NCBI RefSeq assembly: GCF_033473495.1
Contig: NC_088943.1
Location: 1,778,001-1,842,000, forward strand
Direction: 5' to 3'
Source of the DNA: Cercospora beticola
Taxonomy: Eukaryota > Ascomycota > Dothideomycetes > Mycosphaerellales > Mycosphaerellaceae
DNA: 64,000 nt
Below, piece after piece: positions 1 to 64,000 of this stretch (position 1 is the stretch's first letter; every line of letters starts with the position of its first letter). Both the position numbers and the translations under genes were made by a program. The notes below the pieces were generated by a model. The model made no database searches. It saw nothing but the letters and a program-made list of their open reading frames with translations, and had not been told where the DNA came from.

Positions 1-3000
1 GGCCGGCGCCGACGACGGGGTAGTAAAAGACTGTCCAGGTGAAGATTCCAGAGAGGATTTGCCACGGGACTTCGACGATGATGTTCGCCAGTAGGAAAGC
101 CTTCCAGCTGTATGCTTTGCTTGGACGCTCTCTGACCTCGTACAAAGCGCGTTGCGTGACGAAAAGCGGCATGACCTGGTTTGTGATATTGGTGAAGATA
201 CAGACGACCATAAAGACGGCGTAGAGGACGTTCTGCATTCCTTGCAGCGAGGTTTGGGCGTCGTAGAATGAGAAGCCAATGAACAGGCCCGAGCAGAATC
301 CAAGTCCAATCTTCGCAATAATGTATTCCGGCATCCGCCAGTACTGCTGGAACACTCGCTTCGTGACTTCGACCATCTGGGCAGAGAGCGGCATGGCAAA
401 TTCGGACTGCGCCATAGCATGGTCGTCATCGCTGGAAGAAGTCAATTGTCGCTGAGTCTGATGAATTTCCTCGATTTCGTCCTGAAGTCGTTCGGCTTCA
501 GGACTTTGTCGCCACGTAGAAACCCAGTCTGCTTTCTCATCTCCAACGATGTCGAGCATGTACTCTGCAGGGTTCTCTTCCGGATCGCAAGGCCTGGCTC
601 CGTTCTTGGTGAAGTAGTCGAGTAGCGTTCTGTAGTCTTGTCCAATCTCACCGAAATATACTGTTTGTCCGCCTTTCCGGAGGAAGAGAAGGCGATCGAA
701 CTCTGCAAACAATGTAGCACTGGGCTGATGGATTGTGCACAAGACAGCCTGTCCGTTGTCGGCCAACTTTCGCAGTAGAGAGCAAATAGCCCATGCACTT
801 TGAGAGTCAAGTCCACTTGTTGGTTCGTCGAGGAAAAGGAGCAACTTGGGCTTCGCGGCAAGCCTGTGGGATTGTCAGTCAGCAGGTGAATGCGAGTGAC
901 AGAGACGGGCTGCACTTACTCGACTCCAATGGTGAGCAACTTGCGCTGCTCAACGTTGAGTCCTTCACCAGGTACACCAACGACGGCTTCGGCGAAGTCC
1001 TCCATGCTAAGGAGCTTGATGATTTGTTCCACATATGCGAATTTCTCTTCTTTGGATACGCTTGCTGGCTGTCGAAGGAGCGCAGAAAAGCGAAGCGATT
1101 CTCTTACTGTTGCTGTGTCTAGATGCAGGTCTTGCTGCTGCACATAGCCTGTTTTCCGCTGGAAACTTGCATCAAGAGGGGCACCATTGACGAACATGGA
1201 GCCAGTAATGACACCCATGCTGACACGTTGAGCGAGCACCTAAAGTTAAATGCGTGTCAGTTCAAGCAGAAAGCTGTATAGTCGAAAGTCAAACTTACGT
1301 CCAGTAGAGTCGTCTTTCCTGCACCAGAGGTACCCATCAAGGCGGTCAGTGTACCAGGTTTGACATATCCACTAATGTCGTCAAGCAGACGTCGAGGTTC
1401 ACCTTTGATCTCAATGTCGTAGGTGACATTTCGCCATGTAAACATGTCCGTCTGCGCAGTGATCTGGATATCACTCGTGCTGTCGTTGCTCTTCTCATCC
1501 TCGGTGCTGAGGTCTTTGATGGGTTTCGCCCTGTCCGGTTCGCCAGCCTCGACATCGGTTGCTTTCTTCGCATTGGCGTCTTTCAAGTAGTCCGGCACGC
1601 GCCCGCGACGAAATACGAGGACCTCCGCTTTCGATGCAGTCGTCGAGTTGAGTTCCACAATGGTGAAGTACAGCGACAAGAATCCGATCAGGAACGCGAT
1701 GAGGATCCCAAAGTTTCGCCAGACGTGGTCATAAGTGTACCCAAAAGCGGCATCAATGAATGCATCGCCTTGTACCGTCAATTGGCCAGCCACCGCACCA
1801 CGCGATGAGCAAACGAAGGTGTCTCCTGTCAGATTCGCATAGTCCGGGACAAAGACAGCGCAATCGAACTCCCTGCCATGGAATTCGTTGGCTACCAGAA
1901 TTTCGAATCCGTAGAAGACTGGATTGATCCAGCGAATCCAAGCAAACCAGTCTTTCATATATTGCGTAGGAAGAATGAACCCGGTGTACACTGCGACCGC
2001 TAGTAGGAGGACTCCGCAATATGTCATCGCCTGCGACACGGTAGACGACAGTGCCGCGATCGATCTGAACAGTGCCGCCATGGTAAATGTCGCGATATAA
2101 GTGATTAGGAAGTAGAGGAAGAAGTTTCCTGGCTCAGCCCTCAATCCGGAGAGAAAGTAGATAACCACGTTGAACGCCGTCCCAAGCAGGAATTTGGGGA
2201 TAATGTCGATTACGACCCCTGCGATCGCTTCCGTGGCGGGATGATAGAAGGCGTAGGACTTGTGTTTCTCTACGATGGGTCGCTGCTCGTATAAGGCGTT
2301 CACCTCATTAATGGCGGCGAACACGCAAAGCAGGATGGCGAAGAACAATGTCGCTCCTCTAGCGGAGAAAGACGCGGTGTCATCTTCACCACCAAAGTAG
2401 ATGCTACCGATGAGAAGTGCCTGTGCGGCTTAGTATGAGCGACCAAGTTGGGATGTTGGATGTACTCACCATGATGATGTTCATGACTATGGGCGCGACC
2501 GTGGCCGGTGGATCGCCTAGTATACGCTGAAATGCGCGTTTGGTATTGAGCTTGATCTGCATAGGCACGCTGACGGTGTATGGCGACGATTTGCGCGTGT
2601 GCCGTGATTGCACACCAGATTTGAAATCACGGAAGTCCTGTAGCTCCTCTGGGTTTCCAATGGGCTTTTCCTGCTCGTATTCGGCGATCTCGCGCTGCAG
2701 TTGCTGGTACTCAGGGCTATTCTTCCAGTATGCTTCGAACTCGTCCGGCGTACGTGGGACCTTGCTGTGGTATCCGGCACGCGGTTGTCTCTCGCCCGGG
2801 TTGGTGACACTTGTCAAGAAGTCTCCCGCTGTCTGTCGAGGAGGACAGTACCAACCCATGCGCTCGAAGTAGGCCTTGCCATCTTTAGCCTTACCAAAGA
2901 ATACCTGTCGCCCTTCGTACAGCACGACAGCTTTGTCGAAGACATCATAGATGGGCTGACTGGCTTGATAAATCGCTACGATGTGCGCTGAGCCATCGAG

Positions 3001-4202
3001 ATCTGCGTTGACACGGAGAGCTTTCACAAATTTGAGAGCAGTTGCTGAGTCGAGACCTCGCGTTGAATTGTCCTGATCATGGTCAGCCGGTGTCGCAATA
3101 GCAAGAACGTGGGGCTGTGGAACTCACCCAGGCTGCAACAGCAGGCTTGGCCAGTGCCATTTCTGCTATGCTGACACGTTTTCGCTCGCCTCCTGAGACA
3201 CCTCGGATAAAGTCGTTGCCGACCTTGGTGTTGTATGTGTGGCTCAAGCCGTATCTGGACAGGCTGGGTCAGAGCTGGGTTACGCTCAGTGGATTGCGGC
3301 ACTTACACGGCCATTATAACTTTGGTGACATGCTCGACGGCGTCTTGTCGCGAGCCTTGGTACGGGCGGTTCTGTGGCATTCGCAGTGCAGCAGCGTGCT
3401 CGAGAGTTTGACCAACCTATCACGGCGTAGCGCCATTAGCAATCATCGCGAAGAACATTCAACGTGGAAAGCATACCGTCAGGTGTGGAAAATGCTTGTC
3501 CACTTCTTGATTGTAGATCACTTCACCCTTGAACTCCTTCATCATTCTGTTCTGCTCGATGCCGTTGTAGTGTATGACCGTATCGTGGTCCACTTGCAAT
3601 CCATGCATCTCTCCTGTAAGAGTTTTCAACAGCGTGCTGCAACCTGCACCAGGACGTCCAAGAACGACGAGAAGTTCGCCGCTTTTGACCAGGCCGTTGA
3701 AGTCTTTGAGAATGTGACGGGGTACCTTCTTTCTTGATCTCCACATGTCACCCGCTCGGAATGGTGCTGTGAGTAAGCTGCCGACGGTGGACTGAATGTT
3801 CAGAGCCGGTCCAGTGCCTCGCACGTTGACATTGCGAAAAGCTACGCCTGTACGCTTGACCTTGATGCCTTCTTCGTTTGTCATCTTCGTGTTCCATCGA
3901 ATCCATTTGTAGAGGTCGAATTTGTCGCTGCTGGGGTCAAAAACATCATCGTCCGGTTGCAGCCCTTGCAACGTCGCATATCGATCTAGTGCGTTCGGGT
4001 TGGACTGTGAGGCGGCATTGCTGAGAGCGCCTATTGACTGCTGCTTGGCTAGCGAGGCCAAATGGGTTAAAGTCTTTGCATCTTCAAGCTCCAAGTAGTC
4101 GTGTCGACGGATGATCTCCAGCTCGTCCTGCTCTGTGAGGCTGATGCCATCGTCGCTGTCCGTCTTCTTCTCCTCCACCGCCATCGTTGATCCTTGACTC
4201 AT
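1..4202 (-). CDS. PDR-type (ABCG) multidrug ABC transporter, 3' end beyond window
   Basis: Plasma-membrane ATP-driven efflux pump of the fungal pleiotropic drug resistance family (CDR/PDR5 type). Spliced by eye into seven exons: 4202-3477, 3416-3307, 3254-3128, 3072-2470, 2420-1299, 1239-920 and 863 to beyond base 1, all with GT-AG introns and continuous frame. This gives about 1290 of the usual 1450-1500 residues; the last membrane segments lie off the left edge. Order is NBD1, TMD1, NBD2, TMD2. NBD1 has the fungal-type degenerate Walker [13 protein letters not shown] (about residues 182-193) and signature [13 protein letters not shown]2 has a normal Walker [13 protein letters not shown] and the Walker B run [13 protein letters not shown]. 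This NBD asymmetry is normal for the family. The start is the ATG at 4202; an in-frame extension upstream begins only with TTG. It may export drugs, plant compounds or a secondary metabolite; no substrate can be read from the sequence. Confidence 0.95.
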
Positions 4203-5801
4203 GGTGCTGCTGTAAGGACAACGGCGTTCCTTCCACAACGAGTCTTCAAGTCAGCCACCGAGCAAAGGGTGTCCACGGATTTGTACAGCCTGGCTAGACG
4301 TGTAGGACGGAGACTTTTGTATAGCATGTTGACCATCCCCGGTCGCCCGCTGTCTGAGAACGGAGACCGCAAACATCGATCTCCCGTGAGTTAATCAGCA
4401 TGGTGCTGTGGACGTGCTGCCATTGTACGCCATGGTTTGCGTGCAGGGGAACGGACACGGAGTCGGAAAGGTTTCAGGTTGCCGATCCGGTTGCTGGCAG
4501 CATATAGGACGGAGCCAGGTCGCATTCCTCGTAGCACACCAGGCAGCCATGCTCAAAATCGCTCACATCGTTGAGCAGCCTATGGGGACTAACACCGAAT
4601 AGGCCAAGGTGTCATCGGGCTGACGAACAATCAGTGCATATAAACAGCTCAACGAGCCCGCGGTGACTTGTTTTGCGGATCGAGGCCGACGAATGTCGTT
4701 ACCGTCTTGCTTGGCAGATGGCGTGCCATGGGTACCATGCTCAGACGAAGCAGCGTGAGAACTCAAAGAGTCATCACTGGCTCGCTTATGGCGCAGATCC
4801 GAAGATATACACAGCCTTATGTATGCATTAGAGGTCTATGCAGTGCATTAGTGGGCTATGTAAAGTGATGCGCTGTGCATAAACGTGCTAGTGCCGGTAT
4901 GTGGTAGGCTTGGTCGTCAGCATGTGATCTTGGCGCTCCTTTTGTGAGGCTTGGTTGTGTAGTCAGCGGAACAATGTGGGTGAGGGCTGCGGATGTGCTT
5001 CGTAATCCGAGCGGCCGCTTCGTATGTCCGACGGCGCTTGTTTCGACGGCACCTGGTAGCTGGCGTCCACGATCGACCGCTACAGCTTTGGGTATACGGT
5101 ATTGCAGAGCTGTGATATTGTAATCAAGTGCGTTCAGTCACCAAAAGATGAGTGAAGATGGGCCGAGAGGCATCTGGGCGATATGCACGATGCCTGGCGT
5201 CCAACATGTCTCCGGGGTGTTTTCGTCAGCCATATTGGACAAAGACTGCTGCCGTTGCCTGCCGATGGTCAGCCCGATAGAGCGCTTGTCCTTGTGTGTG
5301 CTGATGTTGAGGTGTTTGGAGATTGTCGTGGAACATCACCACTCTCCTTCTCAACCTTGCTGGAGGATGACGCAGGGTCGGGATCGGACAAACGTTTTTG
5401 CGGCGATTTTATCGGCGATGTCGTTTCGCTCGTCTCCATCGGCGAACTTCTATCTTCCGTCTCCTTTCGTCTTCTCTCTACCACAGTCATGCCGACATTT
5501 ATGATCTTGGCGTTCGGAACTACAGAGGCACCTGTCTTGGCCCCCCTAACCAGTTGATTGCAGACAAGACAGCAGGCGTGAAGAAGCTCTGCCCGGGAAG
5601 ATGCAAGCTGTCGTCTGGGTTAAGACCTGGCAGGACGAGCGGCACCATTAGCCGCAATTGACAAGTCAAGCCAGCATCCCCAACACGAATAAGACGGATG
5701 GTACTGGAGCTTTTTCGGGAAGCTTGAGATGAACTTTCAATCCAGCAAAGCTCATTCTCTCATGGAAATCTGCATTCGAATTCGTATCACGCTTACTGAG
5801 C
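4203..5801. other. intergenic region, no supported gene
   Basis: About 1.6 kb between the PDR transporter start and the MFS transporter stop. It holds only short open frames. The best is a 73-codon Ser/Pro-rich frame on the minus strand (5490-5269) with no recognisable domain. I see no repeats or RNA genes here. It should contain the PDR transporter promoter on its left side. Confidence 0.5.
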
Positions 5802-7443
5802 CTAGAACATCTCATACCTCCATCTCAACTCCACCATCTCTTGCGTCACTCCTCCCTTCATGACTTTCGCAATGAGTTCAGGTTTGTCAGAATCAAGACG
5901 CTTGTTCTCACGAAGCACAAGCCAGCGGTAAACACTGATCGTGGCTGCAAAAAGTAAAGCGCAGCCCATGAGCGCTCCAAATGCCGCATAGAAGTGTGGA
6001 GGTGCGTAGTACAGGTAGGATGACCAAATGTTGGAGGTCCCACCAATGGCATTGACCAGAGCGGAAGCGGCGGCACGTTTCGAGACTGGCCGTGCTAGAT
6101 GCAGGTTGATGGTCTTGAAAAGCAGAATCTGTGGTCCAACTGATGCGAATGGCAGGATCATCATCGCAAAGTATCGAGCTCCGACGTTTTGAGTCGACAT
6201 TGGAATGATGTACATCACAGTGGCGATGGCGATACACACCAGGATGATGGGATATACCGTATTCTTCCTGTCCGAGAAGAAGGAGATGCCGTAGTACACA
6301 AACCCGGCAAGGATGTATGGCGGTGCCGTCAAAAGCAGGCTGATCGTTCGCGAGTAGCCGAGCGAAGCTACTAGAGACGGAAAGTAGTTTGCGATGGAGC
6401 CTTGACCTTGGGAGAACATGTTGCAGAGGATGAGTAGGATGAGTTTCGGATCCGATAACGCGGCAGCGAAGCCTTTGAGGACACTCTCATTTTCCGTGCC
6501 TTCTGCCGCTCCTGCTTCGGATTCGATACGCCAGACCGCCAATTCTCGCTCGGTTGTGGACAGCATGCGACAATTGTGAGGGAACTCAGGCATAATGAAG
6601 GCAAAGATCAGACCGATTCCTACAGTCGCAGAACCTCTGAAGGTGAGTGCAGTCAGCATCAGGCCAAGCAACCACAGAGCACATGGTAACTTACTCGATA
6701 ATGAACAGCCATCGCCAGCCCGCAATCCCATGCGTTCCATCAAGCTGGAGTATAGCAGCAGCGAAGAGTCCGCCAAATGCGTTGCCCACCTGCTGCGCAA
6801 TATAAAGTCCAGCAAGACGCTTTCCAAGCTCTTTCTTCGTGTACCACGCAGACAAGTAGTAGATCGCTCCAGGGAAAAAAACCGCTTCTACAATTCCAAG
6901 CACGCATCGTACTGCCAGGAGCTGGCCATATGTCTGTACAGCAGATGTCGCCGCCGAGATCGCGCCCCAAATCACTGCAGCGGAGCAGATGTACAATCCT
7001 GGTCTCGAAATCTTGGTGATGATTAGGTTGCTGGGAATCTGGAAAGGCAGGTAACCTGCGAATAAGATGGAGATTGCTGTAGCGAATTGTTGCTCGTTTA
7101 TCTGTAAGTCGTCCATGATGCCTTGCAGTTTGGCAGCAGAGAGGTTCTGACGATCGATATAGTTGAGGATGTACAGAATTCCGATTGTTGGTAAGATGAT
7201 GAGATCCATCTTGCGAACCAGTTTCCGGTTGAGGCGGGCATTCTCCTCATGGCTGAGATTGTGGACTGCTGCGGGTTCGCGAGGATTGGGCAAGTGGCTG
7301 AGATCTTTCCACATTCCAACGCCGACAGTGCTGACGTTGTCTTCGCCTTCATCAAGCTGAGGTTTCTTGTCTGCGTCGACCTCTCCAGGAGTTGCAGCAA
7401 TACTGGGCCCCTTGTCCGGCTGGGAAGAGATGGCGCTGGCCAT
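5802..7443 (-). CDS. MFS transporter, anion:cation symporter (Dal5/TNA1-like) family
   Basis: Twelve-helix major facilitator permease that probably imports an organic anion or carboxylate. Two exons, 7443-6695 and 6636-5802, are separated by a 58-base GTAAGT...CAG intron, giving about 527 residues. The N-terminal cytosolic stretch ends in RKLVRKMDLIILPTIGILY, followed by LNYIDRQNLSAAKLQG, the usual first-helix region of the allantoate/nicotinate permease family; the loop after helix 2 and the central cytosolic loop are also typical. The start ATG at 7443 gives a family-normal N-terminus. It is divergent from the aldolase gene at 8183 and shares with it a 739-base promoter containing an exact 16-base palindrome. 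Context suggests it brings in the substrate of the neighbouring enzymes. The family call is firm; the substrate is unknown. Confidence 0.93.
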
Positions 7444-8182
7444 GACTGTTCGTGGAGCGAAGAGAAGTGTATCGGAAAGAGGCAGAGATACCTCACTCGC
7501 ATACTACACAACACACTCTTGGTGAACCTTATATGACTATCACTTATCAATACATTACCTACTGCGCGATACGGACCCTCGGATAGGACGTGGCTTGCGT
7601 CTACACTCTAGCCATTCCCAATGCCGTCTGCCTTGCAACTCCTCCTCATCTGATGATAAGGCGCACAGCAAGTACTTCTGGGAAGCCGATTGTACTCCAG
7701 GGACTCCGCTAATGCTTGTCGATGGTAAGTGAAGTTGAGGAGGAGTACGAAGGCCGACGCTCACGGCAATGCCCCGGCCCGAAAGATAGGATCCCTGTCA
7801 AGCTTGGGAGGAGCTCCTCCCAACTCCTCCTCCTCCCAAATCTGCAGTTGCCGGTCTTCTCCACACTACTTCAGCGACGCATCATGCAAGGTACGCAGCA
7901 GCCTGAGCTCCGTACGCAGTGTGCATCCGGAGGAACGATGCAGTCATCGCGATGTAGACAGCGCGATTGGTCCGGTAAGGTCAAATGCTCCGCTCTGTGA
8001 TTTCGACATCGGCGAGGAAGTCAACGTCTCTGGGCAGTACATCTTGAGGACTGTCCTCTTTCAAGCGCACTCCCACCTCCATCTACAAGAAATTCGTCCT
8101 CAGCACCCCCTCATCTTTCTCTTGGTGTATCCTTCCAAGCAGCAGACTCCCAGCAAAAGAGTCCACAGTACATCTTAACAAC
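7444..8182. promoter_or_regulatory. bidirectional promoter between MFS transporter and aldolase
   Basis: A 739-base divergent intergenic region with no credible gene. It contains the palindrome at 7806-7821, followed at once by a run of CTCC-type repeats, and further GGAGGAG/CTCCTCC half sites near 7636 and 7733. The arrangement suggests joint regulation of the transporter and the aldolase. Confidence 0.6.
7806..7821. promoter_or_regulatory. 16-base perfect palindrome GGGAGGAGCTCCTCCC
   Basis: Seen directly: a perfect inverted repeat of the half site GGGAGGAG in the MFS/aldolase promoter. The identical 16 bases occur at 10436-10451 in the other divergent promoter of the same block. It is a likely binding site for a dimeric regulator or a tandem zinc-finger protein; the C2H2 factor at 12553 is the obvious candidate. 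Binding is inference. Confidence 0.6.
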
Positions 8183-9007
8183 ATGGGCAGCATATCTCCG
8201 CCTTCGCCAGAATTTGCAACACCACTCACCACAAAAGTCCAAAATGATCGCCTCCGACTACTCAACAAGCTCAAATCCGGAGACTACCCCGTCATGACAT
8301 TCATGGCAATTCCCTCCGTCCGCATGGCCCAAATCGTAGCCCTCACAGACCTCGACGGCATCATCATCGACTGCGAACACGGCCACATCGGAGACGACGC
8401 AATGCACAACTCCGTAGCAGCAATTTCCGCACTCGGCGTGTCACCCATCATCCGAATTCGCGGTCCAGCTCACGATATCATCAAGCGGGCTCTTGATACA
8501 GGAGCACACGGCATCATGGTCCCTCAAATCAATACAGCAGAAGAAGCAGCTCAAGTCGTAGCGTCATCTAAGTTTCCGCCTCAAGGAATTCGAGGCCAGG
8601 GATCGGCGTTTCCTGCTATCGGTCATGGTCTCACAACACCAGAATACATGAAATCCGCGAATGAAACGATTATTACAATGATTCAAATCGAAACTCGCGA
8701 GGGGTTGGAAAACGTCGACGCGATCGCTGCTACACCAGGCGTAGATTTGATTTTCATCGGACCTAATGATCTCGCGCAAGCTTTACTGGGCTATGTGCCA
8801 GCTCGAGGAGATGAGCCAGAATTCGTCAAAGCGATCGAGAAAATTGTTGGTGCGGCGAGGAGACATGGGAAGTGGGCGGGAAGAATGGTGAATAATGGTG
8901 TTACAGCGAAAGAAGCGAGAGGGAAGTATGATACTGTGGCTATGACGGGTGATACGAAGGCGATTCAGAATTGGTATGTTAGTGAGTTGGTGACTGCTAG
9001 GTCGTAG
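8183..9007 (+). CDS. HpcH/HpaI-family aldolase
   Basis: Intronless, 274 residues. Members of this class II pyruvate-aldolase family split 2-keto-3-deoxy or 4-hydroxy-2-oxo acids into pyruvate (or oxaloacetate) and an aldehyde, using a divalent metal. Visible family landmarks are IIIDCEHGHIGD with the catalytic-region His, IIRIRG with the conserved Arg, MIQIETREG with the metal-binding Glu, and LIFIGPNDLAQALLG with the metal-binding Asp. The length matches the family. The ATG at 8183 is in a good context and 181 bases downstream of the CTCC-rich zone. No targeting signal is seen, so it is probably cytosolic. Substrate is not deducible; 2-keto-3-deoxy sugar acids or aromatic meta-cleavage products are the usual ones. 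It is divergent from the MFS gene and convergent with the RidA gene. Confidence 0.93.
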   Translation: MGSISPPSPEFATPLTTKVQNDRLRLLNKLKSGDYPVMTFMAIPSVRMAQIVALTDLDGIIIDCEHGHIGDDAMHNSVAAISALGVSPIIRIRGPAHDIIKRALDTGAHGIMVPQINTAEEAAQVVASSKFPPQGIRGQGSAFPAIGHGLTTPEYMKSANETIITMIQIETREGLENVDAIAATPGVDLIFIGPNDLAQALLGYVPARGDEPEFVKAIEKIVGAARRHGKWAGRMVNNGVTAKEARGKYDTVAMTGDTKAIQNWYVSELVTARS

Positions 9008-9665
9008 GAGAGTGTATCCAACCAGATGGAGGTTCAATGTCTTCCAAAGACTGCCTTGTGGACTTTCCGGTGGCCTTGATGCTGTTCCAACTATTCCCGG
9101 CAAGATCACGCGCAAAAAGTGCACTGTCTCCAGATCAAGTGTTTCATCGCATTCATGCAGTAGAGTCACTGGGCGTAACGCCTGCATCAAGACTTGTCGA
9201 GTGAACACCAGCATCTACTCGTGGAAGCCGTTCATGCGCAGTGCTTCTGAATCAAGTGTTTCGTCGTATTCATGCAATATTTTTACCTGGGCGCTACGCC
9301 TACATTGAGGATCATAGAATGGACACCAGATGAGCCACGGTATCGCGCTCTTTCTAAATGCAATGTCACAAAGCGTTGATACGAGACCTAAGTCTAGCTA
9401 GCAAATCGTTCTGTCAAAACATGTACAACCAGTCTCGCAGCGTCGGAAGTCTTGAATATAATCGTTGGGAAACATGCCTCAACTCTCAATCAATCTCACT
9501 CTCACTGCCAACCGATCTACATTTCATCGAAACCTCCCATCAAAGATCATTCTAAGATACATGGAATCATCCCCCTCACTTTTGAAGAGCCCAAAACACA
9601 CATCCGCTAATTGCCATATGATGTTCATTCTGCCTCCGGGCTTCTATGAATAATAACATTCTCTT
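9008..9665. other. intergenic region with a 117-base tandem duplication
   Basis: Between the convergent aldolase and RidA genes. Two diverged copies of a roughly 60-base core, starting near 9135 and 9252 and each running from TCAAGTGTTTC to a G-C-rich CTGGGCG..ACGCCT block, lie 117 bases apart. No coding signal was found. Confidence 0.5.
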
Positions 9666-10142
9666 CTACGCCTGCGCAATACACTCAATCTCAATCACCG
9701 TCCCCTCTCCCGGCGGCACAGCCTGCAAACATGACCTCGAAGGCATCGGCTTCGGCAGAAATTCAATATACACCTCATTCATCGCTGCGAAATCTTTCAT
9801 ATCTGCTAGATACACATTGTATTTTACGACTTGTTCTAGTGAGGATCCGGAGAGTTCGAGAACTTCTTTGAGGTTTTGGAGGACGGTGCGCTGTTTGAAG
9901 TGTTAGGATTCGGTGGGGAAGGGGAGGTGGGTGGGGAGGTGGGAGCGTTACTGTTGCTTGTTTGATTTCGCCTGTTGCCGTTTGGCCGGCGCAGAAGACG
10001 AGGCCGGGGATTTTGGTTGCTGGGGCTGAGGGTATTGTTAGAAATCTGATCTCGAATCATGGGAATCGATGTTGTGGTTGATGTACTGACAGTTGTGTGG
10101 CTTGGGAGGGAATTTTTCGCTCGAGATCAGTTGGCGAGACAT
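9666..10142 (-). CDS. RidA / YjgF-YER057c family enamine/imine deaminase
   Basis: Small trimeric enzyme family that hydrolyses reactive 2-aminoacrylate-type imines. Three exons were assembled by eye: 10142-10091, 10025-9952 and 9890-9666, with introns of 65 and 61 bases; the result is 116 residues. Family landmarks are IPGLVFCAGQTA in the first strand region, TVLQNLKEVLE in the long helix, YLADMKDFAAMNEVY, and the C-terminal MPSRSCLQAV with the substrate-carboxylate-binding Arg, then GEGTVIEIECIA. The usual Tyr-Ser-Gln-Ala step before the first strand is absent, so the first exon boundary may be slightly off. No single open frame covers the gene because the exons are short. It sits in the catabolic block and may clean up an imine made by the neighbouring oxygenase; that role is inference. 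Confidence 0.82.
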
Positions 10143-10752
10143 GATTCCTGATTGTGTGTTGGTTTGACGTGTTGAGCAAAGAATGGATGAGTAGAGGGTT
10201 GAGTTCGAGCAGGTATGAAGGCGATTTCCAGGACGATAGGAAATTTTGTAGCTCGGTCAAGCCTAGGACGCCGGTTTTCGGTGCTACGTGATCCAACCCT
10301 ATGACCACCATTCACAGTCAATGCAGATAAGGAACCCCATCAGCTGCGCCCTCGACTAGACTGAATGTTGCTCACTGGCATGGAGATCGTGCATGTGGAG
10401 ATGTCATGCAAGGCGACCCACTTACCGCAGCAGATGGGAGGAGCTCCTCCCGGAGGAGCAGGGAGGAGCTCAGCATTGGCACTGATAGCAGTTCGGAGGA
10501 GCATCAAGGAGCATGAGCTCCAGATACCGGATCAGTCGTTGGAAGTTGTTAGTCGATCCAGCAAAGTCGGCAAGATGTCAGATAGGAATGTCGATATGGC
10601 AACATTCGGATCTGCCGCAGCTGTCAGCCACCAAAAGCTGAGAGATGGAGTCAAGCATATAACAGCTTGTCAGGGCTGATGATTGCTACTATTCGCATTT
10701 CTTCAGACATACCTGCACATCAGTCAACATCAGATTATCGATTGCATCGAAG
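10143..10752. promoter_or_regulatory. divergent promoter between RidA and the 2OG oxygenase
   Basis: A 610-base region with no credible gene. It holds the second copy of the 16-base palindrome (10436-10451) and, ten bases further on, an additional GGGAGGAGCT part site at 10461. Confidence 0.6.
10436..10451. promoter_or_regulatory. second exact copy of the GGGAGGAGCTCCTCCC palindrome
   Basis: Identical to 7806-7821. It lies about 294 bases upstream of RidA and 302 bases upstream of the oxygenase start. A GGAGGAGC repeat and a further GGGAGGAGCT follow directly, making a small cluster of half sites. Confidence 0.6.
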
Positions 10753-12067
10753 ATGGCGCCAACAGCTCCCTTCAGCCCTCCTTCGCCAACACAAACTGGC
10801 AAGCCTTTCGTTTCAGACTGGATCCCACCTCCAGCGACACAGCAGAAGGAAAGGTTTGCAAAGCTGAGCTCCATCGACTTGTCGCTTCTTGACTCCGAGG
10901 ATCCTGCAGTGGTCGAAGGTCTTGTCCAGCAAGTCAAGACAGCCATTCGAGACGATGGTTTCCTCTTCCTGGAGAACTATGGCGTATCGCTAGAACAGCT
11001 TCATCGTCAGTTCGCGCTGGCACAGTACTTGTATCACAATATTACCGAAGAAGATAAGGAAAGGCTGCTTTTCGATCCGGATACCGGTCGATGGTCGGGA
11101 TATAAGCACCCGTATGGCTTCAAGGTGAGCGGAAGTACCGTGCTTTCAGGTGATAACAGCTTGCTGATCTATTCATCAGCGTCATCGAGCAATGCCAGAC
11201 GGCATTGAGCAATTCAACTGGTACAAGGATGATTGGGACAATTTGGACCGAGTACCAAAGTGCCTGCACCCATTCATGGACGAGATCACCGTCTTTTGCG
11301 AGTATCTCACCAAGTCAGTCAACCGCAGACTGCTGACATTGTTCTCTCGCGTGCTGGAACTTCCAGATGACTACCTCTGGGAGAATGTGCAGTCGCACGG
11401 CAGCCCAACAGGCGAAGGCTACTTCCGGCATGCGCTCTTCCGACCAGTAGAGGAGACGACCAAGGAAGCTTCGAAAGGACTTCGAATGCATGGTCATACC
11501 GATTTTGGCCTGACAACTCTGCTGTTCTCTGTTCCGATCTCGTGTTTACAGATCTGGGGTCGCGATGAGCAGTGGCACTATGTGCCTTACAAGCCTGGAG
11601 CTTTGGTCGTTAACATTGGCGACACTCTCGAAATTGTGTCTGGCGGTCACTTCAAGGCCACGCGTCATCGAGTGTTCTCGCCGCCAGCTGACCAGCAGCA
11701 CGAAGAGCGACTTTCTTTGGTACTGTTCAACAGCTCTGTGGGCGACCTGCGCATGACACCGGCTGCGAGTAAGTCCGAATTCAGCACCTCTCTGTAAACA
11801 CTTGCTGACCAAGATCCTGTAGCATCACCACTTATCCAGCGAGAAGGTTGTGTCGAAGACCAAGGCGTATACAAAGAATTCGCCAGAAGAAGAGCCATGG
11901 GAATGGAGGTGCCAACAAATCGAGAATGGCGAGAAATACAGATCGCAACTGCAACAGATCCGACTGATACGGTTCGCAACCGGATTGGAGCAGATCAGGT
12001 GCTGGTCAATGGTAAGCTGATGCAGCAGCGAGACTACATGGGCGTCAGAGTAGTGCTTCCTGTGTAG
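10753..12067 (+). CDS. 2-oxoglutarate/Fe(II)-dependent oxygenase (isopenicillin N synthase-like)
   Basis: Cytosolic non-heme iron oxygenase, 401 residues from three exons: 10753-11124, 11180-11768 and 11823-12067 (introns of 55 and 54 bases). The N-terminal non-haem dioxygenase part (about residues 38-125) is followed by the double-stranded beta-helix core. The iron facial triad is visible as HTDFG (His, Asp) and the distal His in KATRHRV; the 2OG-binding Arg and Ser follow in RLSLVLF. Such enzymes hydroxylate, desaturate or close rings on small molecules. It shares a palindrome-bearing promoter with RidA and precedes the C2H2 regulator on the same strand by 485 bases. Within the block it may prepare or oxidise the imported substrate. 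The family call is firm, the substrate unknown. Confidence 0.92.
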
Positions 12068-12552
12068 GAGCATCCAGAGGCGGTGAAATCGACGCAGTGT
12101 AAATCGTGTCTTCAGTACTTATGGCTTGATGCCCACTTATCACTCTGGCGTAGCTGCCCAGAACCATGGTCGTCCCGTGCTTCGTAAGGTCGATGCTTCC
12201 TTATTTGTAGACGCGAGCTAGAGGCTGGCCATATATGGCAGCCTGCTTCGGCGCACATTCACACCATTCTCGATGATGCCTCTGCCGAAGTTGATGCAAA
12301 AGAGAAGAGCGGGGAGCAGGAGGCGAGCGGAGAATCCCTGCGAGGCTTGGCGCCGCCTTCCCTGATTCTCCCATTGCCGACAAAGATAAGTATCTCACAC
12401 GGCCAGCGGCCATCACGATAGGCACACTATGTAATGCCAATGAACTCTGGGTAATTCTGGGCCGCCAGATGCCGACGGGCATCTCATTCAAGGCGGAGCT
12501 CGATGCTCGCGCAAAGGCATCTGCCCACAGAGTCCTTCCAACCTAAGCCGCC
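12068..12552 (+). promoter_or_regulatory. upstream region of the C2H2 factor
   Basis: 485 bases with no gene. It carries purine-rich GGGGAGCAGGAGG stretches near 12308 but no exact copy of the 16-base palindrome. Confidence 0.4.
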
Positions 12553-14471
12553 ATGTCTCCAAACCACGCCACAAGCAACCAGCCTTTTGAATGTACCATC
12601 TGCGAGAGACGATTCACTCGACATGAGAACCTCAAACGGCACGCAGCGCTGCATGGGCCGCCTCGTCCTGGCAGAGCCATTGCATGTTCTATATGCGAGA
12701 CGACCTTCTCGCGACGTGATCTCCAGCATCGCCACATGAAAAGGAAGCATCCAGAGTTGGCAGATGGAGGAGCCTCGATGACACGACGTCAAGTGGCTGC
12801 AGATGCTGCTGTGTCGATCGAGGTGGCATTGGCTCCCCACAGCCCGCCAGACAGCAGACTGGACCTCGAATCTCCCGAAGATCGAAGCAGAGACTGGCAG
12901 CCATGCCAGACCGACGACAGTACTGGTGCGGGATCCCGCTATGAGGACGAGGTACTGCTCGATGATTCGCCTGGCGGGCATTCCTGGTCTTCACACGATG
13001 GCTATTTTCCCATGTCAAGCAATCAAGGCTCGTACGAAGCTCCATCGGCAGCTTTGCTCGACTATGGCGCGCAGCCGCGCGCAAGATCCGAGAATATGGA
13101 CGTTCAGCAAGACTGGACTTCCCTGGAGACGCATACAAAATATGGCATTAAGCTTTACTTCGACATGTTTGCGCCATCGTTGCCAATAATTCACCAGGGC
13201 ACGTTCGATCCTGCGGCTGTGCCAGAGTTCTTACTTCTTGGTATGCTATCAATCGGATTTCAATACAACGAAAAAACCAGCTCGGCAGCGAATACCTCCA
13301 TGCACTATTACGAACGAGCAGTCGCTCTTGTGGACTCCATTGACGATGTCGAAGTTAGCGATGCGAAAGATGCCCTTGTCCTGGCGCAAAGTCTTTTCCT
13401 ACTCGAGATCTGCGCAGTGCTTTACCTCTGCGGACGCCACTCTGCAACTGGATTTAGATTGCATACTCGCTTGATCACATTGGCTCGCTCCCACCGGCTT
13501 CTACAAGCCAGGCCACAACAAGATGAAACCATGGCCGAAGACCTCGAAGCCGTGTGGGAGCACTTCGCCTTTGCGGAATCATGTAAGCGCACCATTCTTG
13601 CCGTGCATCAAATGGACGCTCTGTGGTACCACTTACTTTCAGTTCCTCGCTTGCTCTCCCATCTTGAGATCAAACATGATCTACCGTGTTCGACACTTGA
13701 CTGGACAGCTCCCACGTCCGCTCAGTGGGCCTATCGCCGACTGACTCGTCAGCCGACATCAAGCTCCTGTCCCACGTATGCAGCGCCGTGCGCCAGATAT
13801 TCGCGAGCGACTGCCCGGCAGAGCACATCACCGCAGCCTCCGATCCGTTCGGCCTGACGAGCTTCGCACACTTCGCATTATCAAGCATTCGTGAGGTTTC
13901 CGGGTGGTCTTCGATAACCGGCTGTGTCAGCATGGACCGAGTGGAGCCACTCAAAGCCTCTCTGCACACTATCTCGCCCTACAATGAGTCCACCAATGGC
14001 ACTGAGACTTCCAGCATCGCAGACAACATCAGCTTCAGAGCGACGTGGGAAATGGCCATGATAGACCTCCGCATCTGGTCCATTTCACACACTGACGGCG
14101 TGGTACACTCCAGTATTGATGCTGCATTGGAACATTCAACCTACCTTGCGGCATCACGCAGCCTGACTTTCAGCGCAGAGATACTGCATACAATACAGCC
14201 GCATTTTGACTGGTTCTTGAGGTACCTGGACGCAGCGTCCGAGCACGCCGGAGACCCCCCATGGGTGTTGTTGTTTGCCTATCGAGTCTTTCTGTTGGCA
14301 TGGCAGTGCTTGCAGCAAGCTTCAGAAGGCGTCATGGAAGTTATTGGTATCCCCGACAGAGAACCGAAGATGGCGACTACATGGGCCCGGACTGTCTTTG
14401 AGAGAAGAAGTCGTTGGCAGTATGCAAAAGTCATCTTTAGATGTCTGGATGTGCTGGAAGGAGTTTCATGA
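12553..14471 (+). CDS. C2H2 zinc-finger transcription factor with fungal-specific TF domain; frame break near 13730
   Basis: Nuclear regulator with two N-terminal C2H2 fingers (about residues 12-34, CTICERRF, and 43-67, CSICETTF), a Ser/Asp-rich linker, and a middle homology region of the fungal_trans type starting near residue 200 (YFDMFAPSLPIIHQGTF). Frame 1 is good up to about 13725, then coding continues in frame 3 from about 13730 to the stop at 14471. Either one base is missing, or a 59-base intron (about 13727-13785, donor GTGGGC, acceptor GCAG) joins the frames. The conserved Trp just before the break argues slightly for a frameshift. About 630 residues in all. It is the last gene of the block and a natural local regulator of the MFS-aldolase-RidA-oxygenase genes. 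Whether it makes a full-length protein is uncertain. Confidence 0.85.
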
Positions 14472-14964
14472 GCTGTTGGTCCAGGTCATTGAAGTTCAAT
14501 GTAGCGAGTGCTCGAAGGCGCCATTTGATTATTCCTCTCGTTTGACAGGCGGAGAGCCAACGAGGACATCATCAATATGGAAGGTACTAGGACTGGAAAG
14601 CAAACCAAGCTGTCTTTTTCGCACAGCCGGTGGTCTTCCATAAAGGTGCGCTGTTCATCCGCGCCATCTCGGACAACTGTAAGCCTCCTGGCCGGCTTCC
14701 TGTGAGCACCCTGCGATTGAGATCGATCGAGGGTTCGAAGCGCACGCAGCTATATGCCCAACTCACAAGCTATACCTGTACATGGTAACCCCCAATTCCA
14801 TTACCCTTCCTTCGGTAGCCCACTATTACTCCCTACCCTTTGCCTACGCGACTCGCAAGTCCACGGCAGTCCATACACCACCGTTCTCGACGCACTCGGC
14901 GCTTCGCCCATCGCACACACCCAAGAACCAACGCATCAATCTGCGCACTTCCTCGCAAGCCATC
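14472..14964. other. intergenic region
   Basis: 493 bases between the transcription factor and the next gene. An in-frame ATG at 14782 would extend that gene by 61 residues, but this part is low in recognisable structure. No other signal was seen. Confidence 0.4.
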
Positions 14965-15813
14965 ATGTCTGAGTCTCCAACTTCGGTCAAGGTCTCGCCG
15001 CTTCTGAAGACTGCTTACCCTCGAAGACATCAAGGCTCTGGCAGTTCAGCCATGGGTCTCGATCTCAGCTTCTTGGAGCCCGACCTGATTGAGCTCCTCG
15101 ACGATGCCGGAATCTACGACGCCAGCGTGGGACAAATGGACAAGGTCACCCTGCGCAAGGAGAAGTCAGGAGACGAAGAGACATTCTGCGTTGACGTCTG
15201 CTATTCTATGCAACACAACGGCGAAGTTGTTATCCTCAAACACAAGTTCGGCGGCTTGGGCGAAGTCTTCGCCAGCTTCTCGCTCACGGCAGGCGGCTTC
15301 GAGTTGTCGGTTAACATCGATAATGACGCGTATAACGCACAGTACGCCGCCTTCACGCCAGTCACTTTCGCGGACCAGCACGGAGAAGACGTCGCCGCCC
15401 GCATTCAAGATTTCATCAACATTGCGCCTGAGTCCGACCCAAACGCTGTGCCGTCTGAGAAGTACTACTCCCATCTGGCCCTAATCAAGGACTTCCACAA
15501 GAACTGGAACGAGGAGACGCAGACTTGGGACGATCTGCCCGTAACAGCAGACACTATCATGGTCGTCCTTTGTGTGTCAGGAAGCTCTGATGCAAAGGAG
15601 CTCGGCAATCACATCAAGGTCGTAGACCCCGATCTTCCCGCCCACTTCGTCATTGATCACACCTTCCTTGCGAACATCGAGTTAGAGAAGCAGCGTAAGT
15701 TGGTCGACTCTCTGAAGATGAACTGCTCTCTCGTGGACATGGACGTAGCATCAGCAGTGAGAGTAGAGCTGTCGTGGCCTAACGATGACCGTGTCCCTAA
15801 CAAAGCTGTCTAG
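14965..15813 (+). CDS. unrecognised protein whose reading frame continues past its stop
   Basis: 282 residues from the ATG at 14965, chosen over the in-frame ATG at 14782 because of its better context and because the extension lacks structure. I do not recognise a domain. There is no signal peptide or membrane helix; the composition is that of a soluble mixed alpha/beta protein. After the TAG at 15811 the same frame stays protein-like to 16224, interrupted only by TAG at 15949 and TAA at 15991. The downstream part has a weak resemblance to a GIY-YIG start (SYVYILTF...DGMYIAGQ). Either this is a truncated derivative of a longer ancestor, or the intact gene ended at 16224. No intron was found that removes the stops. 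Confidence 0.55.
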   Translation: MSESPTSVKVSPLLKTAYPRRHQGSGSSAMGLDLSFLEPDLIELLDDAGIYDASVGQMDKVTLRKEKSGDEETFCVDVCYSMQHNGEVVILKHKFGGLGEVFASFSLTAGGFELSVNIDNDAYNAQYAAFTPVTFADQHGEDVAARIQDFINIAPESDPNAVPSEKYYSHLALIKDFHKNWNEETQTWDDLPVTADTIMVVLCVSGSSDAKELGNHIKVVDPDLPAHFVIDHTFLANIELEKQRKLVDSLKMNCSLVDMDVASAVRVELSWPNDDRVPNKAV

Positions 15814-16224
15814 GACATTCCATCCACTAGCAAAGGCGCTTTGAGGGACTATCGGCTCGAGCATAAGCCCCGTGGCCCTTCTTACGTGTACATCTTGACG
15901 TTCAGGTGTAACGATGGCATGTATATAGCAGGTCAATGCAACCTCAAGTAGCGCTCGGACTCTGAGAAGGTCTGGAAGCCCGAGGACTACTAAGTGTACA
16001 AGTACGTGAACGATCTGATGACAGCGAAGGGCAAGGAGGTGAAGGTAGAGCTCTGGCAATTACCGCCACCTCCCAAGAGCAAGAACAAGGAGGATCCTGA
16101 GTTCGATAAAGCGTTGGCTGTTCCTGAAGCTCGTATCTCCGCTTTGTGTGGCATTGCTAAGGCGCTTTGTCTCGACACGCGAGGCAGCTACGGAATCAAG
16201 TTTGCGAGAGATTCCGCGAAGTGA
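15814..16224 (+). pseudogene. in-frame continuation of the upstream gene, broken by two further stops
   Basis: Same frame as 14965-15813. It reads as ordinary protein with a charged Lys/Glu/Pro segment (ELWQLPPPPKSKNKEDPEF) and ends in TGA at 16222. The three stops that break the long frame (TAG 15811, TAG 15949, TAA 15991) are each one C-to-T step from CAG or CAA, the change expected from repeat-induced point mutation at CpA. A minimal gene from 15994 would be 76 residues. Interpretation as decay is inference. Confidence 0.45.
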
Positions 16225-16279
16225 GCTTATTCCACAGATTCCATGTTGCTGTCCGCAACGCATCAGGCACCCAATTCCT

Positions 16280-16872
16280 TTGCAACATGCTCCAGCTGTG
16301 AGGCACCTAATATCAGAACGGTCGAGGTTACGGCCTGACGGAGCACTGGAGACATGTAGCGAGCCTCTGGTATCTCTGCAGTTCTGACTCTGTCAAAGCC
16401 ATTGAGTGTCAAACTGATGTGGGAATGCAGCCAAATCAACAACCGGAGAAAGACAGCGAGGCTCTAGTGTCTCTGCAACATGACCCAGCTGTGAGGTACC
16501 CAATATCAGAATGGTGCAGAGATGTGGCCTGATAGAGCACTGGAGGCACGCGGCGGGCCTCTGGTATCTCTGCAATCTTGACTCTGTCAAAGCCATTTAG
16601 TGTCCAGTCGATGCAGAAATGCAGCCAAGCAAACCGCCGGAGAAAGATAGCATGCCCCTAATATCTCTGTAATTGTGACCCCGTCAAAGCCAACTATGAT
16701 GAAATTAGTCCGGATATGCGGCCAAATCAAGCACTGGAGCCACGCAACGAGCGTCTAGTATCCCCGCCGTTCCGAGTCTGTCAGAGCCATCTAATGACGA
16801 ATTGATGCGGGAATTCAGCAAGACAAACCACTGGAGAAAGACAGCAGGCCTGTAGTATTTCTGGCAAGAGTG
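16280..16872. repeat. degenerate 97-base tandem array, six units
   Basis: Units begin near 16289, 16389, 16483, 16580, 16677 and 16774. Recurring words are CTGTCAAAGCC near the start, GGAATGCAGCCAAATCAA in the middle, and CTCTGGTATCTCTGCAA near the end. Unit 1 is closest to unit 3 (shared CCAGCTGTGAGG and CAATATCAGAA type words) and unit 2 to unit 4, so an earlier 194-base dimer was duplicated. 97 is not a multiple of three, so it is not a protein repeat. Confidence 0.75.
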
Positions 16873-19800
16873 ATGCGTTGCCACATTGTTCATAAATACA
16901 GTTCTCCGCACAATTAGAGCCATTGGAGCTTTCAAGATTGGCTACGATCGAAATCGAGCCGTGACAAGCCCTCTTGGATGCGGTGAGTGATCGAGAGAAA
17001 GAGGACATGGCTCCAGAACCACAAGACTTTCTCTGCTTCTGAGCTTAGTGAAGAGGCGCAGTAGCTCAACAGCAGAGTGTCTGAGATATTAGTGCATGTG
17101 TATTTCTGGTAGCCGACTTGTCGCCACCAAACATAGCGTGCTCTGTAGGATTGGAGGGTTCGAAGCTGCCGAGGCGAGCTACGGCCAAGAAGTCATATCC
17201 AGGAAATTTCCAGAGTCCAATGTCCGTTGTTTAAGTCATCGCGGCAAACTGGCTCTGTCTCCGGTAAGTCAAAACATTCTCTGCTGGTGAGTCTAGAGAA
17301 GAGGCAGGATAGCGTAGGAAAGTATTGTCGGAGTCGCCGATTCATGCGTAAGTAGAGCATTCGAGATGTCTTGAATGAGATCGACCAGATGCCAGTTCCC
17401 ATGCCTCGGTGAGGGACCGAGACATGGGCACATACAGAGCTGGGGACTGCAGATCGCATTCGTGTCGCGGCACAGCTCTTTCGTAGCACGAAATAGTGCA
17501 ATGTGTTCTCCTGCCGTGCATGGAACAATAGTACAGTACGAACCAAAGCTCCATGGCTTCCACGCGACAACTCTGTCGGAGGAGTCCAATTCAGCATTCG
17601 AGTTAAGCACGGCACGTTGGCACTAAGAAATTGATCACTTCGGTCCCGTCGCATTAAGATCTAATCTACGGGCCTGCGAAAAGCTACCGCTGCAAGGCAC
17701 AAGACGTTCCAGGATCTGCTAGCTAAATAGAGAAATTTCCTAAAACTTTTCAACCACACAACCGGCAATCTGGACAGCTGAAACTTGCCCAGAATCGATT
17801 CGAAACCTCAATCTGTGGTTCGTCAGAATAACCAATAAAGTGAGATGTCAGCCAACTTTGTGAATATCACGAAGGGCTGCTGCATCTTGTACGGTCATGC
17901 GGAAATAAAGACCCCAAAAACGCAAGCAGGGCAGGGTCGGATGCATATCGAATCATATCAACAACGACGCATTCTGCAAGGAGCGCGAGGCCGACCGTCT
18001 TCAGGGCTGCCGCACGTCTCTCCGAGAAACTGACATTGGCGGATCTTTTCGGTGTCCCGGGGTCGTTCGACCCAACCAATGGTCGGAGTCTATTGACAAG
18101 ATGCGGCCAAAGTCGTTGCGATGAAACTTTTCAAAGCTGTGGAACAACGTCGACCCCATCGGTTCTATGAGCATTCCACGTTTCCGAAAACGGGAAAGAG
18201 GCAAGTGGAGTTTCAGAGAAGTTCTGTTCCAGGGTTGACGAGACATTGAAGAGGCAATCGGCATGATGCAGGAGATGATCACCACGGTCGAGCTCAAATT
18301 CAGACGGGCAATGAGAACGATGGCATAAGATGGCGGCAACCTCGTGGCGGAAGATGGAAAGTGGCTTGATATGACAATCTTCATATATTTAGCTGTAGGA
18401 TCTTGTCGCTGATCTTCGCAACACTGTACATTTCTACCAGCTTCTCTTCTTCCTCCTGCACGACCTTGACCGTCCATCCCTTCCTACCTCCTACTAGCTG
18501 TATAACCCCACTTCGCCATTCTCTTCTCTCCCTTCTCCTGACCCTCAGCAGTGTGGTGCTCACGCATGGCAGCCTTGCCTATTTTCGGTTTTTCGGTACA
18601 GGCACAAGCCACGGCGCAGATGATCCCGACTGCAGTTCAAATCTCGGTTGTCGCTGGTGCGTGACGCGTTTGAAGAAGTCGCGGTGACTTGACGCGTTGG
18701 AGGATGTCGCGATTGCGACTTTGCAGAACTACCAGTAAAGGCGTCCGCGGTTGGTCGTGTATGTGTCGACTGCGGTCGCATACATTTTCGGGAGATGGGC
18801 GCAAAGCCGGGTGTGGTGAGAAAAGACGCTCCTACATATATGTCCGTGACCAGAAAGAGCATTTGTGAACAGCTGGGATGGTATGAAATACGGCGCGTCC
18901 GCGTGTGGATTCGCGCTAACTAGCGGAGACAGTCGGCGCCCGACCTCCGTGCGGGGGAACGACGGACTTCAGTCCGTGAGATCAGCTCTGCAATTGCAAG
19001 ATTGCATTCTGCCTCACCAGATCAAACATTTGCCCGAGATTGAATCTGCGATTCCGCAGTGCATCCTCCCTCGGTCCAGATCCCGCACGTTTCAGGCCTC
19101 GGTCGATGATATCCTGTCCACAATGGCATCCCCTCTGCCTGAGCATGCACGAGTGCGAGAAGGATGAGTTATGGTGCAGTCCAAGCCATATGAGTTCAGC
19201 CTGAACTTCGACTCCGTTCGGAGCAAGCTTTCCTTGCGGCCATGGCTCAGGGCAATATCCAAGACCCACTTCTGGCCAGATCCAGCCTCTGAAGCTGGGC
19301 AGGCTGGAAATTGTTTTGGGCATATACTCTTACAGGTCCAAATTTGGCACCTCAACATATTCAGGGACCAAACACAAGTGAGCCATGGCGGCTTTGCTCT
19401 CGACTGGACGCCAGGCAGTCAAATCCACTCTGCGGATTCATTGACGAGTCCCATACAGCCCATTGATTCGCATTGTCTGAAATGCCAACGGCTACTGGAG
19501 GCTGATTTTCAGTCCTTTTGCATCATTTGAACCTTTGATCTCTGCTCCGGAAGCGATGCACCAAGCGACTTGTCTTCAAGGTCCGAGGCTGCAATCGACA
19601 CTTCTGAGGCTGCATATTGGCATATGGTCGGTCCCTCCAGCCCAAGAGAGCACAGGAGCCTCGCAATGCACAATGGCGGGGACTCCACAATTCGGCTGCG
19701 GAGCGTCCATCCCCCGCTCACTTGCAGCCAATCGTGTCGACCACCATCCCAGTAAGTCGGTGCTCGGTCAGCTCTTACACCGACCTCTGGCGCTCCTTTG

Positions 19801-20127
19801 CGGGGAAAGGACAAACTTTCTCTCAGTGAATCGGCATCAGACCTCACGAGAAGCCAAAATTTTCCTTTGGCAAAGTCCATCTCTCTGGAAGAAGACTGCG
19901 CTGCCGCAACGTACGTGTCTGCGGGCCGTGTACCACCCCTTTCAAGCCTCGGCTGGCTGGAGAATGTACGAGTGCGAGGAGGATGGCGGCAGCCATGGAG
20001 GATTCTGAACCATCACAATTCATCCGGATCTGCTGTTTAAAGACACGATCAACACCCATAACTCTCAAGGCGTCGACTATGCTGAAGGCTTGAAATTTCA
20101 CATCCATCTTTGTTCAACTCAAGCGCG
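16873..20127. other. long gene-poor stretch
   Basis: About 3.25 kb without a gene I can support. The longest frames (17654-17193 and 18477-18001, minus strand) have no recognisable domain and atypical composition. Two stretches, about 18915-19170 and 19745-20000, share interrupted similarity (for example ACGAGTGCGAG followed by GGATG) and may be old copies of one repeat. A CT-rich tract lies around 18430-18545. Confidence 0.4.
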
Positions 20128-22236
20128 ATGAGAATCCACAACGCGGTAGCATTTCTATCCTTGGGCGTTGCTGGACGTGCTGTCGGCCAATCACCCGCGA
20201 GTGTGGTTCATCCAGGCGATTCACCAGAGACTGGCACCTGTACTGAACATGGCGCTATCCTATGCAATGGTGATCGCTATTTTGGACAGTGTGACTGGGG
20301 AAAGATTGTCTGGAAGCCTACTTCCGAAAGTGTTTGTTGCCGGAACGGAGAGATGAACTTCTGCGACGATAACCAGTCGACTGCTCCATCTTTGACACCG
20401 TCCTCGCCTTCCGTTAATTCATGCTACAATGGGGGAGGTCCAACCGCCACGATCAGCGCCGGGGTGGTCCATGATACAACCACGTTATTGCCTGCAGCAA
20501 CTGCCACAGTCAACAAATACCTGGGAATACCCTTCGCTCAAAGTCCGCCTCAGAGATTCGCCCCTCCAGCACCGGTGCAAGCAGCAGGACAGACGATCAA
20601 TGCAACGGCATTCAAGCCAGCATGTATTCAGCAATTTGCATACCCTGAGCTGGTGGCGCAATTCACGAAGCTCATCTTCAACAACCCCGCTCCAGAAGAG
20701 TCAGAGGACTGCCTCTATCTGAACGTCTATGCACCGAGCACACCAGCGCCTTGCGATGGTCGGCCAGTGCTTGTCTGGATCTACGGAGGATCGCTACAGT
20801 TTGGTAATGCGGGCCAAGAGTTCTACGATGGCAGCTCATTTGCTGCATACGAGGATGTTATTGTTGTGAGTGGCCTTTCACAGAAACGACGCAGAATTCA
20901 TTCGCTAATACGATGACTCCCCTCGTCAGGTCACTTTCAATTACCGCACCAATGTCTTTGGTACGTATACAGAACGAGATCACCCGCAATACACTTTGCT
21001 AAGAATTAATTACCAGGCTTTGCAAGCTCTCCTGAACTCCCCATCACTGAGCGAAACCTCGGTTTCCTAGACCAGAGAGCTGCTCTAGATTGGGTTCAGC
21101 GCGAGATTCACAACTTTGGAGGCTCGCCTGATAAAGTGACGATCTTTGGCGAATCTGCCGGGTCACGATCTGTGGATGCCCTTTTGACATCGTATAACAA
21201 GGAAGATAAGGTGCCCTTCAGAGGCGCCATACTCCAGAGTGGGCAGTCGACATACAGAGCCCAACCGCAAACGAGCACATACCAGCAGTGGGACCAGCTG
21301 GCAGCAGCACTCAACTGCTCAACCACGCACAGCAGCAATTTGACATGCATCCGTGCAGCGAATGCTACGACAATCAAGACAGTCATCGAACAACAAATTC
21401 TGAGGTTCAATCCGACGTTGGATAACACAACCTTGTACGCCAATGCCGCGCAGAGACGTGCAGATGGACTCATCCCCAAGATTCCCGTCATGGGAGGCAC
21501 GAACTCGCAAGAAGGCCGCGTTTTCAACATTGCTCAAACATCCCCGACAGCATTTCTCAACCAGATCACCGGTAACACCAGCTCTCTGATCAACACAATC
21601 ACTGCTGCATATCCTCTCGACGCTCTCGATTCCGGTCCCACTGGATACGACCAACTGTCACAGATCTACACCGAATACGTCTTCCAATGCACCGCAGGCT
21701 CGTGGGCCAACGCCTCGGCTGCCGCAGGCATTCCTACCTGGCAATACTGCTTCAATGCTTCGTTCTCGAATACCCAGCCGGTTCCAGGTTTCCAAGCCCT
21801 TGGCGCTTTTCACTCGAGTGAAATCCCATTGGTCTTCGGTACATATCCGCAAATCAACACGACTGTACAACAGTATGCACTATCGAAAACGATGCAAAGT
21901 GCTTGGGCACGTTTTGCGAAGAATCCTGCTGGAGGACCGGGATGGAATGCGGTCGGGACTGGTTCTCCTGCGCAAGTATTGGGTGCAGCGAGAGGTGTTG
22001 GAGCGGAGGGAGCTATCAATGTGGATGGTGGATTGATGCTTGGAACCAATCAGACTTCCAAGGGCAATTTGAATATGGCGGTGTTTGGAAATAGAGGTGA
22101 TGTTTTGAGCTCTGGAGTCACTGTCATTGATTCAGAAGAGGTCAATTATCGCTGTGGACTTTTTGCGCCTTTCTACAGCAGGATTGCGGCTTTGGATCAG
22201 GCTACGGCGGCTGCGGTTGATGAAGACGCACAATAG
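20128..22236 (+). CDS. secreted type-B carboxylesterase/lipase with N-terminal Cys-rich module
   Basis: Three exons (20128-20865, a 31-base micro-exon 20930-20960, and 21017-22236) give 662 residues. Signal peptide from MRIHNAVAFLSLGVAGRAVG. Residues about 30-80 form a small Cys-rich module (spaced Cys around GDRYFGQCDWGKIVW) of carbohydrate-binding look, then a Ser/Thr-Pro linker, then the alpha/beta-hydrolase core: YLGIPFAQSP, EDCLYLNVYAP, oxyanion-region YGGSLQFG, nucleophile elbow GESAGS, acid region GTNSQEG, and the His region FHSSEIPLVFG. Many N-glycosylation sequons. It hydrolyses esters outside the cell. The frame also extends upstream from a TTG, so the ATG at 20128 is the first real start. 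A binding module in front of a type-B esterase is unusual; its identity is not settled. Confidence 0.92.
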
Positions 22237-23284
22237 TATGAGGGCAACGAGCCCTTCACGAGCATTGCTCATTCTGCTGCAAAATTGTTCTCATCATGAA
22301 TTGTCGAAGCACGAGGTTTCCTGAAGACAACACGTGTACGCACAACAAAGACCAAACGATTCGTTCACCATGGCTTCAAGCCGTGTCGTGTGCAGCGTCA
22401 AAATATGGCGATCGCTCGGCTGAGAACACGGCGCCAGAAATCTGTCTCGCAATTATATCAACGAGCAGAGGCCTTCCGCCGTGTTCAGAGGCAAGTCGCA
22501 ATTGCAGCCGTGTTACTCGAAGAGGTCTGAGGCACTTTTCTCTTCACATCCAACATCATGAGCTAGGAAGCTTCGATTTCACCAGAGCAAGATATGCATG
22601 CTGGCGATTGATTTGAGGTGTTCTCAGTCATCATAGGCTATCTCTGGAATTTATGCATTTGACAAAGTCGTTTCTGTTACGACGGATTCCAGAGATCATC
22701 GATCGAAGGGGGAGGAGTTGGAGCAGCATCTCGCAGATCCTAAGATTACTCTTTGTCGAAGCAGACTGGACACTGCGTATCACATATTTGTATTGTGTGT
22801 ACCATCACAATGCGCTGCCAATGGGGGATCTTAGCTGCCACATGAGAACAGTACCACTTGACAGAGTGATTACCCAGTCGGCACTGTGACCCATGTTTGC
22901 ACGTCGATCGTCGGCGGGTGGCGCGCCGGGGCGCACGAGCTTCCACCGCAGCACGTTGTCTCGGCGGTCTAGAAGTGGCATAGCAGATAGACTTTCTAAG
23001 CGTCAGCAAGACCGCACTGACCATGCGCCACTATCCACACTTTCATCTCAAGCAGCCAGAATAGACTTTGGGGGTCTGAGGTGCAGGTCCGTGGATTGGC
23101 GAACCCTCGCCTCCCTAGCCTGGAGTCTTGCAGCTCAAGGAAGTACCGCAACGTGCAGGCCGAGATTATCGTGATTGGAATACCGCTCAGTGGTCACAGT
23201 CGTCTCTTCGAACGTAGCCGCTTGTGTGGTTGCGCGAAGCTGTATGGCCTTGACCGGCATCCATCACCTATCACCGCCAACATT
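22237..23284. other. intergenic region
   Basis: About 1 kb between the esterase and the acyltransferase. The acyltransferase frame is open upstream to 23081, but only from a GTG. No other coding, RNA or repeat signal was seen. Confidence 0.4.
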
Positions 23285-24808
23285 ATGGCTGCCTCTACAG
23301 CAGTCTCCATGACCGGAACTGGACTTCACAAGCTAAGACGCACCCTCGGAGTCCTTCTCTCAGGCGTGGCAAGAGCTTTCCCTCGATCTCTGCGGCCAAC
23401 ACATAACAAAGAAGCTCACGAACTCCATTCAACTGCCTACTTGGACGCCCTTCGAGGATACGCTGCTTGGGTAGTGTACAACAGCCACACAGTATCCTCG
23501 GGATGGCGATCCGAAGGGAGAGCTTTCATGCAATTGGCCATTTTCCAGGTCCTTTACAAAGGTCACCCTATGGTCCACGTCTTCTTCGTCATCTCTGGTT
23601 TCGCCTTGAGCTATACGATGCTGCGTAACATGCACCGAAATCAACCTGACAAGATACTCGACTCTCTTGCTTCTTCCATCGTCCGTCGCCATGTCCGGCT
23701 GTATCTTCCCACCATCTTTGCCACCTTCATTGCGATGGTATGCTTCTCAACCGGCATCGCGAAGAAAACTGAAGCGCCGGGTGTGTTGGAATCGACATAT
23801 CTCGGGAACCTCTGGCACTGGATCTGCGAGACCATGCGATTAATCGACCCGTTTCCCCATGTCACGACCCATTGGAAAGTTGAGGCACAAGGCGGACACT
23901 ATCTTCCTCAGCTATGGACCATTCCTGTCGAATTTCGAGGCAGCATGTTCTTATTCCTCTTTTGTGCGGCAGTTTGCAAAATGAATGCACGGAAGCGGGG
24001 GTATGTGACACTGGCGACAAGCGTGGCATGCTTTTGGTATCAGACTGCTTACGCTGGACTGTTCTTATTCGGCATGTGGCTGGCAGACCGTCAACTGGGT
24101 CGGGCGGAACACGAGCAGGCCAAGTTGACAACTTTGACAACGTGTGTACCGGATGCAGACGACTCTGCTTTTTCTAGAAAGCTTGAACATGATTTGTCTG
24201 AGGTCGAGGAAGCTGGGATCCAGGTCGTCACGGGAGAATCGAAGTGGTCTGACTGGACTCACTTTCTCCGAAATGAAGGGAGGAACCCCTCGGCTCTGCC
24301 GACAAAATTCAAGTTTCTTCGGCAATTGCCTTACATGATTCTGGCCTACCTTGGTATTATTTTCCTGGCTGCTCCTGACATCATCACCACGGACATGCGG
24401 TTTCCATACAACATTGGAGCTATGCTCATGCCACCCACATACAAAGATTCATGGGCGGCCAAGAACGATTGGCCACAGGCTATTGGGGCACTGTTCTTGT
24501 GCTATGCCTTGGAGCATTCATCGCTGCTCCGGCGACCGCTCGAGACGCCGTTCTCTCAATTCATTGGGGAACTCTCCTTTGGCATATATGCAATGCACAA
24601 TACTGTGCGGTGGATCGTCTGGGAGCAGTATTTTGAGCCATGGACAGTGAGAACCTTTGGCGAGACACGTAGAGACATTTGGCTCATTCTACCCGGCTAC
24701 TTTGCTATGACATTCCTCGTCATTTGGGCAGCAGAGGGCTTCCGAAGAGTCGATATGAGGTGCGTTGATCTGGCAAGACGGATGAAAGATCATCTTTTTG
24801 CAGACTAG
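23285..24808 (+). CDS. acyltransferase-3 family membrane protein
   Basis: Intronless, 507 residues from the ATG at 23285. Multi-pass membrane enzyme of the acyltransferase-3 (OafA/YrhL-like) family that moves acyl groups onto sugars or other acceptors. Seen: STAYLDALRGYAAW, the family's opening motif with the conserved Arg; HVFFVISGFALSY, matching the family's second signature; RRHVRLYLPTIFATF; LWTIPVEFRGSMFLFLF; and FIGELSFGIYAMHN near the end. About ten hydrophobic segments are separated by a hydrophilic loop at residues 280-340. In fungi such genes often decorate cell-wall glycans or secondary metabolites; the acceptor here is unknown. It lies upstream of the cell-surface glycosyltransferase region. 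Confidence 0.92.
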   Translation: MAASTAVSMTGTGLHKLRRTLGVLLSGVARAFPRSLRPTHNKEAHELHSTAYLDALRGYAAWVVYNSHTVSSGWRSEGRAFMQLAIFQVLYKGHPMVHVFFVISGFALSYTMLRNMHRNQPDKILDSLASSIVRRHVRLYLPTIFATFIAMVCFSTGIAKKTEAPGVLESTYLGNLWHWICETMRLIDPFPHVTTHWKVEAQGGHYLPQLWTIPVEFRGSMFLFLFCAAVCKMNARKRGYVTLATSVACFWYQTAYAGLFLFGMWLADRQLGRAEHEQAKLTTLTTCVPDADDSAFSRKLEHDLSEVEEAGIQVVTGESKWSDWTHFLRNEGRNPSALPTKFKFLRQLPYMILAYLGIIFLAAPDIITTDMRFPYNIGAMLMPPTYKDSWAAKNDWPQAIGALFLCYALEHSSLLRRPLETPFSQFIGELSFGIYAMHNTVRWIVWEQYFEPWTVRTFGETRRDIWLILPGYFAMTFLVIWAAEGFRRVDMRCVDLARRMKDHLFAD

Positions 24809-25810
24809 TAAGCGGTGGAACACCAGCAACACGTTAGGTAGAAGACCATAGATCCCGACCACGATGGTTCTCCATGCATGGGTTTTGCTGTGATCCAGTT
24901 CATTGAAACGAGACCAATGGGCGGTTGAATGAGTCGCAATATCACAGGCAGTGATCGCACCTACCAGAACAGTGTTTTGACGACCTGCACCACGGCAGTC
25001 GTAGTCGGTATGCTGCAACGTTCTAGAGCCCTTAGACTTGATCATGACGCTTGCATCAACATCTCGCAAGACGCGACACAGATTGATGATGAGAAACACA
25101 ATCTGGTGTGTTGTGTGCAGAGCAACGGAGGATGGAGAGTTGCTATTGGGCCCGTGACTGTTTACTATTGGGCCCGTGACTTCTTTAGGGTAGGGTAAGA
25201 CTCGCGACAATTACACGCCTGTCCGACACCTCGTCCGAACGACACTGCCGCCTCTCTCGCGCGCGCCTTACGGCGCTTTGCGCTCGTTCGTTGCCTAAAA
25301 GAAATAATACTATCTTTTTAAGGGGCATATGCCTCACGCGCTCGGGTAATGTACGTCGTCGCTATTGCTCGCAAGCTCGCAGCTCCGAGTACTCACTTCG
25401 CTCGCAAGCTCGCCTCGCTTGTCTAATCATGGTTTGGAGTCCGTGCGACAGTGAGGGTTACGCTGGATATCGAAGTCACGGGCCCGATAGCAACTCTCCG
25501 GAGGATGGACGCCTGCACTGCAGAGTGGCTGAACTAGTGTGAACTCAGTGTCCCATCCGACCACGGAAAGGGAATAGTGGGTCAGTGGATCTGGCGCGCC
25601 GGTAATGGTTCCAGAACGAACGTGGCAGCCTTCGCACCTTCGCAGCTACTGCGAAGCTCCAGGGGCGGTAGAAGTCGCTAACGCATGTCGACAAGCAGGT
25701 AGACGACACAACTAGGTTTTTTCAGCAGCAACCAGGCCAACGTGCCGTCGACCTTTCGCCATCATCTTTCCTGACCATCCTATCCAGACGCCTGGCACGG
25801 CGACGCGAGC
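24809..25810. other. intergenic region with a transposable element remnant
   Basis: About 1 kb between the acyltransferase and the first GT71 gene. The central part is the MITE-like element at 25126-25507. The remainder shows no gene. Confidence 0.5.
25126..25507. mobile_element. Mutator-like MITE with 24-base inverted ends and 9-base target duplication
   Basis: Seen directly: left end 25135-25158 starts GAGAGTTGCTAT and right end 25475-25498 is its inverted complement with one mismatch in 24. Both are flanked by the perfect direct repeat CGGAGGATG (25126-25134 and 25499-25507). The 364-base body has no coding capacity. Inside the left end a CTATTGGGCCCGTGACT word is repeated at 25143 and 25165, and the middle is rich in GCTCGCAAGCTCGC-type palindromes. 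A 9-base target duplication is characteristic of the Mutator superfamily. Confidence 0.8.
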
Positions 25811-27478
25811 ATGAGGATGGCGCGGGCGCCCATGCGCCGTTATTACTGCCCACTCGTGGCCGGATTTCTGGTATTCTGCGTTGTACAATTCTATCTTGTT
25901 GGATACCTGCGTCCGATGAGAAGTCAGCAGCAAGACGCACCAGCGAGCCACTCACCCGTGCAAATCATACCGTCAGAGATGGGGAACTTTACAGAGACTC
26001 GGGACTTTGGCGAGATGGCTCGCATGGTGAGCAAGTTGGCAGAGATTGCCGAGCAGAATATCAGCTCGACATCGGAGCTTTCAGCTGCATTGAGCACAGC
26101 GGTCACGAATTTGTTCTCCTTTTGGAGTTCGGAGAAGATTGAGTACTTTCCATGGCGAAAAGACCGGGATCCGCACGAAGATCAGTCTACTGGAATCGTT
26201 ATTCCGGTTGGGAAGGATTATGTCTACATGGCTGCGATCACGATGGTAACCTTGCGAGAAATTCTTAACAGCACTTTACCGATCGAACTGGCCTATCTGG
26301 GAGAGGACGACCTACCACTCGAATGGCGAGAATACCTCTTTGATCTCGTAGATGGGGTCGATATCGAAGCTATAGATCTGACCAAATCCTTTGATCAGAA
26401 GCTCGTTGACCTGAAAGGTTACGATACGAAACCGTTTGCGATATTGGCGTCGAGGCACGCTCGTGTCATCCTACTTGACGCAGATGCCGTCTTTTACACC
26501 AAACCTGACGATGCTTTCGAGACTCATCCTTCCTTGAAAGAGTATGGCTCTCTGTACTTCCATGACCGCGCCAAGTATTGGGGAGACCCGAGACGCAAAC
26601 CTGTGGAAGAACGCACCAAGTGGTTGACTGCACAATTATCCAAAGCAGGACGTGAGCCTTCGACATTCCTCACTCGGCAATCATTCTTGTGGGCGGGCGG
26701 ATTTGTGACTGAGAGCCAAGATTCAGCCGTTGTCATGTTTGACAAGTCTCGGCCTCGCAATTACATGATGATGCTGTTCACCGCCTGGATGAATGCAGCG
26801 TCTGGCGGCAAACCAGAGATCTACAGCTATTTCCACGGGGACAAAGAGACCTACTGGGTTGCAGGGGAGCTCACTGGTATTCCCTTCCACTTCAATCCGT
26901 GGTCTTCGGGCAGGGCTGGCCGTGCTCCAGAAGAGCTGAGCTATTCGGCGGCCATCGATGCGGGCACACACATAGATTGTACTGAGCACATGGTACACTC
27001 AACTTGGGATGGCAAACAGCCTTGGCTCACCAATGGTGGTATACTTGGGAACGGGAAGGCGATCGAATCTGGCTTCGTCAACTGGACGCACTGGTACCTT
27101 GGAGAAACTATTCCCGATGCTCTCAGTCGTACTAAAGCAAAGCTCAACTTGCCACCCGACTTTGACTGGTCTACACATGCGGATGCTAAGGTCAAAGAAG
27201 AGTTTGCCAAAGAAGCCGTCGCTCACCAGCCCAAATGGGATACGTGCGACATGAATCACCCTGAGCGATGGAAACCATTGTCACAAGACTTCCGAGACAC
27301 TTTGTCTGCCATAGTTGCGCGGGCAAAGCTTCTGGCTCAGGACTATCAGGCCCGCCGGGTCAAGATTGAGCGCAAGAAGAATGAGAGAAATGCTGCGAAG
27401 GACGACAAAGCTGCTGCCAATTCTAGACGGCGGAAGCGTGTCGAGCAAGAGGCCCAGAGGAATTGGGTGAGCGTCTGA
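25811..27478 (+). CDS. GT71 (MNN1-type) alpha-mannosyltransferase
   Basis: Intronless, 555 residues. Golgi type II membrane protein: cytosolic RMARAPMRR, a membrane anchor at about residues 14-33, a stem, and a luminal catalytic domain. Landmarks are GIVIPVGKDYVYMAAITMVT, the KPFAILASRHARVILLDADA stretch containing the metal-binding DAD of the DxD motif (about residue 222), SFLWAGGFVTESQDSAVVMF, and FHGDKETYWVAGEL. Enzymes of this family add alpha-1,3-mannose (or related) caps to N- and O-glycans and wall mannan. The C-terminal 60 residues are Lys/Arg/Glu rich. A second GT71 gene lies at 41273 and two GT91 genes between, so the region looks devoted to mannan building. Confidence 0.92.
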   Translation: MRMARAPMRRYYCPLVAGFLVFCVVQFYLVGYLRPMRSQQQDAPASHSPVQIIPSEMGNFTETRDFGEMARMVSKLAEIAEQNISSTSELSAALSTAVTNLFSFWSSEKIEYFPWRKDRDPHEDQSTGIVIPVGKDYVYMAAITMVTLREILNSTLPIELAYLGEDDLPLEWREYLFDLVDGVDIEAIDLTKSFDQKLVDLKGYDTKPFAILASRHARVILLDADAVFYTKPDDAFETHPSLKEYGSLYFHDRAKYWGDPRRKPVEERTKWLTAQLSKAGREPSTFLTRQSFLWAGGFVTESQDSAVVMFDKSRPRNYMMMLFTAWMNAASGGKPEIYSYFHGDKETYWVAGELTGIPFHFNPWSSGRAGRAPEELSYSAAIDAGTHIDCTEHMVHSTWDGKQPWLTNGGILGNGKAIESGFVNWTHWYLGETIPDALSRTKAKLNLPPDFDWSTHADAKVKEEFAKEAVAHQPKWDTCDMNHPERWKPLSQDFRDTLSAIVARAKLLAQDYQARRVKIERKKNERNAAKDDKAAANSRRRKRVEQEAQRNWVSV

Positions 27479-28669
27479 GAGCATACGCAGTGCAGTCTGC
27501 TCGCAACCGATCACGAGCTATCCTCACCGTCCCTGATATGCAATCGGTGCCTGGTTTGATCCATCATTGCCTTCGTCGATTTATGATGACCAGTCATGAC
27601 CTGAGTACGCTCGACTCTTCACCCCCCGATAACATATCCTCGCGGCGAAGATCTGGTTGTCGGCTTCGTGTGGCTCCTCCGGACAAGCTCGAAGTCTGGC
27701 TCTCACTCTGGAATTTGCCAAGGTATTGATCAGGGATAAGCTTCAGATGGTCGGACGACGCTAATGGTTTGTGGCGCCTCTAGATCAGCCACCATCCCAT
27801 CCGGCCAGCCCTGTGGACATTGGCCTCAATTTAGGCGAGACTGCTTGGCGTGCTTGTCCGTTTACTGAGTTGGGAATGCGTTGCGGCTGGATTTTTGGCG
27901 AGACAGTGATCATCATGTTTGACTCGTGCATTTCATTGTGATGAACGTGTCGTTGTCCAGTATGCACTATGCAAGCGACCCGGGCATCGCCACGAGGCAT
28001 TGTTCTGGATGGGTACTGGCCCTCATACGGTCACGTTGTTTGCTTTGTCTTGCTTGACGGAGCGATATCATGATGAGCAATTGTGGCAGAGTGGAAAGTG
28101 GACATGAGATTATGGGTCACTGGGGACTTCGAGCAGCACTTTTCAGTGTAGACATGTAATGTAGCTACGTGGGACAACGACAGGCCACTGGCGAAGTGAA
28201 AGAAGCGCTCGAATGGATGCTCGATTATCACGCTCTTCTAGACTCTAAAGCCGTGCAGCGGCTGTGTGTAAAGCCAACTTCTCAGATTGTATGTGCCAAT
28301 GCAGGAGGTGTCATGAGACCTTCTCAAGCATGCCTGAATGTTCTTCCGCATCATGAATGCTCCAGGTATACCGTGATTCGTATAGGTCTCCTTCTCCTTG
28401 TGCATTGTTTGTTGAGTATAAGCTGGAAACTGCAACTCAAACAAGCGACATCAGTCATTCCAGAACCAGATCCATGGTTTTCGTGACCCGACCGTCGATG
28501 GGATTTCCAGATAGCCTCCAACAATGACACGGTCAATCTCTCGCAGTGTGCAGTCGCTCTACAGCAGATAATTCCCCAATGACTGGAGGGCAAGAGTAAG
28601 TTTCCGAGCGGGTTGGATCCAAGAGTCTTGTGTATATCGTGACACATTGCATTCTTTCGTTAGATGAGA
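27479..28669. other. intergenic region
   Basis: About 1.2 kb between the GT71 stop and the stop of the first GT91 gene (convergent). Only short open frames without recognisable domains. No repeat or RNA signal was seen. Confidence 0.4.
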
Positions 28670-30199
28670 TCATGGTGTCTGATCAGGATGCTCTCGATAC
28701 CACACGTCCGCCATGGCATGTGTATTGTTGATGTGTGACTCGATGCCACACTTCACAACATCATTTCCCACCGCTGCTCGATTGACCCTCTCCGAAACAT
28801 TGACCGCCCCCACAGCCTGCCAATCCATATCCATAATGACTTTCGCCGCCTGGTTCGTTCTATCGTCCACAGAGAACGTAATCGTCAAAGCATTCCCGTC
28901 CAGTCTCGCAATACTATTCGGGATCAAAATTCTCCCCGCATGACAAGGATCCTTTTGCTGCTCCTCATTCAACACCGCAGCCCCAAAGTCGACAGCTCCC
29001 GACGCATACGCCACATGATACGTATCCCCAGCACTCACCAGAAACATAAACATCGGCCGATAAATCGGATTATTCCACCCACACTTCACATCAATATGCG
29101 TCCTCGGCAACCCGATCCAAACCCCCGGCCTCACACTCACAAAATTCGACCCTCCCTTCAAAGCATGCGCTTCCCCCACATGCTCCGTCAACAACCCGGG
29201 CTCCAAACCCTGCTGATGATACGCCACATCGCACTCCCCATTCTCCAACGAGCACCACAGAATCTGCAACGGAGACGGCATATACACAATCATAATATGC
29301 CGACTCGCGGTAACCCCTTCCCCATGGAAAAACGGCGCCCAATTTTTCTCTTTGTCCAACGGCTCCCTCCCTCGAATCTTCAACATTTTCAATTCCCTCG
29401 AAAAAGGCCGATAAGTATGCATCGCGCGCTTCCACTTGGATTCCTTGGAAATCATATTAAAAACAATCACGGGTTCCGCACCTTTCACTCCCTGTTCAAT
29501 TGTAATCCTCGCATCCTCGGGTCCAAAAACTTTACCGCCTTTCTCGTAGTCTACAGGAATGTCCAAGATGTGCGGGAAAGAGAATTTTTGGCCATTGTGG
29601 GGCCAGGTCAGAGTTTGATGGAGTTCGTTGAAATTTTCATCGTAGAGTTGGGCGCGGATGAAACTGATTACGGGCCAGCTGATGACGCCGTCGTCGTAGA
29701 AGATTATGCGCGTGATGGAGAGGTAGACTTGATGGTCTGGGAGCCAGACGCTGGAGCCGGCCATGCGGGACCAGGTTTGAGAGATGGATTTTCGGTCTTC
29801 GCGGTAGACGACCATGGGGTGGGATGAGAGGGAGTTTGCGATTGCTTCTAAGTCGTCGGTGAGGTGGGTGCTATTTTGTACGGAGATTGTGGTGTTGTGG
29901 CGGAGGCTTTCGCAGGAGACGTTGATGGGGAGACCTTTGTTGACGAAGCCTGTGATTTCGATTTCTTGGAATGAAGAGTCTGGCTTCATGTATTGTTGTC
30001 GTTGATGACTGCTTCGATGCCATGGGGTGGGAATTGAGAAGATGATGTAGACCAAGACGAGGCAAGCAGCCAATTTGAGAGCTCTACGAAACCTGGAATT
30101 GTCGGGCCATGATGTGTGCATGGCTTCTCGGTTTCCCCAGCTTCGTACAGTGGTTTTCAAAGAGTGCGAGCCTGCAAAGGCAGACTTGACAGTGTCCAT
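28670..30199 (-). CDS. GT91 beta-1,2-mannosyltransferase-like protein, copy 1
   Basis: Intronless, 509 residues from the ATG at 30199 (the frame reaches further only from GTG). Type II membrane protein with its anchor at about residues 41-58 (LAACLVLVYIIFSIPTPW). The luminal part carries the hallmark run of the Candida/Pichia BMT family, KVFGPEDARITIEQG, at about residues 223-237, plus EPVIVFNM, RPFSREL, NWAPFFHGEG, GLPRTHID and CHAGRILIPNSIARLD. These enzymes add beta-1,2-mannose to wall mannan or phospholipomannan in yeasts. Five N-glycosylation sequons cluster in the stem. Copy 2 lies head-to-tail upstream, with 350 bases between. The family call is firm; linkage and acceptor are inferred from yeast relatives. 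Confidence 0.9.
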   Translation of the reverse strand: MDTVKSAFAGSHSLKTTVRSWGNREAMHTSWPDNSRFRRALKLAACLVLVYIIFSIPTPWHRSSHQRQQYMKPDSSFQEIEITGFVNKGLPINVSCESLRHNTTISVQNSTHLTDDLEAIANSLSSHPMVVYREDRKSISQTWSRMAGSSVWLPDHQVYLSITRIIFYDDGVISWPVISFIRAQLYDENFNELHQTLTWPHNGQKFSFPHILDIPVDYEKGGKVFGPEDARITIEQGVKGAEPVIVFNMISKESKWKRAMHTYRPFSRELKMLKIRGREPLDKEKNWAPFFHGEGVTASRHIMIVYMPSPLQILWCSLENGECDVAYHQQGLEPGLLTEHVGEAHALKGGSNFVSVRPGVWIGLPRTHIDVKCGWNNPIYRPMFMFLVSAGDTYHVAYASGAVDFGAAVLNEEQQKDPCHAGRILIPNSIARLDGNALTITFSVDDRTNQAAKVIMDMDWQAVGAVNVSERVNRAAVGNDVVKCGIESHINNTHAMADVWYREHPDQTP

Positions 30200-30548
30200 T
30201 CGCGGTGGCACAAATACTGTTGTCGTCGGAGTGCTGTGATCGGGACAGTTTCGCACCCTGTCTCACGAGATGCGGGCCTCAGCTAGTGCCCAAGACAGCA
30301 TAGGGTGTGCTTGGTGCACGGGCCATCAGTCCCTTTGGCTCCCTCGCCCTCGACGTGGCAAGGAGAGCCGGTCTGGCCCAAGCCACAAAGTCGGCCGAAC
30401 AGCAGCACGTTTTCTCAGCAGCATTTGCGAGCTTCACACGTCAGAGATCGCTCACGACCACTGATTGCTGTCAACATGGCCACCGATCCAAACTGTCTGC
30501 CTACCCATGCCAATACAGCCAAAAATTCGAATTCAACAAGTCTAAATG
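30200..30548. other. spacer between the tandem GT91 genes
   Basis: 349 bases that must include the promoter of copy 1. No other feature was seen. Confidence 0.4.
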
Positions 30549-32455
30549 TTATCGCAAATCTGTGGTATCATTACTTTCGTTCACTCGATCGCTCCTCTCA
30601 CCCTCGCTCTTGTTCTCCGTTTCTTTCTGCTTACTCTGTTTGTCTTTTCGCCGTAGCTTCCTTTCTTCCTCTTCTTTCCGCTTCTTCTCGTCTTCCTCTT
30701 TGCTCTTCCTTTCCTCCTCCTCTTTCCGCTTCCCCTCTTCCTCCTTCTGCCTCTTCTCCTCGTCTTCCTTCTTCCTCTTCTCTTTCTCGGCATCGTTTCT
30801 GATTTTCTGCGGGCTCAGAGTATACGCCTCTTCAGCACCCCTGATCGCCGATTCGAGGCAGCATCCAAGCACGTCGTAGCCGGGAACAGCTAGTGCCAAA
30901 TTGTCGTTCTCCGAGGTGTCCTCCGTGTGAGGTGTAGATATTCCAGGCAAACTCTGCAGCAGAGAATGTACACCTCGTATCCTGACCACTTCCGTTGTGA
31001 AATCATCCACGCTCACAGAAAGCGTCATGGTATCGTCTGCGGCAGTTTTATCCCATTTGGCGATACTGTTCGCAATCAAGATTCGGCCTTCTGCACAAAT
31101 GTCTGAAGAATTATGGATGACCGCAGTACCAAAATCCAAGGGACCAGAAAGATAGTCGAGGTGGAACTGATTGTCTGCAGTGGCAGACAAGACAGCGAGT
31201 TCCGGACGATACACCCCGTCATGGCAAGTTCCATCAACATGAGTCCTGGGGAATCCAACGAAAGATTGTTTCCCATCTGCGAGTGTTACTGCTTGAAAGT
31301 TTGTGCCACCTCGCAGGGATCCCCCGGTGTCGTTGTAGATTGTATTTTTGTGCTCTATCCTGTGCTCGTCCGGAATTTGCTGATGGTACACCTCGTCACA
31401 CCAGCCATATTGGAGGCGGCATTTGACAATGGTGAGAGGCGCAAACAAGTACACAAAGTGTAGATAGCGATTTGGACCTGGAATTTTGCTCTCCTCCTTG
31501 TTCTGGCTTTTATAGAAGAAGGGCATCCAATTCTTTTCCACGCCACCAGGCTCTTTTCCACGCATGGCGAGTTCAGTGGCCTTGTTCGAGAAGGGGCGAT
31601 AGACCCACATGCTCCGACGGCTCTTGTCAAGATCGCCGAGCATGTTGAACACGATGACAGGCTCGGCATCGGGATGATCCTCAATGATGATCCGTGGATC
31701 CTCGGGGCCGTAGAATCCACCACCGATGAAATATGGGATGGGTATGTCGAAGATTCTTGGAAAAACGATGCGCTCGTCTTGCCAGCGAATGACATATCCT
31801 TTGAGCTCCTTCCAGTGTCGGTCGTGAATCTGGCCTCGGACAAAACTAATTGCGGGCCAATGCCGGACGCCTTTGTTGTAGAAGAGCACGCGCGTGACTG
31901 TAAGATAGACTTGGTACTTTTCGAGCCACACGCTGGACTGAGCCATTCGCAGCCAAGTCTTGGAAACAAGATGTTCGAACGTGTGTTGCTTCTTTCCACC
32001 GCCATAGTCCACCATGGGGTGGTCGTCGAGACTTTTCGCGATCGCAACGAGATCGTCGTCGACGTGTAGGCTCTCCTGCACGCTGATTTCACCCCGATGC
32101 CGAATCTCGTCGCAAGTCTCATGTTTCTGCATGGCTCCCATGTTTACGAAGCCGCTTACATTGCTGGATGTGAACGCTGCCGATGATGGAAGGAGATCGT
32201 CGAGCGAAGGCACCTGCAAGAGTGTTAGCCTTCAAGCGCCTGAGGTTTGCGACAAGGATGCCTGCTCTTGGTTCCACGGACCTGAGATCTCCAATACGAT
32301 GCGCAGCCAAAGGTGAGCAGTATCACACACACGGCTGTACGGACTATGCGTCGACGAGGGTTCCATAGCCGCCCGCTCAGCCGGTTGAGGACTCCTCGGA
32401 CACTCGATGAAGGTGTAGGAGCATCGAGCATCTTCTCGTCATCCCATTGCTTCAT
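30549..32455 (-). CDS. GT91 beta-1,2-mannosyltransferase-like protein, copy 2, with Lys/Glu-rich tail
   Basis: Two exons, 32455-32282 and 32213-30549 (68-base intron, donor GTCCGT, acceptor GCAG), giving 612 residues. Exon 1 supplies the cytosolic part and the membrane anchor (TAVCVILLTFGCASYW); exon 2 holds the catalytic domain. Landmarks are GFYGPEDPRIIIEDHPDAEP, MWVYRPFSNKA, EKNWMPFFYK, GFPRTHVDG and CAEGRILIANSIAKWD, aligning throughout with copy 1. Unlike copy 1, it carries about 95 extra C-terminal residues made mostly of Lys, Glu and Arg, predicted to form a long charged helix in the Golgi lumen. Same probable role in beta-mannan assembly. The antisense of the tail produces long Ser/Leu frames that are not genes. 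Confidence 0.9.
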
Positions 32456-35400
32456 GATGAGGCCAGATCACCCGCAGCGACGGCAGTCCCAGTGTGCTGT
32501 GTAGAGCATGTTCTGAGCAGAGCAAAAATATCTGTGCACCACAGCAAGCAGTGACGATTGAGGCTCGCGTCAAGCTCGCGCGCTTTGAGTTTCGTGGCGC
32601 GGATCTGGATTTCGGGGTCCCGACTGCTCAAGCGACAAGCACTTGATAGGGTTCGGAGACGAGCTGGTGCAGTAGCCCAGCGGTCTGGAAGCGTGGCTGA
32701 CTTGGTGAGCTTGGCACAGAAATGCATCGATCTGCACCAGTCAGGACGTGTCTCCCCACCGTTTGCATGTGGCCAATCCGACTCAAGCCGAAGGGGTCGA
32801 CACATCGCCGGTCGATGCTAATTTCGTGGCTGGCGTAAGTCGGGAGCGAAATACAGAACGAGACGCCTATCATACTCACTTCACTGGAACGTTGACCACC
32901 ACGATCCGGTTCCGTATGTAGGAGGCTTCGAGATAAGAAGATAGCACCCGCCCTACTACGACAGCAGTCCAGTAGTAAGCTGATCGCACGTCATCTGCTG
33001 AGCCAACAATGGGGCGCCAGAGAACTTTCACTGCCGTTGGTGGTATCTTTCGCATTATGTCGCGTCATGTTGTCCCTCCGACTTGTCGCAGTTGCTATCG
33101 CGCCTCTCGTGAAGACGAGAGAGGGTCGTCGGAGTTGATTCCAGCCCAAGCTGTGCTGGCAGTGCGAAATCATCTGTGCCCCGAGTTGCACGTATAGGGA
33201 TTGACGCCACTGCAATAATGCCAACAGCGGACTCTGACCTGCTCATCTCCATCACGCAGGAGGGCGGCAATGCACAGGATTCTGTTGAAAACTCTGCATG
33301 CATTTCCCTTCCTGGTCCAGTTCGGATTTCACATGCGGACTCTGTTGTTTGGGCGGCAAGTCATCGATCGCCTGAGGCAGAAGTTCGGTTGCTCTATGAT
33401 TCCCCGCCCTCTGGTCCAGGAAATCGTGGTATGAGCACGCCGCATTGGCGTCATGGACGCGCAATGGAGGACCTTGGTGCGATGGAGGGTGTCTCTCATG
33501 CAATGCAATGCAGCTGAAGCTTCCATCCATCGCAGGCAGAAGCGAGGGCTGGAAGTACGGTAGCTGGGAGCGACGGAGAGTCCCACATCCGGTAGGGAGG
33601 ACGACGGAGCGGGGAGGTGCCGGAGCTGTCGCTGTTGCTGTCGCTGTTGCTGTTGCTGTTGTTGCGTGCTGCAAGTGAAGGCGAAGGCGAAGGCTTGCTC
33701 GTGGCGCCCGCCGTGCTGCACTGGTGGCGTGAAGGGAACGCGCTGGAAGAACGCTGCGCAGGCTGGTGATTCGCCGCGGAGTGGAAGTCGGGAGGGCTCT
33801 TCACGAACCTTTTCGGCTAGCGGCGCAGCCCGATCGGGTAAAGCGAGTCTGCCAAGCCAGGCCCGGCGCTGCAGCAGGCGACAGAAAGCTGGACGGGCTT
33901 GCGACTCGGCAGCCACGTGGGTGATGAGAGCTCTGGACCTCACCTCACCAATGGACTCCCCGCTCCGCTTCTGCCACTCATTGCCCATTCGGGAAGAGAG
34001 AGGAGGAGCATGAGCTAGTCCACCGTTGACCTCGCTCGACCGAGACATGCCGTGTCTCGGAGCGGCGGACGCGCTGCAGCGAGCGGCACCTCTACGATCG
34101 AGTGCCCATTGCGAGCACCGCCGACACTGCACGCCTCTCATGCCGTCGCGACTGGAGAAGGCCCCACGCATCGTCACCAGCGATAAGCGACATTTGGATC
34201 CAAGAAGCATTGCCTCTTCCGGACTGCTCTAGCCCGCGAGTGATGCGGTGCAGCGCCAAGAACAGGCGAAAGTCCTCGTTGGGCAGACGGGTGAGGGCAG
34301 GAAGGTTCAGCGGAGCTCCATTAGTTAGCGCTTGCAGTGGTGGAGAGTGTACATGCATTGCCTGTTTCGGACGGGCGTCGTTGTGGCGCTCATGGCAAAG
34401 CTTGCCCCAGCGTCGGCTACCTTGGCCTCGCAGACATCGTCCGGAGCGCCTTCAGCGCGAACCTTTCCACATCCGTCCTGGGGACAGGCGATGGCGGACG
34501 TGCACCATCTCGCTCCCGCTCCTCACCTCAGCCCTGTCTCCTGGCGCGTCGTGCGCGCGCAGGTGAAGGCGAAGGCGTCCGACTACGGCAGCCCCGAGAC
34601 CAGGCCTCGTGGTAAGCAAACCGGGCCTCGTGGCAGCAGACCAGGCCTGCCTACTCATGGCTTCAGCGCGCCATGGCGCCACCGAGGGCAGTATGGAGCA
34701 GCGCGGAGCAGTCGCGCGAGAGCGCCCACTGTCGCCGGGATGAACGGCCTCGAGCAGCATCGTCATCATGGTGGCCAGGCGGCGAGATCAGCATTGATTC
34801 CGAGCAGCAACGACGAGCGTGCACATCTCTCAGCACGCCGAGCAGTGCAGAAGACTCAATCTCGCCATATCGAGCCTGCCTACTTGTCCAGCGGCCGAAT
34901 GAGGAAAGCGGACGGCTGCACATGCGGGCGCTAAACAGGCGCGACTCTTCGCGCCTCTGCTGCGGCCTGCCTACCGTTGCCAACGCATTTTCCACCGACC
35001 CAGCGCGCGCGCGTCTCGTCGTGGGTCCACGCATCCGCCATCGCCTCCCGGACAAGTCGCCCACGTGCGAACGAAGAAGCTCTGCTCCCAGCTGCTGCGG
35101 AACCACGGCAGCAACAACACGCGCATGCCACCAACGCCTGTGGACATCTCGTCCCACCGCCTGCTCAACCTCTGGGGGCTCGAGACGCGCTGCCTGCAGC
35201 GACTGGCCGCCGCCATGCCCAAGCGGGCACGTCTGCTGAAGAGGCGTGACCGCAGACTAGGCCAGATGCAGTCGCTGGACGATCTCAATGACTACCGCGA
35301 CTCCCTCGCTTGAGTCAAGCGGGACGCTCTTCACGTCTCATGCCGCGCGAATGCCACAGCGCCACGGACCGACTGATTCGACGCGCTCCGTCCATCTCTG

Positions 35401-35694
35401 CACAGTCGGGGCGACATAGAAGCGATCGCGCACGGGTGGCGCCTGGTCGAGACTATCGTCGAGCATTGGAAAGCCATCTGCGCCGTGCTCAGCCCGTGCA
35501 GCACTGATCAGCCTCCAGTAGACTCGGATAGGCCGCAGGGAGCACAGCACATTGGCATGATACCGCCATGTAGTGATGCTCGATGGCTCGGTCCCGTACT
35601 TAAGATTCATTGGCCCTACGCATCACTTTCTTTTCCTTCACCCACTCCCTCGCCCACCCAACCATTGACGGGGAAGACCGTCCGAACCGCCATC
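32456..35694. other. gene-poor, GC-rich stretch
   Basis: About 3.2 kb upstream of the adhesin gene. From about 33600 to 35500 the DNA is GC-rich and open in several frames on both strands (up to 293 codons), with no recognisable domain in any. A GCTGTY hexamer run lies at 33624-33667. The word GTGAAGGCGAAGGCG occurs near 33675 and 34562. I would not call a gene here without transcript support. Confidence 0.4.
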
Positions 35695-38600
35695 ATGAAG
35701 TTCGGATCTATTCTGGCGGGGCTCACTGTCCTTCCATTCGCTTTGGCCGGCCCAGTTCACGATGCCGATCACGAATTCGCAGAGCTCGTGACCAGGGATA
35801 CTACTCTCAAGGCCAGAGCAAATGCCCCTGGTTGCCCTCTCCGAAGAGAGAATCCCCCGCGCCGTGCCGTGTGCGAAGAACCGGGAACTATTGCAACCCG
35901 CTTCTCACCGTTCAAGACCTTCCTGTCCGAGTCGAACGACTTCCGGGACTGTTACTACGCATGTTATCCAGACCGGAGCTGTGTGTCGTTCGCCTTCGAC
36001 TCGGTCAGCAAAAACTGCTTGCTCTTCTCGCGACGTGTGGCCCGAATGGGTTTTACCGAGGACACCACCGCCAGCCATGTCTTCTACGACTTCGAGCAGT
36101 GCTTCCAGTACCGGCGATGCACGGAGGAGCCTAATCCCTACCCTCCTCTTGGAACCACAACTACCACCACAACTACCTCGGCGGCTACTACTACCACCAC
36201 CACAACGACTCCTGTGGCCACCACGACCACCACAACGACTCCTGTGGCCACCACGACCACCACGACAACGTCTGCGGATACCACAACCACTATGACAACG
36301 TCTGCGGATACCACAACCACTACGACAACGTCTGCGGATACCACAACCACAACCACTACGACAGCGTCTGTGGATACCACAACCACTACGACAACGTCTG
36401 CGGACGAGACTACTACTACTACCACCACGACTGCGGATGAGACTACTACTACTACTACTACCACGACCAGCGCCGGCGCTGGTCCAACTTGTGTCACTTC
36501 CGGCAGCCCCGTTCTGTCGTACACTCCGTACGGAGCCAATTTCCAGATCCTGGATCAGACTGTATTCGGCGACCAGCCCCCAAGCCGGGACCTCTATACT
36601 GCCGATACTGCGCTCGTACAGACTGTCACCCAGAGCGGTGTGGGACTGAACAATCTGGCGTGGATCAACGCCAACTGGCCTAATGGAGTTAACGGCATCG
36701 TGGATCTTCAGTCGAAGCCGCCCATCAGCCAGATCGACCTTTCCACAAAGTCCGTGTATGTCCGGGGTTACTTCATCGCACCAGCCGCTGATTCCTATAC
36801 CTTCACACTTGCTGCCAACAAGGATGATAACTTTGCGCGTTTGTGGCTCGGCCCTGTCAACACTGCCAACCCGACAGAGGCGAATGCAGACCTGAAGATC
36901 ACCTTCGAGAGCCCTGAAAGCACGACAGTTGTCACAGTCACAAGGCCGCTGATCGCGGGTGAACTTCTCGAGTTCGCATACCTCTGGTCCAATGGTGGCG
37001 GCCAGGCTCAGAGTTTCCTTGGAATCACTGGTGCTTTGACCGGCGATGTCTCCTCGGGTAACTTCATCGGAGATTGCAACCCAGACACGTCCACTACTAC
37101 CACCACCACCACCACCGCGGCTGAGACTACCACCACCACCACCACCGCGGAGGAGACTACTACCACCACCACGACTGCGGATACCACGACTACTACGACA
37201 ACTAGTGATACCACGACCACCACGACAACTAGTGATACAACGACAACCACTGATACCACGACGACGACTGATACCACGACAACCACAACCGACACAACGA
37301 CAACCACAACCGACACGACAACCACAACCGACACAACCACTACTACTGACACCACCACCACCACTACTGACACCACCACGACAACCACAACCACTGCAGC
37401 GATCCTGCCAACCTGTGTTTCCAGCCAACCACCACTAGGTCGTCGTGGACTAATAATCGACCCAGTCATGCCCCTCTACCAAGGTGGCTCGGGTGCCAGC
37501 TACATCGTTCTGGAATCAGGTCCTTACACAGACAGCAGCAATCCAGCCGACTATGACGCCGGTGTCGCCTTGTGCCAGCCCTACTTCCCATTCGCGGTCC
37601 CGAACCCTGGCTCTGGACTGCAAAACTTGAACTGGGCCAACCCGAACTGGCCAGACAACGGTGGCGACACTGCAGCTACTTTCGATCTGCCAACCACTCC
37701 AAATCCATCGCGATACATCATTGCAAGGGGTTCAGTCCTTGTACGGGGATACTTCGTGGCTCCATCTCCTTCCCCGTTCACCTTCTCTCTGGATCCAGCA
37801 TTCGTGGACAACCACGAACGCGCCTGGTTCGGTGATGCCGCAGCGAACCCAACGGAAGCTAACGCCCAGCTCCGCAGTTCTCGTGACACTACACTGCCTA
37901 ACCAACTCACATCTTTTACTTCCCCAACACTCATAGTAGGCCAAGCTTACCGATTCGCCTACCTCTGGACCAACGCCGGCGGACAGGGACGCAGCAATCT
38001 CAGAATCAGCAAGGGCTCCGTTATTGGTACAATCGACGAGTCGGACGGCAACTTGATCAGCGACTGTGTCCCAGACACTAACCCAATCTGCCCTACCACT
38101 ACTACTACAACCACCACTACTACCGATACTACTACTACCACCGATACTACGACAACTACTGACACCACTACTACCACCGATACCACCACAACTACGACTG
38201 ATACTACTACCACCACTACCGATACTACGACCACTACCACCGATACTACAACTACGACAACAGACACCACTACTACTACCACCGATACCACGACGACGAC
38301 GGACACCACTACCACTACGACTGACACCACTACTACTACCACCGACACCACTACTACTACCACCGATACCACAACGACGACGGACACCACCACTACTACC
38401 GACACTACAACTACGACGGATACTACTACCACTACTACTACTACCGCGGCCGGCCTTCCAACTTGTGTCTCTGACCCAACTAGGGAAATTCTGTACTCTG
38501 CTACCGGTGGTGGCGCCAACTACGTCGTTCTCGAACAAGACAGCTTTTCTGACAGCAATCCAAGCGTCTTCGACGCCAACGTCGCCCTCTGCAAACCAAG

Positions 38601-39888
38601 AAGCTCAATTATGGGTGGATCAGGCTTGACTGACCTGAACTGGGTCAACGTTGGCTGGCCAGGCAATACTGGCGCCGACGCGGGCATCGTAACGCTGTCG
38701 ACACAATCAGGCCCAGTATCAATCAACGTTCCAAACCAGTCCATCCTCGTACGAGGCTACTTCATCGCACCGAACCTGATCCCGGATACCTATACATTCT
38801 CCGTTACCACAGCCAATGTGGACAATTTCGAACGAGCTTGGTTTGGCGGCAATGCAGCCAACCCAACCGAGGCCACCGCGGATATTCGCGTGAACCGCGA
38901 CTTCGCTTTGTCCAACCAGCAGCTTTCCTTCCAATCAGGAGTACTCGTACAGGGCCAGGCACTCGAATTCGCCTACCTCTGGTCCAATGGCGGCACGCAA
39001 GGCCGCAGTGAGATCATTATCACTGCCTCCGCAGGCAATGTCGTGTCGACTGGCAACTTCGTTGGTGACTGTACTCCACCACAAAACCCCCCACCAGTCT
39101 GCAGCCCTGCTACTACGACGACCACCACTACCACGGCTGAGACTACCACCACAACTAGCGATACTACAACCACCACGACCGACACCACTACCACCACTAC
39201 CGACACTACCACTACTACGACTGACACTACTACCTCAACCACTACCGACACGACTACCACAACCGACACTACAACTACTACCACCGACACCACCACAACT
39301 ACTACGACTGACACTACAACGACCACCACTGAGACGACCACTACTACCACGCCTGCCACCACCACGACAACCACCACGACAACCACCACGGGCACTACGA
39401 CGACCACAACCAGCGTCGGTGCGCAAGCTACGTAAGTCCCACTTTCCCGCCCTGTACCATTCTGCATACTGACACTTTTTCCCAGCCCATTCTGTAACCC
39501 GAACGTGCGGGAAGAGACCAACGTGCCTGGCGCCGGAGGCTGCTCGAGCGAATGTTATTGCGACTTCGAATCCGGCTCTGGTGGAAATCGTGTCTGCGAT
39601 CCCAACCCTCGACCAGCTGAGCCAATCCGCCGCTGCACATCTAGTGCCCAATGCGGTCTGAACGAGTTCTGCGCTGGAGGCTTCTATGCCCGCTTCTACA
39701 ACACGCCTGTCTGTGTGACTTACAGTGGATGCACGAGCAGCTACGTCGACCCACGAACGCCTCGTGGTCGCAAGCGAACGGTCAACGCTCGTAGCGTGGC
39801 CATGCCCGCCATCTCCCAGATTCACGACTGGAACATTCGTGTGGCAAACATCACCGATGGCGTTCCATACATGCCAGAGGACCAGTGA
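35695..39888 (+). CDS. secreted Thr-rich adhesin with three GLEYA-like modules
   Basis: Two exons, 35695-39431 and 39486-39888 (54-base intron), 1379 residues. Signal peptide KFGSILAGLTVLPFALAG. Order: an N-terminal Cys-containing PAN/apple-like domain (about 40-150); Thr-rich tract 1 (153-259); GLEYA-like module 1 (262-461); Thr tract 2 (465-567); module 2 (570-795); Thr tract 3 (800-918); module 3 (920-1129); Thr tract 4 (1138-1240); a Cys-rich C-terminal domain ending RVANITDGVPYMPEDQ. The modules share VRGYFIAP..YTF, DNFxRxWxG and FAYLWSNGG, as in fungal GLEYA/PA14-like lectin domains. A dibasic GRKRT site lies in the C-terminal domain and no GPI signal is visible. The Thr tracts should be heavily O-mannosylated, fitting the mannosyltransferases around it. 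The role in adhesion is inferred. Confidence 0.85.
36154..36470 (+). repeat. ACN triplet repeat coding Thr tract 1
   Basis: Imperfect run of Thr codons broken by short Ser-Ala-Asp type units (CTGCGGATACC and variants). Similar runs lie at 37090-37395, 38093-38450 and 39110-39415, in the last three mostly as Thr blocks separated by single Asp. Confidence 0.85.
37090..37395 (+). repeat. ACN triplet repeat coding Thr tract 2
   Basis: Repeats of four to six Thr codons with Asp or Glu between them. Mixed synonymous codon use points to an old tract or one maintained by recombination rather than simple slippage. Confidence 0.85.
38093..38450 (+). repeat. ACN triplet repeat coding Thr tract 3
   Basis: The longest tract, about 119 codons. 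Near-regular Thr5-6/Asp units. Confidence 0.85.
39110..39415 (+). repeat. ACN triplet repeat coding Thr tract 4
   Basis: Thr blocks with Asp, Glu and a few Ser, ahead of the C-terminal Cys-rich domain. Confidence 0.85.
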
Positions 39889-41272
39889 TCTCGTATTGTC
39901 AATTTTACAGTCACTGATCCTCGAAGCATGATGGGATCATGACCACATTGTTCTGTCATTATCATTTGCATGGCTGCGATCGTTTTGGAAAAGAATGGAA
40001 GATGGGGAGGATTTTGGTTTTTTTTTCTATTCTGCTGCTAGCAAGCGTGACGGCTTCTGCACTGATTCTCGCAACGACAGAGATCAGACAGTAACGATTC
40101 GACGAAGAAATAATCTTAGAATGGATGAGACAATGGGAAACTTTTGGTATTTTTCTTGAAATGTAGATTCTCATCATGTATGGATGGCAATGTCATCCAT
40201 TGCTACTCTGTTTTGAATCTAAAGGACAATTTTTACTTTCTATCACTGCTGGTGCACTTTACCATCACCATTGCGCTGTTCCTTCTGATGATTGGATAAT
40301 GTCGCCCAATGCAACAGATGGGGACGAAAATTCTGGTTTGCACATAAAATACATCGATTGACCAAGTGAAGTCGAAACTTGAACCTGAGCAAACATGGAA
40401 CAACCTCAACGGTCACCATCGGCCTTTGAAAAAGGAAACCGTGGGTCCTCCAAAACATCACAAAAATCCGGGGGCCTGCAGAGACCCGGAAATCGCTGAC
40501 TGAGCCGAGACACGACCGCACCATCTACCTTCAACCGTCTTGTCGCCCTTTCTGCAACGTCAGCGAATAACGCCATCGTCACCAAAAAAACCCAAACCGA
40601 AGGGGCACCGTTGAGACGCACAACGGGCGAGATCAGCTCTCTCCCTTTGCACATCCGAATCTGCAGCATTTCTGGTCCTCCAACTCTTTTAGGAAATAGA
40701 GTTTGGGGTACATGGCTCTTTGTAGCGAATTTTAAATTTCCACTTGTGGAACGCCACAAAAGCCTTTTTCCGTCCTCGCTTATCACTTTTGACGACTTTT
40801 GGAAGGGCCGAGACATGCAGGTTTCTTCTTGGCGGTAGCCAGCCACATTTTTTCGTGCTCTCGCTTTCGATTGCCAAGTATCAGATGCGCTGCGGTTGAG
40901 GCGTTTGGGTTTGGGGACTAGGTACTGCTATTGTGGAAGCAGGAGCATGGGCCAGATGGGGATATGCAGGGCTGGTGGGAGCTGGATGAGCTGGAGCTGG
41001 AGCTGGGTTGCTTTGGTTCTGATGAGGTGAGGGGATTTTTTTTTTTTTTGGTTTGGGCCGCAGAGTGAGAAGGAAGCAACGATTTGCAGCGGCTCTTTCC
41101 TTTCCCCCTCCTCCGCTACGCGTCTTCCTCGAGAACTCACGAACGCGTCTCTGATGACACTTGGGGGTGAGGGGCACTCATCATTGGCTGGGCATTATTT
41201 TTGTTTCGCGTGTTTTGGCGATTCGACGATTTTCTTTTCCCAATCGGACACAGATTGCAAGTCATCTCGAAG
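39889..41272. other. intergenic region
   Basis: About 1.4 kb with a T run at 40018-40026 and a longer one near 41037-41051. A 146-codon minus-strand frame (40846-40406) has no recognisable domain. No gene supported. Confidence 0.4.
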
Positions 41273-43344
41273 ATGTCAACGGTCGTCTGTTTCTCAAGAC
41301 GGAAGCGTCGAATCTTGCTTCAGCGTTTGGTCTTCATATTTGGCGTTTCCATATGCATCTGTCTTGTCTTTTTCCCGTCTACGGCACGCGCCATTGTGCA
41401 ATCACTGGCTGGACCAGGGATTAAAGATACAGAGGTCGTCAGCAAGTATGGGAAAGGCTCATCAAGTGTCCCTGACGGATTTGCAGATGCGGCAGATGGA
41501 TCGTCAATAGCAGGCGCGAGGCACGAGGAATATGAATCGTCAGACGGGGCATCAGCGCTCGATGCAAGGCGCAGCGAGTATGAGTTGTCAGACGGATCAG
41601 CGAGACTTGATTCGAAGCACAACGAGCACGAGATGGAAGAGCAACCGCGGATGTTCCGAGGCCGACCACAATACCCTGGACAACGAAGAGGTGGTCCGCC
41701 CCCACGGCAGGAACAACAACCATTGAAGAAAACGAAAGATCGGTCCGAGGAGGATATCGCAGACAAGATTCGCGACCTGGAAGCTTTGCTTCCCAGCGAT
41801 GATTTCATGGAAGATTTACTGTCTCCCCTTCCAGAAGTTGGCGGACCAACACTCCTCCATGCACTGACGATTCGCACTCGCATGTTCAAAGAAGCCTTCG
41901 AGGCATGGGAGGATTTGCATTTACACGAAGATGGAACTTCGGCTGTGCAATCCCAGGATGTGATCAATCGCCTCAGCAAATCCAAAACGCTGTCTCGAGC
42001 TTCTCGGAAGGATGCGATCCATGTCTATGATACATTTCGCGCGTATTTCACTTCGCTGGCTGAATTGCTGTTCCCTTGGACTATGCCGTACTACAGTGAT
42101 CATATGTCGCTGCATACTAGCTTCTATCAGGGTGGCAAGGGCATTGTTTTCACGGGCGGTGACAAGCAGGTCCGGTACATTATGACTTCGATCAGAGGCA
42201 TTCGCGAGATGGGTTGTATGCTTCCTGTGGAAGTGTTGTTCTTGGGGGACGAGGATATTCGGGAGGAGAACAGAGACAAGTTGGAAGAGATTGAGGGTGT
42301 CACGACACGGAATATCGCACAGATGATTAGAGACGAGGGATGGACGTTGAGAGGTACGCGGTCCTATTCTTTCTTTCTTTCCAACTCTCGAAGTGTGGGA
42401 GTCTCTAACATTTAGCAGGCTGGGCAGCAAAACCTTTCGCGATTCTCATGTCCTCTTTCCGAGAAGTCATCTTTATCGATGCCGATGCCCTCTTCCTGCA
42501 AACACCTGATTTGCTCTTCCACAGCCCCGGATACGTTGAAACAGGAGCTTTGTTCTTCAAAGACCGCAACCTCATGCCTGAGAATCGTCGAGATTGGATC
42601 AAATCGATCCTGCCGAGACCTCACTCCGCGAACGTCAAGAAGAATAGAATGTGGACTGGCGAGAGCGGGCATATGCAAGATTCTGGTGTTGTTGTGATCG
42701 ATAAATGGAAGCATTTCGTCGCTCTCCTGCTCACTACGCGAATGAATGGACCGGATCGAGATGGAGACAAGAAGATTGGGAAAAAGGGCGTTTATGAAAT
42801 GGTATACGGCGATAAAGAGACCTTTTGGCTGAGCTGGGAAATGGCCGGCGACCTGGGTTACAGCTTTCACGATAGCGTTGCTGGCACCATGGGAACACCT
42901 GGACCACTCGAACCCGCCGAAGGCGAGAAAGCTCCCGAAGAAGAAGTAGATGAAGATGAAGACGAACGAAAGCCCGTGGGCAGCGGCCAAGAGCCACCAA
43001 ACGATAAAGCCCCCAAGAAAAAGAAGAAGAAACCCAAGGGACAAGGTGAGGATACAGTCTGCTCTTCACAACTCCTCCACTTCGACGACGAGGGTATGCC
43101 TTTCTGGTTCAATGGCTGGCTCGCTCGCTCGAAGGAACACGACGCCAGTTTAGAGATCTATCCGCGATTTGATGGGTATATGACGGAGCCTCCGGAGACT
43201 GGCAAGCACGAGAAAGAGGGGATTACGTGGCATGTACGCAAGTCGAATGTTGTGTGTTTGCACAAACAGACTTTTACAAGGTTTACGTATCAGGATCAGA
43301 ACAATATGAAGATGTTAGTGAGGATTGCGAAGGAGTATGTTTGA
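41273..43344 (+). CDS. GT71 (MNN1-type) alpha-mannosyltransferase, second gene
   Basis: Exons 41273-42353 and 42419-43344 (65-base intron), 668 residues. The start is the ATG at 41273; the longer frame upstream begins only with TTG. Type II Golgi protein with an anchor at about residues 17-38 (VFIFGVSICICLVFF), then a long, acidic and disordered stem (about 60-180). Catalytic landmarks: KGIVFTGGDKQVRYIMTSI, LPVEVLFLGDEDI, KPFAILMSSFREVIFIDADA with the DxD at about residue 381, SGHMQDSGVVVIDK and VYGDKETFWLSWEM. An acidic/Lys-rich insert (about residues 523-575) interrupts the domain before the final conserved WHVRKSNVVCLHKQ. It is closer to the classical MNN1 layout than the gene at 25811. 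Probable role: mannose addition to wall glycoproteins. Confidence 0.92.
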
Positions 43345-45360
43345 TGGGGACTATGATGGTTGAACAGCGACTGGAATTGAACTATTAGACTTAGACTATA
43401 ATGATCAACTATTGCAGACGTCCTCTTGCTTGAGATGGTGCTTGCCATCACTCAGAAGGAATCGTTCTTGCGGCTAAGGTGAATGCATACCACGTGGCTC
43501 AACGATGAACTCCGCTGACACTGAGCAGATGAGCAAGATCAAGCGATGCTCCCGGCAACAAGGGTCCTGGGTCCCGGTCCAATGTTTCGGACCCGACAAG
43601 AGAATCGTGGCTGGCTGAACGACCACGCCATCCCCGGCTAGAGCTTGCCACATATGCGTTGTACCTTTCTAGCTTCTTCAACAATTCGCTTCCTGGTTTT
43701 CACGAGAAGGCTTGCATATATGCAAGCCTCTGTACCATCAACCATTGATGAAGTACCACGTGGGAAATGCCATCCGTCAGTGCCGTGTCTGTTCAAGCCT
43801 CAAGGGACCTTTACTTCCATGCATGCAATGTATTAAGCGCAAGATCCGATTTCCTGTTCCGGACAGTGTGCCATGCGTGGCGCACGAGAGCTTTCGGAAG
43901 CGCTTGTGAGCTGGCTAGTCGGATCTGGTGAGAGGTGTTTCTTTGTGGCGGGCTTCAGAATGTTCGATTCCAAGTGCCCAGACTACTGCCAGGAAGCCAG
44001 TCATCTCCACTTCGACGATAATAGAGCACCGCATCTTGGGAAGATTTCCTGTTTCGGCGAGTAAGGCTGTACTGATATTGTTGATTGTGGCTTCGGATGG
44101 CGGAGAATACAATATAATAGACGCTGCTGAAATAATGGCACATACCTGCTATACGCTCGAGCTGCAATCAATTGTGACCCCAACTCGTTTCCGGGCTGGC
44201 GTATCGCCAGTCTCTGGTTTCCGTCAGGCCATGGCCTGAGCTGTCTTGGCCCTGCCGAGCTTGCCCAATATGGAAACAAGCGCGATGGCTTCCACATGCC
44301 AGCGTGAAGCTGCAAGCCGCAACGTGGCTGTCACGAGGCAGAGATCGGGGCTGCCGTAGTATAACGCCGCATATTAGGACCCTTCGTCTTCACTTGCTGC
44401 AGCTCGCAGACTTTTACGAGGCTAAGGTGGCTGTTTGTCTTTACGCCAATGCATCGAAAAGGACACCAGCGCGGCAAGGCTGGCTGAGTGACGCTTGGAC
44501 GAGACTGTCCGGCGGCCGACGACTACAGCAAAGGCTGTTTTTCCGGAACGCGCCCATCTTCATAGCTTCAGCTGGATGGCATTGCAAACGACTCAAAGTA
44601 CGGCTCGCATGCATTAATCTGGAGCAACAATGGAAGGCTCCAAAGGGAGAAATCGAAGGGCAGTTCATCTAATAGAAAGCATGCACGTCTGCCGTGCTGC
44701 ATGCAAAATTCGATGTATCCAGCTTCTTTCAGTGCCGTTGTACAACGATCTACTAGGACATAGTGTGCGACGAGTGCTTATACAGCTTGACCAGCATGTT
44801 ACTTCGGACGAAGGAGACAGCATGTGCCCGTTCAGTCCCGCCGCGGGAGGGTTCCCAGCCCACTTGCAATATCAAGACTTCAGCTTCTAGATACAACTCA
44901 TGTTCACAATCATGCGAAGTCTGAGAACTCCTTGCAGTCTCCAAACCCTCAAAAGTGATTCATTCTCTTGCACCTGGCACATTGAGCTGATCCACGCATC
45001 TTCAGGAAGTGAGAGGCACAATACTGTCACCTTGTGCCAAGCTGACATGAATACAGTTGGCGGTGATCGAATTCACAAAGAAAGTACCCATGCTTCGGCG
45101 ACAGCTCATGGCCAAGCAAGATCTCGATGCTAACGTTCTGCTCGCGAGCATTGAGAAAGCGTTCTCTTGCTTCCACCACAAATGGTCGCTTTTGTGGTAG
45201 GTGCCTGGAAATATGTGGTTTGTCATGCGTACGTTGACAAATAATTCGTGTTCTCAATCGTAGTTGGGTCTTGCTACATTACCGATGTCAGGATGCTGCT
45301 GCGCAGATGCTGTCTACTACGAAAGGTAGGGGGCGCCGGTATGTTGGTTGCCCAACGATG
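43345..45360. other. intergenic region
   Basis: About 2 kb between the GT71 gene and the NLR stop. A 122-codon plus-strand frame (44304-44672) is not recognised. No repeat or RNA feature was seen. This is the boundary between the cell-surface region and the death-gene island. Confidence 0.4.
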
Positions 45361-48300
45361 TTACGCTCCTGCCCCCGCATCCTTCAACATCTGCACAATG
45401 GTCTCATGGCCTGCGGCCATGGCTAAATGTAGCGCGGTATCAGAAGTTCCTCGCCGAGCGTGCACATCCGCTCCGGCGTCCAACAGCAGCTGCACGATCT
45501 TCGCTTGGCCCTTCGAAGCTGCCAGTTGTAGCGGGGTCTGCAATCGCTCTTCGATGCCAATTCTTCCGCCAAAATTAACGTCAGCCCCGGCGTCGAGAAG
45601 TAGCTGCACTACTTCCTCCTGTCCACTCCGTGATGCGGCGTGCAGCGCGGTATTGTCGGTTCCCTCGGAATAAGCATTGGCATTCGCCCCGCGCTCCAAC
45701 AACATCTGAACAATTGCGTGGTAGCCATTACCGGCTGCTACTTTCAGCGCAGTGCTACGAAGACCTTCATCGGCGTTGGCGTCCGCTCCATAACGTAACA
45801 ACGCCTCGACTACATAGACGTGGCCATTGGCAGATGCTGCTTGGAGGGCGTTGTCGTGATATCCACCTTGAGCGTTCAGGTCCGCTCCAGCATCTAGCAA
45901 CATCCGGACTATATGGACGTGGCCATTGACAGATGCTGCTTGGAGGGCATTGTCATACTGTCCTCCTTGAGCATTCACGTCTGCACCGTCAGTCAGAAGA
46001 TCTTTTACTACTGCGCCGAGACCTAGGAAGCTTGCATAATAGAGACCTGACCCGATACTTTCAAGCGGCTCAAAAGAATCTCTCCACGGCGCATCCGGTT
46101 GAAAAACGAGGAGCCAGTCCCTCATTGCCGGTGAGGTAAGCAATCTTATTTCGTCAATAGGCTGGCCGGGCTGCGCGCGAGATGCATGGTAGGACCAGTG
46201 TTGTGCTGCATATTCGAGTAGCGGGAAGGAGACCAGATCCTCTGGTGTGCACGTTTTCTCGCTGCTCTGACTGTAATGTATAAGGTAAATTATACAGCTC
46301 TGAGCGATGATTGTGTGCTCGCGAGCACTGTCGAGGTGAAACTTCCGCGCATCTCCAGCGAGCGAGCGTTTCGACTCCAAGAATTCCAAAATAGAGAAGT
46401 GTGCCAATCGGATGATGGTATCCTTTGAAATGTAAGTTGGTAAGTCCAAAGCAGGAGTGGTACCTGATTGAATATCATCGAGATCATTGTATGCCTCATC
46501 CTTGGACATAACGCTCGGTTTAGCCAGTGCATCGCTGCCGCCTTCAGATTGCGAACCGGCACTCTGTACGACAACTAACCCCGAGAGTATCTCTAACGCG
46601 TCGTCCAATCTTGGACGTTGGTCCGTCTCTACAAGTCCTGGGTCCGTCATGAAGTCGATAATGGTGACTTCTGCAAGCTCCCGGAGATGCACAGGAGGTT
46701 GAGCGTAGGCGAGCCATCGAAGCATCTTTAGCCCGTCACTGGCAAAGTCTGCAGAAACTCCAAGCAACATCCGCTCGTAGGTCGCATCAAGAGTGCGTGG
46801 AAGGTCATCAAGTAGTCTTCTGACAAGACTAGACTTAAGCGATCTCATTTTCTTAAGTTCAAACAACTGGCAGTATGCCCACCGGAACCTATGAAACAGT
46901 AAGTCGTCAGTATAAGTGACAGGTACCAGGAGGAAATCTGCTTACATTCCATCTGCCCTTTGTGAAATCGTTTGTTCAATCAGTGCCTTTGTCTCCTCGT
47001 TTAAACGTGATAGCCGCGGGTCCCGCGAAAGCGTCGTGGTAACATACTGGCGAATATCTTCGTTGGTAGCCTGTGTCGGAATGTTCACCGATTCTGCCCC
47101 AAGTCGAATCATCGCGCTGCGGATATGCGGCATCTCGCGACTCGTGAGTAGAAATTTCACGTTTTGCCCTGTCTGCGACAGTCTCTGGAGGCATTCTATC
47201 ATCTTGTGCAATCGATCATAGTCTTCTGGGCATTCGTCCAGAGCATCAACGCAGACGTATATCTGGTCGTATGCTTCGAAACAGAGACTTAGAATGTACT
47301 CGAGCTCTGCTTCTCCTGGATGGCTTCGGCTCAGGTTGTCGTAAAGCTGTAGGAGCACCGATACGGCTCTTCCCTTCACACCTAGCTGCACGATCAAGGA
47401 GCGAAGTAGACTCATTTTACCGAAAGTGGCATCGTTGGAGAAACTGATATAGAAGAAAGCATAACCGTTGCCAGGACGATGTTGACAGTACGCTCTGATA
47501 TCTCGAATAGCGAGCGAGCACAGGGTGGTCTTGCCACATCCAGGCTTGCCATTCAACCACAAGTGGTGTGTCAATCCGAATTTCCAATCAAGGTATCGAT
47601 CCGATCTAAGAAACCATTGCCCAGTAGATGACTCGTGCAGCACGATCGCGCTGTTATACGCCATTTCGAAATCCGGCGGCGATAGCCAAGCTGTGATTTC
47701 CCGGAGTTGTTCTGCTCGCATTTCGGTTTCTTCCTCTGCTACAGATTCTTGATCTTCGGTTCTGTCTGCTGGATCGAAGTACTCGTCGTCAGGGATTGCC
47801 GGATATCTCGGGATGTCAGTTATAGGATCGTCAAAGAATTGCACTTCGCCGGCTGCTACAATCTCTTCGGTCGTAACGTGACAGTCATCATCGCTAAGCC
47901 AACGACTCAGAGCCGCCGCTGGAGCTGGATCTGGCCCCATATCTCGGGCGAGCATCATATCGTTCCAGGGCAGAGAAAGCAGTGCAAACTCATGCAAATG
48001 TTCAGCTAGATGATCCATGTAGGCACTGGTTTCTGAGGGAGGTCCTCGACTAATGTTGCAGACGGGACATTGGAGGGGGAGGTCGACATCTGTCCGTTGT
48101 GAGACCTTGAGCAGAACATCAATTCTATCGTTGTCGAAGAGACCTGCATGCAGAGCCTGAACATGATTTTGCAGACTCGCAGTGGTCACGTAGGGGGACT
48201 CATCGCTGCAGAACGGGACATCTCCAGTAAGAGAGTGTTCGGTGGTGGGCCTCGAGATGTTTCTGCCAGTCTTTCTTCTTGACAAAGAATCTCGTGTCTG

Positions 48301-49381
48301 CCGTGTAGCTGACAACGGGACAATTGTAGGGATACACATCTTGAGCCAGATGCTTCCTGGGGGCTCGATCAACTCAAGCAAGACTTTGCTAAACCGTACT
48401 TACTTACCTCCAATTTCTATCATTGGCGCCCATCCTTTTAGGCAGCACCTGACAGCAGCAAGGACACTTGAAGGCATGCTCTCTACTTATCCTTGGTGCT
48501 TTAGGATAGGCTAACTTGTCTTGGGAGACGGAGAACTGCGATACACTTGGGGCGTAAAGCCCTGTGTGCTCTTGGTCATTCGTCAAAGTTTGCAGTGAGT
48601 CCAAGTTCAAAGTCGTTATTGCTGAAGCGGAAGATTGACTAGGAATACCCTTGACTAAATTCGAAGGCATTGAAAGGGAGTTAGTCGTAGGAGGTATCTC
48701 TGCCAGCTCCTCCTTTGGGTGGGTAGGTTCCTGAGCAGTTATTCTTTGTGTCGTCACAAGGATTGGATTGCCACGATCGGGAGCTGCCAGCATGTCGGCT
48801 CTCTTCCGAGCATATACAAAGCGATGTCGACGCCGCAGGTTAGCAAGTATCAGGACACTTTGATCTGGTCTGATGTCGCTCGTTTCCACAGAAGTGATAG
48901 AAAGGGCAGCATTCGTACGCAGGGAGCCCTCAGTGTTTCTGCCAGGCGTCTGAAGGTTCTGGAGCCTAAGCGCGAAAGCCAGATATTTCTCAAGATCCTG
49001 ATGAAAGCGCAGATCGAAGGTCAAATCTGCTTTCATGGTTCGCGACGACACGCCCGCGCTTCTGACCAGATTCGCAAAGTCGATAAGCCGGCGCAAAAGA
49101 GTCTCAGCATCCTGGCAGCACTCATTGAGAGCATGCAAGCCCTCAACAATAGCCCAATCGTCAGCACTTTCATCAGACTCATCCGACTCGACATCCGATG
49201 ACCAAGGAGATAGCGACAACGGCGAGCTTGTGCCATCGAGGACAGTGGAGGAGTCGCTAGTTCCAGGAGAGTTGCCGGTTCGCAGATTTGCCAGCATCGG
49301 AACACGCTTGAAGACCCCTGTGAGACTCTCAAGCACCGAGAGCAACATTTGTGCAGCGTTCTGATGGTAGCCTGCAGACAT
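45361..49381 (-). CDS. NLR-like STAND protein: zinc-finger-like N-terminus, NACHT, ankyrin repeats; one-base frame break
   Basis: Intracellular sensor of the fungal NLR class. Exons by eye: 49381-48408, 48356-46946 and 46888-45361 (introns of 51 and 57 bases), about 1300 residues. The N-terminal helical region is followed by a C2H2-like zone (CPCCCQVLP, then WQKHLEAHHRTLSYWRCP). The zone continues one frame over as FCSDESPYVTTASLQNHV, so one extra base is present around 48214-48217. Then come EHLHEFALLSLPW, a NACHT domain with Walker A LNGKPGCGKTTLC and Walker B VCVDALDEC, a winged-helix-like part (LPRTLDATYERML), and about six ankyrin repeats, the first two nearly identical. It is divergent from the S8 protease gene. 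Ligand-driven oligomerisation and cell-death signalling are family knowledge. The frame break makes activity uncertain unless it is a sequence error. Confidence 0.85.
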
Positions 49382-49739
49382 TGCCGCGCAGCTACCTGTA
49401 ACGCATCTGATGGATCGTGATCCTGTTCCATCGCCGGGCGGACAAGCGTCGGTGAGGGCAGAGTTCAGTGGCGGCACTCAAAGCTTGGTTGGTAGTGGTA
49501 TGTGAACGAGATCTGGCAGAGCTCTAGCTCTTTTGCTAGCTGCGGTTTCATGCTGCACAGTATAAATTGAGATCAAAGTGGTGCTTCTGAGAGACGTGGA
49601 GTGGGTGTGGTGCGGAAGGATCGAAAGCCGAAAGTCTAAATTGGGCACGGATCACGTCATGTGTGGACAGTGGTTCCAAGTCAGCCGCAACGAGCTCCCC
49701 TTGGACGACTGACAACATTGCAACACACATGTGGTTCCC
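49382..49739. promoter_or_regulatory. bidirectional promoter between NLR and protease genes
   Basis: 358 bases between two divergent ATGs. Short enough that both genes probably share control. A TATA-like CAGTATAAATT lies at 49558-49568. No other motif stood out. Confidence 0.45.
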
Positions 49740-52546
49740 ATGGACGGCACCGCGCTCGAGTTCGCGTGCGATGCTACGCGGGCTCTCAGCATAGCGGCCA
49801 GGGATCTCGCCAATACAGCTTCCAACGCGGCCGAGTCTCCAAAATTGATAGATATCGCCACCCGGCTCTTCAGCATCGCTGAAGTATTGGACCGTCCGAC
49901 CCCTGGACAGTCATCACCGCCATCCAAGCATGTGCTAAAGGTTTTGAGAGATCTCGAAAAGGTGTGTGCAGTGTAAGTCAAGTATTCTACGATAATCCTC
50001 GTGCAGAAAATTCACGTTGCAGTGGCCCCACAGAACCTATATTCCTCTGTCAGGACGCTCTTGTGATCCAAAAGGTGATTTTCCAAAACTCTATCAACTC
50101 TGCGAAGGTAAAATAGATCTCAAGAAAGTCGCGTACTCGCTCAAGCATATCGCTCGGGATGAGGTTGGAAGGAGAACACTGCAGGAACCTTGATTCTCTG
50201 CTTCCCCGGCGGCAGAAATCACTTGACAAATTCACACCACAGCAAATTGCTCCAGAGGAGATTCCAGCAAGTGTCTACGCGAACCTCTCTGCTGCATTGG
50301 TGAAATACGTCGAGTGTCGATGCGACGAAGGCCATGGTCTCCCAAGAAAGCAATGTGTGCACAACTTGTAGCTGAGACTGACTCACCAAAGCTTATCGGA
50401 TAGCGATGACATTGCAGTTGATACCGTGTATCAACTTGCCGAATGCCACTTGAAGGAGCATGTGAGCCATTGGACTTGCGTGAGATTCCGTACAGTCAAG
50501 AGAGCTCGTCTAAGAGCGAGGGCACGACCTGGGCCGCAGCCTACGAGTGGATCAAAACGACCTGTCCAATCTGAAGACGCTGCAGTGCCCGTCCATGCTC
50601 GCCTCTTGCTCGGTGGCTCCGACTTCTGCCAGCTTCTATTACTTCCCCGAGGTGCAGTGCGTCATCAGATCCTTGTCACGGCGGAAGGCCTGTATGACCT
50701 ACAGGACGTCATCGAAGCGGAGCAGATTCTCTTAAACAGGCCTGAAATTCAGCTCTCCAGAGCACTGCAGTCGTATAATCTTTCTGACGACGGCAAGATA
50801 TTTCTCGCACACAGCATCGCCAGAACACTATGGCAATTATACGATACCAAGTTCATCAATGGTCGTTGGACCGCGGACTCTATACACTTCGTCCAGGAGT
50901 CCCCAAACAAGAAAAGAAGGAAAGAAGACCTGGGAATGATTAGTCCGGTCCATCCCTTCGTGCAACTGCCTGTCGCGCACACAACCCAAACACAAACACC
51001 ACAAGAGACGGAGCTTGAATTTGTTCCTCACATGGGATCTGTCCATTGGGCACCTAGAATACTTGCATTGGGAGTAGTGCTCACAAATATCTTCAATGAC
51101 GATTATTCGATGGATGAAGATCAAAGTCCATGTTGGCAAGCCAGATTCAACGACGAACTGCTTGTTTGCCGTGGCATCGTGGAGAGTCCATCATGGCCGT
51201 CGCTCCAAATCAAGTCGGACCACGTGCGAGAAAAGATTCGAGAAGCGGTTCTAGCTTGCCTCAGAGGTGACGTCTTCAACAAACGGGAAGCCGACATCTT
51301 GGAGAGGAAGGCACTACTGTGGAAGCATATCGTCTCGCCACTGGAAATGGTAGGGAAACTTGTGGGAGTCGACAAAAATCGAGCAACGTGGCAGGCGAGG
51401 GAGGAATCTGTCCAAACATCCCAGCTGTTTTTACAGCGAAGGCCAGCGGAGAAGCAGAATGCAGCAAGGTTAGAAGTTCAGTGGTCTCGTCTTGCTTCAG
51501 TACTAACTGAATGGCGAGCAGTTCTCATTCGCAACAATGGCTCAGCCGTTTGGCGTCGTCTCTTCTCAACAAGGAAATTAACGCCTTCTATCGAAGCTCG
51601 GGCACCATGCGTACCAAGATTGCTATTCTGGACACTGGCTACGACCCCGAAAATCTCTTCATGACACGACCGCGCCAGAACCGGCTGAAGAATCGCTGGA
51701 AAGATTTCGTGGACGACTCTTCCAATCCTCTGGACGAAGACGGACATGGGACCCATGTTTTGGCAACTCTCATGACAATTGCTCCATCGGCTGATGTCTG
51801 CGTTGCCAGAGTTGCAACAAACGACGCAGATTTCGACAAGTCATACGAGAATATTGTCAAGGTCTGTCCATCATCGGCAGAAAGTCGTATACAAACTGAT
51901 TGAGATGACGTAGGCCTTGGAATGGGTAGTGAATGATATGGAAGCTGACGTCGTGTCCATGTCTTTCGGGTGGCCTCAAGAGAGAGAATCCCGTGCTATT
52001 TCGAGAGCGATCTCCAATGCCATCAGTATAAGAAAGGACGCTATTCTGTTCTATGCTGCGGCATCCAATTCCGGCGGCGACCAAGGTGAAATGTTTCCCG
52101 CAACCCACGAATTTGTCACTGCCGTCAGAGCTACAACACACGAAGGAGAGTTTGTCGGATTCAACGCGCCACCCAATTTTGGAGGGGCCGACGTGATTGG
52201 CACTCTCGGAGTTGACATGCCTGGCGCATTTCAAGAGTCTCAGGCGACAAACGAGAATCTTGAAGGAACCTCATTCGCGGCGCCAGTCGCAGCAGCGATC
52301 AGCGCTCTGGTATTGGACGCTGCGAAGATGTGCGACCCTATCGTTGAGCTCGGATCGACGAACAACATGCCGAGGACAGTCACGACACTCGACAAGCTGC
52401 GAACACGGCATGGCATGAACAAGATGTTCTGCATCGAACACATGGCTCGAAAGATCAACGAGAGATCCTGGTATTTGAGCGCAGCTGGCTTTTGCAACAG
52501 ATCCTACATCGACAGGAAGAAGATATTTGAGTATATACTGCTTTGA
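49740..52546 (+). CDS. subtilisin-like (S8) serine protease with helical/DUF7580-like N-terminus; N-terminal half damaged
   Basis: Front half: a short helical domain (ATG 49740), then a DUF7580-like region (KKVAYSLKHIARDEVGRRTL, CRCDEGH, LAHSIARTLWQLYDTKF, HWAPRILALGVVLTNIF). Back half: an intact S8 catalytic domain with Asp in AILDTGYDPE, His in DGHGTHV, the oxyanion Asn in AAASNSGG, and Ser in EGTSFAAPVAAA. Clear introns are 51469-51521 (53 bases, TACTAAC branch) and 51862-51913 (52 bases). Problems are in the front half only: the first intron fits the frame only if it is 34 bases long (49973-50006), an apparent extra base sits near 50184, and an in-frame TAG lies at 50369. In Podospora the S8 protease HET-Q2 cleaves the gasdermin HET-Q1; the next gene here looks like such a gasdermin. 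A shorter protein from a later start could still be active. Confidence 0.75.
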
Positions 52547-52772
52547 ACCGCTAGCTGCAACACGCAAGGCAGTGGTGCGGGGTCTTCATCAGGAAGCTTC
52601 TGCTCACGAGGAAGCTGCGCAAGATGCAGCTTGCCGTAGTGAACGATTATTGGTCTTCACTGTGGAAGGTGCAGCTCGCGTGACGTACGATGCAGCCTCT
52701 TCAGCCGCAGCTCAACCCACTTCGAAAGAGCATTTTCTGACACGGCGGGGGTTGCTATCTCTTCCACAGACT

Positions 52773-53603
52773 ATGGCGACTAAGACCTACATTCTCGCAC
52801 CCAACCTCACCACACATCCTGGCGATGCCTTGGCTATCGGCACGATTGTAGCCGAACCATTCCGACCTTTGAAGCCATTGAGCGAGTGCAAGGAGACGCT
52901 CGAAACAGTGACACATACCGAATTCGAGGCTGCATTGAGCGACTCTTCCAGACGTGGGTTCTCCAGTGGCGTCTGGGCTCAGTTCCTAGAAGTCGCCAAT
53001 GCAAAGCTGTCCGCGAAAGTAGGACGAGATGTTCGAGCAACTTACGCTATGGCGTATCTCGAAACAATTACATTGCGACAACATCCTGGAATCGAGTACG
53101 CCGCTGCTCGTGCCCAGGAGCCAGCAGTCAGAGCAGCAATGGAATCTGGCCTGTTGGGACGGCAGCCCGTGTGCATGATTACTGGGGTGAAGATTGCGAA
53201 AGGCTTACAGTGGTCTCAAGAGCAAATTCGTTCACTGTCAGGTGAAGTCGGAGCCAGTATACCGATCACTCCGGAGGTTTCTGCCGGTATTGAGATTGGT
53301 GCCGAGAGAGCATCGGAGCATCACTATTCATCTCGCACGGAGCAGGATATTGTCTTCGCTTACCAACTTCATTTGATTGCCACCAAAGGGTGGTGGAAAC
53401 CAAAACTCTCTGTCGACCAGTACGTTCCCAAAGGAGGTCTATTGGGAAAGAAGGATCACGGTGAAAGTGATGACGTAGATGTACTTCCGGCTACTAGCGA
53501 TGATTTGACGGTTGTTGCGGAGGACAATGAGGATGAATTGCATTCGACTGAAGTATTGGAAGCAGGCGAGAGTTGCCTGTGTTTCCAGATCAAGGATGAA
53601 TGA
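52773..53603 (+). CDS. probable fungal gasdermin-like protein (HET-Q1/RCD-1 type)
   Basis: Intronless, 276 residues from the ATG at 52773; the frame reaches further upstream only from TTG. No signal peptide or membrane helix. Residues 1-220 read as a compact, strand-rich domain (TYILAPNLTTHPGDALAIGT, FGSGVW-type SSGVWAQFLEVANAK, GRQPVCMITGVKIAKG, QDIVFAYQLHLI). Residues 222-276 are an acidic, low-complexity tail. Length (HET-Q1 is also a little under 280 residues), the short acidic C-terminus and above all the S8 protease gene 226 bases upstream on the same strand match the fungal gasdermin gene pairs. In those, the protease removes an inhibitory C-terminal tail so that the N-terminal domain can form membrane pores. 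The identification rests on pattern and context, not on a search; an unrelated fungal family cannot be excluded. Confidence 0.6.
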   Translation: MATKTYILAPNLTTHPGDALAIGTIVAEPFRPLKPLSECKETLETVTHTEFEAALSDSSRRGFSSGVWAQFLEVANAKLSAKVGRDVRATYAMAYLETITLRQHPGIEYAAARAQEPAVRAAMESGLLGRQPVCMITGVKIAKGLQWSQEQIRSLSGEVGASIPITPEVSAGIEIGAERASEHHYSSRTEQDIVFAYQLHLIATKGWWKPKLSVDQYVPKGGLLGKKDHGESDDVDVLPATSDDLTVVAEDNEDELHSTEVLEAGESCLCFQIKDE

Positions 53604-54300
53604 TGGTTCTCCGTGATCGGGAGATTCGCAAGGCTGTTGACAGATAGAACGGAGTGAACACCGCGAAAAGATTACTTGATGCCAGTTTTGCAGCCTGAAG
53701 AAAGGCTCACGATAAGTCAACAAGAGCCTAAAGGTGGCGTTGACAGACCCAGCTAGCACTATGGGCGCCTCGTGCTTGATAGCTGAGAGAAGGCTCGGGC
53801 GCATCCAGGCCTGCATAATACAGGCAACCTCTTAAGGACAACGATCAAAAGTGGAGCGTCCGACACAAACATTGAAAGCATTCCATGATCGTTCAACATC
53901 ATGTTTGGCGCACAAGTCTAATGCGTTCTCTGGCGCAGTAAATTTGCTGGATCTCGAGGGTTTGTTTGATCTCAACCTGTCAATGTACAACAGTTTAGAG
54001 TGTGAATGCCTTGAAGACCTCTCACGTTGTACCAATGATCAATGTTCGCGATGCGGAGAGATGGGACAATACCAAAGCCGGCTTTCTCGCTACTATATTT
54101 GTTAATGCTAGACAAGATGTCTACGTATCTCAGGGGGCGCGGCTGCGAGATGCTCAGGTGGGAGCCTAAGAGCAGATATTGACGCGCCGTACTAGTCTTG
54201 AAGTCAAAGTGGATTTTATTGGTTCGGCAGGGATTGAGCACATGGCAGCATCGATGGTTCACTCCCACGCGTCAACCTAGCTCTTGCCAAGACATCTTTG
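53604..54300. other. convergent intergenic region
   Basis: 697 bases between the stops of the gasdermin-like gene and the HET gene. No gene or repeat was seen. Confidence 0.4.
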
Positions 54301-56905
54301 CTAGATAAATGCTAGCTCTTCCCATGGCTTCCGATACTCACATTCCATCATCTCACCCATCATCATTCCCTCAACAAAAGCTTCACCTTTCATGCGATAT
54401 CTTTTAGATCCATCAGCTTCCAGCACTTCCGTGGCGATCACTGGTCGTCCATGGCCCTTCACAATGATTACAACGTCCCCCTGCAGCAACACTATTCGGC
54501 ACAAGACCCAGGAAGCCTCGCTCTGTAAGCATGAGCCTTTTCCTCTTCGTACGGATGGCGACGGTCTGTCTCAAGGCCCATGTATTCTGGCTGATCATGT
54601 TATCCATTACCATAGTGTCGTCCGGGTTGAATAGGTAGTGTTTTATAGGCACGCCACCTATTCTCAAGTCCCAATTCGCCGCAACAAAGTATTGGGCTGG
54701 GTCCGCGAATGTCCAATCAACGACGAAAGAACCGAGCAAGTCAGGATTCTCACGCCCATAACGAAGCCTCGCCCCGTTCTCGTCCGTTCCAGCAGTGAGG
54801 CATGCACAGATCGCTGCTTGGAGGCTGATGAGTTCCGCGCGCCACGGAGAAGAACTCCTTGGCTGAATGAGGTCGTAAACGAAGTTCGGATCCCCATAGT
54901 CTGTGTCTGTGTCCACGTCTGACCATGCGATACCACCTAGACCGTCCACAGCGTCTATAACAAACCCGCTCAAGTACAATGTCCGATCTCCACCCAACTT
55001 GATCTCAGGTCGAGCATCTACATCCTCCCAACCATCCTCTGCTAGAAGATTCCATTCATAGTCCGGGGGGTATCCTGCTCGAAACGTACCCTCGATGATT
55101 CCAGTCTCTCTCTCTGACGATAAATCCGGCACCCACGAGGGCAGCCTCTGGTGATCAATCGCCTCCATTTCGTCGTGTCTTTCCCGATTCTTGTCGAGCT
55201 CATTTGTCACGCCATCAACAAGGCAGAGAAAACTCAAAGGATCCCGACCCACGTTCATGCAAGCAGCTGCAAATTCGCCGTAGATTTGTGCGAGGGGTCG
55301 TTTCGATACATGTTCGATTGCAAGGTCGGGCAGACATGGCAAAGCCAAGATGCCGAAAATGCGGTCTTCAGGAAAGGAACATCTTGCGTAAGCTATGAGC
55401 TTCAAGACCTGCCAGAGAACATCGCCTCGCTGTGGACCCGTGCTTGGGCCGCTACGTAGGTGGGTGATCAAGGGCATAACGGTGTTCGGGTCGAGGGTTG
55501 GTTGAATTTGTCTCCGATGCGTACCGATTCCCAATTGTGCGATATTCGCAACGTGCACGATGGTGTTTCGCACAGCACAGTCCATCCGGTAGTCCTCGAC
55601 AGCCACATGAGTGAACATGTCTTTGACGGCGGCGAGTACGAACGCGGCATCACGAACGTAACGCCATTCAGTTACCCGTTCACCAAGAACCAAAGCCATA
55701 TCTGCAGTACCCATTACCAACTCTTGAATCATCCAAAGACGACGCCAGTATGTGAGCGAGAAGAAAACATTCAGCAAGGCCGCCTCTTCGCCCGTGAGGA
55801 TGATATCTCGGCACGAACTGCGTGCTAACGACTTGATTTTCTCCATTGCAATCTTCATGTCCACAGCTGCGCCCTCCCTATGCAGGAAAGCTCTGTTTGG
55901 GTGTCCATCGTCGTACGCTTCTAGATACTCCGAGCGATACCATCTCCCACACACTTGGACAACATCGAGTGCTCTGTATAGTTGAGTGTCTCCTTCGCCG
56001 AGCCAAACGAGAACGTTACCGGCACGTTGGTAGATTGAGCTCATGATCTTCATCTGTGCCTCCTTTTCTTCTGAATCGTTCTGGTTTATGCAGATTGCAT
56101 CAGCCCAAAGGCGGCAGCCCTGGCTAAACTGGGGCATCACACGGAGTCTACGCAATGCTGCGTGCAGGTTCTCGCGAATGACGAATGGTGATTCGCCAAC
56201 TCGGTGGCCTTCAGCAGAGCGGTGCTCGATAGAGATCTTCTCAGCAGGGCCATCACCCCACTCGTACGAGAGTGCCACATAGTTTCCCCAGCAAAACTTT
56301 GGTCCACATGCCTGCCTCCGGAGCGGTGGTGGTGTCGTCCGTTTTTGCATTCGTGTCAACCAGTGGCGTAATATTTTCTTCAGCCCGCGGCGTACTGCAC
56401 TGCTTAATCTTGAAGATTTCGCTCTGTCGTCGTCGTCATCATCGTCATCAGTCCTTTGATAAACAATGGTCATTCCCCCACCGTCGTCCTCCGGATAAGC
56501 CGCTAGATCTGCCAGAATCTCTCCAGGAGGTAGTGAAGTCTTCGCAGCGGACTTTCGGGGTTTGACGAGCCACGGCTTCCCATTCGTGTTGCTCGGAATT
56601 CGGCCAGCTTTCGAATCTTTGATCAAACCGAAAGCATGTGGCGTTCTATATATCTCACTTGGACGATTTTTGACTTGCGCATGAAAGTTGACACTCGGAA
56701 CTCGGGACACAAGCGCATCCTCTGGGATGCCCGGGGCCAAGTAACATTTGCAAATGTGGACTTTTGTTAGGAGGCATTTGATCGGGCTGGTGTTGTTGAC
56801 ATCCTTCTTTGGTTTCGGTAGGATCGTCAGCAAGCGTATGCAATCGTGATCACCTGGGTAGAACGGTGTGCAAGGGAACTCTATGTTGGGAGGCCTCTTT
56901 TCCAT
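54301..56905 (-). CDS. heterokaryon incompatibility (HET) domain protein; frame break in a G run near its end
   Basis: Cytosolic HET-domain protein, about 867 residues if the frame break is ignored. The N-terminus (1-200) has a poly-Asp run; the HET domain begins at about 209 with YVALSYEWGDG and continues through LWADAICINQND, MSSIYQRAGNVLVWLGEG and WRRLWMIQELVMG, all diagnostic. The main frame runs from the ATG at 56905 to 54413. The family's C-terminal block (GLVPNS, then DVVIIVKGHGRPVIATE and YRMKGEAFVEGMMMGE) continues in another frame to a stop at 54301. The switch lies in a five-G run (54477-54481); four G would restore the frame. HET domains trigger cell death on encounter with a non-self partner. 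It lies convergent to the gasdermin-like gene, and a relic of a related gene lies 0.7 kb upstream. Confidence 0.9.
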
Positions 56906-57930
56906 GGTTTATGGTGACGCTGTAGGTATGGCAGAGGAGAAACATCGGAAGTGATATGTAGACAATTGTGCCTTTTCACAGCATGTCACCCAGGCATAAT
57001 TGTTCGTGGCGGGGCGTGATCCCGGCGGAGGGTTCGTGTGGCTACTGGCCAATTGGACTCGAAGGCGATAAAGAGCTGTTTCGGACCAAACTACAATATG
57101 GCCCAGGACGATATTGATTGGACTTTTGTCCACCATGCATACACCAGCTCCGAGCCCCTCGCTACACCGGTAAGGCGCCCGCTGACAGACTTGGGGGATG
57201 AGTGCCTAATTATAGAACACGGAGCATCCGGGACATAAATCCCATGGGCCGACTACTTCGAACGGGGCCGAAAAGAGGTCTAGGGGTTTGCATGCCATAG
57301 ACCTCAATGCCCGTGCGATCAATGTCAGGACCGTTCCGCGCGCAGCTTTTGGACAAGACTGCCTTTTAAGATATCGTTCGAGGTTCTGAGCTGGAGAGCG
57401 TGTTCATCGTCGTATCGATCAAGGCTAACCTGTAGGCGACCTCAGCAGAGATAGGTCGCATTGGCACAACGCTGGAATGCAAGCGTGCAGTGCGGATAGA
57501 TGTATCGTCCTGCTGCTAATAGATTGCATCGCAACCTTCGATGTCTGGCGTCGGCATTGCGGCTTTCGATCGTGTAGAGCTTTGCGGGGCATTTCTGCAA
57601 AGTTACTCATCGTTCCAGGTAGTCGATGCTTTGTCCACGCATCTCTTCCGTCGCTGTCTTTGACACGATCAAGCACACATCCGACATTGCCAAGGTCTTG
57701 ACCCATGTTCATGCAAGCAGCTGCGAATTCGTCGTAGACTTGTATAGGGATCTTCCCGAATCATGATCGAAACGCTGTAGACATGTCGTAGAAGAGATGT
57801 AGCAGTTAATGTGTATAGAGCAATACGTATTCTGCGCACCTGCGACGCTGCCTTACCTGCAAGAGGCTGGTGTCTTCGCCGCGTCCTGGATCAAAGCATC
57901 AGGTTACGACGAACCGTGTGCTGTCTCGCC
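56906..57930. other. intergenic region with gene relics
   Basis: Contains a HET-gene fragment (57600-57765, minus) and a plus-strand protein-like stretch ending at 57237 (DLGDECLIIEHG) that recurs near 59685-59770. No intact gene. Confidence 0.5.
57600..57765 (-). pseudogene. fragment of a HET-domain gene
   Basis: The minus strand reads IPIQVYDEFAAACMNMGQDL and continues for about 30 more residues, matching PLAQIYGEFAAACMNVGRDP of the intact HET gene. At DNA level it aligns with 55245-55295. No HET core domain remains around it. Confidence 0.7.
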
Positions 57931-58833
57931 TCATGCCCTCCTATTATATGACCCACACGGTCCATTCCCGGCTGAAGTCCTGCCGTCACCATCAAAATTA
58001 ACATAACCTGGACGGTCTGCTTGCGCCCTACATTCCGAAAATTGGTATATTGAGCATTGCCCGTTGGCGCCGTAGAATGCCCAATGCGACAAGCCCGTGC
58101 GGCCCCACGCTTCATTGCAACAATCTTGTACGCTGGCGCTGCTGAAGATCTCAGCTAGAGAGTTATCATCCGCTCTTGCTAGGCCGATACGAGTTCCTTC
58201 GATTCGATTGGCGGTATTTCGATTTGCCGGTTCGCAAGCTGCGTACACTATGCGAGTGGGCTGCTCGGAGATGGTGGAAGTGGTCGTGCTGGCCGTGGGA
58301 GTTATCGTTTTGGTAGATGTGATGAGCTTGGTTTGAGTAGAGCATCGTGTGTATGTTCGGGTCGTCGTCTTGGTGGTGGTTTTGTGGCGTGTGCAGTACG
58401 CCATCTGTTTACGATGCCTCTTCTCCATGTCATTCAGTTCTTCGGCCTCATTTATGCGCTTTTGCTTGGCTGCAGGTGCCACGAATTCTGAATCGGGAAG
58501 TGTATCGAGGACCGGCTGGAATCCAGCAGGAGTTGGAATCGTCACTGTGACTGTGGACCCTGTTGTGGTCGTTGTGAAGCTTGTGATGATGCTGGCATCA
58601 ATTGTTGTGGTGAATGTTGTTACGGAGGTCACTGTAGGCTTGGCTCTGCAGATTGTCGTCGTTTTGGTACAGTAAGTCGTGTAATGACTCGTCTTCCAGG
58701 ATGTGCTTCCGCACGCAGCTTTCGGTGTCTTCGAGGAGCACTTGACACTTTCCTTGACAGTGTCGCGGGATGCTGCAGAGAATGTAAAGGATAGTAGGCT
58801 GCACAGCAGCACCGATAGCCTATGGGAAGCCAT
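57931..58833 (-). CDS. small secreted Thr-rich protein with Cys-containing C-terminus
   Basis: Intronless, 300 residues from the ATG at 58833. Signal peptide (ASHRLSVLLCSLLSFTFSAA). Residues 25-120 and 160-215 are rich in Thr, Ser and Lys with regularly placed Cys (AYCTRHKTTTKTTTRTYTRC and an earlier TTYCTKTTTICR). A dibasic EKRHRK stretch between them could be a Kex2 site. The C-terminal 75 residues (DCCNEAWGRTGLSHWAFYG, CSIYQFSEC) resemble a small apple-type disulfide domain. No GPI signal. Probably a cell-wall or secreted glycoprotein; the family is not recognised. Confidence 0.75.
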   Translation of the reverse strand: MASHRLSVLLCSLLSFTFSAASRDTVKESVKCSSKTPKAACGSTSWKTSHYTTYCTKTTTICRAKPTVTSVTTFTTTIDASIITSFTTTTTGSTVTVTIPTPAGFQPVLDTLPDSEFVAPAAKQKRINEAEELNDMEKRHRKQMAYCTRHKTTTKTTTRTYTRCSTQTKLITSTKTITPTASTTTSTISEQPTRIVYAACEPANRNTANRIEGTRIGLARADDNSLAEIFSSASVQDCCNEAWGRTGLSHWAFYGANGQCSIYQFSECRAQADRPGYVNFDGDGRTSAGNGPCGSYNRRA

Positions 58834-60926
58834 GAGAGTGGTATGATAGTGATGATAAGATGGAAAACAAGAAGTGACGGGCAACGTGAGGCCGGTATAC
58901 ATTCTCTCGCTTGTGTGTATCACGTCTCGCGACCACAGGTGGTCCGGTCATCTTCAAGCCTCGGAAAGTGGTCACGCATAGTCCCGAAATGGAAATTTTC
59001 TGGCGCGACCTTCCCGAATGGCGCAAGCATGGCTGTACCCAATAAAGCAAAAGACGCCACATTGAGGTACAGAGATGAAGCCAAGCAAGACGAGAGTCCG
59101 CTGAGTCGTAGCTGTCCACGCCCGTAGCTTTTCAAGCTTCTTGTCGAAGTGTCTCCGCGGTCGCCAGAAGAGACTCTCGCCTGTACTGCATCGGATAGGG
59201 CCCAGCTCTCAAGTCCCTCTGGATCCGCAGGAATGGCAGCGATGCTTGCATAGCAAGGGCAGGGTGATGGTGTCGTCAATGGAGCCCGTCGGCGTTCGTG
59301 TGAACTCTCTGGTGCAACATGGCACTGCATCAGAATCAATTTCTGGCGACCAAGACGTTGTGAGGGGATTATGGCCGGATGAGCTGTACCGGAATAGGCC
59401 ATGGAGAAAACGGCGAGCCAATTCCATATGGCTTGCACTGGGATGTTTCGCGGATCTCTAAACGTCGGGCGTCACGCCACCGACCATTCCTCTTTATGAC
59501 CCGCGCAAGCAGATCAAGCAAGGCGCTTCTGGCCCAAGAACTCCTAAAGATGATATAAGTTTGCTCTCATTCTTTGCCTGGATGAACGACCGATGGAAGA
59601 GTCATGCCGATACGAAGCTCGTAGATAATGCTCTTCGCCTTGGAAAGGACATCGCGAAATGCGGCATAGCTACCATGGCTTCAGACCTCTCGCTACACCG
59701 GTGGGCCCCCAGCTATCAGGCTGGCTGAAGACTGCCCAATTTTTGAACATGGAACAAAGCCGGACTGCATCAGGATAGGGACTTCCGTCGCCGGCAGCTT
59801 CGAAACAGCTCCGAATAGAATTCCGGGGTCGTGCCCAAGGTCAAAGACCAGATCTCCCTTCGGAATAAAGGTAACGAAGTCTGCAGACATGCTCTAATGC
59901 GCAGCGGTCTTTTGAATCCTGACAACAAATTATTCCTCGGCCTTGTCGGCCTGGCCTCGAGCAGACCGCATCTGCGTGCCGACGATGGCTCGTGTTCATA
60001 GCAACGTGATAGGTCTTGGTGGAATTGAGTTGGCTCCCGCATGAGACTTGAACATCACTGGCTTTGCCAGCTTGAAGATCCAACATGCGGGCGGTTAGAA
60101 GGTCTGGATGCACACTGCAATTCGCGAGCGAAAGCCGTGATATACTTGTACAGCGAAAGATGCAGCGATGAAACGCAAGTCCAAGCCCTCCGCACGATAA
60201 AGTACCACCATTTGGAATCGGCTTTGCGTCCTCTCAGCCTGATCGTCTGTCAGCCTTGCGCCACTGGATTCGAGCCATGCCTGGAATTCTCCGGGAGGGT
60301 TTTGGAGCACTGCGCGGGATGAAACAGCGTGTTCGGCGGTTACACATGCGTTCGTGCTGTGCGGCGTAGGCAATGTGCTGTCAGATCCAGTCGCGTCAGA
60401 TCTGAGTTCTCACGAAGCGCGCGCTCGCGGATCCATGCAGATTCCTTCGAAAAGGGACGGCTTCCGGACCCCGCGTCACTGCTCGTTCAGGCTCGGCAAG
60501 AGTATATTATCGCCTCTTGCCTCGTCGCTCGATGGTTGTGTGAGGTGTAAGCTGTCATGATTGTGGTTGAATTCAGCATCATGAGGTGGCATCGCCTCCC
60601 GGAAGGACACAGTTTGGAAACAACCAATCAGAGCAAGGACTTGGCAACTCCACCCTCGGCACACTGGAAACATTTGGAAAAGGCGTCAATCCTTGAAAAC
60701 GATTTGTGTCTGCCATGGCTGCTTTGGCAAGAAGACAAATTTCGAGATAAATGGCCCCGGCCGACGGCTTTGCCACAAGTAGATTCCATGGTCACCGCCA
60801 ACAGGAAAAGAATCTCGTGGGCATGATTGGCATCATAGGACGGCTCATCATCGGCGTGCCACATAGCTTTCATACATTGGCAACAATCATGTCTATCCAT
60901 GAAGCAAGGATCAATCCCTGATATCA
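58834..60926. other. intergenic region, possible relic
   Basis: About 2.1 kb. From 59463 to 59728 one plus-strand frame is protein-like (DDISLLSFFAWMNDRWKSH, LVDNALRLGKDIAKCGIA) but has no start codon near its beginning, and it meets the segment duplicated at 57150. A 172-codon minus frame (59438-58920) has only a GTG start. No intact gene called. Confidence 0.4.
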
Positions 60927-61024
60927 GCATCGTTGGTTTAGTGGTAAAATCCGTCGTTGCCATTCAATTCACTTGAATTAAATGAAAACTCGACGGGCCC
61001 CGTGTTCGATTCACGGACGATGCA
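60927..61024 (+). tRNA. tRNA-Gly(GCC) with intron
   Basis: 98 bases including an intron of about 27 bases after the anticodon loop (between TTGCCA and TCGACGGG). The acceptor stem GCATCGT pairs with ACGATGC, with A as discriminator; the D-arm is TGGTTTAGTGGTA; the T-arm GTGTTCGATTCAC is intact. The anticodon stem CGTCG/CGACG flanks the GCC anticodon. The body closely follows the eukaryotic tRNA-Gly(GCC) pattern. A short T run follows at 61038 as a possible Pol III stop. Two further copies of its last 18 bases lie at 61198 and 63427. Confidence 0.92.
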
Positions 61025-61641
61025 GTACAGTGCGGCTTGTTTTTTTTGTTGAAATTTTGCTCCGGGGTCGACCCCGAGACATAGAGGAAGCTTACCGTAG
61101 GACGTTTCTTCTGGAAACCGTATTGTGAGCGATAGCTTCGTGTTGTAAGCATTGCCTTGTGTTCCGTTTCATGATTTCAAAACTAACAAGTGTCCAGCGA
61201 TTCACGGACGATGCAAATACCAATCTTTTTTTTTTGTCAAAACTTGGTGCAAAACTAGCCAAACTACGGAAGTCCAGTCACGAACACGTTCGTCTGCAAC
61301 GCGCTAATAGGTCGTTCTAACTTTTGGTCTTCTGGAAAACAACTTTTCTGAGCGGTGTTCTGCAGTACTAGGCTTGGCCAGTGAGATCGCTGGAGCCCTG
61401 GCAGATCCAAGATCGATGTTGCGAGCAGAATCGCGTTTCGTAATGCGTTGACGAGAGCTCCACGGCTATAGAAGGAGAAGGGATGCAATGGAATTCGTGC
61501 GGGGAAGTCGTCCTTCACAGTGGACAGTGGAATATCCGCGAGCTGGAAGCAAGCGATGAACACCCGCAGTCACATGCGGTACCGTGGTCTATAAACACTG
61601 CTATGGTATGTACAGAGGCTGTGGAAAAGGTGGGTTTCGGT
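61025..61641. other. intergenic region with a tRNA 3'-half copy
   Basis: Holds the second copy of the tRNA-Gly 3' end (61198-61215), followed by a long T run. No gene was seen. Confidence 0.5.
61198..61215 (+). repeat. partial copy of the tRNA-Gly 3' end
   Basis: 18 bases identical to 61007-61024 (CGATTCACGGACGATGCA), followed by AATACCAATC and a T run like the one behind the real tRNA. No 5' half precedes it. Confidence 0.75.
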
Positions 61642-62532
61642 TCAATCTTGGTGCCCAAGTTTGACCATCATGTTTGGGTGACGATCGCTCAACGCCTTCA
61701 GTCTGAGAAGACTATCGCGGCTTGGATCACGTTCGGCGAGGAAGCTGCCAGGTTCGACGCCATTCTCCCATCCCCACCGTGTGTGGCACACGTCGCCGGT
61801 CATAAGCACGGGGCCAGTTGGCGTGCGAGCGACGAAGGCCAGATGACCGGCAGTGTGTCCAGGCGTCAGAATAGCAAAGTACGTGCCATCGCCGAAAACG
61901 TCGATAACTCCCTCAAACTTGCCATCGGCGTCTCTCGGAATCTTGAATTCTCGGAGTGGTGGTCGCCCATCCAATAGGTTGTCAGTGGTACTTTGGCTGA
62001 ACATATTCAGCAAAAGGGTTGACTCGGCCTCATGTGGTCCAACGTAGATCGGAGTCTCCTTGGGAATATCGGGAAGGCCAGACACATGATCCATGTGCAG
62101 ATGTGTCATAAAAATCCCATTCGGTGGAACTCCTTCGGCTTCGATGATTTCCAGTGTGCTTTGGTGAGGCTGCATCTGATCGATCATGGCGTAGTTTCGC
62201 AGCGTCCAACCAACTCCGACATTGGCTGGCTCATCCACGAATCGCCGCAAGACACCAGTGTCCACCAAAAAGAAGCCTTTCGTGGGATGGCGAATGACAT
62301 GTGCGTAGATCTTGATGGACTCTTTGCGGTTCTTGAGGCCTGCTTGTACGGCTTTTGGGTCGTTAAGATTGAGGAGACCGTTTAGGTTTGCCACCCAGTC
62401 CGCCGCAATTGTCTTCACCTCGATGGGTCCCGGCTGATCGATCAATGCTTCCATCGCGCCTGAATTGATTGGTGTTCCCATGTCTGCTGGAGTGCTTGGA
62501 TGGTGAGTGGCCCTGAAAGTGAATGGATTCAT
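61642..62532 (-). CDS. metallo-beta-lactamase-fold hydrolase (lactonase-like)
   Basis: Intronless, 296 residues from the ATG at 62532; the frame extends further only without a good start. Zn-binding motif HLHMDH at about residues 144-149, then GHTAGH, then TGDVCHT with the bridging Asp, and a final His (LGHQD) at the C-terminus. This order and the length resemble the N-acyl-homoserine-lactonase/AttM branch of the superfamily, which opens lactone rings. No secretion signal. It could act on bacterial signals, fungal lactones or mycotoxins; the substrate cannot be deduced. It stands alone between the tRNA and the inverted-repeat element. Confidence 0.9.
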   Translation of the reverse strand: MNPFTFRATHHPSTPADMGTPINSGAMEALIDQPGPIEVKTIAADWVANLNGLLNLNDPKAVQAGLKNRKESIKIYAHVIRHPTKGFFLVDTGVLRRFVDEPANVGVGWTLRNYAMIDQMQPHQSTLEIIEAEGVPPNGIFMTHLHMDHVSGLPDIPKETPIYVGPHEAESTLLLNMFSQSTTDNLLDGRPPLREFKIPRDADGKFEGVIDVFGDGTYFAILTPGHTAGHLAFVARTPTGPVLMTGDVCHTRWGWENGVEPGSFLAERDPSRDSLLRLKALSDRHPNMMVKLGHQD

Positions 62533-62913
62533 GTTGATTCCGTGTGGCTTTAACTTGACGCTGTACTGGTGAGTTCTGTGATGCTGTCCTGCTAGACCGA
62601 CGTCGTGGCGGAGAAAGATGCTGAGTATAGTATCGTGATTGTTGTGCTTGCTGCCATCGTGAGAACCCGGTACCAGATGGACGTATAAGTACAAGAATCA
62701 AACGCGTTACCGTACTGCTGCCTGCCAAGCGGTAAGCGGCTACCCTTGACACCGGTCTTGGCTATCCCGACCTATGCATCTCGACGTGCGTGCGAGGGTG
62801 CAAGGCAACTTCTGCCTCCGGCCGGGACAAGAGTGAGCCCAACACCGTTTCCATAGCAGTTCATCTCGGCCAATGTTGGTGTGAGACGAGGCAGAGACGG
62901 CATCTAAAATGCC

Positions 62914-63145
62914 TATTATGCATACGTGGAACGGTAAGCAAGGAATATATCGATTTCTGGGCATTTGCTCCCATTTTGGCAGCCGATTCAGTGCGCTTTT
63001 GCCTGTATCGCCCAACTTCAATTGGCAGGACAGTGCCGAACAGCCCTAGAGCGCTCGTCAATTGGGTCGATAGCGAGCCAAATTAACTAACAAACGCCCT
63101 GCTCATTTCTGAGCTTATACCCATGTGTTCCGCGTATGCATAATA
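62914..63145. mobile_element. small inverted-repeat element with TA flanks (Tc1/mariner-like MITE candidate)
   Basis: Left end 62916-62932 starts TTATGCATACG; right end 63127-63143 is its inverted complement with one mismatch in 17. Both are bounded by TA (62914-62915, 63144-63145). The 228-base body is non-coding. Short ends and a dinucleotide flank make this weaker than the element at 25126. Confidence 0.5.
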
Positions 63146-63426
63146 CACATTGTAAGCGTGCGACGCAACTTCTTGCTGCCTGCTGAGCGGCGAGCGGGAC
63201 AGGAGCAAATTTCATTGACGCCGCTGCCGATTCCTAGTGTGCCGACCCAGGCAATGCCTGCTTCAACCCTGCCTTTCCGCTACGCGACCGACAAGGACTA
63301 AAGCAGGTACGTGCCACTTTGAGGTTAACATAAAGTTAATAGCCTCGTCATATTCAAAGTACGGTCGCTCGATACTTCAGTCTAAGAGTCTTCTCGCGAC
63401 TTCTATTTACAGAGGGTTTTGATTCT

Positions 63427-63444
63427 CGATTCACGGACGATGCA
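63427..63444 (+). repeat. third copy of the tRNA-Gly 3' end with its downstream flank
   Basis: 18 bases identical to the tRNA end. The flank also matches that of the real gene: GTCGAC.CCGAGACA follows 40 bases later here and 42 bases later at 61067. Confidence 0.75.
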
Positions 63445-63743
63445 ATGCAATGCACTTCTTTGCTTGATGATCTTGGGCTTCCGGGTCGACACCGAGACAG
63501 CCTGCTTTCCGGATGGAACATGCATGTCAACACCATCGTAGCAACACAGCTAGAGTTTGCAGCCGACCTGCCAACAGCATCATACTCGACACCTGCCGGG
63601 GACAAGAGTCCACATTCGACCCTACGCTAATCTCTTTGACAAGTCTCTGGAGGGCTTTTGGTGGTGCATGTCGCCATCAACAACCTTCGAGCTATATTGA
63701 ATTTCTGACCTCTGTAGGCGAACCCGCGTCATATATTTCGGAA

Positions 63744-64000
63744 CTATTTCGTGAGTAGATCTACAACCAAATTGGAGCCACGAGTAGCACACTGCTCTAT
63801 TGACTTCAAGACGTGCTCGAGATCAGCCAATATCTGTTTCGCTTGCTCATGTGGAATCAGACGCTCATCATACTCAAGATGTGCTCCAATCGACAACTCG
63901 GACAATGAGCACTCCAAGATGACACCCAGAGCTTCGATTGCCTGTCCTTCAGGTTTCCGAGGCCCTTTGTACTCAAGCCATTTGTTCGATACAGATGTGC
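63744..64000 (-). CDS. C-terminal end of a non-ribosomal peptide synthetase condensation domain (partial)
   Basis: 85 residues in one minus-strand frame entering from the right edge and ending at TAG (63744-63746). The segment ALGVILECSLSELSIGAHLE, then YDERLIPHEQAKQILADLEH and VLKSI, has the pattern of the last strand and closing helix of a condensation domain (variable acidic strand, then a Gln-containing helix before LEHVL). If the stop is real the protein ends with a condensation domain, as in fungal synthetases with terminal cyclising domains; a splice site just before the stop is an alternative. Only 257 bases are visible, so the call is tentative. Confidence 0.55.
   Translation of the reverse strand, partial: TSVSNKWLEYKGPRKPEGQAIEALGVILECSLSELSIGAHLEYDERLIPHEQAKQILADLEHVLKSIEQCATRGSNLVVDLLTK

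What the first reader, a model, noticed from the sequence alone, without database searches (positions are those of the whole stretch)
45361..56905. NLR, subtilisin, gasdermin-like and HET genes in one 11.5 kb island
A NACHT-ankyrin gene is divergent from an S8 protease gene, which is followed on the same strand by a gasdermin-like gene and then a convergent HET-domain gene. In Podospora anserina the S8 protease HET-Q2 cuts the gasdermin HET-Q1 to cause incompatibility death, and fungal gasdermin genes tend to neighbour protease genes. A separate NLR sharing the protease's promoter suggests a three-part sensor-protease-pore system in which the NLR could gate the protease. Together with the HET gene this would be a fungal self/non-self and death locus.
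Basis: partly seen in the sequence, partly recalled or inferred. Interest (0 to 1): 0.9.

Follow-up and report, generated by a model that had tools for sequence, protein, structure and literature searches.

The report
Fungal gasdermin cell-death gene cluster
A fungal chromosome carries a pore-forming suicide protein next to the protease likely to switch it on, and back-to-back with a receptor gene whose relatives sit in the same back-to-back arrangement elsewhere in this genome, hinting at a shared front end for different cell-death weapons.

The parts
52773..53603 (+). fungal gasdermin, 276 aa, no intron; pore-forming part about residues 1-222, low-confidence linker 222-239, C-terminal tail about 240-276 (possible inhibitory tail)
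49740..52546 (+). gasdermin-activating-type protease (Q2-like): N-terminal region, pseudokinase DUF7580, S8 subtilase; proposed exons 49740-49970, 50023-51468, 51522-51861, 51914-52546 (splice sites by reading, not by RNA)
   Evidence: Pfam, spliced reading of the last three exons from 50375 on, homologs, kinase-like fold, catalytic motifs
50777..51346 (+). DUF7580 match: kinase-like C-lobe without HRD and DFG motifs
51522..52546 (+). S8 subtilase domain with Asp (AILDTGYD), His (GHGTHV) and Ser (GTSFAAP) motifs
50187..50371 (+). breaks in the homology-supported frame of the protease N-terminal region: probable frame change near 50188, in-frame TAG 50369-50371
   Evidence: tblastn with P0024, P0026 and P0031 runs across the TAG (P0024); positions; the annotated C. 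beticola protein P0022 starts downstream
45361..49431 (-). NLR: N-terminal helical segment, C2H2 zinc-finger block, NACHT/NPHP3_N, ankyrin repeats; ATG of the long first exon 49381, ATG matching the C. kikuchii start 49431; proposed introns 48407-48357 and 46945-46889
   Evidence: C. kikuchii ortholog P0040, 77% identity
47965..48478 (-). receptor-family C2H2 block of the NLR, interrupted by a frame change near 48215
49382..49739 (.). divergent intergenic region between NLR and protease (308-358 bp, depending on the NLR start)
54413..56905 (-). HET-domain gene, 830 aa, one open frame; probably an incidental neighbour

Best explanation
The locus is a fungal pyroptosis-like death unit. The S8 protease, carrying a pseudokinase domain as its regulatory part, cuts the gasdermin in the linker before its C-terminal tail, and the freed N-terminal part forms membrane pores (inferred from the HET-Q1/HET-Q2 precedent). 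The divergent NLR belongs to a small receptor family whose members, in this genome, lie back to back with DUF7580 or S8 genes; I infer that such a receptor controls the pseudokinase part of its partner and so releases the protease. In this strain the receptor and the N-terminal region of the protease are damaged while the gasdermin and the protease catalytic domain are open, so receptor control of this copy is probably weakened or lost. Shown: gene identities, fold, catalytic motifs, linkage pattern, frame breaks against relatives. Inferred: cleavage, pore formation, control of the protease by the receptor.
For: Gasdermin by profile and fold. Protease of a family in which 12 of 17 hits carry both DUF7580 and S8. 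Linked pair in Oleoguttula (LTR95_008645 gasdermin, LTR95_008644 protease, both on a 12937-bp contig), Beauveria bassiana (both hits on a 424472-bp contig) and Friedmanniomyces simplex (one annotated protein holds S8 plus gasdermin, P0025). Second gasdermin-S8 pair on C6; 2 of 2 gasdermins found in the genome are beside an S8 gene. Receptor block: 5 places in the genome at E<=1 with the L032 query, 5 of 5 divergent from a DUF7580 or S8 gene at 2.8-3.6 kb between match centres; DUF7580 by Pfam in 4 of the 5 partners. Four left-out members are recovered by a profile of the others at E 6e-18 to 4e-13, and the intact C. kikuchii NLR at 8.4e-13, where two other C2H2 proteins reach 2e-4 and 0.01. 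ATG-to-ATG gaps are similar in four pairs: 394, 385, 269 and, in the window, 308-358 bp.
Against: The C6 protease has no detectable DUF7580, so one of the five pairs rests on the S8 domain alone, and the C6 receptor has a stop codon between its N-terminal part and its block (an intron or a lesion). The window NLR itself is the weakest of the five block hits (0.005), and its two pieces score 4e-5 and 0.003 with the profile of the other four. In the other left-out profiles one control C2H2 protein (L038) reaches 8e-7 to 2e-4. With the NLR-type query P0040, six places outside the window appear at E<=1, and four of them are not near any DUF7580 hit. The five pairs may descend from one ancestral pair. 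No hit named Oleoguttula or Friedmanniomyces is among the 107 NLR hits. The coding status of the protease segment 50023-50187 rests on a weak match (E 0.40). No expression, cleavage or death data.
Confidence: 0.62

Rival explanations
1. Two-gene unit only: the pseudokinase-S8 protein is itself the sensor and activator of the gasdermin (standard Q2-like cluster), and the NLR and HET genes are neighbours without a role.
For: Q2-like proteases are described as multidomain sensors in two-gene clusters (PMC10197012 section 15; PMC12881547 section 20). The C. kikuchii NLR is known, but no gasdermin or protease hit bears that name (several hits are unnamed). The NLR is damaged in this strain. HET is explained by abundance.
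Against: Five of five receptor-block genes found are divergent from a DUF7580 or S8 gene; a naive per-gene chance is about 5e-4, although the pairs may be paralogous.
Confidence: 0.27
2. A decaying locus: the NLR and protease are pseudogenes on the way out, and the gasdermin is silent or a leftover.
For: Frame change and about 45-residue loss in the NLR, TAG and probable frame change in the protease N-terminal region. The annotated C. beticola NLR P0039, on a 2174017-bp contig (the window's contig has 2471293 bp), reads the same shifted frame, so the NLR frame change is not private to this assembly.
Against: The gasdermin ORF, the S8 domain, the pseudokinase and the NACHT-ankyrin part are all open; a shortened protease could still work, since HET-Q2 is only 388 aa (PMC10989679, passage).
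Confidence: 0.3
3. A four-gene self/non-self island that includes the HET gene.
For: The HET stop codon lies about 0.8 kb from the gasdermin stop codon, the two genes being convergent.
Against: 124 HET-domain places in the genome, 0.034 expected within 5 kb of one gasdermin. No HET place within 20 kb of the C6 pair.
Confidence: 0.06

Closest known systems
HET-Q1/HET-Q2 of Podospora anserina (fungal gasdermin and S8 protease)
   Same: Gasdermin of similar length (276 against 278 aa), short C-terminal tail, S8 protease; linker 222-239 lies where HET-Q1 is cut (F238; PMC10989679 passage).
   Different: Here both genes lie side by side in one genome instead of as idiomorphs; the protease carries a pseudokinase; a divergent receptor gene is present; incompatibility not shown.
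Q2-like (Q2L) protease-gasdermin two-gene clusters of fungi
   Same: S8 protease next to a gasdermin; protease fused to a kinase-like domain, an architecture mentioned in PMC12881547 (section 20).
   Different: A separate divergent receptor of a recurrent family; not mentioned in the sections and passages I read.
RCD-1 of Neurospora crassa
   Same: Closest solved fold.
   Different: RCD-1 is activated by a partner allele, not by proteolysis (PMC12881547 section 20).
Mammalian inflammasome to caspase to gasdermin D
   Same: Separate receptor, protease and pore gene would be the same logic.
   Different: Another protease type, no shown contact between receptor and protease, receptor N-terminus is a C2H2 block.
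MLKL-like proteins (membrane-targeting helical domain plus pseudokinase)
   Same: Three partner genes of the receptor family (C2, C4 twice) have a hydrophobic start upstream of DUF7580.
   Different: Membrane activity not tested; the start and the DUF7580 part were taken as one gene across presumed introns; kinase fold tested only for the window protein; no HeLo match in Pfam for the two N-terminal ORFs scanned (the third was not scanned).

Membership tests
Fungal gasdermin (fGSDM) | Pore-forming gasdermin fold | tested here: met
Fungal gasdermin (fGSDM) | Sequence homology to known gasdermins | tested here: met
   Profile A1 to RCD-1-1 E 2e-9, RCD-1-2 5e-7, HET-Q1 0.021; all 5 hits at E<=1 are gasdermins
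Fungal gasdermin (fGSDM) | Short C-terminal inhibitory tail removed by proteolysis | not testable with these tools
   A tail of about 40 residues after a low-confidence linker is present; cleavage needs an experiment
Q2-like gasdermin-activating protease | S8 or CHAT protease gene within 10 kb of a gasdermin gene | tested here: met
   226 bp between the two reading frames
Q2-like gasdermin-activating protease | S8 catalytic triad motifs present | tested here: met
   window reading; present in P0022 and in the other 11 relatives listed there that have an S8 domain
Q2-like gasdermin-activating protease | Cleaves its gasdermin | not testable with these tools
   needs an experiment
NLR (NOD-like receptor) | NACHT-type NTPase plus repeat domain | tested here: met
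   NPHP3_N E 1.5e-30, NACHT 3.1e-5 (below Pfam's cut-off), ankyrin repeats E 3.9e-41; Walker A GKPGCGKT read
NLR (NOD-like receptor) | Intact N-terminal signalling part | tested here: not met
   about 45 residues lost and frame change near 48215 relative to C. kikuchii P0040
Pseudokinase | Kinase fold without the catalytic HRD and DFG motifs | tested here: met
Heterokaryon incompatibility (het) locus | Incompatible alleles or idiomorphs among isolates | not testable with these tools
   no fungal strain set available
MLKL-like executioner (partners on C2 and C4) | Membrane-targeting helical bundle before a pseudokinase | tested here: inconclusive
   Hydrophobic starts; no credible Pfam family for the two N-terminal ORFs scanned, L031:4468-5169 and L033:6929-7447

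The most novel reading that the evidence does not exclude
A divergent receptor-pseudokinase gene pair is a swappable front end for fungal cell death: in this genome three copies drive DUF7580 pseudokinases with a hydrophobic membrane-type N-terminus (necroptosis-like) and two drive S8 proteases beside gasdermins (pyroptosis-like), so one signalling logic would feed both kinds of death, with the NACHT-ankyrin part only one of several receptor tails.
Probability: 0.35. Interest if true: 0.86.

Novelty: new variant of a known kind. Interest (0 to 1): 0.66.

Why it matters
The 2025 review calls the regulation of the proteases that activate fungal gasdermins, and the stimuli of their sensors, open (PMC12881547 section 20). 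A small receptor family lying divergent from pseudokinase or protease genes gives a concrete candidate for the missing upstream sensor, and it could tie necroptosis-like and pyroptosis-like death to one switch. It also gives a genome-mining rule: look for the C2H2 block gene opposite DUF7580 genes.

Tried and rejected
HET gene as a part of the unit: rejected on abundance and on its absence near the C6 pair. Chance Pfam match TRH for the gasdermin (E 0.027): below cut-off, ignored. Homology of the window NLR pieces to the C6 receptor by pairwise BLAST: no significant match (E 0.079 and 0.66); the relation appeared with the intact C. kikuchii protein, with the L032 block and with profiles. DUF7580 in the C6 protease: not found by Pfam or hhalign, where five shuffles scored alike. 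Further gasdermins: single-protein searches gave the same two places; the profile over ORFs of the loci held at that time, L001-L030, added none; that covers only about 1.5 kb on each side of most S8 hits. Rfam: no hit in the window. PADLOC (5 proteins): a subtilase match for P0022; for P0040, PDC-M72A and Ankyrin over the repeats and three weaker ones; none for the gasdermin, P0024 and the HET protein.

Papers: PMC12881547, passages and section 20; PMC10197012, passages and section 15; PMC10989679, passages; PMC9815663, passages; PMC10684091, passages. Clave et al. 2022 (PMC8851545) is not held: known only through the reviews. That I know of no print record of the divergent receptor pair rests on the searches; the library lacks most subscription papers. 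A search for Cercospora beticola with heterokaryon incompatibility gave three listed papers, not opened.

Recalled and from no call: that Cercospora beticola is the sugar beet leaf-spot fungus; the classes of the named fungi; the HRD and DFG kinase motifs. Read by eye and not tested statistically: the shared helical motif before the zinc-finger block (aligned), the ankyrin repeats of the C2 receptor, the resemblance of the C6 middle region to DUF7580, splice sites.
Full report
What is there. The window is C9:1778001-1842000 of a 36.07-Mb genome in 10 contigs. The protease piece is 100% identical over 94% of its length to an unnamed Cercospora beticola protein, P0022, and the NLR piece is 100% identical to a C. 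beticola protein, P0039, so the species is C. beticola or very near it. Pfam finds NPHP3_N/NACHT and ankyrin repeats on the minus strand, DUF7580 and S8 on the plus strand, and a HET domain on the minus strand; the ORF at 52773-53603 has only a chance-level match.

Linkage of protease and gasdermin. In Oleoguttula sp. CCFEE 5521 the gasdermin is LTR95_008645 and the protease LTR95_008644, both on a 12937-bp contig. In Beauveria bassiana ARSEF 2860 both hits come from a contig of 424472 bp. In Friedmanniomyces simplex one annotated protein, P0025, contains the S8 domain followed by the gasdermin, perhaps a gene-model fusion, but it shows adjacency. For F. endolithicus the listed contigs differ, so nothing can be said. 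In the window's own genome, searches with three gasdermins found the same two gasdermin places. The second, on C6, has an S8 gene convergent with it. So 2 of 2 are paired. Reviews report about 80% of fungal gasdermins near a protease gene.

The receptor side. The N-terminal part of the NLR (a helical segment and a block of C2H2-type fingers) has no Pfam family. With the N-terminal part of the C. kikuchii ortholog P0040 as query, six places outside the window appear at E<=1; two of them, on C2 and C4, are close to DUF7580 hits, four are not. With the block of the C4:31-kb gene as query, exactly five places appear at E<=1: itself, C4:3.83 Mb (2.7e-9), C6 (3.8e-7), C2 (1.3e-6) and the window NLR (0.005, first part only, as the frame changes there). 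A third block query found three places, all among these five, and the C6 query found itself and C4. All five genes are transcribed divergently from a DUF7580 or S8 gene, 2.8-3.6 kb between match centres. Four partners have a Pfam DUF7580 match. The fifth, on C6, is the S8 gene of the second gasdermin pair; its middle region shows no detectable DUF7580. Four of the eight Pfam DUF7580 places have no receptor-block hit beside them (C9:41 kb, C7, C5, C6:435 kb).

Controls on the family. Profiles built with one member left out recover C4a, C4b, C2 and C6 at 6e-18, 2e-17, 4e-13 and 1e-16. With the NLR left out, the intact C. kikuchii NLR scores 8.4e-13 with no hit among 200 shuffles of it, while two other C2H2 proteins of the genome reach 2e-4 and 0.01; the two pieces of the window's own NLR block score only 4e-5 and 0.003. 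In the other four left-out profiles the better control protein (L038) reaches 8e-7 to 2e-4. E-values in these scripts are for an assumed 200000 sequences.

Receptor tails and partners differ. Receptors: C9 has NACHT plus ankyrin, C2 has ankyrin repeats downstream on the same strand (read by eye), C4:31 kb has a ubiquitin-like ULD_2 domain, C6 has further C2H2 fingers and a TGA between its N-terminal part and its block. Partners: on C2 and at both C4 places the partner begins MSGIE[IV]AG with a hydrophobic stretch and shows no protease, while the window protease begins without such a stretch. I took these starts and the DUF7580 parts as one gene across presumed introns. Gaps between start codons are 394, 385 and 269 bp, against 308-358 bp in the window. 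The chance of one receptor gene having such a neighbour is about 5e-4 by a naive count. The five pairs may be duplicates of one ancestral pair, so the figures must not be multiplied; even so, linkage kept while sequences fell to about 30% identity suggests that it matters.

Lesions. tblastn with P0040 shows the NLR in two frames that meet at 48215/48216 and a loss of residues 22-66 of P0040 near 49369. The C. beticola protein P0039, from a contig of another length, reads the same shifted frame, so this is shared with that record. In the protease, matches to P0024, P0026 and P0031 run across a TAG at 50369-50371, and P0024 suggests a frame change near 50188. An intron ending at the TAG could hide it only by removing a stretch that the relatives also have (by reading). 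The annotated protein P0022 starts downstream of both. The gasdermin ORF is open. Whether the short protease is active is unknown; HET-Q2 itself is 388 aa long.

The HET gene. 124 HET-domain places are found in the genome. 0.034 would be expected within 5 kb of a given gasdermin, and for NPHP3_N (34 places) 0.009. The C6 pair has no HET place within 20 kb. I treat the HET gene as a neighbour.

Judgement. Gasdermin plus pseudokinase-S8 protease: a new member of a known kind, near certain. Receptor coupling: a new and testable proposal, moderately supported from one genome. Allorecognition: possible, untested.

Noticed in passing
window 57425-57760 (-): A short open frame resembles residues 541-597 of the neighbouring HET protein (35% identity, E 8e-8 for the single comparison): probably a remnant of a second HET gene.
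   Followed up: partly
L034 4851-6087 (C9:41 kb): A DUF7580 gene close to the protease family (profile E 4.2e-31); I saw no S8 domain and no receptor block beside it.
   Followed up: partly
L004 1866-1868 (C6 receptor gene): An in-frame TGA lies between the N-terminal part and the C2H2 block of the C6 receptor: an intron or a lesion.
   Followed up: no
P0025, Friedmanniomyces simplex: One annotated protein joins the S8 protease to the gasdermin; a gene-model fusion or a true fusion.
   Followed up: no
window 25811-32219 and 41201-43344: Mannosyltransferase-type genes: two beta-mannosyltransferase open frames side by side, and Mannosyl_trans3 matches at 25811-27478 and in two frames at 41201-43344.
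   Followed up: no
window 35485-39435 (+): Long open frame with GLEYA domain and weak PAN-type matches, an adhesin-like protein.
   Followed up: no
L036 4877-9999 (C5): A DUF7580 gene with a HeLo-like start by eye, divergent from an open frame that reads like a protein kinase.
   Followed up: no
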